IMG/VR virus record: IMGVR_UViG_3300045978_000056
Span: 1-42,352 of that record
Strand: one strand, 5' to 3'
Length of the DNA: 42,352 nucleotides
Origin: a virus
Positions 1 through 42,352 of this stretch are shown here, piece after piece (the first letter of the stretch is position 1; each line of letters begins with the position of its first letter). Under the pieces are notes generated by a model. The model was not told the origin of the DNA. It ran no database searches and worked only from the letters and a program-made list of their open reading frames with translations. The position numbers were made by a program, and so were the translations under genes.

Positions 1-183
1 AGCCATGTATTCGCGGTGAGATTTACGCGAGTTGATAAGTTCACCATGTATTCCACGAAATGGAGCAGAGCTATAAATCCTATCATTATACCGCCAACCA
101 TCGCCCGAACCACGAGATCTCTGGGGCGCAGGACCCTCGACCATCGTCTGGGTTGCTTCGTCATAGTGATAGGTCCTGCGCAC
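1..183 (-). CDS. Partial copy of the small gene downstream of portal (N-terminal part)
   Basis: This is the left-end allele of the complete gene at 41802-42182, cut by the window edge. It starts with GTG at 183-181 where the other allele has ATG. About 61 residues are present and they are nearly identical to the other copy (RRTYHYDEAT, GDGWRYNDRIYSS, GIHGELINSRKSHREYMA). In this allele the portal stop at 216 lies 32 bases before the start codon, whereas in the right-end allele stop and start overlap. Small proteins with an I-xS-R-x-x-HREY core are common just after phage portal genes. Their function is unknown to me. Confidence 0.75.
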   Translation of the reverse strand, partial: MRRTYHYDEATQTMVEGPAPQRSRGSGDGWRYNDRIYSSAPFRGIHGELINSRKSHREYMA

Positions 184-393
184 CAGAGTCACCTACTTTT
201 CCTCGTCTTCCGGGCCTACCCCGACCCTCCATTGGTCTTCGGTTTCTGCCTCATCTGTTCCATCTTCATATCATGCTGCTCACGATTCGCAGTATTCTGG
301 ATTTCCGTCGTTTCCCTCTGCTGCTCAATATTCAGCGCAGCGTCGACATACTGCTCGCGAGCCTTGAGCTGTGCCTCCTCTCGCCGTATGCCA
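1..393. repeat. Left copy of diverged terminal repeat
   Basis: Positions 1-393 correspond to 42000-42352. About the first 110 bases and the last 95 bases match exactly. The middle differs by many substitutions and by 40 extra bases in the left copy, around the junction of the portal gene and its downstream neighbour. A perfect repeat would be ordinary assembly closure of a circular or terminally redundant genome. The divergent core instead points to two co-existing alleles. Confidence 0.9.
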
Positions 394-2240
394 ATTTCCA
401 TTTCTGCTTGTCGCATCTTCAGCTCGAACTCCTTCTGCATCTGGATCATTTCTTGCTGGAACTTTTGCTGATCCTGCTGCATCTGCTGTTGGAATTCCAT
501 CTGCTTCTGCTGAAATTCCTGCTGTGCGAGCTGCTGATCCGTCTGGGCCTTGATCTTGGCCGCTTCGACCTTCGGATCCGGTGGAGGTGGCGGAGGTGGC
601 TTCGACATGGCCTCTGTTGCTTGCGCGATCGCCTTGTCCAACGCCCCCTCGATCTGTTGAGCGCCCTTAAAGCCCGATAGACCCCACTTCAACAGTTCGA
701 GGAGGGTTGGAGTCACTGATTTGTCTAATTGAGCCAATGGAGCCGCGCTCTGCATGAATTGGCTCGACGCCATCAAGAATTCAGTGCGCTCTTGCTTGAG
801 CTGTGCGTAATCCACCATCGCTACGGATTCCGGTCGTATTTGGATTCGCCAGATCATGTTTTTCGGGTCTTTTATGAGCGCTACGGCTCCCTGAGCATAT
901 TGTGCGTCGGGGGTGAAGGCAATGTTGCTCTGCGTGATAATGCTGTTGATCTGGTAGTGCTTTACCATGATCTCAGCCTTGATTTTCTGTATGTCGGACG
1001 CAAATTTCGCAAAGAGGTCCTGCATGGCCTGGATGCGAATAGAAGCGTATTTCGACTTCAGTTCCTGTGCGCCCTTCGTCTCTCTGGGGTCCGTGGCCCC
1101 TCTGAGGATGTCCGACATGCCAGTCACTTGGTAGAGAAGCTGAATGCACTGCTCCCGCACCTGCGCGAGCGTCTGCATTACCTTGACAATCTCCTCAATG
1201 GGTAGCCAGTCTACCTGTCCCTTCAGACCACCCTTCTCCGCGAACATCGCCCAATTATCGACGGGAATGAGTTCATTCTCCGTGGCTTCGTTCAACATCC
1301 TCTGGACGGCGCTGGAGGACTTATCGTACACGCCCACGACCTTCACCGCCTTGGCGAGCATAGCCAGACGGGTCGACAGCGTGTCGATCTGTATGTAGAG
1401 GTCCTGAGCGAAGATGTAATCTGCCTTCGGCACGAGAGTGCTAGTGGTCGTGTTCGCCAGCATTGGCCGCGGACACGGCCAGAACTCACGAAGCTTGAGT
1501 GGGTCTGACTGCTTCCCTAGCAGACGGTCGACACCTTTGGAGAACCAGTAGAGACATCTGTTCTTCTTACACCAGATTTCGTAAACTTCAGCGTAAAGAT
1601 GCTGATCGGAGGGGTTATCTCGCTCATCTCTCTTCGTCTTGGCGACATAATTCATTCTTTCAGCGATTTTGCCCCATTTCTCCTTCGCTTCCTCCTTCGT
1701 GATGTAAGTCTTGAACGAGACCCACCATACTTCCGGCCACGCGCGACATCCAGGACTCCAGCAGAAGTCTTGCCAGTGAATATAGTCCACCGGGGCCGAT
1801 TCAGACGCTATTTCACCGTCCATGATCACGGGCTCGTAACGAACTTTCGCCTGCCCGAGTCCTGGGAGCAAGAAATCGTCTAAACAGGCCCGGAGAGCCT
1901 CTGAGAACGTCTCGTCACTGAATTGGATGTCGTTATTTAGACATCTTTCGAGAATTTCGGCCGCCACTCGGCCTACATCGTCATTTGCGTCCTGATATCT
2001 GCGGCCGACATCCACTTTCGGCGTCTGGCCGTAGAGCATCGCCCGCATCGTGACGACATTGGAGTGAAAGAGGTTGAGATTATCCCTTCTGCGGTTCGGA
2101 TCAGAGTTTTTATCCAGGAATTTCTCAATGACTCGCTTTCCCTGGTCTCGGAAGGTCTGTAACTCCTTCTCTCCAGCCGAGATTTCGTCTTGCCAGAAGG
2201 AAGACTTGCCTAAATCCTTAAATTCTGCTTCGGATGGCAT
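216..2240 (-). CDS. Portal protein
   Basis: This 674-residue protein is the predicted dodecameric head-tail connector through which DNA enters and leaves the capsid. It lies directly after the large terminase with a 31-bp overlap, the usual place for a portal gene. The first ~480 residues have the mixed helical pattern of podovirus portals, including RCLNNDIQFSDE, VDYIHWQDFCWSPG and VTGMSDILRGATDPRETKGA. A PPPPPPPDPK linker near residue 550 is followed by a long Gln/Glu/Lys-rich coiled coil (QQEFQQKQMEFQQQ) to the C-terminus, consistent with a helical barrel or crown. The call rests on synteny and overall pattern rather than on one diagnostic motif. A second allele of its C-terminus is at 42175-42352. 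Confidence 0.85.
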   Translation of the reverse strand: MPSEAEFKDLGKSSFWQDEISAGEKELQTFRDQGKRVIEKFLDKNSDPNRRRDNLNLFHSNVVTMRAMLYGQTPKVDVGRRYQDANDDVGRVAAEILERCLNNDIQFSDETFSEALRACLDDFLLPGLGQAKVRYEPVIMDGEIASESAPVDYIHWQDFCWSPGCRAWPEVWWVSFKTYITKEEAKEKWGKIAERMNYVAKTKRDERDNPSDQHLYAEVYEIWCKKNRCLYWFSKGVDRLLGKQSDPLKLREFWPCPRPMLANTTTSTLVPKADYIFAQDLYIQIDTLSTRLAMLAKAVKVVGVYDKSSSAVQRMLNEATENELIPVDNWAMFAEKGGLKGQVDWLPIEEIVKVMQTLAQVREQCIQLLYQVTGMSDILRGATDPRETKGAQELKSKYASIRIQAMQDLFAKFASDIQKIKAEIMVKHYQINSIITQSNIAFTPDAQYAQGAVALIKDPKNMIWRIQIRPESVAMVDYAQLKQERTEFLMASSQFMQSAAPLAQLDKSVTPTLLELLKWGLSGFKGAQQIEGALDKAIAQATEAMSKPPPPPPPDPKVEAAKIKAQTDQQLAQQEFQQKQMEFQQQMQQDQQKFQQEMIQMQKEFELKMRQAEMEIGIRREEAQLKAREQYVDAALNIEQQRETTEIQNTANREQHDMKMEQMRQKPKTNGGSG

Positions 2241-3511
2241 TCCCAGAGGTCCTCAAGGCAGAACTCGTAAGTCGGTCGAGGAGACGTCGGCGCCTCGGGC
2301 TGGGGAAGGAGTATAGCACCTTTGCACACCAGTGACAATAGCCTGAATGCATCGGCGCAATGTGATGTCCAGTCGTGGAGAGGAGCATCTTTATAGATCT
2401 TCTTGACTTCGTCATATTGCCGCCGATACGACCGCAACGCGTTGAGTCCCCACCTGATCCGGTCGTTATCTAAATGCCACCGCGTGATCGGTATGATCTT
2501 TCTGGCCGCGTCGATACCGTGCTGGATGGCGAGTTTAGGAGCGATGCGTACTGGGAATTCGGCCTGGAGGAACTGCTCGATCGTAGATCTTCCGGTTTGG
2601 AGACTTTTCGCCATTGCATCGTGTGGGAGCCAGATTGTCTCAAAAGCGTAGCTTTTGTATCTCAGAAGGTCAAAGTAATACGCCAACGCCTGATTATCTG
2701 CTTCTTCATAATCGATGACATTGGGGCCGTCTGCGTATTCTTGCCAGAACCAGAGGGCTGTGGAGTCTGTGTAGCCGAGGTCGGAAGAGACGAAGACAGG
2801 CATCGAGGCGTCGTACGCAGGGCCAGCGAGAGGAGTTTCGAGGAGCTTCGCATAGTAGGCTCCTGTAATGGCGGCGGTGAAGTCACACATGAACTCCTGG
2901 CGGAACTGCTCATCCGACATCTGCTTCCGTATATTCTCAATTTCCTCCGCGGGGATGATGTCCGTGACGTTGTACGGCAGCGTGAGCGTGAAAGCGTCCG
3001 GATCGTCTGCATACTGCGTATGGATGTCGTAGAAATGGTTCATCCCCTTGGGCGTGCCGATGAACACCACCCATCCGCGCCTGTCTACGAGAGTCGGAAG
3101 GATGACTTCTCCCCAGAGGGATGGCCGCATGTCGCCGTACTCGTCCAGGATGACACCGTCGAAGTACAGACCGCGGAGGGAATCTGGGTTGTCGGCACCA
3201 AAGATGGTGATTTTAGCGTCGTTTATGAGCTCGATTGACAGCTCTGACTCTCTGGCTCGTCTGATGACCGGCTTGGCGAAGTCTTTGAGGTAGAGCCACG
3301 CGATTTCCTTACCTTGCCGATAGGTTGGAGCGATATATCCGTAACGGGGGTGCGACTTCTTGTTGTACAGAGCGCGGGCGATGGCGTCGTTGATACACGC
3401 GACAGTTTTCCCGCATCGACGGTGGGCGACAATAGACGAGAAACGAGAGTGGCGCTGGTGGAACGGGACGAAGAACGGTCTAGGGGAGTAACTTAGGCTG
3501 ATCTCCGTCAT
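2210..3511 (-). CDS. terL: Terminase large subunit
   Basis: This is the ATPase and nuclease that packages phage DNA into procapsids. Length is 433 residues. Walker A is AHRRCGKT at residues 29-36, in the Arg-containing form typical of terminases. Walker B with the catalytic acid is VILDEY at about 120-125, followed by a coupling motif region VVFIGTPKG. The C-terminal RNase H-like nuclease begins with SSDLGYTDSTALWFW, giving the first metal-binding aspartate. The start overlaps terS by 32 bases and has GAGG about 9 bases upstream. The portal gene overlaps its 3' end, so terS-terL-portal are probably translated from one message. Confidence 0.96.
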   Translation of the reverse strand: MTEISLSYSPRPFFVPFHQRHSRFSSIVAHRRCGKTVACINDAIARALYNKKSHPRYGYIAPTYRQGKEIAWLYLKDFAKPVIRRARESELSIELINDAKITIFGADNPDSLRGLYFDGVILDEYGDMRPSLWGEVILPTLVDRRGWVVFIGTPKGMNHFYDIHTQYADDPDAFTLTLPYNVTDIIPAEEIENIRKQMSDEQFRQEFMCDFTAAITGAYYAKLLETPLAGPAYDASMPVFVSSDLGYTDSTALWFWQEYADGPNVIDYEEADNQALAYYFDLLRYKSYAFETIWLPHDAMAKSLQTGRSTIEQFLQAEFPVRIAPKLAIQHGIDAARKIIPITRWHLDNDRIRWGLNALRSYRRQYDEVKKIYKDAPLHDWTSHCADAFRLLSLVCKGAILLPQPEAPTSPRPTYEFCLEDLWECHPKQNLRI

Positions 3512-3839
3512 CGGTAACGTCCTCGTACTCTCCGTCTAGCGGAGAGCGTGGGATGGAGCTAATGATCGTTATTTGGCCGGACACGTTCTGCGTTGATTCC
3601 GCCACCAATGTCCGGGCGTATAGTTTCGTGTAGAACTGTCCTGGGTTCCTGTCCGCCCAAAGCGCAAGTCTCGGGACTCCTCCAATGAGGTCGAAGGTGT
3701 CTGAGATGGCGATGTTTGCTCGTCCGGCGAGTGGTCTTGCTCCGTCGAGTCGTTGAGGAGAGTAATACTTGGAGATTGATTGCACTTCGTGCAAATCATC
3801 GATGGGGACCGGTGGTAGACTCGTGTATTGATCTTTCAT
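3480..3839 (-). CDS. terS: Terminase small subunit (putative)
   Basis: This 119-residue protein probably recognises phage DNA and loads the large terminase. The call rests on its position immediately before terL and on the segment FDLIGGVPRLALWADRNPGQ-FYTKLYARTL, a helical pattern I associate with small proteins preceding terL in podophages. I chose ATG at 3839 rather than an in-frame ATG 18 bases upstream. The upstream codon lies inside the promoter at 3846-3874 and would not be transcribed. The predicted transcript starts on the A of this ATG, so the message would be leaderless. Confidence 0.72.
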   Translation of the reverse strand: MKDQYTSLPPVPIDDLHEVQSISKYYSPQRLDGARPLAGRANIAISDTFDLIGGVPRLALWADRNPGQFYTKLYARTLVAESTQNVSGQITIISSIPRSPLDGEYEDVTDDGDQPKLLP

Positions 3840-3845
3840 TACACG

Positions 3846-3874
3846 AGTATACCACAAAATCAGAGGAATGACAA
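3846..3874 (-). promoter_or_regulatory. Late promoter for terS-terL-portal
   Basis: On the minus strand: -35 TTGTCA (3874-3869), 17-bp spacer, -10 TATACT (3851-3846). Each box matches the sigma70 consensus at 5 of 6 positions. Six bases separate the -10 from the A of the terS ATG, which is the normal +1 position, so little or no 5' leader is expected. This promoter lacks the C at -35 position 4 that marks most others in this genome. Confidence 0.75.
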
Positions 3875-3986
3875 GTGTTGATGAACTTTTGGTCTAGCTG
3901 ACTTGGAAGGGATGGATGTTAGTGTTTTTGTAGTTGTGATTTTGGATCATCCTAGGGGGTGGGTACGATCCTTTAACATAATCAAT

Positions 3987-4014
3987 CCTTAATCTCTCCT
4001 TAATAATCCTTAAT
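3987..4014 (+). repeat. Three phased CCTTAAT repeats in an AT-rich stretch
   Basis: CCTTAAT occurs at 3987-3993, 3998-4004 and 4008-4014. The spacing of 10-11 bp is one helical turn. The surrounding 3860-4147 stretch has no credible gene and is clearly A/T-rich compared with the rest of the window. A CATAAT-5-ATTATG dyad follows at 4021-4037. Phased iterons beside an AT-rich segment are typical of replication origins. The role is inferred. Confidence 0.55.
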
Positions 4015-4147
4015 CATTAACATAATCCCTCATTATGTAGTCCATGTATATAATCACCCCGTACTGTCCCTCCTGTTAACATAACGTGTCAGGCACATTA
4101 TGGTAAATCGTGTACTAAATAAAAATCCTGTTGCACAAAAGCCACAA

Positions 4148-4197
4148 GGGGTGTGGCTTTTACACCACACCCCCGCGCCGCGTGGCTTTTACGCCAC
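4148..4197 (-). terminator. Tandem hairpins at the end of the small leftward gene
   Basis: One hairpin has 9-bp arms: GGGGTGTGG at 4148-4156 pairs with CCACACCCC at 4165-4173. A second, GTGGC at 4182-4186 with GCCAC at 4193-4197, has the stop codon of the 4189-4455 gene in its loop. Read leftward, the big stem is followed by TTGTGGCTTTTG, a weak T-run. A terminator for the small gene is the simplest reading. The paired arms could also be protein-binding sites. Confidence 0.55.
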
Positions 4198-4455
4198 AAT
4201 TACGTAGGCGTTTTTGATAAGCCACTTGACCCACTTGTGGGCCGGTTCGGACTTGGGCGCCTTGCTAGGCCCGCTGGGGCCAATGGCGACCGCCGCCGCA
4301 TACCATGCCTGCACTGGCTGGCCGACGTGGGCGGCTGCCAGCGCAAGCCACGCGGCCCGGTCGGACGCGCCTTTGAACTGGCCCTTTACTTCGGCCACGG
4401 TGCCCCCGAAAACGTGGGCGGGGGCGGCAACTTCGGCTGTGTTAACTTCGGACAT
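4189..4455 (-). CDS. Small protein in the control region, unknown function
   Basis: This 88-residue protein starts at ATG 4455 with AAGGTG seven bases upstream. It is Ala-rich (VAAPAHVFGGTVAEVKG, WLALAAAHVGQPVQAW) and ends in a basic, aromatic segment AHKWVKWLIKNAYVIVA. I do not recognise a family. It is the only gene in the 1.5-kb control region, is transcribed towards terS, and is flanked on both sides by the 23-bp dyad repeats. It is therefore a reasonable candidate for a DNA-binding regulator or origin protein. That role is inferred from position only. Confidence 0.6.
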   Translation of the reverse strand: MSEVNTAEVAAPAHVFGGTVAEVKGQFKGASDRAAWLALAAAHVGQPVQAWYAAAVAIGPSGPSKAPKSEPAHKWVKWLIKNAYVIVA

Positions 4456-4478
4456 GCTACACCTTTTGGTTTGCTGCC

Positions 4479-4534
4479 GTGGCACACCATGCACCGCGGC
4501 AGTGGTGCAAATATAGGCGTATTGCCGCGGCAAT
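4479..4534 (-). promoter_or_regulatory. Leader hairpins upstream of the small leftward gene
   Basis: Arms CTGCCGTGG and CCGCGGCAG (about 4479-4507) can form a 9-bp stem. A perfect 14-bp palindrome, ATTGCCGCGGCAAT, lies at 4521-4534. Both are between the gene start at 4455 and the nearest dyad repeat. I find no promoter here matching the TTGC/17-bp pattern. A TATATT box lies between them on the minus strand but has a poor -35. Confidence 0.4.
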
Positions 4535-5006
4535 AAAATAAGTGCAAATACGTATTTACATGCCATAGCTATTGTGTTATTTGCGCGTGCCCGTGCGCCA
4601 TGCAAGTTGCGTGCCAAGATGCGCAGCCCACCTATAGCTAACATAATGTGGTAGCTACATTATGGTAAATGACATAGTTGGCATGGATTTTGCATGTTTT
4701 TGGGTTGGCACGATTTTTGCAACGCGCGTGCGCGCCTGCGCGCCTGCGCGCGAGATTACATAATGTGGCAGGCACGTTATGGTAAATGATGGAGCGACGC
4801 CGCGCACGAGCGAGCGACGTGCGCGAGCGGGCGAGTCAGGACTCTCGGATGTACGCGGTCTGGCTCTAAAACTCGAGATTACATAATGTGTCTAGCACGT
4901 TACGTAATCTGGGAGGGTCCTGGCGGGAGTTCTGTGAACAGGGGGTAGACTCTGAGAGCTTCTGGGGTGGTGACCATCTGCTAAGATCTCCAAACAGCCG
5001 CATTTT
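4535..5006. other. Non-coding stretch of the control region
   Basis: I see no credible gene here. It holds three of the 23-bp dyad repeats. Between them are very GC-rich runs made of GCGC, CGCCTG and GAGCGA units (about 4725-4755 and 4790-4840). The part at 4905-5000 shows no structure I can name. Confidence 0.6.
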
Positions 5007-5249
5007 CCGTGCCACTACCCCCTCCGCGACAGTAGGGGTGTGCCACTAGAGCATCCGTGCCACTAGGACCACAACATTTTACATAATACTAATCACTCTT
5101 CTATGAGTCATTTGAGCCACTTGCCGTGTAAAGATGGATATTTAAGTGGCACGGAGTGGCACGGATTAAAAAGAGCCTTACAAAACAACAACTTAGAGTG
5201 TGCCACTAGAAAATCTAAGTGGCACGGCGAGTGACACGGAGTGGCACGG
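5007..5249. repeat. Nine-copy array of the CCGTGCCACT motif
   Basis: Forward copies (YGTGCCACTA) are at 5007, 5038, 5055 and 5198. Reverse-complement copies (AGTGGCACGG, one with GA) start at 5145, 5155, 5218, 5230 and 5240. Two reverse pairs are spaced exactly 10 bp, and the 5198 and 5218 copies form an inverted pair across AAAAT. The array ends about 19 bp before the -35 of the first rightward promoter. This looks like a multi-site operator or an origin iteron array. No gene covers it. Confidence 0.82.
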
Positions 5250-5267
5250 ACAACGACCATCTTTTGC

Positions 5268-5296
5268 TTGCTCCCGCCCGCAGACCCGCGTACAAT
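5268..5296 (+). promoter_or_regulatory. First rightward early promoter
   Basis: -35 TTGCTC (5268-5273), 17-bp spacer, -10 TACAAT (5291-5296). It lies directly downstream of the nine-copy repeat array. The predicted transcript starts near 5303. Its leader contains a hairpin, ATTGCC-AAT-GGCAAT (5323-5337), ending three bases before the GGAG site. Confidence 0.72.
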
Positions 5297-5350
5297 TCTC
5301 GCGTGGTGTACCAAAATCCCACATTGCCAATGGCAATACAGGAGTGTAGA

Positions 5351-5551
5351 GTGAAGACGTTGAAACTTGATGTACAGATGGTGCTGGACATAGTCCAAGC
5401 CCTGGAGATCCGTAGGCATCAGTCTATGGACAAGGCCAACAAGTTCCTGAACCAGGGACAGTTGGACATCGCGGCCCACTTCCAGAACGCAGCCCGAATC
5501 GCACAGGCAGCGCTCACGGAAATTGAGCGGCAAACGGGGGTCAAGCTGTGA
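5351..5551 (+). CDS. Small early protein, unknown function
   Basis: This 66-residue protein is the first gene of the rightward module. I chose GTG at 5351 because GGAG lies at 5341-5344, six bases upstream, and because longer in-frame starts fall inside the promoter and repeat array. The product is mostly helical and mildly charged (LDVQMVLDIVQALEIRRHQS, NKFLNQGQLDIAAHFQNAAR). No family is recognised. Its stop overlaps the start of the next gene (GTGA), so translation is probably coupled. Confidence 0.7.
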   Translation: MKTLKLDVQMVLDIVQALEIRRHQSMDKANKFLNQGQLDIAAHFQNAARIAQAALTEIERQTGVKL

Positions 5552-5670
5552 AGGCTCTCCTCTTAATTCTGGCTGCCATCTTGCTCGGTGGCTGCGCGAC
5601 CCACAACCCCTCCGGCGGGTACATCCCAGCCTGTGAGGATCTTCCTGGCTTACTCGGAGATGATTGCTAA
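5548..5670 (+). CDS. Small early lipoprotein
   Basis: This 40-residue protein starts at GTG 5548, overlapping the preceding stop by four bases. The N-terminus is a lipoprotein signal: one Lys, a hydrophobic run (ALLLILAAIL) and the lipobox LGGC with Cys16. The mature part is only 25 residues and has two more Cys. It would be exported and lipid-anchored. Small early phage lipoproteins can act in superinfection exclusion, but nothing here proves that role. TAATG overlap links it to the next gene. Confidence 0.75.
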   Translation: MKALLLILAAILLGGCATHNPSGGYIPACEDLPGLLGDDC

Positions 5671-5822
5671 TGAATGGAGCTAAATCGTTTGGACCGTTCC
5701 GCCTGCGATGGGGGAACGAAAATGCAGTGGACGGCTCGCCCATCCCATTCTACTTTGAGATTCTCTGGTGGCCTCGCAAGGGCTGGCCGCGCATGATCTT
5801 CAGCAACTACACCGGCGAGTAA
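5670..5822 (+). CDS. Small early protein, unknown function
   Basis: This 50-residue protein has its ATG at 5670 overlapping the preceding TAA by one base. It is rich in Trp, Phe and Pro (FGPFRLRWGN, IPFYFEILWWPRKGWPR), with no signal or transmembrane pattern. It is not recognised. It is the last gene before a strong terminator, so 5351-5822 forms a three-gene early unit. Confidence 0.62.
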   Translation: MNGAKSFGPFRLRWGNENAVDGSPIPFYFEILWWPRKGWPRMIFSNYTGE

Positions 5823-5836
5823 ATAGAGCCCTCCGA

Positions 5837-5870
5837 GACCCTCTCCTACTTGCGTGGGAGGGGGTCTTTT
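5837..5870 (+). terminator. Intrinsic terminator with a promoter -35 in its loop
   Basis: An 11-bp stem (5837-5847 with 5856-5866, two G-U pairs) is followed by TTTT at 5867-5870. The loop 5848-5855 reads ACTTGCGT and contains the -35 box of the next promoter. It ends the first three-gene unit. Confidence 0.82.
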
Positions 5871-5903
5871 GCTATTATGCGAATTGGCGGGGCATGGTGC
5901 CCC
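5850..5903 (+). promoter_or_regulatory. Early promoter and leader hairpin
   Basis: -35 TTGCGT (5850-5855), 17-bp spacer, -10 TATTAT (5873-5878) preceded by TGC (extended -10). The leader forms a perfect 6-bp hairpin, GGGGCA-TGG-TGCCCC (5889-5903), one base before the GGAG site (5905-5908) of the next gene. A nearly identical hairpin occurs at 6557-6569. Confidence 0.78.
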
Positions 5904-5919
5904 TGGAGTTAGTCAAGAT

Positions 5920-6252
5920 ATGAAAGATTCAAACTGGTACGTGGCGCACGATTGCTTGGGGATTGGGTGCTGGTTGAGCAAGGCGGAGTTTAAGCAGACC
6001 CGCAAGCCGGAGGAACTCGGGGAGTACGAACATCCGGCCAACATTTACGAATTGGTGATCGATACCACCAAGGACTTTGAGGATGCCAAGACCTTTAGCG
6101 AGCTGGAGGCTAGGCTGATCGTAAAGCACCTGGAGCGCCAACTGCTGGAGCGGGTCATGCGGGAGCATGGCGGCAACCTGGACTACCTCAGCAATTACGG
6201 ACTGTGGGAGTGCTTTACGCCGACCCAGTCCCCCACCGACGTTACGGAGTAA
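5920..6252 (+). CDS. Early protein of unknown function
   Basis: This 110-residue acidic protein starts at ATG 5920, with GGAG eleven bases upstream, which is slightly long. Features include WYVAHDCLGIGCWLSKAEF near the N-terminus and two amphipathic helices (FSELEARLIVKHLERQLLE, RVMREHGGNLDYL). No family is recognised. It forms a two-gene unit with 6256-6477 under the promoter at 5850-5878. Confidence 0.75.
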   Translation: MKDSNWYVAHDCLGIGCWLSKAEFKQTRKPEELGEYEHPANIYELVIDTTKDFEDAKTFSELEARLIVKHLERQLLERVMREHGGNLDYLSNYGLWECFTPTQSPTDVTE

Positions 6253-6255
6253 ATC

Positions 6256-6477
6256 ATGTACTACGAGATTCGTGTTACGCTTAAAGATGGCCAGACGGTG
6301 TCGGTACTGCAGACCCACCAGGAGCAAAAGGATGCAGTCTGGGCCATGCTGATGGCTATTGACGAATCCAACCCGGACGTATTCAAGAAGTGCGAGGTGC
6401 TCAAGCGCCGAGCATTCCAGGCGTTAGGGGAGGGTGAGGTGGTCCAGGAGTACCCGGCCGAGGGTTCCATGGGCTGA
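6256..6477 (+). CDS. Small early protein, unknown function
   Basis: This 73-residue protein starts at ATG 6256 with GGAG in the tail of the preceding gene. MYYEIRVTLKDGQTVSVLQT suggests a beta-hairpin, followed by helices (DAVWAMLMAIDES, FKKCEVLKRRAFQAL). It may be a small alpha/beta domain. No family is recognised. It is followed by a hairpin whose loop holds the next promoter's -35. Confidence 0.75.
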   Translation: MYYEIRVTLKDGQTVSVLQTHQEQKDAVWAMLMAIDESNPDVFKKCEVLKRRAFQALGEGEVVQEYPAEGSMG

Positions 6478-6501
6478 CCGCCCCCAACTGATTGGTCCAT
6501 T

Positions 6502-6569
6502 GCGACCCGGTCTTGCTTGCGCAGGACTGGGTCGCTTGCTATACTGCTCACTTAGCGGGCATGGTGCCC
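6502..6569 (+). promoter_or_regulatory. Hairpin-embedded early promoter and leader hairpin
   Basis: An 11-bp stem (6502-6512 with 6525-6535, one G-U pair) follows the upstream gene without a clear T-run. Its loop 6513-6524 contains the -35 TTGCGC (6517-6522). After a 17-bp spacer comes -10 TATACT (6540-6545), preceded by TGC. The leader forms GGGCA-TGG-TGCCC (6557-6569), just before GGAG at 6572-6575. Confidence 0.78.
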
Positions 6570-6584
6570 TTGGAGTAGATCGCA

Positions 6585-6956
6585 ATGTTCTCATTCAAAG
6601 CCTTTGTCGCAGATGCCTGGGACGGTTCCATGCACTTCGACGATCCTACCTACGCATTCCTGGACCACACCCACGCGGAAATCAGCAAGCTCTACGAGCA
6701 GCTCCCCGTTCGGTACGTTTGCCAGCGAGTCTTCAACGCGACGGTGTGGGCCGACTACGCTCGGTTTACCAACGAGTTCTCTTACGACCCAATCATTGCC
6801 CTCGTGGAGGCCTGCACCGCCGGTAGCGCCGATCTCTCGGGCTACAGCGATCCAGAGTGCGAAGTCACCGACGAGGTCGATCAGCAGTTCCGTAAGCTCT
6901 GCTACCATCTGCGGAACTTCACGGGAATCCTCGAAGCTCACGGCAGGTACGCTTAA
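6585..6956 (+). CDS. Early protein of unknown function
   Basis: This 123-residue protein starts at ATG 6585, nine bases after GGAG. It is acidic, with several aromatic residues (FVADAWDGSMHFDDPTYAFL, DPIIALVEACTAGS) and a helical C-terminus (DEVDQQFRKLCYHLRNFTGI). No motif is recognised. Its stop codon shares the palindrome TTAA (6953-6956) with the stop of the convergent primase-helicase gene, leaving no room for a terminator between them. Confidence 0.75.
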   Translation: MFSFKAFVADAWDGSMHFDDPTYAFLDHTHAEISKLYEQLPVRYVCQRVFNATVWADYARFTNEFSYDPIIALVEACTAGSADLSGYSDPECEVTDEVDQQFRKLCYHLRNFTGILEAHGRYA

Positions 6957-8851
6957 CGGATCTTCTGCCAACGCCGAGTTCCGCCACTCCTAATTCGCTG
7001 GTATCCTAGTTTCGCTAGGATACCAGCGATTTCTTTTGTCTTGTATGCGTCTTGGTAGCGATCTGCCATCCCGAGATATGCGAGCACATCTCGCATCGTA
7101 AATGAGTCTCTGCCGGCCTGCTCTACCTTTTCTGTGAACTCTATTACCTGCTCTTCCATCACATTTGGGACCACATACTCCTCTGCCATCATAGAGGCGT
7201 TGCGGACTTCCCAATACTCGGTTGCATCAGTCTGGTACAGGAACCATGCCTCTGCCCAGAGCATGGGAACTTCGATCTCTAGCGCAGCGAAATCAAGAAG
7301 TCTTGGGACTTCCATGATTGCGTAGCGTCTATAACCAGATGGATCATACACCAGGAAGTCGTGGCGGTTGCCGGAACCGTAGAGCACGCACCGACGCCCA
7401 TGCTCTTCTATGACACTCCCATAGGGCGGACGGTATCGGTCTATTGGCGTAGTGATCATCGCCTTTAGGAACGAAGCTTCGCGTTTCCCGAAGCTGTCTA
7501 GCTCGTCGAACCCAATGCAGAGCGCACTATGGATCTTCATGTGTAGGTCTTTGTCATTGTCTGAGCCGTACAGGATCAGGTTATTTTCCCGGAACATCAC
7601 TGATGGCATTGACGTCTTACCAGTTCCCTGAGGTCCCACCGTTATGAGCATCCAGTCTACCTTGGTCCCTGGACAGTCCATACGCGCGCACGCAGACACG
7701 AGCCACTTAGTCGCTATTTCGCGGATGTACTCTGAATCTTCGACACCCCAAAGTCTCTGAGGCCACGTTTCGAGTCTAGGCGTGCCATCCCAAGCGTGAG
7801 CCTTGACCCAATTCAGAAACGGGGACGTCTCGTTTTTCTTGCTCTGTGCGCGGATTATATCCCGCACCAACCGATAGTGGACCTTATCAAACCCTAGATT
7901 GTGTTGCAGATAGTTCGCAAGTTCCATTTCCGTAGAGTCTGGAATGATAATGTTCTCTCCTACCATGATCCGGTTTGTGTCTGCATTATTCCAGATCTTT
8001 GGAAATGCTGGATGTTTCTCTATCAGCTTTGTGATATTCGAGGAGTGCTGATATGGGACGCGCATCCCTTTGCTCGTGATACTAAACGCGAGATCGTAAA
8101 GCTCTATGAGTTGGTCGCCTGTCTGGTTTAGCTCTGTAGGTGCGATTCGTGGGAGGTCAAAGAATTGTGTGAGCGTTCCGCCCATGACCAGCCAATCGTC
8201 TATCTTTTCATCTAGCCTAATGATCTCAACATTACATCCTTGCTGAATGAGAGCATGGGCCAGATTCCCATAAGCGCGGGCGATGTCGAACCGCATAACA
8301 TCAGCATCCGGAATAAGAATGATTCTCTTGCCCTTCGTAGCGTCGAGTATCCACGGATGCACGTCGAGTGTCTTACCCCATGTCCAGCATCCTCCTATTC
8401 CGATTGCGTCTAGTCCTAAATGTTTGATCACCGCAACGGTCTTTTTCTCTCCTTCGCAAATGCAGATTACGTCACCATCTCGTTTGTACGGAGGGAAGTA
8501 CGGAGTACTGCCCGTCAGTCCATGCGCCTGGAGTTGTTCGGTCGAGGGTTGGGTGTATCGCTGACACTCCGTGAATGGCTTGGGCCGAAGTCGCACCCGA
8601 TACATAAGCGGATATCGCTCTGTATCCACGATAGGTTGACCATCTGGATCGAAATAGGGAATCACGTAACCGCCAAGAGCCTCCTTAGGAATCTTTACCA
8701 TGCCGCCGACATACGTGTAGAGGTCTTCTGGACTCAGCCCGGAACGAGCAAGGTCTTCCTCCATGAATTCTTCAATTCCTGTTCTGCCAAGGAACGAGGA
8801 ACGGGGAGGAATCTTAAACGGCCGGAAGCCCACGATCTTATCGCGACTCAT
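6953..8851 (-). CDS. Primase-helicase (Toprim-like N-terminus, VirE/SF3-like helicase C-terminus)
   Basis: This 632-residue enzyme is predicted to unwind DNA and prime synthesis at the fork. Start ATG 8851 has AAGGA eight bases upstream; longer frames lack a site. Residues ~120-230 match a DUF3854/Toprim-type domain: VICICEGEKKTVAVIKHLGL has the Toprim Glu and IILIPDADV the acidic pair. The C-terminal half resembles the VirE-like P-loop family: Walker A GPQGTGKT near residue 405, Walker B SALCIGFDELD, and a sensor-type SGYRRYAIMEV. It is the only leftward gene in the rightward module and has its own promoter (8895-8923). Confidence 0.87.
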   Translation of the reverse strand: MSRDKIVGFRPFKIPPRSSFLGRTGIEEFMEEDLARSGLSPEDLYTYVGGMVKIPKEALGGYVIPYFDPDGQPIVDTERYPLMYRVRLRPKPFTECQRYTQPSTEQLQAHGLTGSTPYFPPYKRDGDVICICEGEKKTVAVIKHLGLDAIGIGGCWTWGKTLDVHPWILDATKGKRIILIPDADVMRFDIARAYGNLAHALIQQGCNVEIIRLDEKIDDWLVMGGTLTQFFDLPRIAPTELNQTGDQLIELYDLAFSITSKGMRVPYQHSSNITKLIEKHPAFPKIWNNADTNRIMVGENIIIPDSTEMELANYLQHNLGFDKVHYRLVRDIIRAQSKKNETSPFLNWVKAHAWDGTPRLETWPQRLWGVEDSEYIREIATKWLVSACARMDCPGTKVDWMLITVGPQGTGKTSMPSVMFRENNLILYGSDNDKDLHMKIHSALCIGFDELDSFGKREASFLKAMITTPIDRYRPPYGSVIEEHGRRCVLYGSGNRHDFLVYDPSGYRRYAIMEVPRLLDFAALEIEVPMLWAEAWFLYQTDATEYWEVRNASMMAEEYVVPNVMEEQVIEFTEKVEQAGRDSFTMRDVLAYLGMADRYQDAYKTKEIAGILAKLGYQRIRSGGTRRWQKIR

Positions 8852-8894
8852 GAGTAGCATCCTTGGGGAAGATATACCAACCGCTTGAAGGGTC

Positions 8895-8923
8895 ATTATA
8901 CCACATCCCGAAGTCTCATGCAA
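8895..8923 (-). promoter_or_regulatory. Promoter of the primase-helicase gene
   Basis: On the minus strand: -35 TTGCAT (8923-8918), 17-bp spacer, -10 TATAAT (8900-8895), preceded by TGG (extended -10). It has the best -10 in the window. It is divergent from the promoter at 8945-8973, with 21 bp between the two -35 boxes. Confidence 0.85.
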
Positions 8924-8944
8924 CAGGGAAAGACCATCTAGAGC

Positions 8945-8973
8945 TTGCATTCGTAGCTAGGATATGCTATCAT
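8945..8973 (+). promoter_or_regulatory. Early promoter for the 9001 gene
   Basis: -35 TTGCAT (8945-8950), 17-bp spacer, -10 TATCAT (8968-8973), preceded by TGC. Transcription would start near 8980, about 20 bases before the ATG. I see no clear leader hairpin here. Confidence 0.75.
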
Positions 8974-9000
8974 GGGTTTTTGGCAAGCTGGAGAAAAACT

Positions 9001-9147
9001 ATGATCGTCGCATTGTATATTGTCTCAGGGATTGTCATTGTGCTCGCGCTTCTCTATCTTCTCGGGATACACGTAGCGGAGGAATTCGAGCGCCACGACT
9101 TCAAGGTACGGCAGGAGGAAGAAGAATTCCGGGATTGGGGGGATTGA
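9001..9147 (+). CDS. Small single-span membrane protein
   Basis: This 48-residue protein starts at ATG 9001 with GGAG about nine bases upstream. Residues 2-24 (IVALYIVSGIVIVLALLYLL) form one strong transmembrane helix. The remainder is highly charged and acidic (VRQEEEEFRDWGD), so the C-terminus is probably cytoplasmic. It is a single-gene unit with its own promoter. The function is unknown. An early, self-contained inner-membrane peptide could modify host membrane functions or exclude other phages, but this is only inferred. Confidence 0.78.
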   Translation: MIVALYIVSGIVIVLALLYLLGIHVAEEFERHDFKVRQEEEEFRDWGD

Positions 9148-9155
9148 CCAATCAG

Positions 9156-9203
9156 TTATTGCCTCGCCAATAATCTATAGCTATACTGGCCTAGTGGTAA
9201 GGC
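9156..9203 (+). promoter_or_regulatory. Early promoter with stem-loop at the -35 and a short leader hairpin
   Basis: -35 TTGCCT (9159-9164), 17-bp spacer, -10 TATACT (9182-9187), preceded by AGC. The -35 overlaps a 6-bp hairpin, TTATTG (9156-9161) with CAATAA (9168-9173). The leader can form GCCT/AGGC (9189-9192 with 9200-9203) directly before TTGGAG. Confidence 0.72.
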
Positions 9204-9214
9204 TTGGAGTTGTT

Positions 9215-9514
9215 ATGAATCAGTTTATGGTCCCTTTGTCCGCCTTTGAGTTCCTCTTTGCTTACGTCGGCGGTAGCGTTGACGAATCTGCGGGCATCAA
9301 CCCTGTGGAATGGGAGAAACTCGGGGCTGATCACGAAGTTCTACAGCAGGATGCTATTGATGCAGAAACTCAGCTGCGTCAAGGCTGCAAGGATGCGCGC
9401 GAGGCATGGGATGCAGGATGCACAGCCTGCGATTCCATGCCGGAAAATGCGCCAGAATCATGGGAACCGTCGGTGTTTCCTCTGGCGTTTCGTATTTCCA
9501 ATTCCTACTTTTAA
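9215..9514 (+). CDS. Early protein of unknown function
   Basis: This 99-residue protein starts at ATG 9215 with GGAG five bases upstream. The N-terminus is hydrophobic-aromatic (FMVPLSAFEFLFAYVGG), but not a clear signal or membrane span. The middle is acidic and helical (ADHEVLQQDAIDAETQLRQG) and contains three Cys (GCKDAREAW, GCTACDS). No family is recognised. It leads a five-gene unit up to 10592. Confidence 0.72.
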   Translation: MNQFMVPLSAFEFLFAYVGGSVDESAGINPVEWEKLGADHEVLQQDAIDAETQLRQGCKDAREAWDAGCTACDSMPENAPESWEPSVFPLAFRISNSYF

Positions 9515-9524
9515 GGAGTAATCA

Positions 9525-9713
9525 GTGCGCTACGAAGTTCAAGTTATGGGTCCGCATTCGGAGGGATCTCGCAAGTACGAGAACCTCCCGGCGGCGGAAA
9601 TCGCTTATGGCGAGGCAGTGAGCCACGCCCGTCGCAACCCCACTGGAGACGTCAGGGAAGTCTATCTCCACGACCTGCAGGAAAGCATCACCCTGAGGTC
9701 TTACAACCCGTGA
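9525..9713 (+). CDS. Small early protein, unknown function
   Basis: This 62-residue protein starts at GTG 9525, seven bases after AAGGAG. It looks like a small alpha/beta domain: a strand (MRYEVQVMG), a helix (AAEIAYGEAVSHARRN) and a strand (VREVYLHDL). Its stop overlaps the next start by four bases (GTGA). It is not recognised. Confidence 0.72.
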   Translation: MRYEVQVMGPHSEGSRKYENLPAAEIAYGEAVSHARRNPTGDVREVYLHDLQESITLRSYNP

Positions 9714-9982
9714 CTATCAAGTACAAGAAAGCTTCCGTCGCCTTTAAGGACGATCGGAACACTGTCTCTACTCTGCAGGTCGGCTACATAATCCTTTGGA
9801 CAGAAGAGGATTATGAGGTTACGGTGTTTTCCTCTAATCCGACCGATGGCGGAACGGAGGAATTCATTGCACGGTTTTTCTCCGAAGACCCTCAGTTGGC
9901 AGAAAAGCGAGTGGATGAAATCATCCGCTGCGAACTACTCGGGGAATGCAAGAGCATGGTGGAAATCAAGGAGATGTTGTGA
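9710..9982 (+). CDS. Small early protein, unknown function
   Basis: This 90-residue protein starts at GTG 9710 in a GTGA overlap with the previous stop, so translational coupling is likely. It combines a beta-rich first half (VSTLQVGYIILWTEEDYEVT) with an acidic helical second half (AEKRVDEIIRCELLGECKSM). No known motif is seen. The next ATG overlaps its TGA. Confidence 0.72.
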   Translation: MTIKYKKASVAFKDDRNTVSTLQVGYIILWTEEDYEVTVFSSNPTDGGTEEFIARFFSEDPQLAEKRVDEIIRCELLGECKSMVEIKEML

Positions 9983-10335
9983 TGGGCCTCTTACTCGTAA
10001 TTAAGCCAGATGGTACAGAAGTCGCTGTGCCTGCTAAGAAACTCAGCATACCGGACCTATATCCATTGATCGGCAATGGATGCACCTGCGTGACCCGCGT
10101 GAGGGTTCGCTACAATGGTCGTATGCGCGACCTGTGGCTGGACGATAACGGATGGATCAAGCGCAACGTCGCTAATCCGAAGCTGCGGAAGCTCTACGCT
10201 GAATCCCACAAGGTTCCTCTGGAAGAAGTCCAGGAATTTGCCGGGACTGGCGTTATCTGGGATCCCAGCTTCAAGGAACCAGCAGAGAGCCGTGACCCGG
10301 CCCACAATCCTAAAACAGGGGAAATTGAACTATGA
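9982..10335 (+). CDS. Early protein of unknown function (possible DUF3846-type)
   Basis: This 117-residue protein starts at ATG 9982, eight bases after AAGGAG and overlapping the previous TGA. It opens with LLLVIKPDGTEVAVPA and has VRVRYNGRMRDLWLDDNGWI followed by NPKLRKLYAE. The opening and the strand-rich middle recall phage proteins of the DUF3846 type, but the match is weak. The C-terminus is Pro-rich and charged. An ATGA overlap joins it to the next gene. Confidence 0.75.
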   Translation: MGLLLVIKPDGTEVAVPAKKLSIPDLYPLIGNGCTCVTRVRVRYNGRMRDLWLDDNGWIKRNVANPKLRKLYAESHKVPLEEVQEFAGTGVIWDPSFKEPAESRDPAHNPKTGEIEL

Positions 10336-10592
10336 GCCTGGTGATAACGATCTCTAACGCCCTGGATGGTGAAGTGCACGAGATCCTGTATACGGACGAA
10401 AAGTTGGAGGACATCCTCCACGCCATCAACGTCAGCCTTGCAGTCTTTGAAACGAAGGAGGAGCTCGACTACGCGAACGCCGTGGCCGACGAACCCCAAG
10501 ACGATATGACCGACGTAGAGGCAGATGCGGATACGCTGAAATCAGCCGGCATGGGAACTGACGAGGACTACGGGTATTATCCCGAAGAGTAA
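10332..10592 (+). CDS. Acidic early protein, unknown function
   Basis: This 86-residue, strongly acidic protein starts at ATG 10332, overlapping the previous stop. The N-terminal half looks folded (MSLVITISNALDGEVHEILY, EDILHAINVSLAVF). The C-terminal half is a low-complexity Asp/Glu-rich tail ending DEDYGYYPEE. Acidic early phage proteins sometimes mimic DNA, but no motif supports that here. Confidence 0.7.
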   Translation: MSLVITISNALDGEVHEILYTDEKLEDILHAINVSLAVFETKEELDYANAVADEPQDDMTDVEADADTLKSAGMGTDEDYGYYPEE

Positions 10593-10599
10593 AAAGAGC

Positions 10600-10650
10600 T
10601 TGCTCCATACCCGCTCCATAGCTATGCTATGCGTGCGGGTATGGTGCTCG
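10600..10650 (+). promoter_or_regulatory. Early promoter inside a 10-bp inverted repeat
   Basis: -35 TTGCTC (10600-10605), 17-bp spacer, -10 TATGCT (10623-10628), preceded by AGC. The arms CCATACCCGC (10605-10614) and GCGGGTATGG (10635-10644) enclose the -10. The right arm can alternatively form the leader hairpin CGGGTA-TGG-TGCTCG (10636-10650), before AGGAG at 10655. Read-through and newly started RNAs would therefore fold differently. Confidence 0.68.
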
Positions 10651-10667
10651 CGTTAGGAGAAACTCAA

Positions 10668-10877
10668 ATGTTGGAAGTTCAGTGCCCGAATTGCGGGAAG
10701 GTCTACACCCCCGAGCTGGCGAAAGACCAGAGCTTTAACCAGAAGTTCACGGAGTGGCAGAAAGGTACGCTCGTTCAGCGTGTCTGGCCCCACGCCAAGC
10801 CGATTGAACGCGAGCAATTGCAGACCGGTATCTGCTCTGACGATTGCTGGAACAAGTTCCTGGGGGTTGAGGAATGA
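10668..10877 (+). CDS. Small zinc-ribbon-like protein
   Basis: This 69-residue protein starts at ATG 10668, eight bases after AGGAG. CPNCGK near the N-terminus and CSDDC near the C-terminus give a four-cysteine zinc-binding set, as in small zinc ribbons. The middle (FNQKFTEWQKGTLVQRVWPH) is basic and helical. The function is unknown; binding to nucleic acid or to host polymerase is plausible for this fold. ATGA overlap with the next gene. Confidence 0.75.
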   Translation: MLEVQCPNCGKVYTPELAKDQSFNQKFTEWQKGTLVQRVWPHAKPIEREQLQTGICSDDCWNKFLGVEE

Positions 10878-11047
10878 CACCTCGCCGACACTACTACGTC
10901 GTGGTAGTGCAGACCAGAGTAGGGGTGAAGATTGTGGGCGACTGGAGGGGTCGCCCATTCCCTACCATCCTTAAAGCGGAGGCGGCGGGAGCTTCTCTCA
11001 ATCTCCCTGATTCAGCGTGGCACGTCGCCCCAATCGAGAAAGGATGA
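10874..11047 (+). CDS. Small basic protein, unknown function
   Basis: This 57-residue protein starts at ATG 10874 in an ATGA overlap with the zinc-ribbon gene. It has a beta strand (RRHYYVVVVQTRVGVKIVG), then a basic loop (DWRGRPFPTILKAEAA). It is not recognised. Its stop overlaps the next start, so three genes are chained by overlapping codons. Confidence 0.65.
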   Translation: MTPRRHYYVVVVQTRVGVKIVGDWRGRPFPTILKAEAAGASLNLPDSAWHVAPIEKG

Positions 11048-11205
11048 TGTACGATCGACCATTTCCGGACAATGTGGAAGATTTTGAGGACGAAGAAGAT
11101 TACTTTGATTATCTTGGGAGCAAAAAGAACTTGCAATCCATAGCTACGGATGCTATCATAGCTAAAGTGGCAATTTCGCCACGTAGGAGCAAGCATGTCA
11201 AATAA
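11044..11205 (+). CDS. Small acidic-basic protein, unknown function
   Basis: This 53-residue protein starts at ATG 11044 (or 11047) with AAGG just upstream. Residues 8-22 are very acidic (DNVEDFEDEEDYFD) and the C-terminus is basic (SPRRSKHVK). The promoter at 11131-11159 and its leader hairpin lie inside the second half of the coding sequence, and the end overlaps the next gene by 11 bases. Because of that, the C-terminal half may be constrained as DNA or RNA rather than as protein. Confidence 0.55.
   Translation: MMYDRPFPDNVEDFEDEEDYFDYLGSKKNLQSIATDAIIAKVAISPRRSKHVK
11131..11182 (+). promoter_or_regulatory. Early promoter and leader hairpin
   Basis: -35 TTGCAA (11131-11136), 17-bp spacer, -10 TATCAT (11154-11159), preceded by TGC. 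The leader forms GTGGC-AATTTC-GCCAC (11167-11182), just before AGGAG at 11185-11189. The spacer itself holds ATCC/GGAT arms. Confidence 0.78.
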
Positions 11206-11485
11206 GATTCTGGTACAGTTTCCTAGCTATGTCTGGCTTGAATTGCCAACGGCAATGATCCAAGCTATCGCTAATTCCAACGCATACGATTACGACTACG
11301 AAACCCAGACGTTCTACCGTGCGGAGGATATCTGCGGGCGCATGGAACTCAAGGTTGCTGACGGTAAGAAGTTCAGCACCATGACCCGTCAGCAATACAG
11401 GAACGAGCAGGAATTGCTCAAGGCGCAGCAGGAAGCCGATAACCAGAGGGATAATGATGAGTCCACCGAAACCCAGGAGATCTAA
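11195..11485 (+). CDS. Early protein of unknown function
   Basis: This 96-residue protein starts at ATG 11195, five bases after AGGAG. The first 45 residues are hydrophobic-aromatic (FPSYVWLELPTAMIQAIANS, YDYDYETQTFYRAEDI). The C-terminal third is a Gln/Glu/Asp-rich helical tail. No motif is recognised. The next gene's ribosome site lies in its last codons. Confidence 0.75.
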   Translation: MSNKILVQFPSYVWLELPTAMIQAIANSNAYDYDYETQTFYRAEDICGRMELKVADGKKFSTMTRQQYRNEQELLKAQQEADNQRDNDESTETQEI

Positions 11486-11486
11486 A

Positions 11487-11813
11487 ATGCCGCGTCGCAT
11501 GAACAGCCAGAAAGACGTGTTCGAAGCAGTCCGCAAAACATTCCAAAGCGGTGTGATATTCACTCCAATGGATATCGAAGCGGAAGACATGACCCCCAAG
11601 CAAATCAGCAATGCTCTGGGCCACCTCGCTCGCAAGGGTGTGGTCAAGCGGGGGCCGATCAAGGGCCAGTTCTACGTGAACGGTTCCATGGGCCTCCCAC
11701 CGCAGCCCATCAACCCAGCTCAGGCCATCTACGACCTGCTCGAGTTCATGGCTAAGGCGGAGGCACCGCTCAAGCGAGCGGCACGCATCCTCGAGGCGGT
11801 GGACAAGGCATGA
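11487..11813 (+). CDS. Putative winged-helix DNA-binding protein
   Basis: This 108-residue protein starts at ATG 11487, seven bases after AGGAG. Residues ~5-63 fit a winged helix: helix (SQKDVFEAVRKTFQ), turn (MTPKQISNALGHLARKG) as the recognition region, and wing (VVKRGPIKGQFYVNG). The C-terminal part is a helix (IYDLLEFMAKAEAPLKRAAR). It may regulate phage or host transcription. The assignment is by pattern only. Its TGA overlaps the start of a 47-residue gene (ATGA). Confidence 0.65.
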   Translation: MPRRMNSQKDVFEAVRKTFQSGVIFTPMDIEAEDMTPKQISNALGHLARKGVVKRGPIKGQFYVNGSMGLPPQPINPAQAIYDLLEFMAKAEAPLKRAARILEAVDKA

Positions 11814-11953
11814 AGGACTACAGGCGCAGGGAAGATCGCCTGTACCTTGCGAGGCGTCGGACAGGATTAGTCCGGCGCCTCGCCTTTTACACGATTTTCC
11901 ATCTCGGTTTATTCGCATTCTTTTATCACTATTGGAGCGTAGCTACGTCATGA
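11810..11953 (+). CDS. Possible 47-residue membrane peptide encoded across a terminator
   Basis: The reading frame opens at ATG 11810 in an ATGA overlap with the upstream gene and closes at TGA 11951-11953 in an ATGA overlap with the downstream gene. That double coupling favours a real gene. The N-terminus is very basic (MKDYRRREDRLYLARRR) and the C-terminus hydrophobic (LAFYTIFHLGLFAFFYHYW), as in a small membrane peptide. The strong terminator at 11849-11888 lies inside it and can alone explain the sequence, so the gene is uncertain. Confidence 0.4.
   Translation: MKDYRRREDRLYLARRRTGLVRRLAFYTIFHLGLFAFFYHYWSVATS
11849..11888 (+). terminator. Intrinsic terminator
   Basis: GCGAGGCG pairs with CGCCTCGC and, after one T-G position, CGGAC pairs with GTCCG. 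This makes about 14 bp with a 7-base loop (AGGATTA), followed by CTTTT at 11884-11888. A smaller hairpin, CAGGCG/CGCCTG (11821-11842), precedes it. Confidence 0.72.
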
Positions 11954-12609
11954 ATACAGCAGTCGCTGTCGTTACTTTGGACTGGTCTGAGGCCGATGCG
12001 GCCTATCGCAAGGGCCAGATGTCTTACGTGGAATTCGGGCAGGCTCTGGACCGGCTCGTCAAGGCGGGGGCGACCCAAGAGGAAATCGCCGGACGCTACG
12101 ATATGTCGCAGCCTTCGGTGAGCACGGCCATCGCGGTAGCCACTGATCGGCGGGTGCTCGGCTATATCGCCAGCGGGAAGGAGCTGCCCATCGGCCGCAA
12201 GTCGCTGTACCTGCTGACGACGCTGGACGATAAGGGTTTCGAAGAACTCGCCAAGCCCGACACTACCCGCGTACAGATTGAGGAATACAAGCGTCGTTTG
12301 ATCCCGCCGCTTCGTCAGCCGGTGGTTCCTCCCAAGGCTGCGACCGAAGGCAACATCCTCGAGCAGGAAGAAGAGCAAAAGGACAAACCCAAGAAGGAAG
12401 TGAAGCCTTCGTACGAAAAAGACCTTGTCTGGGCGTTCGCCTATATGGGGATCCAGGTGAATGGGGATGTCATGCCCCGTATCGCCAAGGGCGCGCTGGA
12501 TGCAATCTACAAGGTGCTGATCACCAAGTACCAGGAAAGTATGGATGCTTCTGTTGATCTCAATCAGGCTTACCAGATTCTGATCAGCAATGCTGAGTGG
12601 GTGAGATGA
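11950..12609 (+). CDS. HTH protein related to ParB/KorB-type DNA-binding domains
   Basis: This 219-residue protein starts at ATG 11950, with GGAG 12 bases upstream. Residues ~38-65 form a clear helix-turn-helix, GATQEEIAGRYDMSQPSVST, with the spacing seen in ParB/Spo0J/KorB HTH domains. A Pro/Glu/Lys-rich linker (EEEQKDKPKKEVKP) leads to a C-terminal helical domain (DLVWAFAYMGIQVNGDV). No ParB N-terminal CTPase motif is visible. It is a strong candidate for the factor that binds one of the repeat arrays at 4.0-5.25 kb, as an origin or regulatory protein. That link is inferred. Confidence 0.72.
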   Translation: MNTAVAVVTLDWSEADAAYRKGQMSYVEFGQALDRLVKAGATQEEIAGRYDMSQPSVSTAIAVATDRRVLGYIASGKELPIGRKSLYLLTTLDDKGFEELAKPDTTRVQIEEYKRRLIPPLRQPVVPPKAATEGNILEQEEEQKDKPKKEVKPSYEKDLVWAFAYMGIQVNGDVMPRIAKGALDAIYKVLITKYQESMDASVDLNQAYQILISNAEWVR

Positions 12610-12821
12610 AGAAGGATCACAGTAACCTCCAACGATACGTTCTGGTGGTCTCAGACCCAAAAGGAAGGGTCTGGGTCACCGGGACAGAAACGCAGCGGGG
12701 ATTTACTGAAACTGGTGCAGATCAGGCCCTCGTGGTATGCTCACAAAGCCTACCACGAGGATGGTCTTGCCAAGTCAAAGAGCTCTTCCCCATAGGGGAT
12801 TTGCTTGCAATTCGCCGCTGA
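12606..12821 (+). CDS. Small protein, unknown function
   Basis: This 71-residue protein starts at ATG 12606, overlapping the preceding TGA. The pattern is beta-rich (RYVLVVSDPKGRVWVTGTET, WSCQVKELFPIGDLLAIRR) with one helix in between. No family is recognised. The promoter of the next gene overlaps its last codons. Confidence 0.68.
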   Translation: MKKDHSNLQRYVLVVSDPKGRVWVTGTETQRGFTETGADQALVVCSQSLPRGWSCQVKELFPIGDLLAIRR

Positions 12822-12833
12822 CTATGGTACAAT
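12805..12833 (+). promoter_or_regulatory. Promoter for the 12859-13945 genes
   Basis: -35 TTGCAA (12805-12810), 17-bp spacer, -10 TACAAT (12828-12833), preceded by TGG (extended -10). The leader is short (start near 12840) and leads straight to AAGGAG. No leader hairpin is evident. Confidence 0.8.
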
Positions 12834-12858
12834 ATTTCTCGGGTGTAAAAAGGAGCAA

Positions 12859-13239
12859 ATGCAAGTGGATGAAATCTATAATATCATGGATGCGGCCAGA
12901 ATCAAGGAAACAGAGCGCCTTGAACTGGACCGCCAGAGCAAGAAGCTCAAGAAGGAAGAAGATGATCTGAAAGCTCTACTTATCCAGCGGCTGAATTCCT
13001 TGGGCCTGCGTGAACTGACCCATAACGGATTCGCAGCTGTGATTAGCCAGAACCAGAAACCGTACATCGTGGATTTTGAGGCCCTCGAGCAGTACGTGAT
13101 TGATAATAAGGCATTGGATCTTCTACAAAAGCGCCTCACCGAAACTGCTGTAAAGGACCGATGGGGGAATGGTGTCGCTATTCCTGGCATCGGCGTTATG
13201 ACCGAAGACAAACTGAAATTCGTACCTCGGAGAAGCTAA
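12859..13239 (+). CDS. Conserved phage replication-region protein, function unknown
   Basis: This 126-residue protein starts at ATG 12859, four bases after GGAG. Residues ~10-50 form a charged coiled coil (KETERLELDRQSKKLKKEED). A compact C-terminal part follows: YIVDFEALEQYVIDNKALDL, LLQKRLTETAVKDRWGNG and VAIPGIGV. This layout is familiar from hypothetical proteins next to single-strand-binding or recombination genes of podophages. Binding or protecting replication intermediates is possible but not shown. Confidence 0.75.
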   Translation: MQVDEIYNIMDAARIKETERLELDRQSKKLKKEEDDLKALLIQRLNSLGLRELTHNGFAAVISQNQKPYIVDFEALEQYVIDNKALDLLQKRLTETAVKDRWGNGVAIPGIGVMTEDKLKFVPRRS

Positions 13240-13240
13240 A

Positions 13241-13945
13241 ATGACTGAAAACCTGCCAGTTTCCTGGGAAGATCAGATGAAGGCGGACGCTAAGTCCCAG
13301 CTGATTAACGAACGCCCGCCCCTCAGCCTGATGTCCCTTAAGAGCGGCCAGATGTCCATTGGTGGGGAAGCGGTCCCCGGCAATGAGCTGCTCGCCATTA
13401 TCGTCGCCAACGCGACAGAGAATGCGTGGTTCCCCAACCGCTACGATCCCAACAAGCGTGAGAATCCCGCCTGCTACGCCATCGGCGAGGGAAAGGCTGT
13501 GGACCTCGTGCCGTACGAGGAATCTACGGACAAGCAGGCTGAGCGCTGCGCGATTTGTCCCAAGTTTGAGTGGGGCAGCGATCCCAACGGTGGTCGCGGG
13601 AAGGCGTGCAAGGAAAAGCGCCGACTGGCAATGCTCCGCCCCGATGGTGGGGACGAACTCCTCCTTGTTTCTATTCCTCCAACCTCCCTGAAGAATTGGT
13701 CTAATCATGTGGGGAAGGTGGTGGCGACTACCGGCATGAGCACGGCAGGCGTCGTTACCAAGATCAAGGTGGTGCCGAGCGCCAAGAACCAGTTCGAGGT
13801 TCAGTTCGAGATTGCGGGGCCAGTTCCCCAGGAATTTCTGCCAGCGATGGTAGCCAAGAAAGCAGATGCCATGAATATCATGCTCCAGCCCTATCCGGAA
13901 CTGGAGGATGACTTCGAAACACCTAAGAAGGATCGGAAGTACTGA
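13241..13945 (+). CDS. Putative ssDNA-binding-type replication protein with Cys cluster
   Basis: This 234-residue protein starts one base after the previous stop. Four Cys lie in PACYAIG, RCAICPKFEW and GKACKEKRR, suggesting a metal-binding insert. The C-terminal half is beta-rich (VTKIKVVPSAKNQFEVQFEI), compatible with an OB-like fold, and it ends in an acidic-basic tail (LEDDFETPKKDRKY). An acidic tail is typical of phage single-strand-binding proteins, though here it ends basic. The call rests on position just before DNA polymerase and on general pattern. Confidence 0.5.
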   Translation: MTENLPVSWEDQMKADAKSQLINERPPLSLMSLKSGQMSIGGEAVPGNELLAIIVANATENAWFPNRYDPNKRENPACYAIGEGKAVDLVPYEESTDKQAERCAICPKFEWGSDPNGGRGKACKEKRRLAMLRPDGGDELLLVSIPPTSLKNWSNHVGKVVATTGMSTAGVVTKIKVVPSAKNQFEVQFEIAGPVPQEFLPAMVAKKADAMNIMLQPYPELEDDFETPKKDRKY

Positions 13946-14004
13946 ATTCCTCCTGCGGGGAGGCGTAGGGCAAAGAGCTTTCTGCTTCCTTGTCAACCGT
14001 GTTT

Positions 14005-14026
14005 GCCGAGCGGTGCCCGAATCGGC
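14005..14026 (+). promoter_or_regulatory. Leader hairpin before the 14040 gene
   Basis: GCCGA (14005-14009) can pair with TCGGC (14022-14026), with a possible inner CGG/CCG pairing. It ends a few bases before AAGGAGG. This repeats the pattern of a small stem just upstream of a ribosome site, but I find no promoter of the TTGC type here. Confidence 0.45.
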
Positions 14027-14039
14027 TTAAGGAGGAATG

Positions 14040-14486
14040 ATGGACAATAAAATCTACGATGTACCCGACTGGGTAGATGTCGTGCGTTGGCGCGGTCAGA
14101 GATTCCGCCTGCTTGACCGATTAATTACTGACCTGCACCCGGAGCGCGCAGCCGATCAACCGGACCCTGCTCCAGACGACGAGGTGGCTGCGGAGCAGGA
14201 CACCGTGCAGCGGATGCGTGACCTTCTGCACGCCACGGCGAACGCGCTGCACGGCGGGTCGAGGCCGAATGGTTTGTGGTCATGGCATGACCTTCCGCTG
14301 ATTGCCCAGAAGCTATGGGTCGATGCGAATGGCGCGATCCAGCAGCGAACAGTGACAGCCAAGGAATTTTACGAACCACCGGCTCGCGATACGTGCCTGC
14401 CCGATTGCCCCGACGACTGCCCGTGCGACGGAACGGGTGCGCCGTTGATTGATGGCACACCGGACAAGCCCGCAGATGCGCCATGA
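14040..14486 (+). CDS. Protein of unknown function with Cys-rich C-terminus
   Basis: This 148-residue protein has GGAGG four bases before ATG 14040; the ATG at 14037 is too close. The middle is acidic (PDPAPDDEVAAEQDTVQRMR). One segment resembles phage proteins near the replication genes: NGLWSWHDLPLIAQKLW. The C-terminus has the cluster CLPDCPDDCPC, which may bind a metal, then a Pro/Asp-rich tail. It is not recognised. Confidence 0.7.
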   Translation: MDNKIYDVPDWVDVVRWRGQRFRLLDRLITDLHPERAADQPDPAPDDEVAAEQDTVQRMRDLLHATANALHGGSRPNGLWSWHDLPLIAQKLWVDANGAIQQRTVTAKEFYEPPARDTCLPDCPDDCPCDGTGAPLIDGTPDKPADAP

Positions 14487-14498
14487 ATAAGGAACGAT

Positions 14499-16298
14499 AT
14501 GATTACCCTAGATACAGAAACTGAGGAAATCATCGGCAACCCTATCGCGAATCCGCCGGCTGCTCACGGACTTGCATTCATCGTTCCTGGGTATCAGCCG
14601 GGGTATCTTCACTGGAGGACAGAAAAGGCGAATACGAAGTGGTCCATAGTTGCTGACTTCATTACACAGATTCTGAACAGCGGCGAGGATATTCTCTTCC
14701 ATCACGCCGCATTCGATATCTCCGTCCTAAAGGCGGAGTTTCCTATCTGCCCTTGGGATTTACTGAAGCCGGAGCGCGTGCATGACACGATGTTCCAGCT
14801 ATTCCTGGCAGATCCATATGCTAAGACTCTGTCACTCAAACCAAGTGCGGAGCGCTACCTCGGTGAACCACCCGAAGAACAGAACAAGATCAAGGCGTGG
14901 GTGCTCGCCAACGTCAAGACAAAGCCGAGCGAATGGGGAGCTCATATCGTAAAAGCCCCCATCAACATTATCGCACCCTACGCGATTGGCGACGTTAAGC
15001 GGACGCTCAAGATATATGAGCACTTCAAGGACAAGGTTCCGCAGGCACCGTATGACCGAGAGAGGCTTCTGCTTCCCATCCTCATGGAGAGCTCTAAACG
15101 AGGCCTGCGCGTGGCTAGGGGCGCCCTGACGACCTGTCTGGAACGCAGTATAGAGGCGCTGGGAGCAGCCGATAACTTGGCCCGTACCCACCTACAGGCA
15201 CCCGGTTTGGATGTCGCCAACCCGTCCGCGTTAATCCAGGCTCTAGAGCGTTCGGGAACTGTGGGACCTAATGATTGGGTCCGCACGCCCACGGGAGAAA
15301 AGAGCACCGCCAAGAACAATCTAGAAAAGGTGATTAAGGACAAATATCTTCTCGATATTCTCCGGTATCGCAGTTCACTCTCCACCTGTATCAGCACATT
15401 CATGTCAGGGTGGCTGGACCTATCCTCTAGCGATGGTCGTCTACATCCTGAGTGGAACCAAGTTAGGACTCATGAAAATGGGAACAGACATGGGACTCGT
15501 ACAGGCCGTCTATCGTGCAGTGGACCGAATTTGCAGAACGTACCGACGGAATTTGATCAAACGATTCCTGAGGGACTACCGCCGCTTCCACTCATGAGGG
15601 AATTCCTCTTACCGGAGGAAGGACACGTCTGGCTTAAGCGGGACTTCAGTAGCCAGGAAGTGAGGATTGCTGCACATTTCGAAGATGGTCCCTTACTCGC
15701 TGCCTACAAGGAAAATCCTAAGCTAGACCCGCACCAGATGGCGAAAGACCTAATCCTGGAAAAGTGCAACAAGGACTTTCCACGAAAGCACGTTAAGATC
15801 ACAGGCTTCCAAACTCTATACGGGGGCGGAGCTACTGCGATTAGCATCAATATCGGGTGCTCGTATACCGAGGGTGCCGAGTTTAAAGATGCCTATTTCA
15901 CAGCGATGCCTGGGATAAAGGACCTTATCGTTGATGTCTCCCGCCGGGGCAGAGCGAACCTGCCAATCACCACATGGGGAGGTAGACAGTACACACGGGA
16001 AGTGGATCCCAAGTACCCTGAACGAGACTTCAGCTACAAGCTCGTTAACTACCTGATTCAGGGCAGTGCGGCTGACCAGACAAAGCAGTGCATCATCGAC
16101 TGGAACCAAAGCAGATATCCACAATCTAGATTCCTTGCGACGGTGCATGACGAGATAAACATCAGTGCCCCCATTGAAGAATGGAGGGACCACATGGCTC
16201 ATCTCAAGGATGTTATGAATGAAGACAGGTTCGAAACGCCTATGGAATCTGAAGGCTTCATGGGACAAAACTGGCATGAAATCGAACAATGTGAGTAA
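14499..16298 (+). CDS. DNA polymerase, family A, with 3'-5' exonuclease
   Basis: This 599-residue enzyme replicates the phage genome. The proofreading domain shows Exo I LDTET at residues 4-8, Exo II FHHAAFD near 66-72 and Exo III YAIGDVKRT near 161-169. The polymerase domain shows motif A RDFSSQEVRIAAHF near 381, motif B KHVKITGFQTLYGG near 430 and motif C VHDEI near 548. No 5'-3' exonuclease domain is present, as in T7-type enzymes. ATG 14499 has AAGGAA upstream. It is the core of a replication block with the helicase and nuclease genes downstream. Confidence 0.97.
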   Translation: MITLDTETEEIIGNPIANPPAAHGLAFIVPGYQPGYLHWRTEKANTKWSIVADFITQILNSGEDILFHHAAFDISVLKAEFPICPWDLLKPERVHDTMFQLFLADPYAKTLSLKPSAERYLGEPPEEQNKIKAWVLANVKTKPSEWGAHIVKAPINIIAPYAIGDVKRTLKIYEHFKDKVPQAPYDRERLLLPILMESSKRGLRVARGALTTCLERSIEALGAADNLARTHLQAPGLDVANPSALIQALERSGTVGPNDWVRTPTGEKSTAKNNLEKVIKDKYLLDILRYRSSLSTCISTFMSGWLDLSSSDGRLHPEWNQVRTHENGNRHGTRTGRLSCSGPNLQNVPTEFDQTIPEGLPPLPLMREFLLPEEGHVWLKRDFSSQEVRIAAHFEDGPLLAAYKENPKLDPHQMAKDLILEKCNKDFPRKHVKITGFQTLYGGGATAISINIGCSYTEGAEFKDAYFTAMPGIKDLIVDVSRRGRANLPITTWGGRQYTREVDPKYPERDFSYKLVNYLIQGSAADQTKQCIIDWNQSRYPQSRFLATVHDEINISAPIEEWRDHMAHLKDVMNEDRFETPMESEGFMGQNWHEIEQCE

Positions 16299-16509
16299 AC
16301 TACGGAGCTTCACGCTAGGTGAGATGCTCGCGGCTGCCAAGCTGATGCAGATGCTCACCCATCGTAGGCAATTTGACGATATTAACGAACTCACGCTAAA
16401 TGAATATCTGAGGACATCATTTGGCTGGTCAGAGGAAGAAGCTTCTGATATGATACGGAAATCAAGAAGGGCTTGCCTAGGACTACTCCAAGATGTTGAC
16501 GCTGAATAA
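16276..16509 (+). CDS. Small protein between polymerase and nuclease genes
   Basis: This protein is 77 residues if it begins at ATG 16276; GTG 16291 and ATG 16321 (with AGGTGAG upstream) are alternatives. It overlaps the end of the polymerase gene. The sequence is helical and mixed-charge (LGEMLAAAKLMQMLTHRRQF, GWSEEEASDMIRKSRRA). The family is not recognised. Its end overlaps the start of the next nuclease gene by 17 bases. The start is uncertain, but the shared core from about residue 16 onward looks coding. Confidence 0.62.
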   Translation: MKSNNVSKLRSFTLGEMLAAAKLMQMLTHRRQFDDINELTLNEYLRTSFGWSEEEASDMIRKSRRACLGLLQDVDAE

Positions 16510-17140
16510 TTGGTCGTACAGCCGGTACGCGACCTGGAAGAAATGCCCGGCTCTGCTCAAGTTCCAAACGCTGGATACGGAGCGTCGTGCCCCGCATCCA
16601 GCAGCTCAGCGTGGATTAGATCTACATAAGAGCGTGGAGCTGTATCTCAGGGGAGGCGATACTCTGCTTACAGAGCTAGAGTACTACAAGCCCTTCCTTG
16701 GAGCGATCAGAGACGAAGGCGCCCTGTCCGAATACAAGATTGCACTCGACGATAAGTGGAGTCAAGTGCCGTGGGATTCAGTCAACTACTGGTGGCGCGG
16801 AGTACTCGATGCCGTGATCGTGCAGCCAGAGAATATCATCGTCTACGATTGGAAGACGGGGCAAGAGTACCCGGACCACCGTGACCAACGTGAGATCTAC
16901 GCTGCTGCGATTGATAGCATGGAGTCTGACGCCAAAGAGATCGATGTATTCCACGTCTACCTTGACAAGAAACAAAACACTCACACTAAGTTCCTGCGGG
17001 ACGAAATCCCTATGATCAGGACTAAGTGGGAGGGAAAGGCAGGAGACATGCTGAATGATCAAACTTTCGCCCCAAATCCTGGCTTCTATTGCCGAAGCTG
17101 CCCGTATCGAGCAGAAGTACAGGGACCATGTCCTTTCTGA
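16493..17140 (+). CDS. PD-(D/E)XK exonuclease, Cas4/RecB-like, with Cys cluster
   Basis: This 215-residue protein is predicted to be a DNA exonuclease of the RecB/Cas4 superfamily. Visible motifs are RGLDLHKSVELYL (motif I His), RGVLDAVIV with the first Asp, IIVYDWKTGQ with the D-x-K pair, and QREIYAAAID matching the Q-x-x-x-Y motif. One Cys lies near the N-terminus (WKKCPALL) and several at the C-terminus (FYCRSCPYRAEVQGPCPF). That is the arrangement that binds a 4Fe-4S cluster in Cas4 and AddB. The role is probably recombination or end processing beside the polymerase. Confidence 0.87.
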   Translation: MLTLNNWSYSRYATWKKCPALLKFQTLDTERRAPHPAAQRGLDLHKSVELYLRGGDTLLTELEYYKPFLGAIRDEGALSEYKIALDDKWSQVPWDSVNYWWRGVLDAVIVQPENIIVYDWKTGQEYPDHRDQREIYAAAIDSMESDAKEIDVFHVYLDKKQNTHTKFLRDEIPMIRTKWEGKAGDMLNDQTFAPNPGFYCRSCPYRAEVQGPCPF

Positions 17141-17519
17141 AATTCAAATTGAGCTCGCCGTATGTCGGTGGGCAAGGAGGCAAGGTTGGAAGACACCTAA
17201 ATTGCGATCGGATGAAAATACTGGATTCCCCGATAGGACATTCTTGCTAAATCATGGAAAAACAATCTTCATTGAATTTAAGAAACGGGGAGAAGAGCCG
17301 CGACCGAAACAGCTCTGGTGGCATAAGGAGCTCCGAGCTCTCGGGCACGAAGTCTACGTGTGCGACAGTATCGAAGCCGCTTGCAAGATTCTGGCAACCG
17401 CATCCCTACCAGGAGCGGGCCATGGAAATGATGCTGAATCAAGGAGCAGTGGGACTATTCCTGGATCCGGGCTTAGGGAAGACTTCTATCTGTCTCGCCG
17501 TTCTAAAGATTTTACGTAA
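17055..17519 (+). CDS. VRR-NUC domain nuclease
   Basis: This protein is up to 154 residues. The domain spans ~27-118: EIQIELAVCRWARRQGWKTP, then SDENTGFPDRTFLL with the catalytic Asp, IFIEFKKRG with the E-x-K pair, and KQLWWHKELRALGHEVYVCD. This is the typical VRR-NUC core, predicted to act on branched or flap DNA. ATG 17055 overlaps the previous gene by 86 bases; no better in-frame start is seen. The last ~36 residues look non-native and coincide with the helicase domain in another frame. The domain ends just where the helicase domain begins. Confidence 0.85.
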   Translation: MIKLSPQILASIAEAARIEQKYRDHVLSEIQIELAVCRWARRQGWKTPKLRSDENTGFPDRTFLLNHGKTIFIEFKKRGEEPRPKQLWWHKELRALGHEVYVCDSIEAACKILATASLPGAGHGNDAESRSSGTIPGSGLREDFYLSRRSKDFT

Positions 17520-18717
17520 TCATGGATACTTCAAGAAAGCTCTTATCGTTGCGCCTCTTCGACCAATTTACTCCACGTGGCCGTCAGAAGTCTATAAATG
17601 GGAACAATTCAATGACTTCACATACGCAATCATTCACGGTAACGACAAGGCGCAAAGACTGCGTCTTGACGTTGAGCTTTATTTTATCAACCCCGAAGGA
17701 CTCAAGTGGCTCCTTCAGCAAAAGAATCTCCCTGAGTGGGATACCCTCATTGTTGATGAGAGTACTAAATTCAAAGACTCCAGAACCCAGAGATTTAGAG
17801 CTCTTAAAGGAATTTTGCCGAAGTTCCGGCGCCGATGGATACTCACTGGAACTCCAGTACCCAATGGACTCTTGGACCTTTTCGGACAGATATTCATACT
17901 GGACAGAGGCCGCTCTTTGGGCGAATACGTCACCCACTACAAGAACGCCTTCTTCATGCAAGCAGGATGGAGTAAGTGGAACTGGACTCCCCAGCCAGGA
18001 GCTTTCGAAAGAGTCATCGAACGAATCAAACCCCTCATCCTCCAGCTTTCTGCAGAAGACTACCTTGAAATGCCAGAACTGGCTTTCCATGATATTCGGG
18101 TAGAGCTACCACAGGAAGCGATGGATATCTACGACAGTGTAGAAACGGAATTCATAGCTATGGTCTCAGACGGGGCGGTTGTCGCTGCGAATGCCGCCGC
18201 CGCAGGAACAAAGTGTCGCCAAATCGCCAATGGAGCAGTCTACACTAACGAAGAAAGAGATTGGATAGAAATACACGATACGAAATTAGATGCTCTCGAA
18301 GACTTACTAGAGGAATTGAATGGACACAGCGTTCTTGTACTTTATGAATTTCAGCATGATCGCCAACGGATTCTGCGCCGGTTTCCTACTTGCGTTGATC
18401 TTAAATCTACGAAAGACATCAGCTCCACCATCGACTCTTTTAATTCCGGGAATATCCCTCTCCTTATTGGGCATCCAGCTTCTATGGGGCATGGACTTAA
18501 TCTCCAAGGTTCGTGCCATCATGTAATCTGGTTTGGCATCCCCTGGAACCTGGAACACTACGACCAAGCGATTGCACGAGTATATCGCCAGGGACAGGAG
18601 AGTGAGATAGTGCGAGTTTATCACATTATTGCGGAGGACACGTTAGACGACAAAGTACTCGCTGTTTTGACCAGAAAAGATAGGACACAACAAGACCTTC
18701 TAAATGCTCTCGCGTGA
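17254..18717 (+). CDS. SNF2/DEAD-type helicase
   Basis: This superfamily 2 DNA helicase or translocase has up to 487 residues. Motifs in order: Q-like PHPYQERAM, motif I DPGLGKT, motif Ia VAPLRPIYSTW, motif II LIVDEST, motif III LTGTPVPNG, and C-terminal GHGLNLQGSCHHVIWFG and ARVYRQGQ (V-VI). ATG 17422 has an excellent AGGAG six bases upstream but would cut off the Q motif. ATG 17254 lacks a site and reads ~50 non-native residues. The upstream VRR-NUC gene ends in another frame exactly at the Q motif, so a frameshifted VRR-NUC-helicase fusion is possible. Confidence 0.9.
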   Translation: MEKQSSLNLRNGEKSRDRNSSGGIRSSELSGTKSTCATVSKPLARFWQPHPYQERAMEMMLNQGAVGLFLDPGLGKTSICLAVLKILRNHGYFKKALIVAPLRPIYSTWPSEVYKWEQFNDFTYAIIHGNDKAQRLRLDVELYFINPEGLKWLLQQKNLPEWDTLIVDESTKFKDSRTQRFRALKGILPKFRRRWILTGTPVPNGLLDLFGQIFILDRGRSLGEYVTHYKNAFFMQAGWSKWNWTPQPGAFERVIERIKPLILQLSAEDYLEMPELAFHDIRVELPQEAMDIYDSVETEFIAMVSDGAVVAANAAAAGTKCRQIANGAVYTNEERDWIEIHDTKLDALEDLLEELNGHSVLVLYEFQHDRQRILRRFPTCVDLKSTKDISSTIDSFNSGNIPLLIGHPASMGHGLNLQGSCHHVIWFGIPWNLEHYDQAIARVYRQGQESEIVRVYHIIAEDTLDDKVLAVLTRKDRTQQDLLNALA

Positions 18718-18728
18718 CCAAAAACCGC

Positions 18729-18781
18729 TTGCATTCTTTAACATCTCATGCTATGATATTCAAACTGGTAAAGAAACCAGT
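18729..18781 (+). promoter_or_regulatory. Promoter and leader hairpin for the 18814 gene
   Basis: -35 TTGCAT (18729-18734), 17-bp spacer, -10 TATGAT (18752-18757), preceded by TGC. The leader forms a perfect 6-bp stem, ACTGGT-AAAGAA-ACCAGT (18764-18781), 20 bases before AGGAG (18801-18805). Confidence 0.8.
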
Positions 18782-18813
18782 GAAACAGAAACTCAATATT
18801 AGGAGAAGTGGAT

Positions 18814-19209
18814 ATGAACAATCCGAACGTGGTTCCGCCTGCCGTCAAGACGAAGTCCGACACTGCTCAGCCGATGGGACTGGCCCCGAAGCCCGAGGAG
18901 AAGACCAAGGTGGTCAAGCCGCCGAAGGCGAAGGCAGAAGGCGAGAATGGAGAACAGAAGGAGCGCAAGGAGCGGGTCGTTCGCTCGTTCCCCAAGAATG
19001 GCATCCTCCGTGTCACTCCGCAAGAACAAGAGAAGACTTTCCGTGGCAAGCGGCAAGACTACTACGATACCCTCAAAGCCCACGACGGCAAGACGGTGGA
19101 GACGTTCCTCACGGCGCTGAAAGCGAAGGACGACCCGAAGGGTGGTGGTCCGGGCGCGTGGCTCCGCTGGTTCGTCGACGAAGAACTGGTGAAGGTCGAA
19201 GGACAGTAA
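18814..19209 (+). CDS. Lys-rich protein of unknown function
   Basis: This 131-residue protein starts at ATG 18814, eight bases after AGGAG. The first ~60 residues are low-complexity Pro/Lys/Glu-rich (KTKVVKPPKAKAEGENGEQK). The C-terminal part is compact and conserved-looking: FPKNGILRVTPQEQEK, FRGKRQDYYDTLKAHDG and GGPGAWLRWFVDEELV. Its own promoter and a hairpin on both sides mark it as a monocistronic, probably abundant product. A basic tail plus small domain would fit nucleic-acid binding, but no family is recognised. Confidence 0.75.
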   Translation: MNNPNVVPPAVKTKSDTAQPMGLAPKPEEKTKVVKPPKAKAEGENGEQKERKERVVRSFPKNGILRVTPQEQEKTFRGKRQDYYDTLKAHDGKTVETFLTALKAKDDPKGGGPGAWLRWFVDEELVKVEGQ

Positions 19210-19228
19210 CCGTCATAGCTACCGTTCT

Positions 19229-19260
19229 CGAGGCCCGTCGCCGTAAGGTGATGGGCCTCG
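19229..19260 (+). terminator. Long hairpin with GTAA tetraloop
   Basis: CGAGGCCC (19229-19236) pairs with GGGCCTCG (19253-19260), and GTCGCC pairs with GGTGAT (two G-U). Together they make a continuous 14-bp stem closed by GTAA, a GNRA tetraloop. The following ATTCGTTTGG has only a weak T-run, so it may terminate poorly or stabilise the 3' end of the upstream mRNA. Confidence 0.65.
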
Positions 19261-19278
19261 ATTCGTTTGGAAAATCTT

Positions 19279-19938
19279 ATGATCACGAAAGAACAGTTAC
19301 GTCGCGAATTGAAATATCGGCGACCTGGAGTAACCTCGGATGAAGATTGGGGTCAACTCACGGTTATTGCTGAATACAAACATCTTCCCATCAAAGACAA
19401 GGTCGTCATGGATGTCGGTGGAAATATCGGCGCCTTCTCTATTAGAGCGGCAATGGAAGGTGCGGATCTTGTCTATACATATGAACCCCACCCAGATAAC
19501 TACAAGACTCTGGTGCAGAACTGCGGACCATACCCTGTCATCAAGCACTTCGAGGCTGCGCTGACACAGGATCCTGATGGCAGCAAGATTCCTCTGTACA
19601 TCACCAACGACCGCACGCTAGGGAGCTGCTCGGTTACAGAGTTCCGCGGCCGGAGCAAGGTGATTGTTAAAACGATGAACTTCTTTAAGGAGCTTATCAT
19701 TACCCGAGCATCCTCGATAAAAATGGATTGCGAAGGTGCAGAATGGTCCCTGCTTTCTGTTATGATGCCGGACTGGGTCACGGACATAGCAGCAGAGCTT
19801 CACTTTACGAAGAAATACTGGAGGACAGACTACTATCCTAGAATCTTGAAACACATGGAAGATCAAGGCTTCCAGCAGATACATCCCGCCGTCAACACAG
19901 GGAAGAACTTCCACACCCTCGTGCATTGGAGAAGATAA
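19279..19938 (+). CDS. FkbM-family methyltransferase
   Basis: This 219-residue SAM-dependent methyltransferase starts at ATG 19279, with a weak GGAAAA upstream. Motif I is VVMDVGGNIGAFSI at residues 42-55, the motif II acid is in YEPHPDN near 68-74, and IKMDCEGAEWSLL follows near 142. These are the signature blocks of the FkbM family, which O-methylates sugars and other hydroxyls. It overlaps the glycosyltransferase start (TAATG), so the pair is probably co-translated. An attractive inference is methylation of a sugar attached by that enzyme. The target could be DNA or a host surface glycan. Confidence 0.87.
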   Translation: MITKEQLRRELKYRRPGVTSDEDWGQLTVIAEYKHLPIKDKVVMDVGGNIGAFSIRAAMEGADLVYTYEPHPDNYKTLVQNCGPYPVIKHFEAALTQDPDGSKIPLYITNDRTLGSCSVTEFRGRSKVIVKTMNFFKELIITRASSIKMDCEGAEWSLLSVMMPDWVTDIAAELHFTKKYWRTDYYPRILKHMEDQGFQQIHPAVNTGKNFHTLVHWRR

Positions 19939-21074
19939 TGAGAATTCTAGTGCCGATGTTCTCCATACAAGACTATGGAGGTATCACGAGTCATATCGAA
20001 TATATGATCCGTGGATTGGCAGAAGCAGATCATCAGGTAGAGCTGGTTCTGCTGAAGAATACGGATATTCCCCCATATGTGAAGCAGTTTGAGGCTCCTG
20101 GTCGTAGCTACGGTTCTCTCACCGGCGGCAACGTCCATCTTATGAAAGGATGGTACGGTGTCGAGGTCATGTCCTACGGGACAGCACAGCGAGCCAAAGA
20201 TTTCGTTAATCACGCCTCTGAGTATGACTATGTAATCTGGGGACTTCCATGTCCGTATGCCGACGAAGGCCATTGGAGAGAACTGTTCACAAGTGGTGTT
20301 CCACAAGTCGCCGTAATACACGACGCACATTACGAGCGAGCTTACGGTCACTTCAAAGACGTCGCAGATTACCTCCGATTCGTAGCTCCTGTCAACGAGA
20401 GCGCGTTGGGTGCTCTAAAGAAATTTCCAGGAGAAGTACGACTCATTAACAACGGACATGAGCTGCAAGACTGGAGCAAGCAGAAGCCTTGGGAAGCACG
20501 AAGTAGGAGTGCTATCTGTGCTCATGTATGGAAGGGCTGGAAGCGCATGGATAAAGTCGTGCGCGCGACCCCATTCTTAACTCGCAGTGACATGGTCATG
20601 GCAGGCGACGGTATCGAAGGTCGCTATATGCGGTCTAAGGAGAAATGCAGACATCAGTACAACGGAATCTGGCAAGAGTTTCTCAACGCTGGCGGATCAT
20701 ATCTAGGAATACTGACCCCCGACCAGCTCATGGATCAGTACGCGAATGGAAGGGTCATGGTGGACCTATCCTGGAATGATAAATTCGCTGCGTACGGATG
20801 TCACTACAACAGGAGTATCGTGGAAGGAGCAAACTATGGATGTGTCCCCCTCGTATGTTGGGAGACGTTCAAGAATACAGAGATCTTCAAAGAAGGCGAT
20901 TACATCCCGGTCCAGGCAGTCTGGGCGAAATCTTCCGCAGCAGAAATCGCGGATGCTATTGACGCTGCGGCGAACCTTCATCCGGTGGATGCAGAGTGTT
21001 GTCTTGATATGCTCCGTCGTATCCTACAAAAGCACTTCGATTATCGTGTCAATAGCCTCCGCTACTTATACTAG
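19938..21074 (+). CDS. GT-B glycosyltransferase
   Basis: This 378-residue protein starts at ATG 19938, overlapping the methyltransferase stop. The N-terminus, MRILVPMFSIQDYGGITSHI, is the nucleotide-fold opening of GT4-type enzymes with the glycine-rich acceptor loop. The C-terminal half has WKGWKRMDKVVRA and VMAGDG, resembling the donor-binding region. GANYGCVPLVCWE fits the conserved E-x7-E region where family 4 enzymes hold the nucleotide sugar. In phages such enzymes glycosylate modified DNA bases or alter host polysaccharide. Its place just upstream of base-modification genes favours DNA. The substrate is unproven. Confidence 0.78.
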   Translation: MRILVPMFSIQDYGGITSHIEYMIRGLAEADHQVELVLLKNTDIPPYVKQFEAPGRSYGSLTGGNVHLMKGWYGVEVMSYGTAQRAKDFVNHASEYDYVIWGLPCPYADEGHWRELFTSGVPQVAVIHDAHYERAYGHFKDVADYLRFVAPVNESALGALKKFPGEVRLINNGHELQDWSKQKPWEARSRSAICAHVWKGWKRMDKVVRATPFLTRSDMVMAGDGIEGRYMRSKEKCRHQYNGIWQEFLNAGGSYLGILTPDQLMDQYANGRVMVDLSWNDKFAAYGCHYNRSIVEGANYGCVPLVCWETFKNTEIFKEGDYIPVQAVWAKSSAAEIADAIDAAANLHPVDAECCLDMLRRILQKHFDYRVNSLRYLY

Positions 21075-21087
21075 GTGGGGTGCTCGG

Positions 21088-21159
21088 ATGGCCCTTAAAC
21101 TTTACGCCAGGACCACTCGTAGAGCCCTACAACGCACGCGAGTAGTGGGGGTGCGGTAG
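21088..21159 (+). CDS. Possible 23-residue basic peptide
   Basis: The short frame begins at ATG 21088 and encodes a very basic peptide (LKLYARTTRRALQRTR). No clear ribosome site lies upstream. It fills most of the 136-base gap between the glycosyltransferase and HNH genes. It is more likely chance than a gene. Confidence 0.2.
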   Translation: MALKLYARTTRRALQRTRVVGVR

Positions 21160-21172
21160 GGGCCTACCCCTA
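21157..21172 (+). other. Hairpin in the gap before the HNH gene
   Basis: TAGGGG-CCTA-CCCCTA forms a perfect 6-bp stem with a tetraloop. No T-run follows. It marks the boundary between normal-composition sequence and the AT-rich HNH gene and could be a weak terminator. Confidence 0.4.
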
Positions 21173-21210
21173 AATGACAATGCGTCCTAGACGTTTATAG
21201 GCTGTCGATT

Positions 21211-21615
21211 ATGTCAACAGAAAGAACCATAATTGATTGTTACTATAGTGATCATGAATCCATTAACTTTTTCGAGTGTGTCTACTGCGGAGGACCGGCA
21301 AGCACAATAGATCATGTACCTCCTATATCATTTCTAAGTAGAGTTGATGATAAACACAGATTCAAACCAAGGAGATTCAGAAGTTGCGAAGAATGTAATC
21401 ACTTGCTCGGCCCATATCTAGGCAATACTCTACGAGAACGTAGGAAGTTTCTTCGTGCTAGATACGAAGAAAGATATCGTAAAATTCTCAGCATTCCTAA
21501 TTGGACAGAAAGTGCTCTTGATGAAATGGGTCCTAATCTCTACAAGTATATCATTAGTAAACAAGATTTACGACGATATCTTAGAAAACGAATGTCCAAT
21601 TTAGGAGTCTGCTAA
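21211..21615 (+). CDS. HNH-type endonuclease, possibly acquired
   Basis: This 134-residue protein has CVYCGG (C-x2-C), STIDHVPPIS with the D-H pair of an HNH beta-beta-alpha core, and SCEECNHLLG supplying the second metal-binding Cys pair and Asn. A basic C-terminal tail follows. The gene is markedly A/T-richer than its neighbours and lacks a good ribosome site, which suggests transfer, as for free-standing homing endonucleases in phages. It sits inside the base-modification block, where an HNH enzyme could also act in restriction. The next gene overlaps its TAA. Confidence 0.72.
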   Translation: MSTERTIIDCYYSDHESINFFECVYCGGPASTIDHVPPISFLSRVDDKHRFKPRRFRSCEECNHLLGPYLGNTLRERRKFLRARYEERYRKILSIPNWTESALDEMGPNLYKYIISKQDLRRYLRKRMSNLGVC

Positions 21616-22421
21616 TGCTGCCGATTAACTTTGAATCTTTCCTCTATTGGATTAGGGAACGGGAGCAAGTGAGGCTCCGGAAAGAGTCTGGAGCAAGGCC
21701 TCCCTGGAGCGCTGATAAGGTCTTCCAGACTACCTACTTCACCAACGTACACAGAGAGGACGACAAAGTCACCAAGTGGATACGAGCGTACTATAGTCCG
21801 CTCGTAGGAGACGATTGGTTTGAGTTCAACATAGTCTTATCCCGATTCCTAAACTGGCCGCCGACACTGGATGCCATCGGTTATGTGAATGACAAGGATT
21901 ACACCTACATCCGGGATATAATGAACAACATAGCGAAGACCGGAGAAAAGGTCTGGGGAGGAGCATATGTCATTACGACGCACGGCATTCCAATGTCTAA
22001 GACAGATTACTTGGTGGACAGAGTCCTTCCTTCTGCTGTTAACAAGATTCCTAGAGATTATCCTAATCTCAAAGAGTCGGCGCAATCATTTATGGAAATC
22101 GAGGGTGTATCGACTTTTCTGGCAGGTCAGATCTTGGCGGATCTCAAGAATACAAAAGGGCATCTTTTAGAGAAAGCCCCTGACTGGTGGTCATTCGCTC
22201 TACCGGGGCCAGGAAGTAGGAGAGGAATGGACTGGCTCTACGCTGAACGGGTGCCTGAATCTCGATGGTCTAGTTGTTTACATGACTTGCAGAGTATGCT
22301 ACAATTAGAAGGTATAACTCTGTGTGCCCAGGATACTCAGAACTGTCTGTGCGAATACGATAAATGGTGTCGTGTCACACTTGGAACTGGTAGGAGCAAG
22401 AGGAAATACTATGGAACTTAG
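21615..22421 (+). CDS. Thymine-hypermodification helical domain protein (aGPT-Pplase2 / HMUDK-helical family)
   Basis: This 268-residue protein starts at ATG 21615 after TTAGGAG. The N-terminus has the family's hallmark run: WIREREQVRLRKESG, then ARPPWSADKVFQ, then FTNVHREDDKVT. EIEGVSTFLAGQILADL looks like a helix-hairpin-helix, as expected for this DNA-glycosylase-like fold. C-terminal Cys are in CAQDTQNCLCEYDKWC. Homologues, alone or fused to a P-loop kinase, act on 5-hydroxymethyluracil in phage DNA during thymine hypermodification. No P-loop is present here. It overlaps the thymidylate-synthase-like gene. The family call comes from motif recall and needs a profile search. Confidence 0.68.
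   Translation: MLPINFESFLYWIREREQVRLRKESGARPPWSADKVFQTTYFTNVHREDDKVTKWIRAYYSPLVGDDWFEFNIVLSRFLNWPPTLDAIGYVNDKDYTYIRDIMNNIAKTGEKVWGGAYVITTHGIPMSKTDYLVDRVLPSAVNKIPRDYPNLKESAQSFMEIEGVSTFLAGQILADLKNTKGHLLEKAPDWWSFALPGPGSRRGMDWLYAERVPESRWSSCLHDLQSMLQLEGITLCAQDTQNCLCEYDKWCRVTLGTGRSKRKYYGT
22277..22305 (+). promoter_or_regulatory. Internal promoter for the thymidylate-synthase-like gene
   Basis: -35 TTTACA (22277-22282), 17-bp spacer, -10 TACAAT (22300-22305), preceded by TGC (extended -10). It lies inside the end of the preceding gene, about 100 bases upstream of ATG 22411. It lacks the TTGC -35 typical of this genome. Confidence 0.6.
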
Positions 22422-23493
22422 AGCACCGAATGTCCCTCGTGCTTATGCAGAGGGCCTCTGGCTATTTCGTACATCAGGACAAATCGAGGATACACGAAAT
22501 GGTCCGGCGGTCGTGCTGCCGAACCCGGTCATGCTCACCATAGAGAACCCAAAGCAGAGAGTACTATTCTGTCCAATCCGCAACGCGAACCCATTCTTCC
22601 ACGTGATGGAGACAGTGTGGATGCTCGCCGGTGAGCGGGATGTTCACTGGCTCAAACGATTTAACCGGAATATAGTGAACTATGCAGACGAAGGAGTAAT
22701 CCACGGGGCGTATGGATATCGGTGGTTTGTCCATTGGGGTGACCAGATTGCAAGGGTGATCAAGCAACTACAAGATGACCCAGAGACAAGGCAAGCAGTC
22801 ATCAGTATGTGGGATCCTGCTACGGACTGGCAGTCACACTGGAAAGACAGACCGTGCAATGTCGCGCTCATGTTTCGTCACGTGAATGGTGGTCTGAACA
22901 TGACAGTGTGCAACCGGAGCAATGACTTCGTGTGGGGAATGATGGGTGCGAACGCTGTTCACCTCACGTATCTCCATGAACTCATAGCTACGGCGGTTGG
23001 AATCCCGGTGGGGGAATATATCGTATTCACGAACAACCTCCATTTCTACGTTGATCTCTACCCCAATGCTGAAGAGATATGGGCCAGTGATCGACCGGTG
23101 GACCCATACCCGCTCATTTCTCACTACCCGCTCTTGCAACCCGACGAATACTACAAGGATCTATTGCAAGACTGCTACAATCTGGTGAACAACGAGGGAG
23201 ATCAGTACCACACTCTGTGGATGAGGCATGTCGCATTGCCAATCTACATGGCATACCTCGATAAGGAGACTGACCGTCTATGGGTAAACCAGATAAAGGC
23301 AAAGGACTGGAGGATGGCCTGCCTCTCTTGGCTGGAGCGAAACAGATGGTCGAAACCCAAAGGAACGGAGCCAACGTCCGAAGATTTCACACCGTCCCGC
23401 TCCTCAACCCCGAAACGGTCGGCCATCATTCAGGAAATGTCGTTGCGCTCTGTTATTTCCTCACAAGAGGAGGAGCCTCCGCAGAGCTCTTAA
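22411..23493 (+). CDS. Thymidylate-synthase-family enzyme, candidate dUMP hydroxymethylase
   Basis: This 360-residue enzyme transfers a one-carbon unit from folate to a deoxyuridylate. ATG 22411 has GAGG eight bases upstream. It shows RPCNVALMF with the catalytic Cys near 149, then NRSNDFVWGMMGANAVHL near 168, matching the phosphate-binding Arg-Ser and the substrate-Asn region, and TNNLHFYVD. The N-terminus (NANPFFHVMETVWMLAGE) is typical of phage family members. Sequence cannot separate methylation (dTMP) from hydroxymethylation (hmdUMP). The neighbouring hypermodification domain favours the latter. The last ~50 residues are low-complexity and overlap the HD gene, so the original stop may have been lost. 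Confidence 0.85.
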   Translation: MELRAPNVPRAYAEGLWLFRTSGQIEDTRNGPAVVLPNPVMLTIENPKQRVLFCPIRNANPFFHVMETVWMLAGERDVHWLKRFNRNIVNYADEGVIHGAYGYRWFVHWGDQIARVIKQLQDDPETRQAVISMWDPATDWQSHWKDRPCNVALMFRHVNGGLNMTVCNRSNDFVWGMMGANAVHLTYLHELIATAVGIPVGEYIVFTNNLHFYVDLYPNAEEIWASDRPVDPYPLISHYPLLQPDEYYKDLLQDCYNLVNNEGDQYHTLWMRHVALPIYMAYLDKETDRLWVNQIKAKDWRMACLSWLERNRWSKPKGTEPTSEDFTPSRSSTPKRSAIIQEMSLRSVISSQEEEPPQSS

Positions 23494-23843
23494 TGGCAGC
23501 GCTCTTCCATGACATTGCTGAACAGTTCACAGGCGACGTACCCTCTCCCGCGAAGTGGTCTAGCAAAGCGTTCGCTAAATCACTAGAGAAGGTAGAAGAG
23601 TGGTTCGCTACGACTAATGGATTCTGGCACATCTTCGCAGCCCTGAAGGAAGAGGAACGTGAGATACTCAAGGCAGCGGACATGCTCGATCTAGTTCTTA
23701 AGTGTAAGGAGGAAATCGCCCTTGGCAATCAAAACATGGAAGGACCAAAAAAGAATGGCATTGAGTACCTCCGTGGGTTACACTTACCTAGTGGTGCAGC
23801 GAGATTAGTTAGGAGTTTGCTGGATGAAGACGAAAGCAAATGA
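23346..23843 (+). CDS. HD-domain phosphohydrolase (nucleotidase-like)
   Basis: This 165-residue protein starts at ATG 23346, eight bases after GGAG; an upstream ATG at 23280 has no site. It shows NVRRFHTVP, VGHHSGNVVAL with the first His, LFHDIAEQFTGD with the H-D pair, and LKAADMLDLV with the distal Asp. This is the YfbR-like metal-dependent 5'-nucleotidase/dNTPase arrangement. Phages with modified DNA often carry enzymes that remove the normal nucleotide, so dTMP or dCMP hydrolysis is a plausible role. It overlaps the preceding gene by 148 bases in a different frame. Confidence 0.82.
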   Translation: MVETQRNGANVRRFHTVPLLNPETVGHHSGNVVALCYFLTRGGASAELLMAALFHDIAEQFTGDVPSPAKWSSKAFAKSLEKVEEWFATTNGFWHIFAALKEEEREILKAADMLDLVLKCKEEIALGNQNMEGPKKNGIEYLRGLHLPSGAARLVRSLLDEDESK

Positions 23844-24168
23844 CAGGCAGGTGGGAGGAACCCACTACCAGACAGGTGGGGTCCAACATTGGGATTGGTG
23901 TCTCGCGGCGGACCTGGACTACTTTCAAGGCAATATCACCAAACTTGTCGGCAGATGGAAGCGCAAGAATGGCATGGAGGATCTTTACAAAGCTCAACAT
24001 TATCTGGAGAAGTACATTGAGGAACAAGAGAGAAAACTTCGGGCAACAAAAGAAGAGTGCAAGGTGTTTGACACCTCTGATCCCCTCCGTGGCCCTATCG
24101 ACGAAGGTACGTCTCCAGGAAACGGATATGTCGACCAAGATAGAGTCGGCAAAGGCGTGGCTCGGTGA
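23824..24168 (+). CDS. DUF3310 family protein
   Basis: This 114-residue protein starts at ATG 23824, overlapping the HD gene by 20 bases. The family core is clear: VGGTHYQTGGVQHWDWCLAA, then YFQGNITKLVGRWKRKNGME and DLYKAQHYLEKYIEEQ. DUF3310 proteins are common in phage nucleotide-metabolism regions. Their activity is not established to my knowledge. The C-terminal ~30 residues are low-complexity and overlap a further short frame. Confidence 0.85.
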   Translation: MKTKANDRQVGGTHYQTGGVQHWDWCLAADLDYFQGNITKLVGRWKRKNGMEDLYKAQHYLEKYIEEQERKLRATKEECKVFDTSDPLRGPIDEGTSPGNGYVDQDRVGKGVAR

Positions 24169-24196
24169 GAGGTGGATCGGCCACGAACCTAAGTGA
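24128..24196 (+). CDS. Possible 22-residue peptide
   Basis: A short frame from ATG 24128, with AGGAAACGG upstream, encodes KIESAKAWLGERWIGHEPK. It overlaps the end of the DUF3310 gene in another frame. Short peptides with an AK-x-WLG-x-RW core occur in other phages as far as I recall, which favours a real gene, but support is thin. Confidence 0.4.
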   Translation: MSTKIESAKAWLGERWIGHEPK

Positions 24197-24242
24197 ATTC
24201 CCTCGGCAGTGAGCGTCCATGCAGCACAGAGCTGGAATGTGT

Positions 24243-24319
24243 CCCCTCTTGCGCCCTGCCGTCATACGAGGAAGAGGGGCTCCTACACCATCCCGAGCCG
24301 GGCGGGTTCCAGCACCGGC
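24243..24319 (+). promoter_or_regulatory. Two hairpins in the gap before the 24343 gene
   Basis: CCCCTCTT (24243-24250) pairs with AAGAGGGG (24272-24279) across a 21-base loop. GCCGG (24297-24301) pairs with CCGGC (24315-24319), about a dozen bases before AAGGAG. The first may be a terminator or an operator, the second a leader hairpin. No promoter of the genome's usual pattern fits here. Otherwise 24197-24342 shows nothing coding. Confidence 0.45.
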
Positions 24320-24342
24320 ATCTTTCTCACAAGGAGTATGCT

Positions 24343-24426
24343 ATGAACGAACGACCTGAAGAGGAACTGCCAGAGGACGAAGAGGAAGAGCTCGAAGAGG
24401 ACGAAGAGGAAGAAGAGGAAGAATAG
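24343..24426 (+). CDS. Very acidic 27-residue peptide
   Basis: ATG 24343 follows AAGGAG at a good distance. After MNERP nearly every residue is Glu or Asp (EEELPEDEEEELEEDEEEEE). Its next neighbour starts one base after the stop, so it is part of a short operon. Such a polyacidic peptide could neutralise basic proteins or be non-functional. The clear ribosome site is the main support. Confidence 0.55.
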   Translation: MNERPEEELPEDEEEELEEDEEEEEEE

Positions 24427-24427
24427 A

Positions 24428-24607
24428 ATGGACCAGATAGTCTTGACTCTGGAGCCTCGAGAGTTTGAGTACTTGATCAATGTCCTGGGTACTCGCCCAT
24501 TCGCAGAAGTCAGTACTCTAATTGCGAAACTGGTTCAACAGGCGAACGGAAGTGTGATCCGTATGCCTCCCGTACCGAGCGACCAGCCTACTTCCGCGGA
24601 GCAGTAG
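24428..24607 (+). CDS. Small phage protein, unknown function
   Basis: This 59-residue protein starts at ATG 24428, with GAGG in the preceding codons. The first 40 residues are helical: MDQIVLTLEPREFEYLINVL, GTRPFAEVSTLIAKLVQQAN. The tail is Pro-rich. The pattern 'LTxxExxYxxxVLGxRPxxEV' is familiar from short phage proteins, but no function is known to me. It is the last gene before the strong rightward terminator. Confidence 0.72.
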   Translation: MDQIVLTLEPREFEYLINVLGTRPFAEVSTLIAKLVQQANGSVIRMPPVPSDQPTSAEQ

Positions 24608-24612
24608 GCTTT

Positions 24613-24638
24613 GAGGGGTCAGCAATGACCCCTCTCTT
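24613..24638 (+). terminator. Terminator of the rightward module
   Basis: A perfect 9-bp stem, GAGGGGTCA with TGACCCCTC, is closed by a GCAA tetraloop (24622-24625) and followed by TCTTT. It separates the rightward genes from the convergent late operon. Confidence 0.85.
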
Positions 24639-24649
24639 TCGGAGGCTCT

Positions 24650-24760
24650 ATGCTTTTTGACGATGACGAACCGCTATGGATTGACTTCGGTATTATCTTT
24701 AGCGTCGCAAGGCTTCTTGTCGTCCTCTTTATCTGTCTGTTCGTTATCTTTGCAGGGTAG
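24650..24760 (+). CDS. Small membrane peptide past the terminator
   Basis: This 36-residue protein starts at ATG 24650 after GGAGG. It has an acidic start (LFDDDEPLW), then one hydrophobic span (IIFSVARLLVVLFICLFVIF). It lies downstream of the terminator and antisense to the last 87 bases of the convergent lipoprotein gene. A strong ribosome site and a clean transmembrane helix favour a real gene, perhaps expressed by read-through. It is too small to be sure. Confidence 0.5.
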   Translation: MLFDDDEPLWIDFGIIFSVARLLVVLFICLFVIFAG

Positions 24761-24913
24761 TTCTCCGTGAACTTCGCGTTCTACTCTGGCACAGACACCC
24801 GCGCAAATACTCACTCCTGACTTAGTCGCACAGCCGAAAAGAAAGATTGTTGTTAGAGCCGCCGCGATAAGAAAGAGCACGTAGAGTATCTGATATTGCC
24901 GCCGCTCGTTCAC
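24674..24913 (-). CDS. Late lipoprotein (possible outer spanin or exclusion protein)
   Basis: This 79-residue protein starts at GTG 24913, five bases after AAGG, in a GTGA overlap with the upstream stop. The N-terminus is basic (MNERRQYQ), followed by a hydrophobic run (ILYVLFLIAAALTTIF) and the lipobox LFGC. The mature part has further Cys and ends in a charged Lys/Glu/Asp tail. As the last gene of the late operon it could be an outer-membrane spanin, but it lacks the usual Pro-rich body and no inner-membrane partner is seen. A receptor-blocking role is an alternative. Confidence 0.68.
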   Translation of the reverse strand: MNERRQYQILYVLFLIAAALTTIFLFGCATKSGVSICAGVCARVEREVHGELPCKDNEQTDKEDDKKPCDAKDNTEVNP

Positions 24914-25428
24914 GATACCTTCTGTGCTGAGGAATTCATCGTAGTAGGACCCGCGAGCACGATCCCGCTCGACGCCTCGCGGATCTGGATCGTCATCTGT
25001 CCGGTCGTTGTGCCGATGGTCGTGCGGTTCACGTTCCAGAACGGATCGCCCGTGATCGCGATCCAGGAACCGAACGTGCCCGTGACATACGAGCCGCTGA
25101 CATACGTTGCCAGCACCTGATATTCGCTCGCCGGATTGCTGCTCGTTTTCCACTGGAAGCGCGCGGTCAGCACGCCCCCCGGCGCGGTCGTGTAGTACCA
25201 ACCGTCCGACTTGATCTGGTGCGTGCAGGTGATCGTTGGCGTCGAACCTGCGTTACTCGCCGACTGTGAGACGAGCGCAGCCGAGATGTTGCTGTAGAAC
25301 TTGTAACGCGAGCCACCCGCAATGAAGATGGCTTCCTTGATGCGATAGCGATTGCCGCCCGCAATAAACACCCAGTCCTTCACTCTGTAACGCGAACCGC
25401 CTGCGATGAAAACGAGGTCGCGTGCCAT
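24910..25428 (-). CDS. Protein with three N-terminal FIAGG repeats (tail-associated)
   Basis: This 172-residue protein begins with three tandem 14-residue units: DLVFIAGGSRYRVK, DWVFIAGGNRYRIK, EAIFIAGGSRYKF. The rest is Ser/Thr-rich and strand-rich (TITCTHQIKSDGWYYTTAPG, FQWKTSSNPASEYQVLATYV), resembling fibre or Ig-like domains. Its ATG directly follows the tail-fibre stop, so it is probably a fibre-associated or receptor-binding component. The repeat codons differ while the residues are kept. No family is recognised. Confidence 0.68.
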   Translation of the reverse strand: MARDLVFIAGGSRYRVKDWVFIAGGNRYRIKEAIFIAGGSRYKFYSNISAALVSQSASNAGSTPTITCTHQIKSDGWYYTTAPGGVLTARFQWKTSSNPASEYQVLATYVSGSYVTGTFGSWIAITGDPFWNVNRTTIGTTTGQMTIQIREASSGIVLAGPTTMNSSAQKVS

Positions 25429-26528
25429 TAGACTGGCCCCTCGTACACGAGGATGATGTCGCCGGTCTGGTAACCGGACGCAGAAGGTAAGCTCGTGCTG
25501 ATGTTGATGCGACCGTTGCGATACCCGGCATCACTCCAGTAGATCACGCCGCCGCGCAAGCCACCGTTGTCGCGCACGACCGGCGAGCGCACGCCGTCTC
25601 CGCTCTGCGAGAAACCGGAGTACGAGCCGAGCATGATCGTAGCGTGACCGTCGTTCAGCGTCAGACCACCTTCCTGCATCCACGCGACGTTGGCTCCGCC
25701 GATCTGCCAGTAGAACTTCTGTCCGGTGACGCTGGTGAAGAAGAAATCGTTATTGAACTGGAGCAGGCTTGAGGATTTTGTCTGCGCAGCGTTGTAGAAT
25801 ACTGCCGCCTGACCGTAGTAGTGCCGAAATTCAGCGGAACCGACCACGTTCATTTGCGTGCCACCCTTCGTGGCGAGGACAAGCGCATCACCTTGTAGCC
25901 ATGTCTCCAGCGCGTTGCTCACGACAACCGGATACCAGTTCGCACCATCGTAGTGTTCGAGCTTGGTGTAATCACTCAGCAGCCCGAAGCGCGTCGCTTT
26001 AGAGGGTGCGGTGGGGCTGTCCTTGTAGACGTTCCAAGTGCCCGATGCGTTCTGGATCAACTGGTGCGTGTTGAATATGTTCTGCGCATTGGTCTTGGCG
26101 TAGTTCGCCTCGCGCGCCTCGATCGCATCAATGTCCGTTGTATTCGTAGTGATTGAAGTCTGCAAGCTCGCTAATGTCGTACCAAGATTAATCCAGGCAG
26201 AACCTACGGGATCCCAAATTTCAGCACCACTGGAAGTCCAACGCATCCGCTGAGTGCCAGCGATTGAAACCCGTAGATCCGCAGCCCCGGCGCGATAGAG
26301 GCCAGTCGTGGGCTCGTTGGTGAACGTGATGGCTGGACCGCCAACAGTCCCGTCTGCATGGCGGAATGGAGCGAGCATTCCACCCCGGCCCTGACGGTCC
26401 AGAGACAGACCCATCTCTGTACCGAGATCATTCATGGTGTTGTTCGCCCAGCTAGCAGCGACAACCTCACCACTGACTACCGGATTTCCGGCCGGGAGGG
26501 TGTAGTTCCCATTCGCATCACGAGGCAT
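25428..26528 (-). CDS. Tail fibre protein
   Basis: This 366-residue protein starts at ATG 26528, with AAGGG seven bases upstream. The N-terminus, MPRDANGNYTLPAGNPVVSG, then EVVAASWANNTMNDLGTEM, is the familiar virion-attachment opening of many phage fibres. TNTTDIDAIEAREANYAKTN gives a short coiled coil. The C-terminal half is strand-rich with Gly, Asn and aromatic residues (GGLRGGVIYWSDAGYRNGRI, ISTSLPSASGYQTGDIILVY), as in receptor-binding tips. It is followed by a probable fibre partner gene. Confidence 0.86.
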   Translation of the reverse strand: MPRDANGNYTLPAGNPVVSGEVVAASWANNTMNDLGTEMGLSLDRQGRGGMLAPFRHADGTVGGPAITFTNEPTTGLYRAGAADLRVSIAGTQRMRWTSSGAEIWDPVGSAWINLGTTLASLQTSITTNTTDIDAIEAREANYAKTNAQNIFNTHQLIQNASGTWNVYKDSPTAPSKATRFGLLSDYTKLEHYDGANWYPVVVSNALETWLQGDALVLATKGGTQMNVVGSAEFRHYYGQAAVFYNAAQTKSSSLLQFNNDFFFTSVTGQKFYWQIGGANVAWMQEGGLTLNDGHATIMLGSYSGFSQSGDGVRSPVVRDNGGLRGGVIYWSDAGYRNGRINISTSLPSASGYQTGDIILVYEGPV

Positions 26529-26530
26529 GG

Positions 26531-28252
26531 TCAATCCCTTTGGTAAGGATCAGTTACAATCCCAACTCCGGCTGCGCGACCGGCCTGTCCCATCCGGCGC
26601 AGAGCCTTAGCATACCGATCTAGCACACCCGGACCGGAAGCGTATTTGAACAGAGCCTTCTGAACTCCAGGTCGAGCTAGAGCACGAGGACCACTGAGCA
26701 TCGCAGCAGCCATTCCTGCTCCGGCCCCGGTGCCTCCGTCTGCTTTGTATCCCGCATATCCACCTGCGGCTCCTAGACCACCATAGATCAGAGCATTCGC
26801 GGCAGCTTGCTGGAACATTCCCTGTCTGCTGGGAAAGTCCTTAAGAGTGGTCGCCATATCAGCCGCAAGGTTCGCCTGTCCAGACTTACTCTTGACCAAT
26901 CCGCCCGTCGCCTGATCTAGCGTGAACTCTTTATTCTTCTTGGTCGCTGCATCAGCCGCGGCCTTGATACCCAGATAGTTCTTATACTGGTCACGATTCT
27001 TAACGAACTTCCTGGCCTCACGCCACGGCAGCTCATTCTCAATGTGCCGTTCAAGATTCCTACGAGTAGTGACCAAGAGATCGCGCTCAGCCTTGCGTCC
27101 TGCGTCACCCACAGGAATCTCATCTATAAGGTTCTGGATAGTCTTAGAGAGGTCTAAAGCGTCAGCCCCAGACATATTCCCAGAAGTACGTATAGAAGGA
27201 GCTCCACCCATGATGGCAGAGGTAGATCGAGCTTCGACCGCATCAGACACTGTCGTAGGAATGCTAACATTACGAATCTGAGACCTGTTTATCCCATCAT
27301 AAGCACGATCCCATTCTCTCTTCAGGTGGTCCATCACGTCAGACATACGGTCGCCACGCTGGAATGCTCCAACGGGGCTAGAGCCGATGGGCAAAGCCTT
27401 GCGAGTCAAAAGGTTTCGCGCTGCGTCAACAGCTTCCGTCCTCTGACCACGGATTTTACCACCTGAGGAAAAAGCGTTGGAGAGAATACCTTCGTAGAAC
27501 TGACGGCCGAAGGAGCCCTCGGGAAGAGCCTGGGATGCGGGGATAAACGCGCCAGTCTTCTTCATGATTTCACGGGCCTCGGGCGTGATCTCGGTCCTAG
27601 CTTTGCGGAGTATCCCTCCCGCAGCGGATCCTAGACCACTGAGAGCCCCGCCGAAAGCTCCTCCGGCCAGTGCGCCTTCTGCTCCTTGTCCTACGTCGCT
27701 GGTAGCCAGACCTTGAATTGCACCCTCACCACCAGCGAGTAAAGCCTTCTGTAAGACAGGGCTCTGCTTGGCTGCGAGGCTCGCCGCACGAGCCGCACCC
27801 GCCGACTGGGGTAGCATCGCTTGCGCAGCCCCTCGTAGAGCACTCGTTCCAGCACGCGCGGCACCCAAGCCCCCTCTTACCGCACTCGCCGCACCACCTG
27901 TCGCGACCATGAGCGGTAGATTCTCGCCTACGAACTTACCGACAGCTCCGGCCGTCGTATCCGTAAGCGGCTTTTCTAATCTCTTAGCTTCTTTAATCGC
28001 TTCTTCGCTAGTGAAATCACCTTCCATGCTCTTTGGCAATAGAAGATTACCAGTACGGCGAGCGAGGCCAGTCATGCCAGCTCCCGCTCCAGCCAGGAAC
28101 CGCTCAGTCTTACTCATGCCGGAGGCAGGGTTGTATCCCTCTTGGTCTTTACGGATATTCTCCATGCTCTGAGCTCGAGCACGCATCCGCTTCTCGTACT
28201 CCATGTACTCTTTATATTCTTCGTACGTATCGAATTTGCTAGGGTCGGCCAT
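26531..28252 (-). CDS. Large Ala/Gly-rich virion protein, putative ejection protein
   Basis: This 573-residue protein starts at ATG 28252 with AGGAAGTG upstream, overlapping the previous gene's stop. It has long Ala/Gly-rich hydrophobic stretches (FLAGAGAGMTGLARRTG, AAQAMLPQSAGAARAASLAA, GGAFGGALSGLGSAAGGIL) and a helical middle (FVKNRDQYKNYLGIKAAADA). This composition and its place among tail genes match DNA-ejection proteins, which form a channel through the cell envelope at infection. The function is inferred, with no enzyme motif seen. Confidence 0.68.
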   Translation of the reverse strand: MADPSKFDTYEEYKEYMEYEKRMRARAQSMENIRKDQEGYNPASGMSKTERFLAGAGAGMTGLARRTGNLLLPKSMEGDFTSEEAIKEAKRLEKPLTDTTAGAVGKFVGENLPLMVATGGAASAVRGGLGAARAGTSALRGAAQAMLPQSAGAARAASLAAKQSPVLQKALLAGGEGAIQGLATSDVGQGAEGALAGGAFGGALSGLGSAAGGILRKARTEITPEAREIMKKTGAFIPASQALPEGSFGRQFYEGILSNAFSSGGKIRGQRTEAVDAARNLLTRKALPIGSSPVGAFQRGDRMSDVMDHLKREWDRAYDGINRSQIRNVSIPTTVSDAVEARSTSAIMGGAPSIRTSGNMSGADALDLSKTIQNLIDEIPVGDAGRKAERDLLVTTRRNLERHIENELPWREARKFVKNRDQYKNYLGIKAAADAATKKNKEFTLDQATGGLVKSKSGQANLAADMATTLKDFPSRQGMFQQAAANALIYGGLGAAGGYAGYKADGGTGAGAGMAAAMLSGPRALARPGVQKALFKYASGPGVLDRYAKALRRMGQAGRAAGVGIVTDPYQRD

Positions 28253-29262
28253 CACTTCCTACCTTTCGCCGCCTTCCACTGCTCTTCATTCATGTAGCCA
28301 AGGTTAGGATCGATAACTGGAGCCGCTGCTGCCGTGGTCGCAGCAGAACCGCCAGTCCCAAGAGGAGTCTGCGTACCCCAATCACCAGAAGCTCCTGCCC
28401 TGCGCGAGGACATGCGTGATTCATACTCTGCCACGACGCTATCGTCGTATCCCGCGTAGGCGTTCCGCTTCACATTCTCCATGACGTTTCGCATTTCCTG
28501 CAGACCGTACATGATTTCTTCATCAGTACCACCCAGATACCGGCCGATTTCTTGCAACTTCCTGGCAGACTCTTGATCCGTAACGGTGAGGCCAGACGCC
28601 ATGCGCAGAGCCTCATTACGGAGCTTATCTATATCTTGTCTTACTCTCTTACCTTCAGGAGTTAAGACACCAGGAAAGACCGTACCCGTAAGTCCAGCAC
28701 CGGGAAGATCTGTATCTTCCTTGATCCCGCCTTTGTCGCTCATATAAGGCTTGAGTGTCGCATCCAAGGCCGAGAAGGCTCGCTCCATCGCCGGTATGTT
28801 GATTTTCTGTAAGTCGTGGCTGAGCATCCGTGTTCCAACAGCGAGCGCTTTATCATCTCTATCTTTATCTTTCTGATCCTGCTTGGCTTCTCTGGCTGCC
28901 TCACGCGCTGCTCGCATACCCTCAATCTCAAGATCCAATGCCCGGTCAAGCCCACGCTGCTCACCTTCCCATCCACGACGACGCGCCGCTTCACGAGCAT
29001 TCGCAATGTCGTTCATACGGGCCATTTCTGCCTGACCCTCAAGCTCTCGCTGACGTGCCTGGAACCGGCCAATCTGCTCAGCCTGATTCTCAGTAGCTCC
29101 GAAGACTTTCTCACCCAGAGGATTCAAGACACGGTCGCCCGTCAGCATACCGAGCTGTCCAGTAAGCGAACGTCCACGGAGCTTCCCCGCCAGAGCCTTG
29201 AGCTTTTCCTCATCCGTCGGGGGTCGACCAATGATTGCCCCGTAAATATCTTGAATCGGCAT
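28252..29262 (-). CDS. Helical virion protein, putative ejection protein
   Basis: This 336-residue protein is rich in Arg, Glu and Ala. The central ~100 residues form a long charged coiled coil (AREAARRRGWEGEQRGLDRA, MRAAREAAREAKQDQKDKDR). The C-terminal part has a helical bundle pattern and an Ala/Thr linker (GGSAATTAAAAPVIDPN). Four-base overlap with the next gene suggests coordinated translation. Position between other ejection-type genes supports an internal virion role. Family not recognised. Confidence 0.62.
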   Translation of the reverse strand: MPIQDIYGAIIGRPPTDEEKLKALAGKLRGRSLTGQLGMLTGDRVLNPLGEKVFGATENQAEQIGRFQARQRELEGQAEMARMNDIANAREAARRRGWEGEQRGLDRALDLEIEGMRAAREAAREAKQDQKDKDRDDKALAVGTRMLSHDLQKINIPAMERAFSALDATLKPYMSDKGGIKEDTDLPGAGLTGTVFPGVLTPEGKRVRQDIDKLRNEALRMASGLTVTDQESARKLQEIGRYLGGTDEEIMYGLQEMRNVMENVKRNAYAGYDDSVVAEYESRMSSRRAGASGDWGTQTPLGTGGSAATTAAAAPVIDPNLGYMNEEQWKAAKGRK

Positions 29263-29264
29263 GG

Positions 29265-29798
29265 TCAGTACTCTTCTTCATCCAACCGAGGCATGGGCAG
29301 ACTAGTGGCACTGGATATATCCTGTGGCTTCCGTCTCTTGCCACGCAGAAGATCCCAATAGGTGCCGCGACCTTGAGTCTGTTGTCTCTGAATATCAGCC
29401 AGCTCTTTATCTAGCTGCTTGATTTCCTTTCCGGCTGCGTAGTCCTCCAAACCCTTGGCTAAGAAAGATAGTGGGGATGCAGCAACGAAAGACTTACCTG
29501 CGCGGATACCTTCTGGCCCCGCTCTATCACGCACCAGCTCGGCACGCTGCTTGAGCCTCATCTTCTCAGCTTCTTGCTGATCCAGCACACCCAGAGCGAC
29601 GAGTTGCTCAAGCTCCTCATCACTCATATTTTCGTAGCTATACTCCTCCATCCCCACACCGGGACCTTCGAGTGATCCTAGTGTCGGCTTACCACTGCGA
29701 CCTACGACATGCCCTCCGGCCGGAGCATTCCGCGCCGCCACCGGATCATAGGGTAGCCTGCTAGGATCTTCATCCCACGGATCATATGGATACGGCAT
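29265..29798 (-). CDS. Virion-region protein of unknown function
   Basis: This 177-residue protein is Pro/Tyr/Asp-rich at the N-terminus (PYPYDPWDEDPSRLPYDP) and charged-helical in the middle (MSDEELEQLVALGVLDQQEA). One hydrophobic helix lies near residue 105-125 (GKSFVAASPLSFLAKGLED). It sits tightly between ejection-type genes with a one-base overlap upstream. It probably belongs to the same virion complex. Function not recognised. Confidence 0.62.
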   Translation of the reverse strand: MPYPYDPWDEDPSRLPYDPVAARNAPAGGHVVGRSGKPTLGSLEGPGVGMEEYSYENMSDEELEQLVALGVLDQQEAEKMRLKQRAELVRDRAGPEGIRAGKSFVAASPLSFLAKGLEDYAAGKEIKQLDKELADIQRQQTQGRGTYWDLLRGKRRKPQDISSATSLPMPRLDEEEY

Positions 29799-31021
29799 TA
29801 CCAGATCCTCCCGTAGTCGACCACAAAGTAGTCGTTGATCTTACCTGCGATCGCCCACGGCACTTCATCTGCCATGACACCTACGCCGTCCCCACCCCAG
29901 ATCCAATGCCATGTGTAGATGGGAACCCCGAACAGTGTGCCAATTCTCTTAATGTCTCTCTTGAGACGACGGTCACTGAATGCTTTGAATCCAGCACCCG
30001 CGAGATCTGTAATGCCGCTCATCATCATTTGATTCTGCGCCTGTTGCAGATTAGCGGCATCCATCGACGCACCCCACTGATTCTCACCAGCCCTCATGTA
30101 ATCGGCACCCTCTGCTCTCTGAGCCTGAGAGAATCCAGGCATGGACGGCATACCGACCTGCTGACCGGTTAGGAGTGCGTTAATCTCGTTTAGGGTAAAT
30201 CCACGACGCTGCATCTGCTCTGCCATAAACTGCTGACGGAGCTGGTTCTGGTAAGCAGAAGAAGCCTGTTGCTGCCCGAACATCTGCGCGCCGCCCGAGT
30301 TCCAGAGGTCCGCTTGGGTCCCTCTTTCACCGAACAACTGCTGACGGGTCTGAGCATCCATGCCGAGATACCGGCTTGCCTCTTGGCCCGCTCCTGCAGT
30401 CGCCGAGAAGGCAGCCTGCCTCTGCTGATCACCCTGCGACATACGCAGCTTCGCCAATTCATTATCAAACCCTGCGTCACCTTCACGCAAGCCTTGATTG
30501 TAGAGTTGCGTACGGAGGGCGTCTGTCTGGGCCTGCTGTTGAGGCATCGCTCTTTCAGCCCACTGATTGTAGAGTGCATCCCCCGCCTCCTTATAGTACC
30601 GACTAGCGGGGTTGAGCTCTGGTAATCCAGCAGTCGATATTTCTCTCTGTGTTCCGGTGGGACCAATGGCTCCGCCCATCTCCGGAGCACCTGACCAGTC
30701 CATCGCCTGACCGTACTCTTTTCTCATACGGTCAGTCATACTCAGGCCTAGCTGACTACGCTCTAATCCCAGTTGCTGCTGAGCATCGAGCGCTGCCTGC
30801 GCCTGAGGATCTAGTTGTGTAGTCTGGGTCCAGCGATTCAGGTACTGTCCCGTCGTAGGATCCCACTGAGGGGCGTTGCTCCACGTGGTCGAACCAAACG
30901 GAGTGAACTGATCTGGCCGGTTCGCCCAAGTCTGTTGTTCTGTGACGTCTCGTGAAGCTTCAGCGGTTTGTTCCGCGAGCTTGGCATAGTCAGGAGGCTT
31001 CGGTTGAGACTTACCGCCCAT
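29798..31021 (-). CDS. Gln-rich virion protein with C-terminal S74-type chaperone segment
   Basis: This 407-residue protein has a Gln/Ala/Gly-rich, mostly helical body. It ends with SDRRLKRDIKRIGTLFGVPI, YTWHWIWG and GVGVMADEVPWAIAG, then VVDYGRIW. That is the pattern of the intramolecular chaperone of endosialidase and tail spikes (peptidase S74), which auto-cleaves after trimer assembly. The Ser-Asp pair at its start is present. S74 domains normally cap beta-helical spikes; here the partner is a helical, ejection-type protein. The role is probably structural. Confidence 0.78.
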   Translation of the reverse strand: MGGKSQPKPPDYAKLAEQTAEASRDVTEQQTWANRPDQFTPFGSTTWSNAPQWDPTTGQYLNRWTQTTQLDPQAQAALDAQQQLGLERSQLGLSMTDRMRKEYGQAMDWSGAPEMGGAIGPTGTQREISTAGLPELNPASRYYKEAGDALYNQWAERAMPQQQAQTDALRTQLYNQGLREGDAGFDNELAKLRMSQGDQQRQAAFSATAGAGQEASRYLGMDAQTRQQLFGERGTQADLWNSGGAQMFGQQQASSAYQNQLRQQFMAEQMQRRGFTLNEINALLTGQQVGMPSMPGFSQAQRAEGADYMRAGENQWGASMDAANLQQAQNQMMMSGITDLAGAGFKAFSDRRLKRDIKRIGTLFGVPIYTWHWIWGGDGVGVMADEVPWAIAGKINDYFVVDYGRIW

Positions 31022-31427
31022 ATCTCCTCCGCAGCATATTCGCCATCGTTGCCTGCCTCTGCATTGGATTTATAGGCTGAGCAGGGATACCTTGAGCTGG
31101 CATCGCTGGAGCCATTGCGCCACGAGGAGTTCCCTGCGCCATCGGTGGAGCAGCCTGTGGAGGAGGCGTTCCCGGAGGAACCTGAGGCGGCGCTCCAGGC
31201 GGACCCTGACCATAGCCGGGAGGTCCTTTGCCAGACTTACCTCCGAGTCCCTGCATCGCAGTTGCCATCTGCTGAGTAAGTTGGGGTGAAGCAGGAGTTA
31301 CTTGGGCATTGGGATTCTGCTGCATATACTGACTAGGAGTTGGCATACTCTTGCCAGTTCCGGCAGCACGGGATCCTTGAGTTCCGGCCGCTCCGTAGCT
31401 AGGAGCTGAGGCTGCGCTTTGGCTCAT
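31011..31427 (-). CDS. Pro/Gln/Gly-rich protein of the virion region
   Basis: This 138-residue, low-complexity protein is Ser/Ala/Gly at the start, then a Pro-rich stretch (GPPGYGQGPPGAPPQVPPGT) and a basic end (ATMANMLRRRYGR). It is predicted to be disordered. It overlaps both neighbours by short stretches, which supports translation. Possible linker or scaffold-like component of the ejection complex. No family is recognised. Confidence 0.6.
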   Translation of the reverse strand: MSQSAASAPSYGAAGTQGSRAAGTGKSMPTPSQYMQQNPNAQVTPASPQLTQQMATAMQGLGGKSGKGPPGYGQGPPGAPPQVPPGTPPPQAAPPMAQGTPRGAMAPAMPAQGIPAQPINPMQRQATMANMLRRRYGR

Positions 31428-31815
31428 GGATTCTGTACTCCGAAATAATAAGATCTACGCCATCACTCCACCCGTCTATTATCCTTGTCTTTTCTACCCA
31501 ACCGAGTTTCTTAATTACTCGCAGGGCGCGGATGTTGTCTGAGGCCGTGGACCCAATTATAATCCGACGTCCATAGCTTGACAAGTACCCGAGTGCTTCA
31601 TTCCATAAAGGGATAAGACACCGGGGCTGACGGATATGGAAGTGCATCATTACACTGTTGGGAGTCCAGTTATCAAACCCGACCATTCCCATCGCAAATT
31701 GATCATTGTATGCGACAATCCCACCAAACTCCGTAGTAGGAATGAGATTCAAAGTCGCACAGAACCAGCGAGCATCGTGGTCTTCTGCTGCACGGAATCT
31801 AATTACAGGCTTCAC
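31399..31815 (-). CDS. GNAT-family acetyltransferase
   Basis: This 138-residue protein starts at GTG 31815 in a GTGA overlap with the preceding stop. GGIVAYNDQFAMGMVGFDNW and the C-terminal IIIGSTASDNIRALRVIKKL, GWVEKTRIIDG, match the acetyl-CoA-binding region of GNAT enzymes (the N-x-x-A-x-x-x-x-x-K-L-G-F/W pattern). Small GNAT proteins sit among the structural genes of many podophages. The substrate is unknown; a virion or host protein is possible. Confidence 0.77.
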   Translation of the reverse strand: MKPVIRFRAAEDHDARWFCATLNLIPTTEFGGIVAYNDQFAMGMVGFDNWTPNSVMMHFHIRQPRCLIPLWNEALGYLSSYGRRIIIGSTASDNIRALRVIKKLGWVEKTRIIDGWSDGVDLIISEYRIHEPKRSLSS

Positions 31816-33449
31816 AGGATGCCGCCCATGTCGAACATGACGTCGGTTCCGATATGCGTCGTTTCCGCACCGGATCGACCGCGCATATAGACCGCCACAT
31901 ATCGTCCGAGACCATCCCCTCCAATGGGCGGCTGATCTACAATATAGCTTCCACCCCAGAAAGCTATATCCCAAATCGACGTATCCCATGCACCACTAGT
32001 CGGCGGAGTATATGGAGGGGAGCCGGGAGGTTGTGACAAGTTAAAGTCATAGCGAGCCTGCGTTGTATAGAGAGGAGTAGCTTGACCGATGAACATCGGC
32101 CTGAGAAACTGCACCCTCTTGAATCTAGCAGGCTGATTATATCCTTGGAAGCTCGTAAGACTTTCCCACTCAATAGGCTGCGCCGTCTCTCCATCATCCT
32201 CTAGCATCACATGATCTACCGCCCCCGCGAAAACATAGATCCTATTATCTAGGTCTCCGAGGTACAGTTCACGATGAAATACTGAGGCTGTGTTGATTGG
32301 CACACCTACGAATTGAGACCATGCTCGAGTCTGAGTGTTGTAGCAGAACTGAGTATAGGGCTGACTTAATTCTTTAGGAGTAAGGAGCAAAATCATTTGG
32401 TCGATAGGACTAAGAACAATCTGCCATCCCCGCTGGACCACGCCTCGGTTGATGAGACCAGCGAGTCGAGGGTTGATCTTAAAGGAGATACTCGCCTGTG
32501 CATCCGTGAGCGGCATACCAGCGATCAACTTAGAAGCTTGAATGACCCCGTAGCTAGTTATGATCAATAGCTCTCCGCCCATGTCATCCGCTTGCCGCCG
32601 TCCCTCCATCATATCGCCAATGTACCACCATCCATTCATGTTGAAGTTAGAGGGTGCGGTCGCTGGATCAGTGCCCTTGTAGACCAGCATATCACCCGCA
32701 GCGGAGAGAGCGACTAAATAGTCATCAACTCCTTCGCCACCATCAAGAGTCCAGTTATGTAGACTCTTGAGCAGACCTCCGTACTTGAATTTGTTACCGA
32801 ACTCAAACGAAGCAGCATTGCCAGAGATCTGTCCGACAGGTAGATACCATCCTCGGCCAGAGTTACGCTCGATTACCCAGACTCTATTCTTCCATACGGT
32901 GACGAACTCAACTTTATCGGGCGTTATTCCTCCGGAAATAGATCCAACTGTCCAGGTATCTGTGGACGCGGTGTAGAGTAGGTATCCATTTTCTTCATCT
33001 GCTGCGAGGAGATAGGATCCGGCGATGGTAACATAATTCTGCCACGATGCCCATCCTGCATTTCCTGCTTTAACCGTGAAATCAAACTTCTTAGTCGGTG
33101 CAACTCCTGCAGAAGTAACGTCATAGATGCCATCGCTTGTAAATGCGAAGAGTCTATCGAGGACACTCGCATTCGAAGGGTGCTTGAATGGGACGAGGGT
33201 TCTAATTCCTGACCCAGCCGGGACTGGCGGACACCATTCACGATATCCCTTCCTTACACGGACTCCGTATTGCGACGGAACCATGTTGATGAGAACAAGA
33301 GCATCTTGAGGCTGAAGTTCGGTTGCAGAGCTGACCGCGTTAATCCCGCCTTGGGCGCAGGGAAGAAAGACAGGCTGCGTGATCTGTTTCTGCGGACGTC
33401 GTCTACGACCCGCTAGCTCGGCGAACTTCTTTCCTGCTGCTAGAGGCAT
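31812..33449 (-). CDS. Tail/stabilisation protein, beta-propeller-like
   Basis: This 545-residue protein has many short strand repeats with Gly/Asp turns (DGIYDVTSAGV, NYVTIAGSYLLAADEENGYL, NRIYVFAGAVDH), as expected for a beta-propeller. The opening FLPCAQGGINAVSSATELQP and DALVLINMVPSQYGVRVRKG match podovirus tail proteins of the P22 gp10 type, which close the connector after DNA packaging. The gene directly follows the adaptor gene, as expected. Confidence in the role is moderate. Confidence 0.75.
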   Translation of the reverse strand: MPLAAGKKFAELAGRRRRPQKQITQPVFLPCAQGGINAVSSATELQPQDALVLINMVPSQYGVRVRKGYREWCPPVPAGSGIRTLVPFKHPSNASVLDRLFAFTSDGIYDVTSAGVAPTKKFDFTVKAGNAGWASWQNYVTIAGSYLLAADEENGYLLYTASTDTWTVGSISGGITPDKVEFVTVWKNRVWVIERNSGRGWYLPVGQISGNAASFEFGNKFKYGGLLKSLHNWTLDGGEGVDDYLVALSAAGDMLVYKGTDPATAPSNFNMNGWWYIGDMMEGRRQADDMGGELLIITSYGVIQASKLIAGMPLTDAQASISFKINPRLAGLINRGVVQRGWQIVLSPIDQMILLLTPKELSQPYTQFCYNTQTRAWSQFVGVPINTASVFHRELYLGDLDNRIYVFAGAVDHVMLEDDGETAQPIEWESLTSFQGYNQPARFKRVQFLRPMFIGQATPLYTTQARYDFNLSQPPGSPPYTPPTSGAWDTSIWDIAFWGGSYIVDQPPIGGDGLGRYVAVYMRGRSGAETTHIGTDVMFDMGGIL

Positions 33450-34204
33450 CAGTCACCAAACCCCGTCTCTGGGACGTTGATGTATTGGTTGAGGAATGGA
33501 TTCCGGTAGCCGACTGGCCCATTGAGTGAGAGGATAGGTGCTGATTTATCCTTACCGACCCAAGCATCCAGAGCCAGATTAAACTCGTCTTCCGCCTTGC
33601 TCGTATCAAACCCTTTCGCCTGGAGGAATACGACCTTCAATTTCTTTAGGAAGAGGATCGGCTCGTATAGCGGAAGATCTGCCGAGGCGGATACGAAATC
33701 TTTATACGTCGGCGCTCCTGGAGGGCTCGTGCCGTCTTGTACCCAATTCCGCGAGATATACTTAAATCCCACGGGAATCCCAGGCGCAGGAGGTTGAGGC
33801 CATAATTGAATCTGACCTTCGGAGATACGGAACCATGCGTAGATCGTAACAGAGTAGAGCTGGGAAGCTTCAAGATAACTCCACCATTGGGGTGAGGCAG
33901 GACCAAGAAGGGGATAGGCTGAACCGGGAACTCCGCGCTGCCATCCTGTCTGGTCAATCATATGACTAAAGTTGGCTGGTAAGTCATACAGACCAGTGTC
34001 CCCCGGAGCGGTCGTAAAATTATGCGACCTTTCCAGCATCTGCCAGTCAGCAGCCTGGATTAAATCTTGGCCTGCCTCATTCGCTAGATTACAGAGCTGC
34101 ACGAATGCAGGATCTGCTGAAGCAAATGGATCTGTAACCTTGTTGAGACCGATGGCAACGGCCACTCGGTTAACAAGATCTCCAATGGTTTGGAATCTAG
34201 CCAT
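33449..34204 (-). CDS. Head-tail adaptor (P22 gp4-like / tail tubular A-like)
   Basis: This 251-residue protein opens with FQTIGDLVNRVAVAIGLNKV, continues with LCNLANEAGQDLIQAADWQM, and has YDLPANFSHMIDQTGW. This pattern is typical of podovirus connector or tail tubular A proteins that bind under the portal. The second half is mixed, with FLKKLKVVFLQAKGFD and EDEFNLALDAW. The one-base overlap with the downstream tail gene supports joint assembly. Confidence 0.74.
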   Translation of the reverse strand: MARFQTIGDLVNRVAVAIGLNKVTDPFASADPAFVQLCNLANEAGQDLIQAADWQMLERSHNFTTAPGDTGLYDLPANFSHMIDQTGWQRGVPGSAYPLLGPASPQWWSYLEASQLYSVTIYAWFRISEGQIQLWPQPPAPGIPVGFKYISRNWVQDGTSPPGAPTYKDFVSASADLPLYEPILFLKKLKVVFLQAKGFDTSKAEDEFNLALDAWVGKDKSAPILSLNGPVGYRNPFLNQYINVPETGFGD

Positions 34205-34206
34205 CG

Positions 34207-34533
34207 TTACTCCAGTGCTAGTCCGCCGCCGGCTGTAAGTCCAACTCCTTGATCATACGAAACTGCTGCTGCTGCCGTCGCAACGATCTTACCCGCTGCG
34301 TCATAGGGGATACCAGAACAGTAACTCGCAATCGGACCTGCCGAAGTGGCGACTTTTCCGGCAGTTGTTATAGGAATACCACTGGACACACTAGCGATAG
34401 GATTGGTTGAGTCAAAGCAGAGCTTATAATCTGCTGAGATAGGCAGTCCCCTCCAATAGGATACGACAGCAATAGCTGAATTCGCCTTTATCCTACCAGT
34501 TGCAGGATTTCCCATTCCAGTGAATACGCTCAT
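34207..34533 (-). CDS. Small protein built of G-x-P repeats
   Basis: This 108-residue protein has a repeating unit of about 22 residues: SGIPITTAGKVATSAGPIAS, SGIPYDAAGKIVATAAAAVS, with a partial GLPISADYKLCFD and a terminal GVGLTAGGGLALE. The same unit makes up the N-terminus of the 798-residue protein two genes upstream in the operon. It is predicted to be a beta-rich virion component, perhaps a short version or partner of that protein. Family not recognised. Confidence 0.68.
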   Translation of the reverse strand: MSVFTGMGNPATGRIKANSAIAVVSYWRGLPISADYKLCFDSTNPIASVSSGIPITTAGKVATSAGPIASYCSGIPYDAAGKIVATAAAAVSYDQGVGLTAGGGLALE

Positions 34534-35126
34534 CCTTTCCTCTTTGCCAGCTCCTCGATCCTGGCTGCCTGATCTGCGACTGCCTTCTTCAAGGTGTCGA
34601 TTTCGTTATCCCGCTTGTCCAGCTCAGACTGCATCTTTGTGACAACAGCCTGATCTTTCATTGCGGTTACGAAGTCGGTGGCTTTGTTCTTCCACTGAGC
34701 GCCTCCCGGAATCTTCGCCACGTGGACGTCAGCCAGCGTCGCCAGTTGCTCCACAGTGAAGACATTGATAAACTCAAGCTCCTTAGCGAGAGTTTCGGGA
34801 ATGGTGGGCCAGAGAGATAAGGGTGTGCCTTCATTAGCTTTCTGCTCCTCCTGATTTTTGAAGCGAGCATACTGTTTGGGGAAGCGCATACGATCATCTG
34901 TCGGTAGCGTACCCGTGACCTGGACTGGGCGTTCCACTATGTTCAGGCGGTCTCCAGGAACCATGATCTTTACAAACTCACGATTCTTGAAGCACCGCCG
35001 TCCTTCCGCCAAAGAACGGTCTTTATCCTCGACCGCCTTATTATAGAATAGAACACCCAATCGATCATCCCCAAACAATGGATTGTTGACGTTATCGGCG
35101 AGCTCTTCAATGCTTATATCAGCCAT
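34530..35126 (-). CDS. Conserved head-region protein with C-terminal coiled coil
   Basis: This 198-residue protein has an N-terminal part, FVKIMVPGDRLNIVERPVQV, followed by MRFPKQYARFKNQ and GTPLSLWP, a pattern I recognise from uncharacterised phage head proteins. Residues ~105-130 read EFINVFTVEQLATLADVH. The last 50 residues form a coiled coil (SELDKRDNEIDTLKKAVADQ). It is embedded among structural genes. Precise role unknown. Confidence 0.68.
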   Translation of the reverse strand: MADISIEELADNVNNPLFGDDRLGVLFYNKAVEDKDRSLAEGRRCFKNREFVKIMVPGDRLNIVERPVQVTGTLPTDDRMRFPKQYARFKNQEEQKANEGTPLSLWPTIPETLAKELEFINVFTVEQLATLADVHVAKIPGGAQWKNKATDFVTAMKDQAVVTKMQSELDKRDNEIDTLKKAVADQAARIEELAKRKG

Positions 35127-35127
35127 T

Positions 35128-37524
35128 TCATTCTCCTGTTATTTCACCGGCGTATTCCGGAGAGTTATCCTCGTTAACGACATAGAGATGCTTACCTGTG
35201 AAGTCGGTCCAAGGACCAGCACGGAGGCGAACAGTAAGCTCTCCATCCTTCCACTCTACTGGCGTGGCAAGCGCGAAGTCCGTACATCCTGCCCATGTCG
35301 ACGCATTGCCGAGCATTACGCGAGCAGCGGAGTGTGGACCGATTGCCAAGTAAATATCGTCCATCAGCGGATCAAAGGTATGCGGATCATCGAGATTCCC
35401 CGCCCATCCCAGAACACCGAACCACTTCAGTTCCTTTGGACGGTCAGCTTTGTAAACTCTTCGATCATCCCGCACACGCTCACGCATTGCGTCTGTCGTA
35501 TCTAACCGAGCGTACACGTAATCGTTGGCATCACCAATGGGGTCTCCAGGCTTGAGCCAAATCTGGATCATATTCCACTTCGTCTTACTCCAGAAAGTCC
35601 GTGGAATGAGATACACAGACTGATAGGCATTATTTCCACTGAGCACACTATTCGTAACATCGGGCCACGACAAACAGTGGATATCCATATTCGCTGCGCC
35701 ACCGGGAGTGTTTCCAGGTCCGCCGTTCGTGAACCACACAGACTTCAGATTGGACCCATACTTGTTCGGCGTATCGGCATTCTTACCATCCCGGAACCTC
35801 ATACAGTAACTGACGTAGAATTCAGAGAATGTCTGTCCAGTTACTAACTCACGTGCGAGTTGGCGAGCATTCGTAGCTCCATCGGGATTCCAGACCGAAA
35901 TGCAGTTCCCTGTCCGTCCGCCTTCTGCAATAATTGGTCCAAGAGAACCATCGCGATACTTACTCCAAGAACCTATCGTGGACATAAGAGGCGCTTGATC
36001 ACCAGGAGACCCTGAACGGTGATCATCGAACATTACGACGGTAGGTCCTTGACCAAATGCTCCTCTATCTCGCTTAATAGTAATGACACCATCTGGTCGA
36101 AAGTCACCTCGCACATCGTATCCTGGAGCTGGATCAAAACCAGTTTCGGGGGGTACAGGAATCGGCGGAGCTTCTGAAGTCTTGAACGTACCCACGAAGA
36201 CTACGCTACGGTCATGCCGGACCAATATGAGCTTCTTGTCTGTAGCATCGGCGAACTGGCCCAAGCAGAGCTTCACCTTGATCCGTCCATTTCCCCACTC
36301 TACCAGCTCACAAAGCTCTTGCTTATTGCCGATAGCAGTCCAGTCAGAAGACTCTGTCACCAGTACACGAGCTTCTGAGTCTGCACAGTAGATCTCACCA
36401 ATATCGATGACCGGCAGCTTCGGCTCTTCTGGTTCAGAGCCTGCGTCGTAGCCCATAATCGCAAATCTGTGACCACGACCAGTCAAGTTACGTGTGGCAT
36501 CAGTCAGCGTATTGATGGGCTTATTCGCCATTCGGTTCTGAATAAAGCCAGTCGCTCCACCCGCAGGTACGTCGACGTAGATTTCCATCACCGTCCACGT
36601 ATTCGCCGGAGGCCGCGCCTGTTTCCAGAAACGAGTAGAATCCGCACCACCTGTTTGACCGAACTTGATATAGCTCCCGCCGTCCGTCGTTATGGAGCAG
36701 ATACGGTTCTTATCATCTGCTCCCCAGATACGGAACCACTTAATCGCATGAGCCGGTGGCTGAGCTGAGAAATGCACGAACATTCGGCAATAGGCTCTAG
36801 AGAACTCAGGCCCAGGATTATTCCCACCCATCGCAGCGGGATCAGACAAGTAACCATCACTGTAGCTCGCAACTCCTCTACCGTCTATACGATAGTTCCT
36901 GTGTTGGCGAGAATGCCGAGGGTTCGCACTGGATAGCTTGACCTTCTGCCCACCAGAACCGCTCGTACTATTCTGCGCGTAGTATCCAGCAGAGCCAGTG
37001 GGGACAGGAACGTCACCAAGATTCTGGTACTTGAGCAGATTATCAATACGGTCAAGCCATGTGTGAGCTGGACCACCACCGAGATTCGCACCCACAATGG
37101 TGATTTCGGTGCCATCCTTTAACTCACCTTCCCACGTGACAGAATATCCAGGCTGAGGCTCAAATTCTTCACTCGGAGGTTCAGGCTGCGGCTCTGGGGG
37201 AGCTTCTTGGATATTCGCTACAAGAGCGCCATTGTCTGCATATGGAGTCCCGCAGCTATATCCTGTCGCGGGACCAGCGCTCAGCGCAAGCTGGTTATCT
37301 GCTGTGAATGCAAGACCATTCTCAAATCTCGTAGGGGCAGATCTAGAGACGCAGATGTTACCATCGTCGTCAAATGGTAGATCTCCATGAAAGTGTGTTG
37401 GAAGTGTTTCTGCTACGACTACGGCTCCTTCTTCGTTTAACGGAAGTCCATTGAACCAATTGACAACGGGGCCATCCCCTACTGGAATGACCCCGTTGGG
37501 AGCTAGACCATTAAATATACTCAT
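35128..37524 (-). CDS. Large lectin-like virion protein with an internal duplication
   Basis: This 798-residue protein has ~110 N-terminal residues of G-x-P repeats (NGLPLNEEGAVVVAE, GDLPFDDDGNICVS, NGLAFTADNQLALS, CGTPYADNGALVA). After a Pro/Glu linker come two homologous ~330-residue units. The first ends VEWGNGRIKVKLCLGQFADA and the second ends VEWKDGELTVRLRAGPWTDF. Both contain strand-rich, Trp-rich segments (NTWTVMEIYVDVP; TKWNMIQIWLKPGD) like ConA-type jelly rolls that bind or cut polysaccharide. It is probably a virion surface protein contacting host glycans. Enzymatic activity cannot be read from the sequence. Confidence 0.72.
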   Translation of the reverse strand: MSIFNGLAPNGVIPVGDGPVVNWFNGLPLNEEGAVVVAETLPTHFHGDLPFDDDGNICVSRSAPTRFENGLAFTADNQLALSAGPATGYSCGTPYADNGALVANIQEAPPEPQPEPPSEEFEPQPGYSVTWEGELKDGTEITIVGANLGGGPAHTWLDRIDNLLKYQNLGDVPVPTGSAGYYAQNSTSGSGGQKVKLSSANPRHSRQHRNYRIDGRGVASYSDGYLSDPAAMGGNNPGPEFSRAYCRMFVHFSAQPPAHAIKWFRIWGADDKNRICSITTDGGSYIKFGQTGGADSTRFWKQARPPANTWTVMEIYVDVPAGGATGFIQNRMANKPINTLTDATRNLTGRGHRFAIMGYDAGSEPEEPKLPVIDIGEIYCADSEARVLVTESSDWTAIGNKQELCELVEWGNGRIKVKLCLGQFADATDKKLILVRHDRSVVFVGTFKTSEAPPIPVPPETGFDPAPGYDVRGDFRPDGVITIKRDRGAFGQGPTVVMFDDHRSGSPGDQAPLMSTIGSWSKYRDGSLGPIIAEGGRTGNCISVWNPDGATNARQLARELVTGQTFSEFYVSYCMRFRDGKNADTPNKYGSNLKSVWFTNGGPGNTPGGAANMDIHCLSWPDVTNSVLSGNNAYQSVYLIPRTFWSKTKWNMIQIWLKPGDPIGDANDYVYARLDTTDAMRERVRDDRRVYKADRPKELKWFGVLGWAGNLDDPHTFDPLMDDIYLAIGPHSAARVMLGNASTWAGCTDFALATPVEWKDGELTVRLRAGPWTDFTGKHLYVVNEDNSPEYAGEITGE

Positions 37525-38285
37525 TATCTCCGCCTTTTGGTGCGTCCTTTCTTCTCCTCTTCAGCCTGTTCCTCTTCTTCCTCCTCAGCAGCTTCGTACT
37601 GCTCTTCAGTGAAAGTTACCTCTTCTTCCGGAGTTTCCGCTTCTAGTTCTTCTAATTCTGTCGGGGCTACGTTAGAAGTGGTCCCGACACCGAACACGCT
37701 CTGCCCTGTGACTAAGGCGACACCAGAAGCATTCACGAAGCCAGTCTCTACTGCTGCTCCCGCTGCGACTCCCGCTGCTGCCGTCACAGTTTTCATTGGG
37801 AATCCCAGCGCCGTCGCTTCTCTCGGTGACCCCTGTCCAGCCGCGCACAGTGCGAATCCAGTAGTATACGGAACTGGAGTTCCAGCAGCGTTGGATTTCC
37901 CGCCGCCAATGTATACGTGAGTAGAATTCGTGCCTGCTGTGTTATCTGGTTTGGTGACACCGACGGTGTAATCGTCGTTGAAGTTCTTGTCGGGGAACTG
38001 CTTGTTCGCAGCAGCCGCGCCTTGGATGATTCCAGGTACTCCGGATGACCCGAAGCCGATACCAGTAGAAAGCCCACCAGTAGAGAGATTGGCGGGATCA
38101 TTCACCTTGACAGGAATCTTCGTGGTGGCGTTCCACCCCGGAGGAGTCCCTGTCGAATAGTCGATCTTACTTGCGTCGAACGGAGCCGCCTTCGGGCCAG
38201 ACAATGGGTCAAACGTGACTAACGGTCCAGCTGATGGAATGGCAAGATTTTCCGCAAGGGTAGATCCAGGAAGTGATGCAGGCAT
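37524..38285 (-). CDS. Capsid-associated (decoration-like) protein
   Basis: This 253-residue protein starts at ATG 38285, six bases after AGGAG. It follows the major capsid gene and a hairpin. The body is Gly/Ala/Thr/Pro-rich without long helices (GPLVTFDPLSGPKAAPFDAS, AAAGVAAGAAVETGFVNASG). The C-terminus is a very acidic run (EAAEEEEEEQAEEEKK) followed by the basic GRTKRRR. Decoration or head-fibre proteins often sit here. Such charged tails are unusual. Role inferred from position. Confidence 0.62.
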   Translation of the reverse strand: MPASLPGSTLAENLAIPSAGPLVTFDPLSGPKAAPFDASKIDYSTGTPPGWNATTKIPVKVNDPANLSTGGLSTGIGFGSSGVPGIIQGAAAANKQFPDKNFNDDYTVGVTKPDNTAGTNSTHVYIGGGKSNAAGTPVPYTTGFALCAAGQGSPREATALGFPMKTVTAAAGVAAGAAVETGFVNASGVALVTGQSVFGVGTTSNVAPTELEELEAETPEEEVTFTEEQYEAAEEEEEEQAEEEKKGRTKRRR

Positions 38286-38296
38286 AGATTTCTCCT

Positions 38297-38329
38297 GTGG
38301 AAAGAAGAGGGTCCGATAACCAGACCCTC
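38297..38329 (-). terminator. Hairpin after the major capsid gene
   Basis: On the minus strand, GAGGGTC (38329-38323) pairs with GACCCTC (38313-38307), followed by TTCTTT. It is a moderate intrinsic terminator that would let part of the polymerases continue, favouring capsid mRNA over downstream genes. Confidence 0.65.
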
Positions 38330-38344
38330 AAAGCTCCACCTCCG

Positions 38345-39313
38345 TCAACCGTTAAAGTCCATGCGTCCCTGGAACTGGCGACCAGAACAGGTCAGGTTCC
38401 CAGCCCACGCCAGGATCTGCACTTCTGCATCCTGGTTGATGGCATAGCGGTTCTTCGGGTTCAGCGACGTCATGTTACGCGCGCTGTGCGGACGATAATG
38501 CAGGTAGTTCGTGTTGAGGAAGAATGCCGTGTTCGTGGGGCAGAATCCACCGATGCCGCCGTCGAGCACTACATCTGCATCCATGTACTTGATCGTCGGG
38601 AAGCCGAGCTTTCCAGTCTCCGTTCCCGTGAACCGCTGCATCGCCTGTAGGCTCGCTAGATAGACGCCCCAGACGCCTGCATCAACCATGATGAGGTCCG
38701 GCCGGTCCGAACCACGAACCAACTGTCCCCACATCGTGTTGAAGTAGCCCTGGATCGCCGTGGCAGTCATCTGAGCAGCCGTCTGGTCCATGACCTTGTT
38801 GCGCCAGAAGACCCACGTATTCGCGTCGATCGCGCCGTAGGTGTTCGTGTTCACCATCGCGACTGCTTTGTTCAGACCCTCGATCTGCTTTCCGCCCGCC
38901 GCCGTCCCGTCGCTGTAGAGGCCGCCCGATACCAGATTGGACATCGTGGATTCGGCCACCGTGATGCGACCCTCGAGCAAGTCGATGATTTGCTCCTTGC
39001 CCGCATTCTTCAGCATGTCGAGGCCCGAAATCGTCACAGGGCACGCCGCCTGTTTGAAATCGAACTCAGCCGCGCTGATTACGTCCTGCGCCGCCACCGG
39101 GAGCAGGTCATAGCCAGAATACCATCCGGCATTCGCATTCTCTGCGAAGGAGAGCTCCTGGAAGATCTTGCTTCCGCCGGATACTGTCTTGATCCTGCCC
39201 TTCTGACTCAGCTGAGCCAGGACAGCATTGTTCTTCGTTACGTTGTCTGCAATCTTCGCACTACGATTCTCGATCGTGGTTGCGATGATATCGCTTACAT
39301 TTGGGAACGCCAT
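38345..39313 (-). CDS. Major capsid protein (HK97-fold, putative)
   Basis: This 322-residue protein starts at ATG 39313, with GAGGTGA upstream. The order scaffold-capsid and the size fit a podovirus coat protein. Sequence features are a helical N-arm (VSDIIATTIENRSAKIADNV), an E-loop-like segment (GGSKIFQELSFAENANAGWY), a long central helix (GKEQIIDLLEGRITVAESTM) and a C-terminal strand region (FFLNTNYLHYRPHSARNM). It has its own promoter, leader hairpin and downstream terminator, as expected for the most abundant virion protein. Confidence 0.87.
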   Translation of the reverse strand: MAFPNVSDIIATTIENRSAKIADNVTKNNAVLAQLSQKGRIKTVSGGSKIFQELSFAENANAGWYSGYDLLPVAAQDVISAAEFDFKQAACPVTISGLDMLKNAGKEQIIDLLEGRITVAESTMSNLVSGGLYSDGTAAGGKQIEGLNKAVAMVNTNTYGAIDANTWVFWRNKVMDQTAAQMTATAIQGYFNTMWGQLVRGSDRPDLIMVDAGVWGVYLASLQAMQRFTGTETGKLGFPTIKYMDADVVLDGGIGGFCPTNTAFFLNTNYLHYRPHSARNMTSLNPKNRYAINQDAEVQILAWAGNLTCSGRQFQGRMDFNG

Positions 39314-39320
39314 GACTTCA

Positions 39321-39357
39321 CCTCAGGTTTAAGAGTTGCCACTCTCGGACCTTGAGG
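39321..39357 (-). promoter_or_regulatory. Leader hairpin covering the capsid ribosome site
   Basis: On the minus strand, CCTCA+GGT (39357-39349, one bulged A) pairs with ACC+TGAGG (39328-39321), and inside it AGAGT-GGCA-ACTCT makes a second stem. The GAGG of the capsid ribosome site lies in the outer stem, so folding could limit initiation. Confidence 0.6.
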
Positions 39358-39406
39358 CACGCTTCCCGTTGGAGGGATGGGCGTCCTAGTTCCCGATTGG
39401 GGCAGG

Positions 39407-39435
39407 ATTGTAGCACATCTATTGCCGATTTGCAA
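39407..39435 (-). promoter_or_regulatory. Promoter of the major capsid gene
   Basis: On the minus strand: -35 TTGCAA (39435-39430), 17-bp spacer, -10 TACAAT (39412-39407), preceded by TGC (extended -10). The -35 lies within the last codons of the scaffold gene. Transcription would start near 39400, leaving a leader of about 87 bases. Confidence 0.82.
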
Positions 39436-40486
39436 CTGTCTCGAATGCATCGAGTAAGTCGTCTCTCACACTGCCTCCTTTAGAGGGTGTCTTGGTCGGG
39501 GCACCTCTCGCCGGAAGGCTTGTGGACGCCATCTTCGCTTTTTCAGCCGCTTCTCTCTTCTTAGCAGAGACACGCTCCTGCACAGACTCATTCATCTTAC
39601 AAGCGCGATCATACGCTTGTTTCAGCGTTACGTTTCTTCCCTGCCGAGCAGCCATCTCCATGATGTCTGCCATATCGTCCTTCACATCATAGAAATACTC
39701 GTTCAGCTTATCTGCGGCGAACGTCTCTATCTCTTGATCTAGATCTGAATCTACTCTCTGATAATGCTCTTGCCGAAGCTGTCCGACCTGCTGCATGAAT
39801 TGATTAACGGGAGCGAGCTGCTGCTGAATTATCTGCGCTATCTTCCCTTCCTGGTCTGGAATTTCTTCCCCGACGAGAGCAGCGTCAAGATCTTTAATGG
39901 GAACAGAGAAAGTCTTAACAACATTCGCAACAAGTTGAGCTTTCTGGGCCGGAGTTCCAATTCGAAGAATAGCCGCTTGTCCAAAGAGCTGTCTGACCGC
40001 TTCCAACGGGTGTACGTTTTCCGCATTTAGGAAGACCATGAACGGGTTGATTGTACGGACAAAGTCGTCCGCTAGTCTCCGCTGACCCGCAGTGTTCTGG
40101 AGAGTCATCACCATATCCCGTTCTCGGCGGGCTACCTCCTGCTGAACATCAGGCGGAAGCTTATCCCAGTGAACCTTAGCCTTCTGGTCCCAAGAATCTG
40201 GGGCGCGGAACTTAGTCGCAGAATCTTGCGTTCTCTCTGGTTCTACCGGAGGCTTTCCCTCTACCTTGGTGAATTTACCCTTCTCGTCCCTTGGTTTATC
40301 TTCTTTGGAAGGTGGAGTATCGGCCTCTTCAGTGCTTTCAGGTTCGGCACTTTCTGTTGCGGGAGTCCCCACGGGCTCCTTGGAGTCCTCGACGGATCCC
40401 CTGTCTTCGGTCTCTGGTTGTTCTGCTTGCTCTTGTTCATTAAAGGCTTCCTCAAGGGCAGAACGGAGGTCGTCATTTTCGGGCAT
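39419..40486 (-). CDS. Scaffolding protein (putative)
   Basis: This 355-residue protein starts at ATG 40486 after AAGGAG. The first ~90 residues are acidic and disordered (EEAFNEQEQAEQPETEDRGS), typical of scaffolds. The centre is helical (WDKLPPDVQQEVARRERDMV, AQIIQQQLAPVNQFMQQVGQ). The C-terminus is basic (QERVSAKKREAAEKAKMAS) with a final helix, matching the capsid-binding end of known scaffolds. Position directly before the capsid gene supports the call. Confidence 0.78.
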   Translation of the reverse strand: MPENDDLRSALEEAFNEQEQAEQPETEDRGSVEDSKEPVGTPATESAEPESTEEADTPPSKEDKPRDEKGKFTKVEGKPPVEPERTQDSATKFRAPDSWDQKAKVHWDKLPPDVQQEVARRERDMVMTLQNTAGQRRLADDFVRTINPFMVFLNAENVHPLEAVRQLFGQAAILRIGTPAQKAQLVANVVKTFSVPIKDLDAALVGEEIPDQEGKIAQIIQQQLAPVNQFMQQVGQLRQEHYQRVDSDLDQEIETFAADKLNEYFYDVKDDMADIMEMAARQGRNVTLKQAYDRACKMNESVQERVSAKKREAAEKAKMASTSLPARGAPTKTPSKGGSVRDDLLDAFETVANRQ

Positions 40487-40497
40487 ATCATTCTCCT

Positions 40498-41622
40498 TTA
40501 TGGGCCGGGATTCAAGAACTCATCAGGATCTGCCATCCCGTACTTCTTCATAAGGTCGCGTAAATCGTCCATAGTCGCGTACCTGATGTCTGCGGCACCA
40601 TTCTTCGGATCCATTTTAGTGATCCGCATATTTTCTTCCCGTATATGCTTATGGAACGGGAATTTCCGCCGTGCTTCCGGAGTCATATTTCTACGAAGGG
40701 CAGAAATACGAGCATGGACTTCTCCTGGAATTTTAAGATAATCCTTATAGTCTTCCCAAGTTTTTCCTTTCGGCATTCCACCAGCAGAGAAATCTTCATG
40801 GAAATCTATACCATGCTGCTGTTCGTGAAGTGCCGCATCTCGAGTTTTAGAGAAATTTTCCAAAGTCGGTACTTGAGGGTCTCCTACCGCGATCTGATGA
40901 GGATAATCTTGCATCTTCCCACCAGAATCTACGTAGGTGAACTCACCTCTATGGTGCCCTCGACCAGGTCTATAATCTGGAGGTTTGATAAATTCTGTTT
41001 CCTGCCGCAGCTTTCTGGCTACAGGCAGCTTATCTAGCTCTGGATGGGATAGTATCTTATCTAGTGTGGTGAAATTCTGCGGTCGGGCAGGAAACTTTGC
41101 AGCATCCGGTGGTAGATCACGCAATTTCTGCATATCTACATGAGAGCCAGTATCGTGCAATTCTTTCATCCATCGACCAGTTTCAGGATCTTTCCACCAT
41201 CCAGTTTCACGCTGAATATAGTCATTAATCCTGGGATCACCCTCTAAGAAACGAGTAACGCCCTTCGGCCCCTTGGAGGGAACAGTAGCTCCGGCCGTCC
41301 GATCAATGACATCCTCTCCTTCATATAGCTCTTTCGCCCTTCGTAAATCATCTTCATGCGCCGTCCCTTTGGCGATTCTCTCACCAATGACGACTTTGCG
41401 AAGCTTCCCCGCTTTAGACATCAGGTTCCCCATCGGTAACATGGAGAGTCCAGCCATCCCCTTCTCTAAAGCAGAAGCATCTGGATCACGCAGCGCAGCG
41501 GCAGAAGAAGCAGCTCCGTAGATTTGACCGACTCCGGGGACGAAGCCAATTCCCACATCCAGAACAGGGTGCTCCTCCTGCCACTTTCGAAGAGCTTTCG
41601 CGTAACGCAGTGATCGGTCCAT
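40498..41622 (-). CDS. HEQQH metalloprotease-like protein (polyvalent-protein type)
   Basis: This 374-residue protein has a hydrophobic, Gly-rich N-terminus (DVGIGFVPGVGQIYGAASSA). Near residue 266, DAALHEQQHGIDFHED gives a zincin HExxH motif. It is followed by GEVHARISALRRNMTPEARR, which resembles the glutamate-containing G-E-x-x-AR helix of LPD23-like domains of polyvalent phage proteins. It is therefore a candidate zinc protease. It lies between the holin candidate and the scaffold gene, so capsid maturation, lysis or ejection into the host are all possible. ATG 41622 overlaps the preceding TAA. Confidence 0.7.
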   Translation of the reverse strand: MDRSLRYAKALRKWQEEHPVLDVGIGFVPGVGQIYGAASSAAALRDPDASALEKGMAGLSMLPMGNLMSKAGKLRKVVIGERIAKGTAHEDDLRRAKELYEGEDVIDRTAGATVPSKGPKGVTRFLEGDPRINDYIQRETGWWKDPETGRWMKELHDTGSHVDMQKLRDLPPDAAKFPARPQNFTTLDKILSHPELDKLPVARKLRQETEFIKPPDYRPGRGHHRGEFTYVDSGGKMQDYPHQIAVGDPQVPTLENFSKTRDAALHEQQHGIDFHEDFSAGGMPKGKTWEDYKDYLKIPGEVHARISALRRNMTPEARRKFPFHKHIREENMRITKMDPKNGAADIRYATMDDLRDLMKKYGMADPDEFLNPGP

Positions 41623-41762
41623 TATACTCTACCAGGATAGACCACCAAAGTAACGACGATGCAGAGCAGGATAACGGAGATCCACAGTGGGACCTTCCCC
41701 ATTGCAGAGGCAATAGCCACAATCACTGCCGCCAAGAGCAAGAGAAGTGTAAGAGTAATCAC
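41622..41762 (-). CDS. Small two-span membrane protein, holin candidate
   Basis: This 46-residue protein starts at GTG 41762, eight bases after AGGAGG. It has two hydrophobic spans, ITLTLLLLLAAVIVAIASA and PLWISVILLCIVVTLVVY, joined by a short MGKV turn, with a basic C-terminus (PGRV). This is the class II holin layout, although rather short. Its TAATG overlap with the next gene shows it is in the late operon. No endolysin is recognised beside it, so the holin role is only likely. Confidence 0.65.
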   Translation of the reverse strand: MITLTLLLLLAAVIVAIASAMGKVPLWISVILLCIVVTLVVYPGRV

Positions 41763-41815
41763 TTACGTTTCCTCCTAAGTTTGTCCGCCATGACAAACTC
41801 TTTAGCTACCTTCAT
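41759..41815 (-). CDS. Possible 18-residue basic leader peptide
   Basis: The frame from ATG 41815 overlaps the end of the preceding gene and ends in a GTGA overlap with the holin candidate. It encodes a short basic peptide (MKVAKEFVMADKLRRKRK). The holin's AGGAGG lies inside it, so its translation could regulate holin initiation. Support is weak. Confidence 0.3.
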   Translation of the reverse strand: MKVAKEFVMADKLRRKRK

Positions 41816-42182
41816 CGGTGGGCCTCCGCCTCCGGGCTTCTTCCAACCGTGCGCGACCGCTCGCATTAGCTTCGCTTGCGCTGCACTTTTCGAAGGCATT
41901 GATGACGTCCTGTTTCAGAGATGGGTCCGGTTTCTGTCTATCTTCAGCCGCCTTTTTCCAGGTCTCGGTAAAGTCATCTGCAGTCGTGAGGCTATGTCGA
42001 GCCATGTATTCGCGGTGAGATTTACGCGAGTTGATAAGTTCACCATGTATTCCACGAAATGGAGCAGAGCTATAAATCCTATCATTATACCGCCAACCAT
42101 CGCCCGAACGACTAGGTCTCTGGGACGCAGGTCCTTCGACCATAGACTTAGTTGCTTCGTCATAATGATAAGTCCTACGCAT
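41802..42182 (-). CDS. Small protein downstream of portal, complete copy
   Basis: This 126-residue protein starts at ATG 42182, overlapping the stop of the portal allele (ATGCGTAG). Core: GDGWRYNDRIYSSAPFRG, then INSRKSHREYMARHSLTTAD, familiar from proteins found just after portal in podophages. The C-terminus is charged (CSASEANASGRARLEEARRR). The I-N-S-R-x-x-HREY segment recalls a short DNA-binding or zinc-finger-like fold, but function is unknown. A diverged N-terminal copy is at 1-183. Confidence 0.75.
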   Translation of the reverse strand: MRRTYHYDEATKSMVEGPASQRPSRSGDGWRYNDRIYSSAPFRGIHGELINSRKSHREYMARHSLTTADDFTETWKKAAEDRQKPDPSLKQDVINAFEKCSASEANASGRARLEEARRRRPTDEGS

Positions 42183-42352
42183 TCCCAGCTCCGTTCTTCG
42201 GCTTCTGACGCATCTGCTCCATCTTCATATCATGCTGTTCACGACTTGCAGTGTTCTGGATTTCCGTCGTTTCCCTCTGCTGCTCAATATTCAGCGCAGC
42301 GTCGACATACTGCTCGCGAGCCTTGAGCTGTGCCTCCTCTCGCCGTATGCCA
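42000..42352. repeat. Right copy of diverged terminal repeat
   Basis: Homologous to positions 1-393, with identical flanks and a diverged, 40-base shorter middle. See the left copy. The unit length between the repeats is about 41,999 bp. Confidence 0.9.
42175..42352 (-). CDS. Partial portal gene, C-terminal end (second allele)
   Basis: This encodes the last ~58 residues of a portal protein cut by the window edge. It matches the C-terminal coiled coil of the complete portal at 216-2240 but ends NGAGNA instead of TNGGSG, and it contains SREQHDMKMEQMRQK where the other has NREQHDMKMEQMRQK. Its TAG overlaps the next ATG, so this allele has tighter coupling than the left-end allele. Confidence 0.8.
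   Translation of the reverse strand, partial: GIRREEAQLKAREQYVDAALNIEQQRETTEIQNTASREQHDMKMEQMRQKPKNGAGNA

Follow-up and report, generated by a model that had tools for sequence, protein, structure and literature searches.

In Cluster K mycobacteriophages, a short intergenic module termed ESAS precedes small genes and is scattered within one genome; it comprises a 15-17-bp imperfect inverted repeat lying over a sigma-70-like promoter (17-18 bp) and, after promoter and repeat, a conserved ribosome-site element (PMC3203893, PMC11373665). In Escherichia coli, the frd terminator is at the same time the ampC attenuator, with the ampC promoter located upstream, within the last frd gene (PMC6045580). 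Furthermore, bacterial RNA polymerase can stay on the DNA after intrinsic termination and restart at a promoter nearby in vitro (PMC6978380, PMC11347151, PMC6978322), and 85% of the major E. coli termination sites lie at most 1 kb from a start site (PMC11347151).

The DNA considered here, IMGVR_UViG_3300045978_000056, is a virus record of 42,352 bases (the whole analysed stretch is termed the window below) and, by its genes for portal, large terminase, primase/helicase, DNA polymerase, helicase, and amidase, derives from a tailed phage. We read the small plus-strand genes between a mostly noncoding stretch and the convergent primase/helicase gene as three cassettes, i.e., the genes up to 5822, those at 5920-6252 and 6256-6477, and that at 6585-6956. 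Sites 1 and 2 occupy the two joints, the former between the stop codon at 5822 and the start codon at 5920, the latter between the stop codon at 6477 and the start codon at 6585. The features, all on the plus strand, are as follows:

5835-5868, plus strand: site 1 hairpin, 15-bp stem (3 G·U pairs) and loop TTGC, followed by TTGCTATTAT (TTTTGCTATTAT after the GACCC/GGGTC core)
5850-5878, plus strand: promoter 1, TTGCGT-17-TATTAT, with TGC ahead of the -10
5889-5909, plus strand: leader hairpin 1, GGGGCATGGTGCCCC, with the ribosome-binding motif TGGAGT; the site 2 leader is alike
5920-6252, plus strand: first gene of cassette 1, 110 aa, without Pfam match
6256-6477, plus strand: second gene of cassette 1, 73 aa, without Pfam match
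6502-6535, plus strand: site 2 hairpin, 15-bp stem (2 G·U pairs) and loop TTGC, followed by TTGCTATACT
6517-6545, plus strand: promoter 2, TTGCGC-17-TATACT, with TGC ahead of the -10
6557-6576, plus strand: leader hairpin 2, GGGCATGGTGCCC, with the ribosome-binding motif TTGGAGT; the site 1 leader is alike
6585-6956, plus strand: gene of cassette 2, 123 aa, without Pfam match
6995-7029, plus strand: ordinary terminator closing cassette 2, 16-bp stem followed by TTTCTTTT, D=34.6
9159-9187, plus strand: promoter of the same family at the third site of the earlier note, without significant hairpin

Pfam gave a match for none of the six small proteins, a tRNA search of the window found none, and no Rfam match reached the gathering score. 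The strong plus-strand terminator at 6995-7029 overlaps the convergent primase/helicase ORF, being encoded within its 3' end; the C-terminus encoded by this ORF aligns to the related locus L084. Ahead of the cassettes, positions 3960-5250 are mostly noncoding and repeat-rich and contain a single small minus-strand ORF (4189-4644), relatives of which are found in L084 and in a further related locus, L094. This stretch, a candidate replication origin, carries inverted repeats of the type CATAAYGTG-N-CACRTTATG at 4080, 4759, and 4882 as well as six copies of GTGGCACGG on both strands (5007-5249); the CATAAYGTG-type repeat also occurs twice in L094, between the helicase and the terminase-side genes.

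Among described systems, the ESAS is the nearest kind, since there, too, an intergenic promoter is overlapped by an inverted repeat and followed by a ribosome-site element. The geometry differs, however. At the ESAS of Adephagia gene 91, a 19-bp repeat contains the -35 box TTGACA in its left arm (boxes assigned here), the -10 falls at the spacer/right arm, and a separate terminator-like hairpin is found just upstream, whereas sites 1 and 2 carry the -35 core in the loop and the -10 outside the stem, and the hairpin itself is the terminator candidate; the gene-92 site in the same Adephagia stretch has merely a 6-bp exact arm. The SAS 13-mer GGGATAGGAGCCC matches the window once, with two mismatches (24277-24289; chance mean 1.08). 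The missing 13-mer together with the position of the -35 in a loop rather than an arm rules out membership in the ESAS/SAS family. The frd/ampC junction resembles the present sites in that one hairpin serves two neighbouring transcription units and adjacent operons overlap; there, however, the promoter precedes the hairpin, while here the -10 follows the stem and the transcript is predicted to start past it, which does not agree with an ampC-type attenuator. The templates described for the recycling experiments have a separate terminator and promoter, whereas bases are common to both here.

Phages also carry moron-like cassettes, in which one or more accessory genes absent from relatives come with their own promoter and terminator; the neighbouring cassettes described here, in contrast, have one merged terminator/promoter in common. 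Hairpin promoters such as those of the N4 virion polymerase and of F plasmid Frpo are read from single strands, with promoter elements within the hairpin duplex. Sites 1 and 2, with the -10 outside the stem, are not of this type, and the longest ORF listed in the window (798 aa) is far below the N4 virion polymerase in size. A terminator loop holding a -35 box was not found described in the titles and abstract openings of the open-licence literature, nor in the accessible part of the LUZ100 paper. We read the merged hairpin and promoter as a new form of overlapping terminator and promoter.

Site 1 reads GAGACCCTCTCCTAC-TTGC-GTGGGAGGGGGTCTT and continues with TTGC TATTAT; site 2 reads GCGACCCGGTCTTGC-TTGC-GCAGGACTGGGTCGC and continues with TTGC TATACT. 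The earlier note had placed 11-bp stems at 5837-5878 and 6502-6545, with the hexamers TTGCGT and TTGCGC in the loops; the hairpins are there, with stems that extend to 15 bp including G·U pairs, and the loops hold TTGC, the last two letters of each hexamer belonging to the 3' arm. Its placement of the -10 just after the stem is borne out (TATTAT, 5873-5878; TATACT, 6540-6545), as is the gene-ending position, both hairpins following a stop codon and both promoters preceding a start codon. Folded with short flanks as plus-strand RNA, site 1 reaches -27.3 kcal/mol (z -5.2) and site 2 -30.4 kcal/mol (z -6.4), with none of 200 dinucleotide shuffles folding as well in either case; RNA of the opposite strand folds more weakly (-19.9 kcal/mol, z -3.4, and -24.8 kcal/mol, z -5.7). 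Among 20,000 mononucleotide shuffles made from each intergenic stretch, none combined a stem of 12 bp or more with TTG at the loop and a correctly spaced TAnnnT. A third overlap had been proposed at 9156-9187. The TTATTG/CAATAA letters and the promoter are present, and the -35 begins in the arm, but the hairpin is absent, the fold being no better than that of shuffles (z +0.29; 115 of 200 fold as well), and the site was dropped. As anatomy, the proposed stop-and-restart module of about 40 bp is thus well supported at two sites, not at three.

The promoters at both sites belong to a family defined as TTGCnn-17-TAnnnT with at least four of the six letters of TATAAT. The plus strand of the window contains 12 such motifs, compared with a mean of 1.1 and a maximum of 5 in shuffled sequences (0 of 200 shuffles reach 12), and ten of the 12 are within the rightward region 5268-18729. 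At spacings of 15, 16, 18, and 19, TTGC/TAnnnT pairs number 0, 1, 0, and 0 on this strand; the minus strand has three family matches at spacing 17. Nine family promoters were folded, leaving out those at 5324, 29604, and 34746, which are probably chance matches. A hairpin over the -35 was found in two of the nine, namely at sites 1 and 2 (z -6.1 and -6.5 against mononucleotide shuffles), the other seven having z values between -0.7 and +0.9. Given the enrichment of TTGC at the 17-bp spacing and the hairpin in two of nine, the TTGC in the loops is the -35 core of this phage and the hairpin an optional addition. Although the -35 of sites 1 and 2 agrees with just three of six consensus letters, it is this enriched core, and both sites have the extended -10 of sigma-70 promoters (TGn-TAnnnT with a -35 at about 17 bp).

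Several further elements accompany the family. Plus-strand leaders at 5268, 5850, 6517, 10600, 11131, and 18729 start with a short hairpin shortly ahead of the ribosome site. The palindrome TAGCTA, a possible operator with 18 occurrences in the window, is found in four family promoters (8954, 9178, 10619, 11141), twice in the spacer and twice reaching into the -10 (e.g., ATCCATAGCTACGGAT from 11136), and also near promoters of the relatives (L084 at 2543, 5486, and 5507; L094 at 3095). By eye, an inverted repeat CCATACCCGC ... GCGGGTATGG at 10600-10655 surrounds the family promoter TTGCTC-17-TATGCT; this repeat is formable in readthrough RNA only.

As for termination, both sites have, on the coding strand, a GC-rich hairpin that follows the end of a gene. 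The quality of the T-rich tail was rated with the d'Aubenton-Carafa score D, using the best of six stem trims. Site 1, with TTTTGCTATT, scores 24.5 and is, as judged from its sequence, a plausible intrinsic terminator; site 2 scores 5.3 and would be a marginal one, and two hairpins taken as coding-region controls score -36 and -59. The poor T-tract of site 2 may be the price of its -10.

The two modules have the TTGC loop, TTGCTAT after the stem, the leader hairpin, and the ribosome site in common, with different genes downstream, and they look like diverged copies. Although 11 of the 30 arm positions differ between them, each of the 15 pairs can still form, four being kept via two-sided changes and three via a one-sided change. 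In this single comparison of two copies without a phylogeny, the probability that 11 random substitutions keep every pair is 2e-5 under a simple null with equal base odds. The wobbles, three at site 1 and two at site 2, are G·U in plus-strand RNA and correspond to A·C on the opposite strand, a pattern that favours selection on RNA over selection on a cruciform.

The layout recurs elsewhere. Viral contigs were searched with the promoter core CTTGCG-N14-TTGCTATnnT, leaving the arms unspecified, which gave at least 120 stretches with 108 distinct sites; qualifying stems had at least 9 bp, at least four G-C pairs, and the -35 at the apex. Among the matches listed, eight of the 108 sites have stems of at least 9 bp, six of at least 10 bp, and four of at least 12 bp, compared with means of 0.52, 0.32, and 0.09 and maxima of 4, 2, and 2 when arms were exchanged between loci in 300 rounds. 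In bacteria, four of 116 sites among the matches listed qualify (permuted mean 0.36, maximum 3). The recurrence is one of layout, not always of detail: of the viral loops, that of L114 is an identical TTGC and that of L149 is CTTGC; in L107, L140, and L195, TTGC spans loop and arm; and in L106, L152, and L211, TTGC can pair atop the stem under a GAAA or GTAA loop, with only the end of the -35 hexamer in the loop. D is at least 7.5 in seven of the eight viral cases and at least 19 in six, with L195 at -1.8. A same-strand ORF of at least 80 aa ends 5-60 nt upstream in six of the eight, compared with 18 of the 100 listed sites without a hairpin (Fisher p 0.0014); with the L106 element, which follows a tRNA-Gly gene, seven of eight come after a gene or tRNA, and the eighth, L107, has just 42 nt of upstream sequence. 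Blastn (E up to 1e-5) among the eight loci and the window detected no DNA similarity except for 32 bp in L152 and L211. These 32 bp (L152 5838-5869, L211 4488-4519; 94% identity) are the terminator/promoter element itself in two otherwise dissimilar phage contigs; the element may move between phages as a small part. Of the bacterial sites, those of Lacticaseibacillus (16-bp stem, same TTGC loop, D 2.4) and Oscillibacter (D 17.6) are followed by a ribosome-site-like motif and start codon, which the other two lack. In a non-random phage sample of about 2.04 Mb, an extended -10 at most 12 nt past the stem was not clearly enriched after 262 T-tailed hairpins, pattern sites excluded (7 cases; 0 to 8 in the remaining 12-nt bins), so that the layout represents a minority solution rather than the rule.

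Among relatives of the phage, L004, L005, and L006 are the same phage and too alike for a comparison of conservation. Of 555 portal relatives, the best 80 were kept, and 78 of 83 loci were scanned, leaving out five copies of the same phage or window. A TTG/-10 pair over the hairpin apex was found 15 times among 847 hairpins of the 78 loci; two of these are sites 1 and 2 themselves in L004, and no further repeat of the finding is among them. A partial look-alike in L053 (4390) combines a T-rich-tailed hairpin with TTGGGT-17-CATTAT and folds with a 10-bp stem and a 9-nt loop; L009/L010 (14824) have a TTGC loop without a T-tail; the rest were judged unlike sites 1 and 2. The closest relatives found, L084 (polymerase 71% identical) and L094 (a 4.8-kb fragment; helicase 54%), keep the TTGC-17-TAnnnT promoter type; a helicase search against bacterial genomes found no relative. 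No orthologous site was found in L084, L094, or L085, and the five cassette proteins gave no tblastn match (E up to 0.01) in the partial stretches of L084, L094, L085, L087, and L012. The single plus-strand gene of L084 (2608-2943) is instead a relative of the minus-strand ORF 4189-4644 of the window (33% over 49 aa, E 3e-5). Exact stem and leader pattern searches matched only contigs of the same phage, and a scan of phage lambda gave no such site. In the relative L085, strong hairpins between early genes (6911-6938, 7427-7452, 8211-8238) stand directly ahead of ribosome sites, one of them, by eye, directly after a TTGC-17-TATACT promoter; they are possible attenuators.

The hairpin, the promoter motif and its 17-bp spacing, the gene borders, the pair-preserving divergence, and the recurrence can be read from the sequence, and we consider it probable that each site is a compact stop-and-restart element. 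Termination, initiation by the host sigma-70 RNA polymerase, and any coupling of both are what we infer from these features. Alternatively, the hairpins could stabilise 3' ends or act as RNase-processing stems in a longer early mRNA, with ordinary promoters whose overlap reflects crowding in a gap of about 100 bp. The near lack of a T-tract at site 2 speaks for this, as do the L085 hairpins, after which the filter used finds no promoter; however, D reaches 19 or more in six of the eight viral cases, and crowding predicts neither the exact TTGC in both loops nor the excess over permutation elsewhere, making this alternative rather unlikely.

Less weight still is given to a neutral origin, in which one accidental overlap was duplicated together with promoter and leader. 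Duplication as such is likely, given the similarity of promoter, leader hairpin, and ribosome site at both sites, and the nearest relatives have no such site; yet every pair was kept through the 11 arm changes since copying, and a like layout exists in phages without DNA similarity, so that we hold mere chance and copying to be quite improbable. Finally, control at the DNA level, by cruciform extrusion, as the earlier note had considered, or by a dimeric repressor bound to the inverted repeat and switching the promoter, seems scarcely credible: although long inverted-repeat arms surround the -35, single DNA strands can fold, and Cluster K mycobacteriophages have inverted repeats over promoters (PMC11373665), the arms are imperfect as DNA (3 and 2 non-Watson-Crick pairs), DNA single strands fold with modest energies, the best pairing is that of plus-strand RNA, and arms that diverge this much between the sites are unlike a binding site.

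In the favoured stop-and-restart reading, the transcript from the upstream cassette would fold the 15-bp hairpin while RNA polymerase enters the short T-tract, and hairpin and T-tract would end the message at site 1 and weakly end or trim it at site 2. The same 44 bp would carry the family promoter, with the loop as its -35 core and the bases past the stem as its extended -10 (TGCTATnnT), so that the next cassette would start about 10 bp beyond the upstream transcript's 3' end and a polymerase released at the hairpin would be positioned on the next promoter. Since the hairpin lies upstream of the promoter's own predicted start, its action would be limited to RNA arriving from upstream. A terminator arm, its T-tract, and GC add up to about 17 bp, which makes the merged geometry a natural one; a terminator with a TTG loop would therefore be one short step from a promoter. 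A bolder version, in which loop -35 terminators form a recurrent, independently evolved coupled class in phages and bacteria, released polymerase restarts preferentially on the next promoter, and one and the same recycled polymerase serves consecutive cassettes, is put forward as a speculation that we consider unlikely.

The sites indicate that stop and go signals can be packed naturally into about 44 bp with common bases, in phages without DNA similarity. Such merged elements may serve as compact parts for gene-stacking in laboratory constructs, and they would offer a natural substrate for asking whether cells make use of polymerase recycling after intrinsic termination in vivo.

Follow-up and report, generated by a model that had tools for sequence, protein, structure and literature searches.

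A candidate DNA-base glycosylation cassette on a thymidine-hypermodification chassis in an uncultivated phage

What would a phage gene cluster do to DNA if it carries the synthase, helical protein, and nucleotidase of thymidine hypermodification, and a glycosyltransferase where the 5-hmdU DNA kinase is expected? We addressed this question in an uncultivated phage (IMG/VR record IMGVR_UViG_3300045978_000056), whose 42,352 nt were analyzed in full and are hereafter called the window. With a probability of roughly 0.74, we read the cluster as a DNA-base glycosylation cassette built on a thymidine-hypermodification chassis, the glycosyltransferase replacing the kinase; the chemistry is unproven.

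Six ORFs encode, in this order and all on the plus strand, an FkbM-family methyltransferase (FkbM), a GT-B glycosyltransferase (GT), an HNH protein (HNH), a helical-domain protein (HEL), a thymidylate-synthase homolog (TS), and an HD nucleotidase (HD). A reading made from the sequence alone (hereafter, the sequence-only reading) had described them as a head-to-tail array, which holds for the ORFs, their order, and their strand, but not throughout for their spacing: GT and HNH lie 136 bp apart, and the TS frame shares 214 bp with that of HD. Shine-Dalgarno-like purine-rich stretches, read by eye, lie 5' of several of the starts, while in this region promoter-like sites were at shuffled expectation and terminator-like sites moderately above it, no more. 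The contig termini (1–393 and 42000–42352) overlap imperfectly, with identical flanks and a 40-bp difference between them. The genome thus looks near-complete, and loss of a kinase by truncation is unlikely. A megablast search against named phages gave no match. A PADLOC scan yielded a marginal match to FkbM and nothing else, and the cluster was therefore rejected as a defence island.

A glycosyltransferase in the kinase slot

No P-loop 5-hmdU DNA kinase was detected in the six frames of the window (best E values, 5.5 and 0.1) or in the whole record, as the sequence-only reading had proposed. The kinase profile matched all 15 kinase-type records serving as positive controls; among 25 other GT- or HEL-type records, 24 had no match and one had a 15-bit, 31-aa fragment. 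Conversely, the GT profile matched none of the 15 kinase-type records. The window also lacks a detectable M6 gp51-type amino-acid transferase (profile search, and phmmer with M6 gp51, Pam3_47, and Sonora_039) and homologs of PLP or radical-SAM enzymes, the latter absence being likewise as first described.

We found that kinase and transferase excluded each other across 180 distinct HEL loci: 48 had only a kinase, 104 only a candidate transferase, none both, and 28 neither nearby, some of these being cut by contig ends (Fisher p = 3e-24, uncorrected for relatedness). A glycosyltransferase was recognized in 97 of the 104 transferase-only loci, and in most kinase-lacking relatives the slot is held by a family that includes the TET-associated glycosyltransferases (TAGT, PF20691). 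The remaining seven carry an unidentified family (GTX), which we do not claim as a glycosyltransferase because it has neither a Pfam match nor similarity to the GTB or TAGT profiles; with GTX left out, 97 glycosyltransferase loci and 48 kinase loci have zero overlap. A kinase label in one locus (L175) was rejected, as the protein is APS-kinase-like. The kinase label switches at least 12 times along the HEL tree, with 8 switches forced by well-supported branches; the amino-acid transferase family was present in 10 loci of the kinase type and in none of the transferase type. Judged by gene content, the kinase is swapped for a predicted glycosyltransferase repeatedly, in a large class of phages that includes this one. 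The proposal that GT stands in the kinase's place was thus borne out by the mutual exclusion, by the repeated swaps, and by a scan with the GT family itself.

GT (378 aa; 19938..21074, plus strand) is a candidate DNA-base glycosyltransferase, identified from its AlphaFold (AF2) model and its homologs. By itself, it gave only a weak profile match (PF13439, E = 1.4e-3); its homologs in loci L145 and L162 pass PF00534. Its model (pLDDT 94.3) aligned over the whole chain with dozens of GT-B enzymes (Z 22–28), meeting our criterion for that fold. The top match was T4 DNA alpha-glucosyltransferase (AGT; Z 27.8), entries of which took ranks 1–5 (Z 27.3–27.8, 3.6–4.0 Å rmsd, about 330 residues) and included complexes with HMU-containing DNA. 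The lead of AGT over TarM and HepE was small (about 1 Z unit), the sequence identity of GT to AGT is very low (13–14%), and the GT-B fold is common to many non-DNA glycosyltransferases. GT did not match PF20691, and hhalign of GTB against TAGT gave a probability of 0.1%, indicating unrelated families.

Single-sequence scans with HEL and GT found no close relatives, and relatives of both were recovered with alignment queries instead; tblastn with the GT of the window or of L145 found no named phage. Scanning with only the GT family of the window recovered 62 distinct viral loci, 52 of which also contained HEL and TS. In 84,980 bacterial and archaeal genomes, the family was found in only two MAG contigs, both with HEL-GT-TS. 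On this evidence, the family appears to be almost restricted to phages.

The adjacent FkbM (219 aa; 19279..19938, plus strand), a SAM methyltransferase, passed the curated cut-offs of PF05050 (39.8 bits, E = 6.8e-10; cut-off 22.7) and TIGR01444 (57.6 bits; cut-off 37.7) in profile searches and had no significant match among PDB sequences. Its gene adjoins that of GT in the window and in one relative (L172), and FkbM is present in 10 transferase-type HEL loci versus 0 of 48 kinase-type loci. It is a candidate sugar O-methyltransferase.

The GT-B and FkbM families frequently act in surface polysaccharide synthesis, and FkbM homologs also occur in phages away from TS-type clusters. GT and FkbM might accordingly target the host surface, a receptor, or a virion protein, and be chance neighbors of a nucleotide-metabolism cluster. 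This explanation survives best among the alternatives, but we consider it unlikely: the GT family hardly occurs outside phages and accompanies HEL and TS in most of its loci, GT fills the kinase slot and never stands alongside a kinase, and the same slot is taken elsewhere by the unrelated TET-associated glycosyltransferases.

The helical protein, the synthase, and their neighbors

HNH (134 aa; 21211..21615, plus strand) matched PF14279 weakly (E = 0.1, under that profile's cut-off) and phrog_36777 (E = 6.5e-18). L172, the closest relative of the window cluster, has the array FkbM-GT-HEL-TS without an HNH gene between GT and HEL. Its absence there leaves the initial listing of HNH as a pathway member unsupported, and HNH probably entered by insertion, as a homing-type or other HNH nuclease, and is a passenger outside the pathway.

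HEL (268 aa; 21615..22421, plus strand), a candidate DNA- or base-presenting partner, belongs to the HMUDK_hel family (PF18723; 101.5 bits, E = 7e-29, cut-off 25), aligning to profile positions 4–276 of 281. It had initially been called an aGPT-Pplase2/HMUDK-helical homolog, and a placement outside the aGPT-Pplase/HMUDK families would have refuted the whole proposal. The HMUDK-helical assignment stands far above the cut-off, whereas the name aGPT-Pplase2 does not: HEL is a homolog of M6 gp55 and Pam3_50 (annotated "aGPT-Pplase1"), and homology to Pam3_47 ("aGPT-Pplase2") or M6 gp51 was rejected. The nearest solved folds to its AF2 model (pLDDT 96.3; alignment rows from IMG/VR loci only) were HhH-GPD DNA glycosylases and the queuosine salvage enzyme DUF2419, with a modest Z of about 10, such as helical proteins often reach; no PDB sequence matched significantly. 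HEL is not strictly required, since loci without it exist on both the kinase side (kinase and synthase, P26218) and the transferase side (TAGT and synthase, MW202897).

A route in which the sugar is attached to hmdUMP or its triphosphate prior to incorporation, not to DNA, has a precedent reported for the core modification of Bacillus phage SP-15 (PMC5977210). Nevertheless, the modest resemblance of the HEL model to DNA glycosylases, the tie of its family to DNA-level hypermodification, and the proximity of the GT model to a DNA glucosyltransferase speak against it, and we regard this route as improbable, more so than a surface target.

TS (360 aa; 22411..23493, plus strand) matched PF00303 (79.4 bits) and phrog_5131 (E = 2e-92), and its closest phage homologs are M6/YuA-type synthases (36% identity to M6 gp58), from phages that hypermodify their DNA by way of hmdU. 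Based on family, identity, and residues, we predict it to be a dUMP-hydroxymethylase-type synthase of the M6/ViI pathway, its activity being inferred. The family name, the catalytic Cys149, and the uracil-type Asn181, the residues being common to thymidylate synthases, would also suit an ordinary thymidylate synthase in a nucleotide-supply cluster that makes no modified base, and dTMP and hmdUMP synthase activities cannot be safely separated by sequence (PMC5977210). We give this possibility still less weight, as the td-type Trp segment and C-terminus are missing from TS, its scores are far below every NCBIfam thymidylate synthase (ThyA) cut-off (best 77.9 bits versus 174.55, which places it outside ThyA by this criterion), and in the loci examined it adjoins HEL and mostly a transferase or kinase too.

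Downstream, HD (187 aa; 23280..23843, start possibly 23346, plus strand) is a YfbR-like 5'-deoxynucleotidase (PF12917, 67.4 bits; phrog_6047, E = 1.1e-31), which probably removes a competing nucleotide; HD genes recur 3' of TS in M6 and many relatives. It is followed by a DUF3310 protein (114 aa; 23824..24168, plus strand; PF11753, 30.2 bits), an associated gene of unproven role that most relatives also carry 3' of TS and that resembles phage families named "nucleotide kinase" (phrog_236, E = 1.9e-16). Least likely of all, HEL, named after the 5-hmdU kinase, or DUF3310 could be an unrecognized kinase or transferase making a phosphorylated intermediate toward an amino-acid-derived base that GT decorates later, but neither protein has a Walker A motif, the window has none of the amino-acid transferase, PLP, or radical-SAM homologs, and the amino-acid transferase is missing from transferase loci.

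Proposed pathway

For base glycosylation on DNA, we infer the following route. From its family, conserved residues, and homology to M6, TS would convert dUMP and methylene-tetrahydrofolate to 5-hydroxymethyl-dUMP, while HD would lower competing dTMP or another nucleotide. Nucleotide kinases, from the host or perhaps DUF3310, would phosphorylate hmdUMP to the triphosphate, which the phage polymerase would then use. HEL, whose model is closest, if modestly, to DNA glycosylases and which persists across loci with different partner enzymes, may bind the DNA and present the hmdU base. GT would then use a UDP-sugar to glycosylate the 5-hydroxymethyl group, the site phosphorylated in other phages; the replacement rests on comparison, the activity on inference. 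FkbM may O-methylate the transferred sugar, the least certain step. A sugar-bearing (perhaps also methylated) base probably substitutes for some thymine in the phage DNA, although there is no nucleoside analysis, and it would protect virion DNA from nucleases.

The original suggestion of a glycosylated, perhaps methylated, hydroxymethyluracil is supported in its first part by the GT fold and by donor-sugar genes in relatives, where UDP-galactopyranose mutase, UDP-sulfoquinovose synthase, APS kinase, and sulfotransferase genes lie beside GT. We see an even chance that glycosylated 5-hydroxymethyluracil DNA occurs throughout a large, mostly uncultivated phage class, in which HEL is a base-presenting adaptor whose unrelated transferases are repeatedly swapped (P-loop kinase, GT-A TAGT, phage-specific GT-B, perhaps others) and the sugar is in some members further modified with methyl (FkbM), galactofuranose (Galf; the mutase), sulfoquinovose, or sulfate (APS kinase and sulfotransferase).

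Relation to known systems and implications

The known pathway is taken here from PMC6449724, PMC11946847, and general background. The thymidine hypermodification of phages M6/YuA (Pseudomonas), ViI (Salmonella), and phiW-14 (Delftia) involves a dUMP-hydroxymethylase-type synthase, HEL (M6 gp55, phiW-14 gp72), and an HD nucleotidase, as in the window; M6 also resembles it in having a family A polymerase nearby. In contrast, the window has GT-B and FkbM in place of the kinase, amino-acid transferase, PLP, and radical-SAM enzymes. T4 similarly makes a hydroxymethylpyrimidine with a TS-family enzyme, followed by post-replicative GT-B glycosylation (predicted in the window), but AGT acts on hydroxymethylcytosine, whereas Asn181 predicts uracil here, and HEL is present. 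In 42 relatives, TAGT takes this position next to HEL and TS, as it does in Brevibacterium phage LuckyBarnes, whose host is B. iodinum ATCC 15728 and whose gp38–gp41 are HEL, two TAGTs, and the synthase. The window's GT is nevertheless an unrelated GT-B, the hydroxymethyl group that it is predicted to glycosylate would come from the synthase, and among the genes profiled we saw no TET/JBP dioxygenase. SP-15 DNA likewise bears a sugar-modified uracil, but the base is glucosylated dihydroxypentyluracil with a core other than hmdU, and its ThyX-like synthases and teichoic-acid-like sugar genes are unlike those of the window (PMC5977210). Some clades of HTVC023P-type pelagiphages carry a synthase, aGPT-PPlase, 5'-deoxynucleotidase, and putative glucosyltransferase near the polymerase; as far as the available part of that source goes, these are reported as auxiliary genes, without description of kinase replacement, the GT-B family, or a role for HEL (PMC9599517).

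Comparison predicts that DNA-base glycosylation of this kind is widespread, and offers a rule for recognizing it: HEL, synthase, and glycosyltransferase without a kinase. It also suggests a kinase-independent function for the HMUDK_hel family, names a culturable relative, LuckyBarnes, and points to new DNA-glycosylating enzymes usable as tools. To our knowledge, methylated, Galf, sulfoquinovose, and sulfated sugars have not been described on DNA; if the predictions for them are true, these phages would carry DNA bases of undescribed kinds.

Gene content of the cluster and absence of the kinase

All six ORFs of the array proposed by the sequence-only reading (19279-23843, + strand) are present. 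The methyltransferase gene matched PF05050 (FkbM) and TIGR01444, the GT-B glycosyltransferase (GT) gene gave weak matches to GT4-type models, and the HNH gene gave a weak HNH match; the remaining genes encode a helical protein (HEL; HMUDK_hel PF18723, E 7e-29), a synthase (TS; thymidylate synthase PF00303; phrog_5131, E 2e-92), and a YfbR-like HD protein (PF12917). Directly upstream of the FkbM gene lies a GC-rich, 15-bp stem-loop (19228-19261), possibly a terminator or regulatory hairpin. Downstream of the six ORFs, a DUF3310 gene (23824-24168) encodes a protein similar to phage families that bear the name nucleotide kinase, and in most relatives it likewise comes after TS/HD; it could be an hmdUMP kinase without a P-loop.

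The window, a 42,352-bp virus record of IMG/VR, has a podovirus-like layout. Its left end encodes portal and terminase; genes for a family A polymerase, VRR-NUC, and an SNF2-type helicase (14.5-18.7 kb) lie ahead of the cluster, and late genes come after it on the opposite strand. Its ends (1-393 and 42000-42352) form an imperfect repeat with identical flanks and a 40-bp difference between them. Because the ends overlap, albeit imperfectly, little of the genome is likely to be missing. The repeat probably arose when variants of a genome that is circularly permuted or terminally redundant were assembled together.

The reported lack of an hmdU kinase proved real. Kinase sequences and profiles had no match in any of the window's six frames (best E 5.5 and 0.1), and the kinase profile had none in the whole record, whereas the same profile matched 15/15 kinase-type records (E 1e-53 to 1e-73). 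Of 25 further whole records of transferase or HEL type, 24 gave no kinase match and one gave a 15-bit, 31-residue fragment; conversely, the GT profile matched 0/15 kinase-type records. Amino-acid transferase, PLP, and radical-SAM homologues of the M6/Pam3 type were not found in the window either, as had been claimed for the latter two.

The synthase retains Cys149 (PCN) and Asn181 (Asn of GANAV), the latter at the alignment position of the Asn that specifies uracil in thymidylate synthases. In this family, the Asn sets uracil specificity, and a Trp and the C-terminus act as a shield. The window synthase, M6 gp58, and a ViI-like homologue lack two parts of the td enzyme, its Trp-bearing segment and its C-terminal tail, and the window synthase scores far below NCBIfam thymidylate synthase cut-offs.

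HEL, the protein encoded from 21615, had been assigned to an aGPT-Pplase2/HMUDK-helical group. The HMUDK_hel part of this assignment stands, the homologues being M6 gp55, phiW-14 gp72, Pam3_50, Sonora_042, and RHph_008, but no homology was detectable to the other aGPT-PPlase group (M6 gp51, Pam3_47, Sonora_039, P26218 gp14). In M6, Pam3, RHph_I65, Sonora, and Guetzie, HEL directly follows a P-loop protein (M6 gp54, motif GCNGSGKT), which we take as the 5-hmdU DNA kinase. The fold of the HEL structure model (pLDDT 96.3, 72-row alignment) is similar to those of HhH-GPD DNA glycosylases and of DUF2419, a queuosine salvage enzyme (Z about 10), a match modest for a helical protein yet consistent across the list; our own inference is that HEL flips or presents bases. 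Synthase clusters without HEL nearby occur in P26218 (L003, with kinase) and MW202897 (L253, with a TET-associated glycosyltransferase, TAGT), so HEL is not universal.

Kinase and transferase exclude each other beside HEL

HEL, TS, polymerase, and GT, as alignments or as sequences, served as queries against 2.9 million viral contigs, and we annotated the loci by ORF calling and profiles built for this analysis. The first three scans gave 131 distinct HEL loci, whose neighbourhoods held the kinase (48), a TAGT (42, three with a radical-SAM gene), the window's GT-B family (8), an unidentified family (7), a radical-SAM gene alone (2), or none of these (24). The TAGT cluster representative matched PF20691 at E 2.8e-16; two of three members tested against Pfam passed its cut-off (L062, L041), and L014 had no match. 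The unidentified family (GTX, 300-380 aa) adjoins HEL in L073, L079, L100, L114, L115, L121, and L133, has no Pfam match, and was never found near the kinase. In L043, L053, L160, L102, and L142, the HEL slot holds a radical-SAM/SPASM protein, in some cases together with a TAGT; this is possibly another pathway variant.

Across both sets (180 distinct HEL loci), 48 had only the kinase, 104 only a transferase, 28 neither, and none both (Fisher p 3e-24, uncorrected for relatedness). Because one scan was GT-based, GT loci are overrepresented, but this does not affect the zero overlap. On the HEL tree (152 rows), the kinase label changes at least 12 times, and well-supported branches force 8 of these changes, indicating that the swap happened repeatedly. 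These results uphold the proposal that a glycosyltransferase takes the kinase's place. The amino-acid transferase family was confined to loci with the kinase (10 kinase loci, 0 transferase loci), and FkbM showed the reverse (10 transferase loci, 0 kinase loci).

The GT-B family, its fold and its neighbours

A scan that used only the window's GT family yielded 62 distinct loci, 52 with both HEL and TS, usually ordered HEL-GT-TS-polymerase and 8 also with FkbM. A search of 84,980 bacterial and archaeal genomes gave only two MAG contigs with the family, both HEL-GT-TS. A surface glycosyltransferase that the cluster had acquired by chance would not be distributed in this way. The GT model is a GT-B enzyme (pLDDT 94.3, 39-row alignment). 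T4 DNA alpha-glucosyltransferase entries, including complexes with HMU-containing DNA, ranked first among 998 aligned PDB chains (Z 27.8, 334 residues, 13-14% identity), followed by TarM (Z 26.7) and HepE (Z 26.4). This modelled ranking favours DNA as the acceptor, without proving it.

The HNH gene is not borne out as a cluster member: L172, with 56% identity to the window in GT, has FkbM-GT-HEL-TS without it, so HNH is most simply explained as an insertion in the window's lineage. FkbM and GT also occur together in another lineage ordered HEL-FkbM-x-GT-TS (L162, L226, L234, and others), supporting a tie between them, although phages also have FkbM homologues at other places. Most simply, FkbM would methylate the transferred sugar.

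Relatives encode further enzymes beside the same GT family. L181 has a UDP-galactopyranose mutase that exceeds the NCBIfam equivalog cut-off at 342.5 bits, and the mutase is also present in L174, L175, and L179. A protein of L178 resembles UDP-sulfoquinovose synthase (E 2.4e-95, short of the equivalog cut-off) and matches the SQD1 structure at E 3.6e-92; sulfotransferase (PF03567) and APS-kinase-like proteins are other neighbours. Such enzymes supply PAPS or activated sugars, which fits sugar transfer by GT. The SQD1-like gene adjoins the GT-B gene at L178:5772-8263 and L177:5817-8263, where sulfoquinovose or a related sugar is the predicted donor. APS-kinase-like, mutase, sulfotransferase, GT-B, TAGT, HEL, and synthase genes form one cluster at L181:4395-11871, L175:4377-13728, L179:5044-13067, and L174:7001-14484, predicting a sulfated galactofuranosyl-type DNA base. 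A cytidylyltransferase-like gene (PF01467, about 142 aa; L185:12500-12925 and similar marine siphovirus-like loci) directly follows the polymerase in HEL-GT-TS loci and possibly activates the donor sugar.

Relation to known systems and proposed pathway

Earlier work describes the M6/ViI/phiW-14 pathway via hmdU and a DNA kinase (PMC6449724, PMC11946847). In T-even phages, hydroxymethylcytosine is glycosylated, with di-glucosylation assigned to a TAGT (PMC13390438), and T4 beta-glucosyltransferase can use hmU as a substrate in vitro (PMC4111573). SP-15 differs in carrying glucose on a uracil other than hmdU (PMC5977210), and a putative glucosyltransferase near the synthase has been noted in pelagiphage genomes (PMC9599517). 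In literature that did not include the main hypermodification papers, we found no account of a glycosyltransferase replacing the kinase or of this GT-B family, and an earlier description is possible.

Sequence comparison, with modelling for the folds, shows which genes are present, that the kinase is absent, that kinase and transferase exclude each other, that swaps recurred, and to which families and folds the proteins are assigned. The culturable Brevibacterium phage LuckyBarnes (L252, NC_047851:5433-9448) carries synthase gp41, TAGTs gp40 and gp39, and HEL gp38 in a row, with no kinase gene annotated in this block. In the pathway that we infer, the synthase would make hmdUMP, the derived base would be incorporated into DNA and presented by HEL, GT would transfer a sugar, a methylation step may follow, and the modified DNA would be protected.
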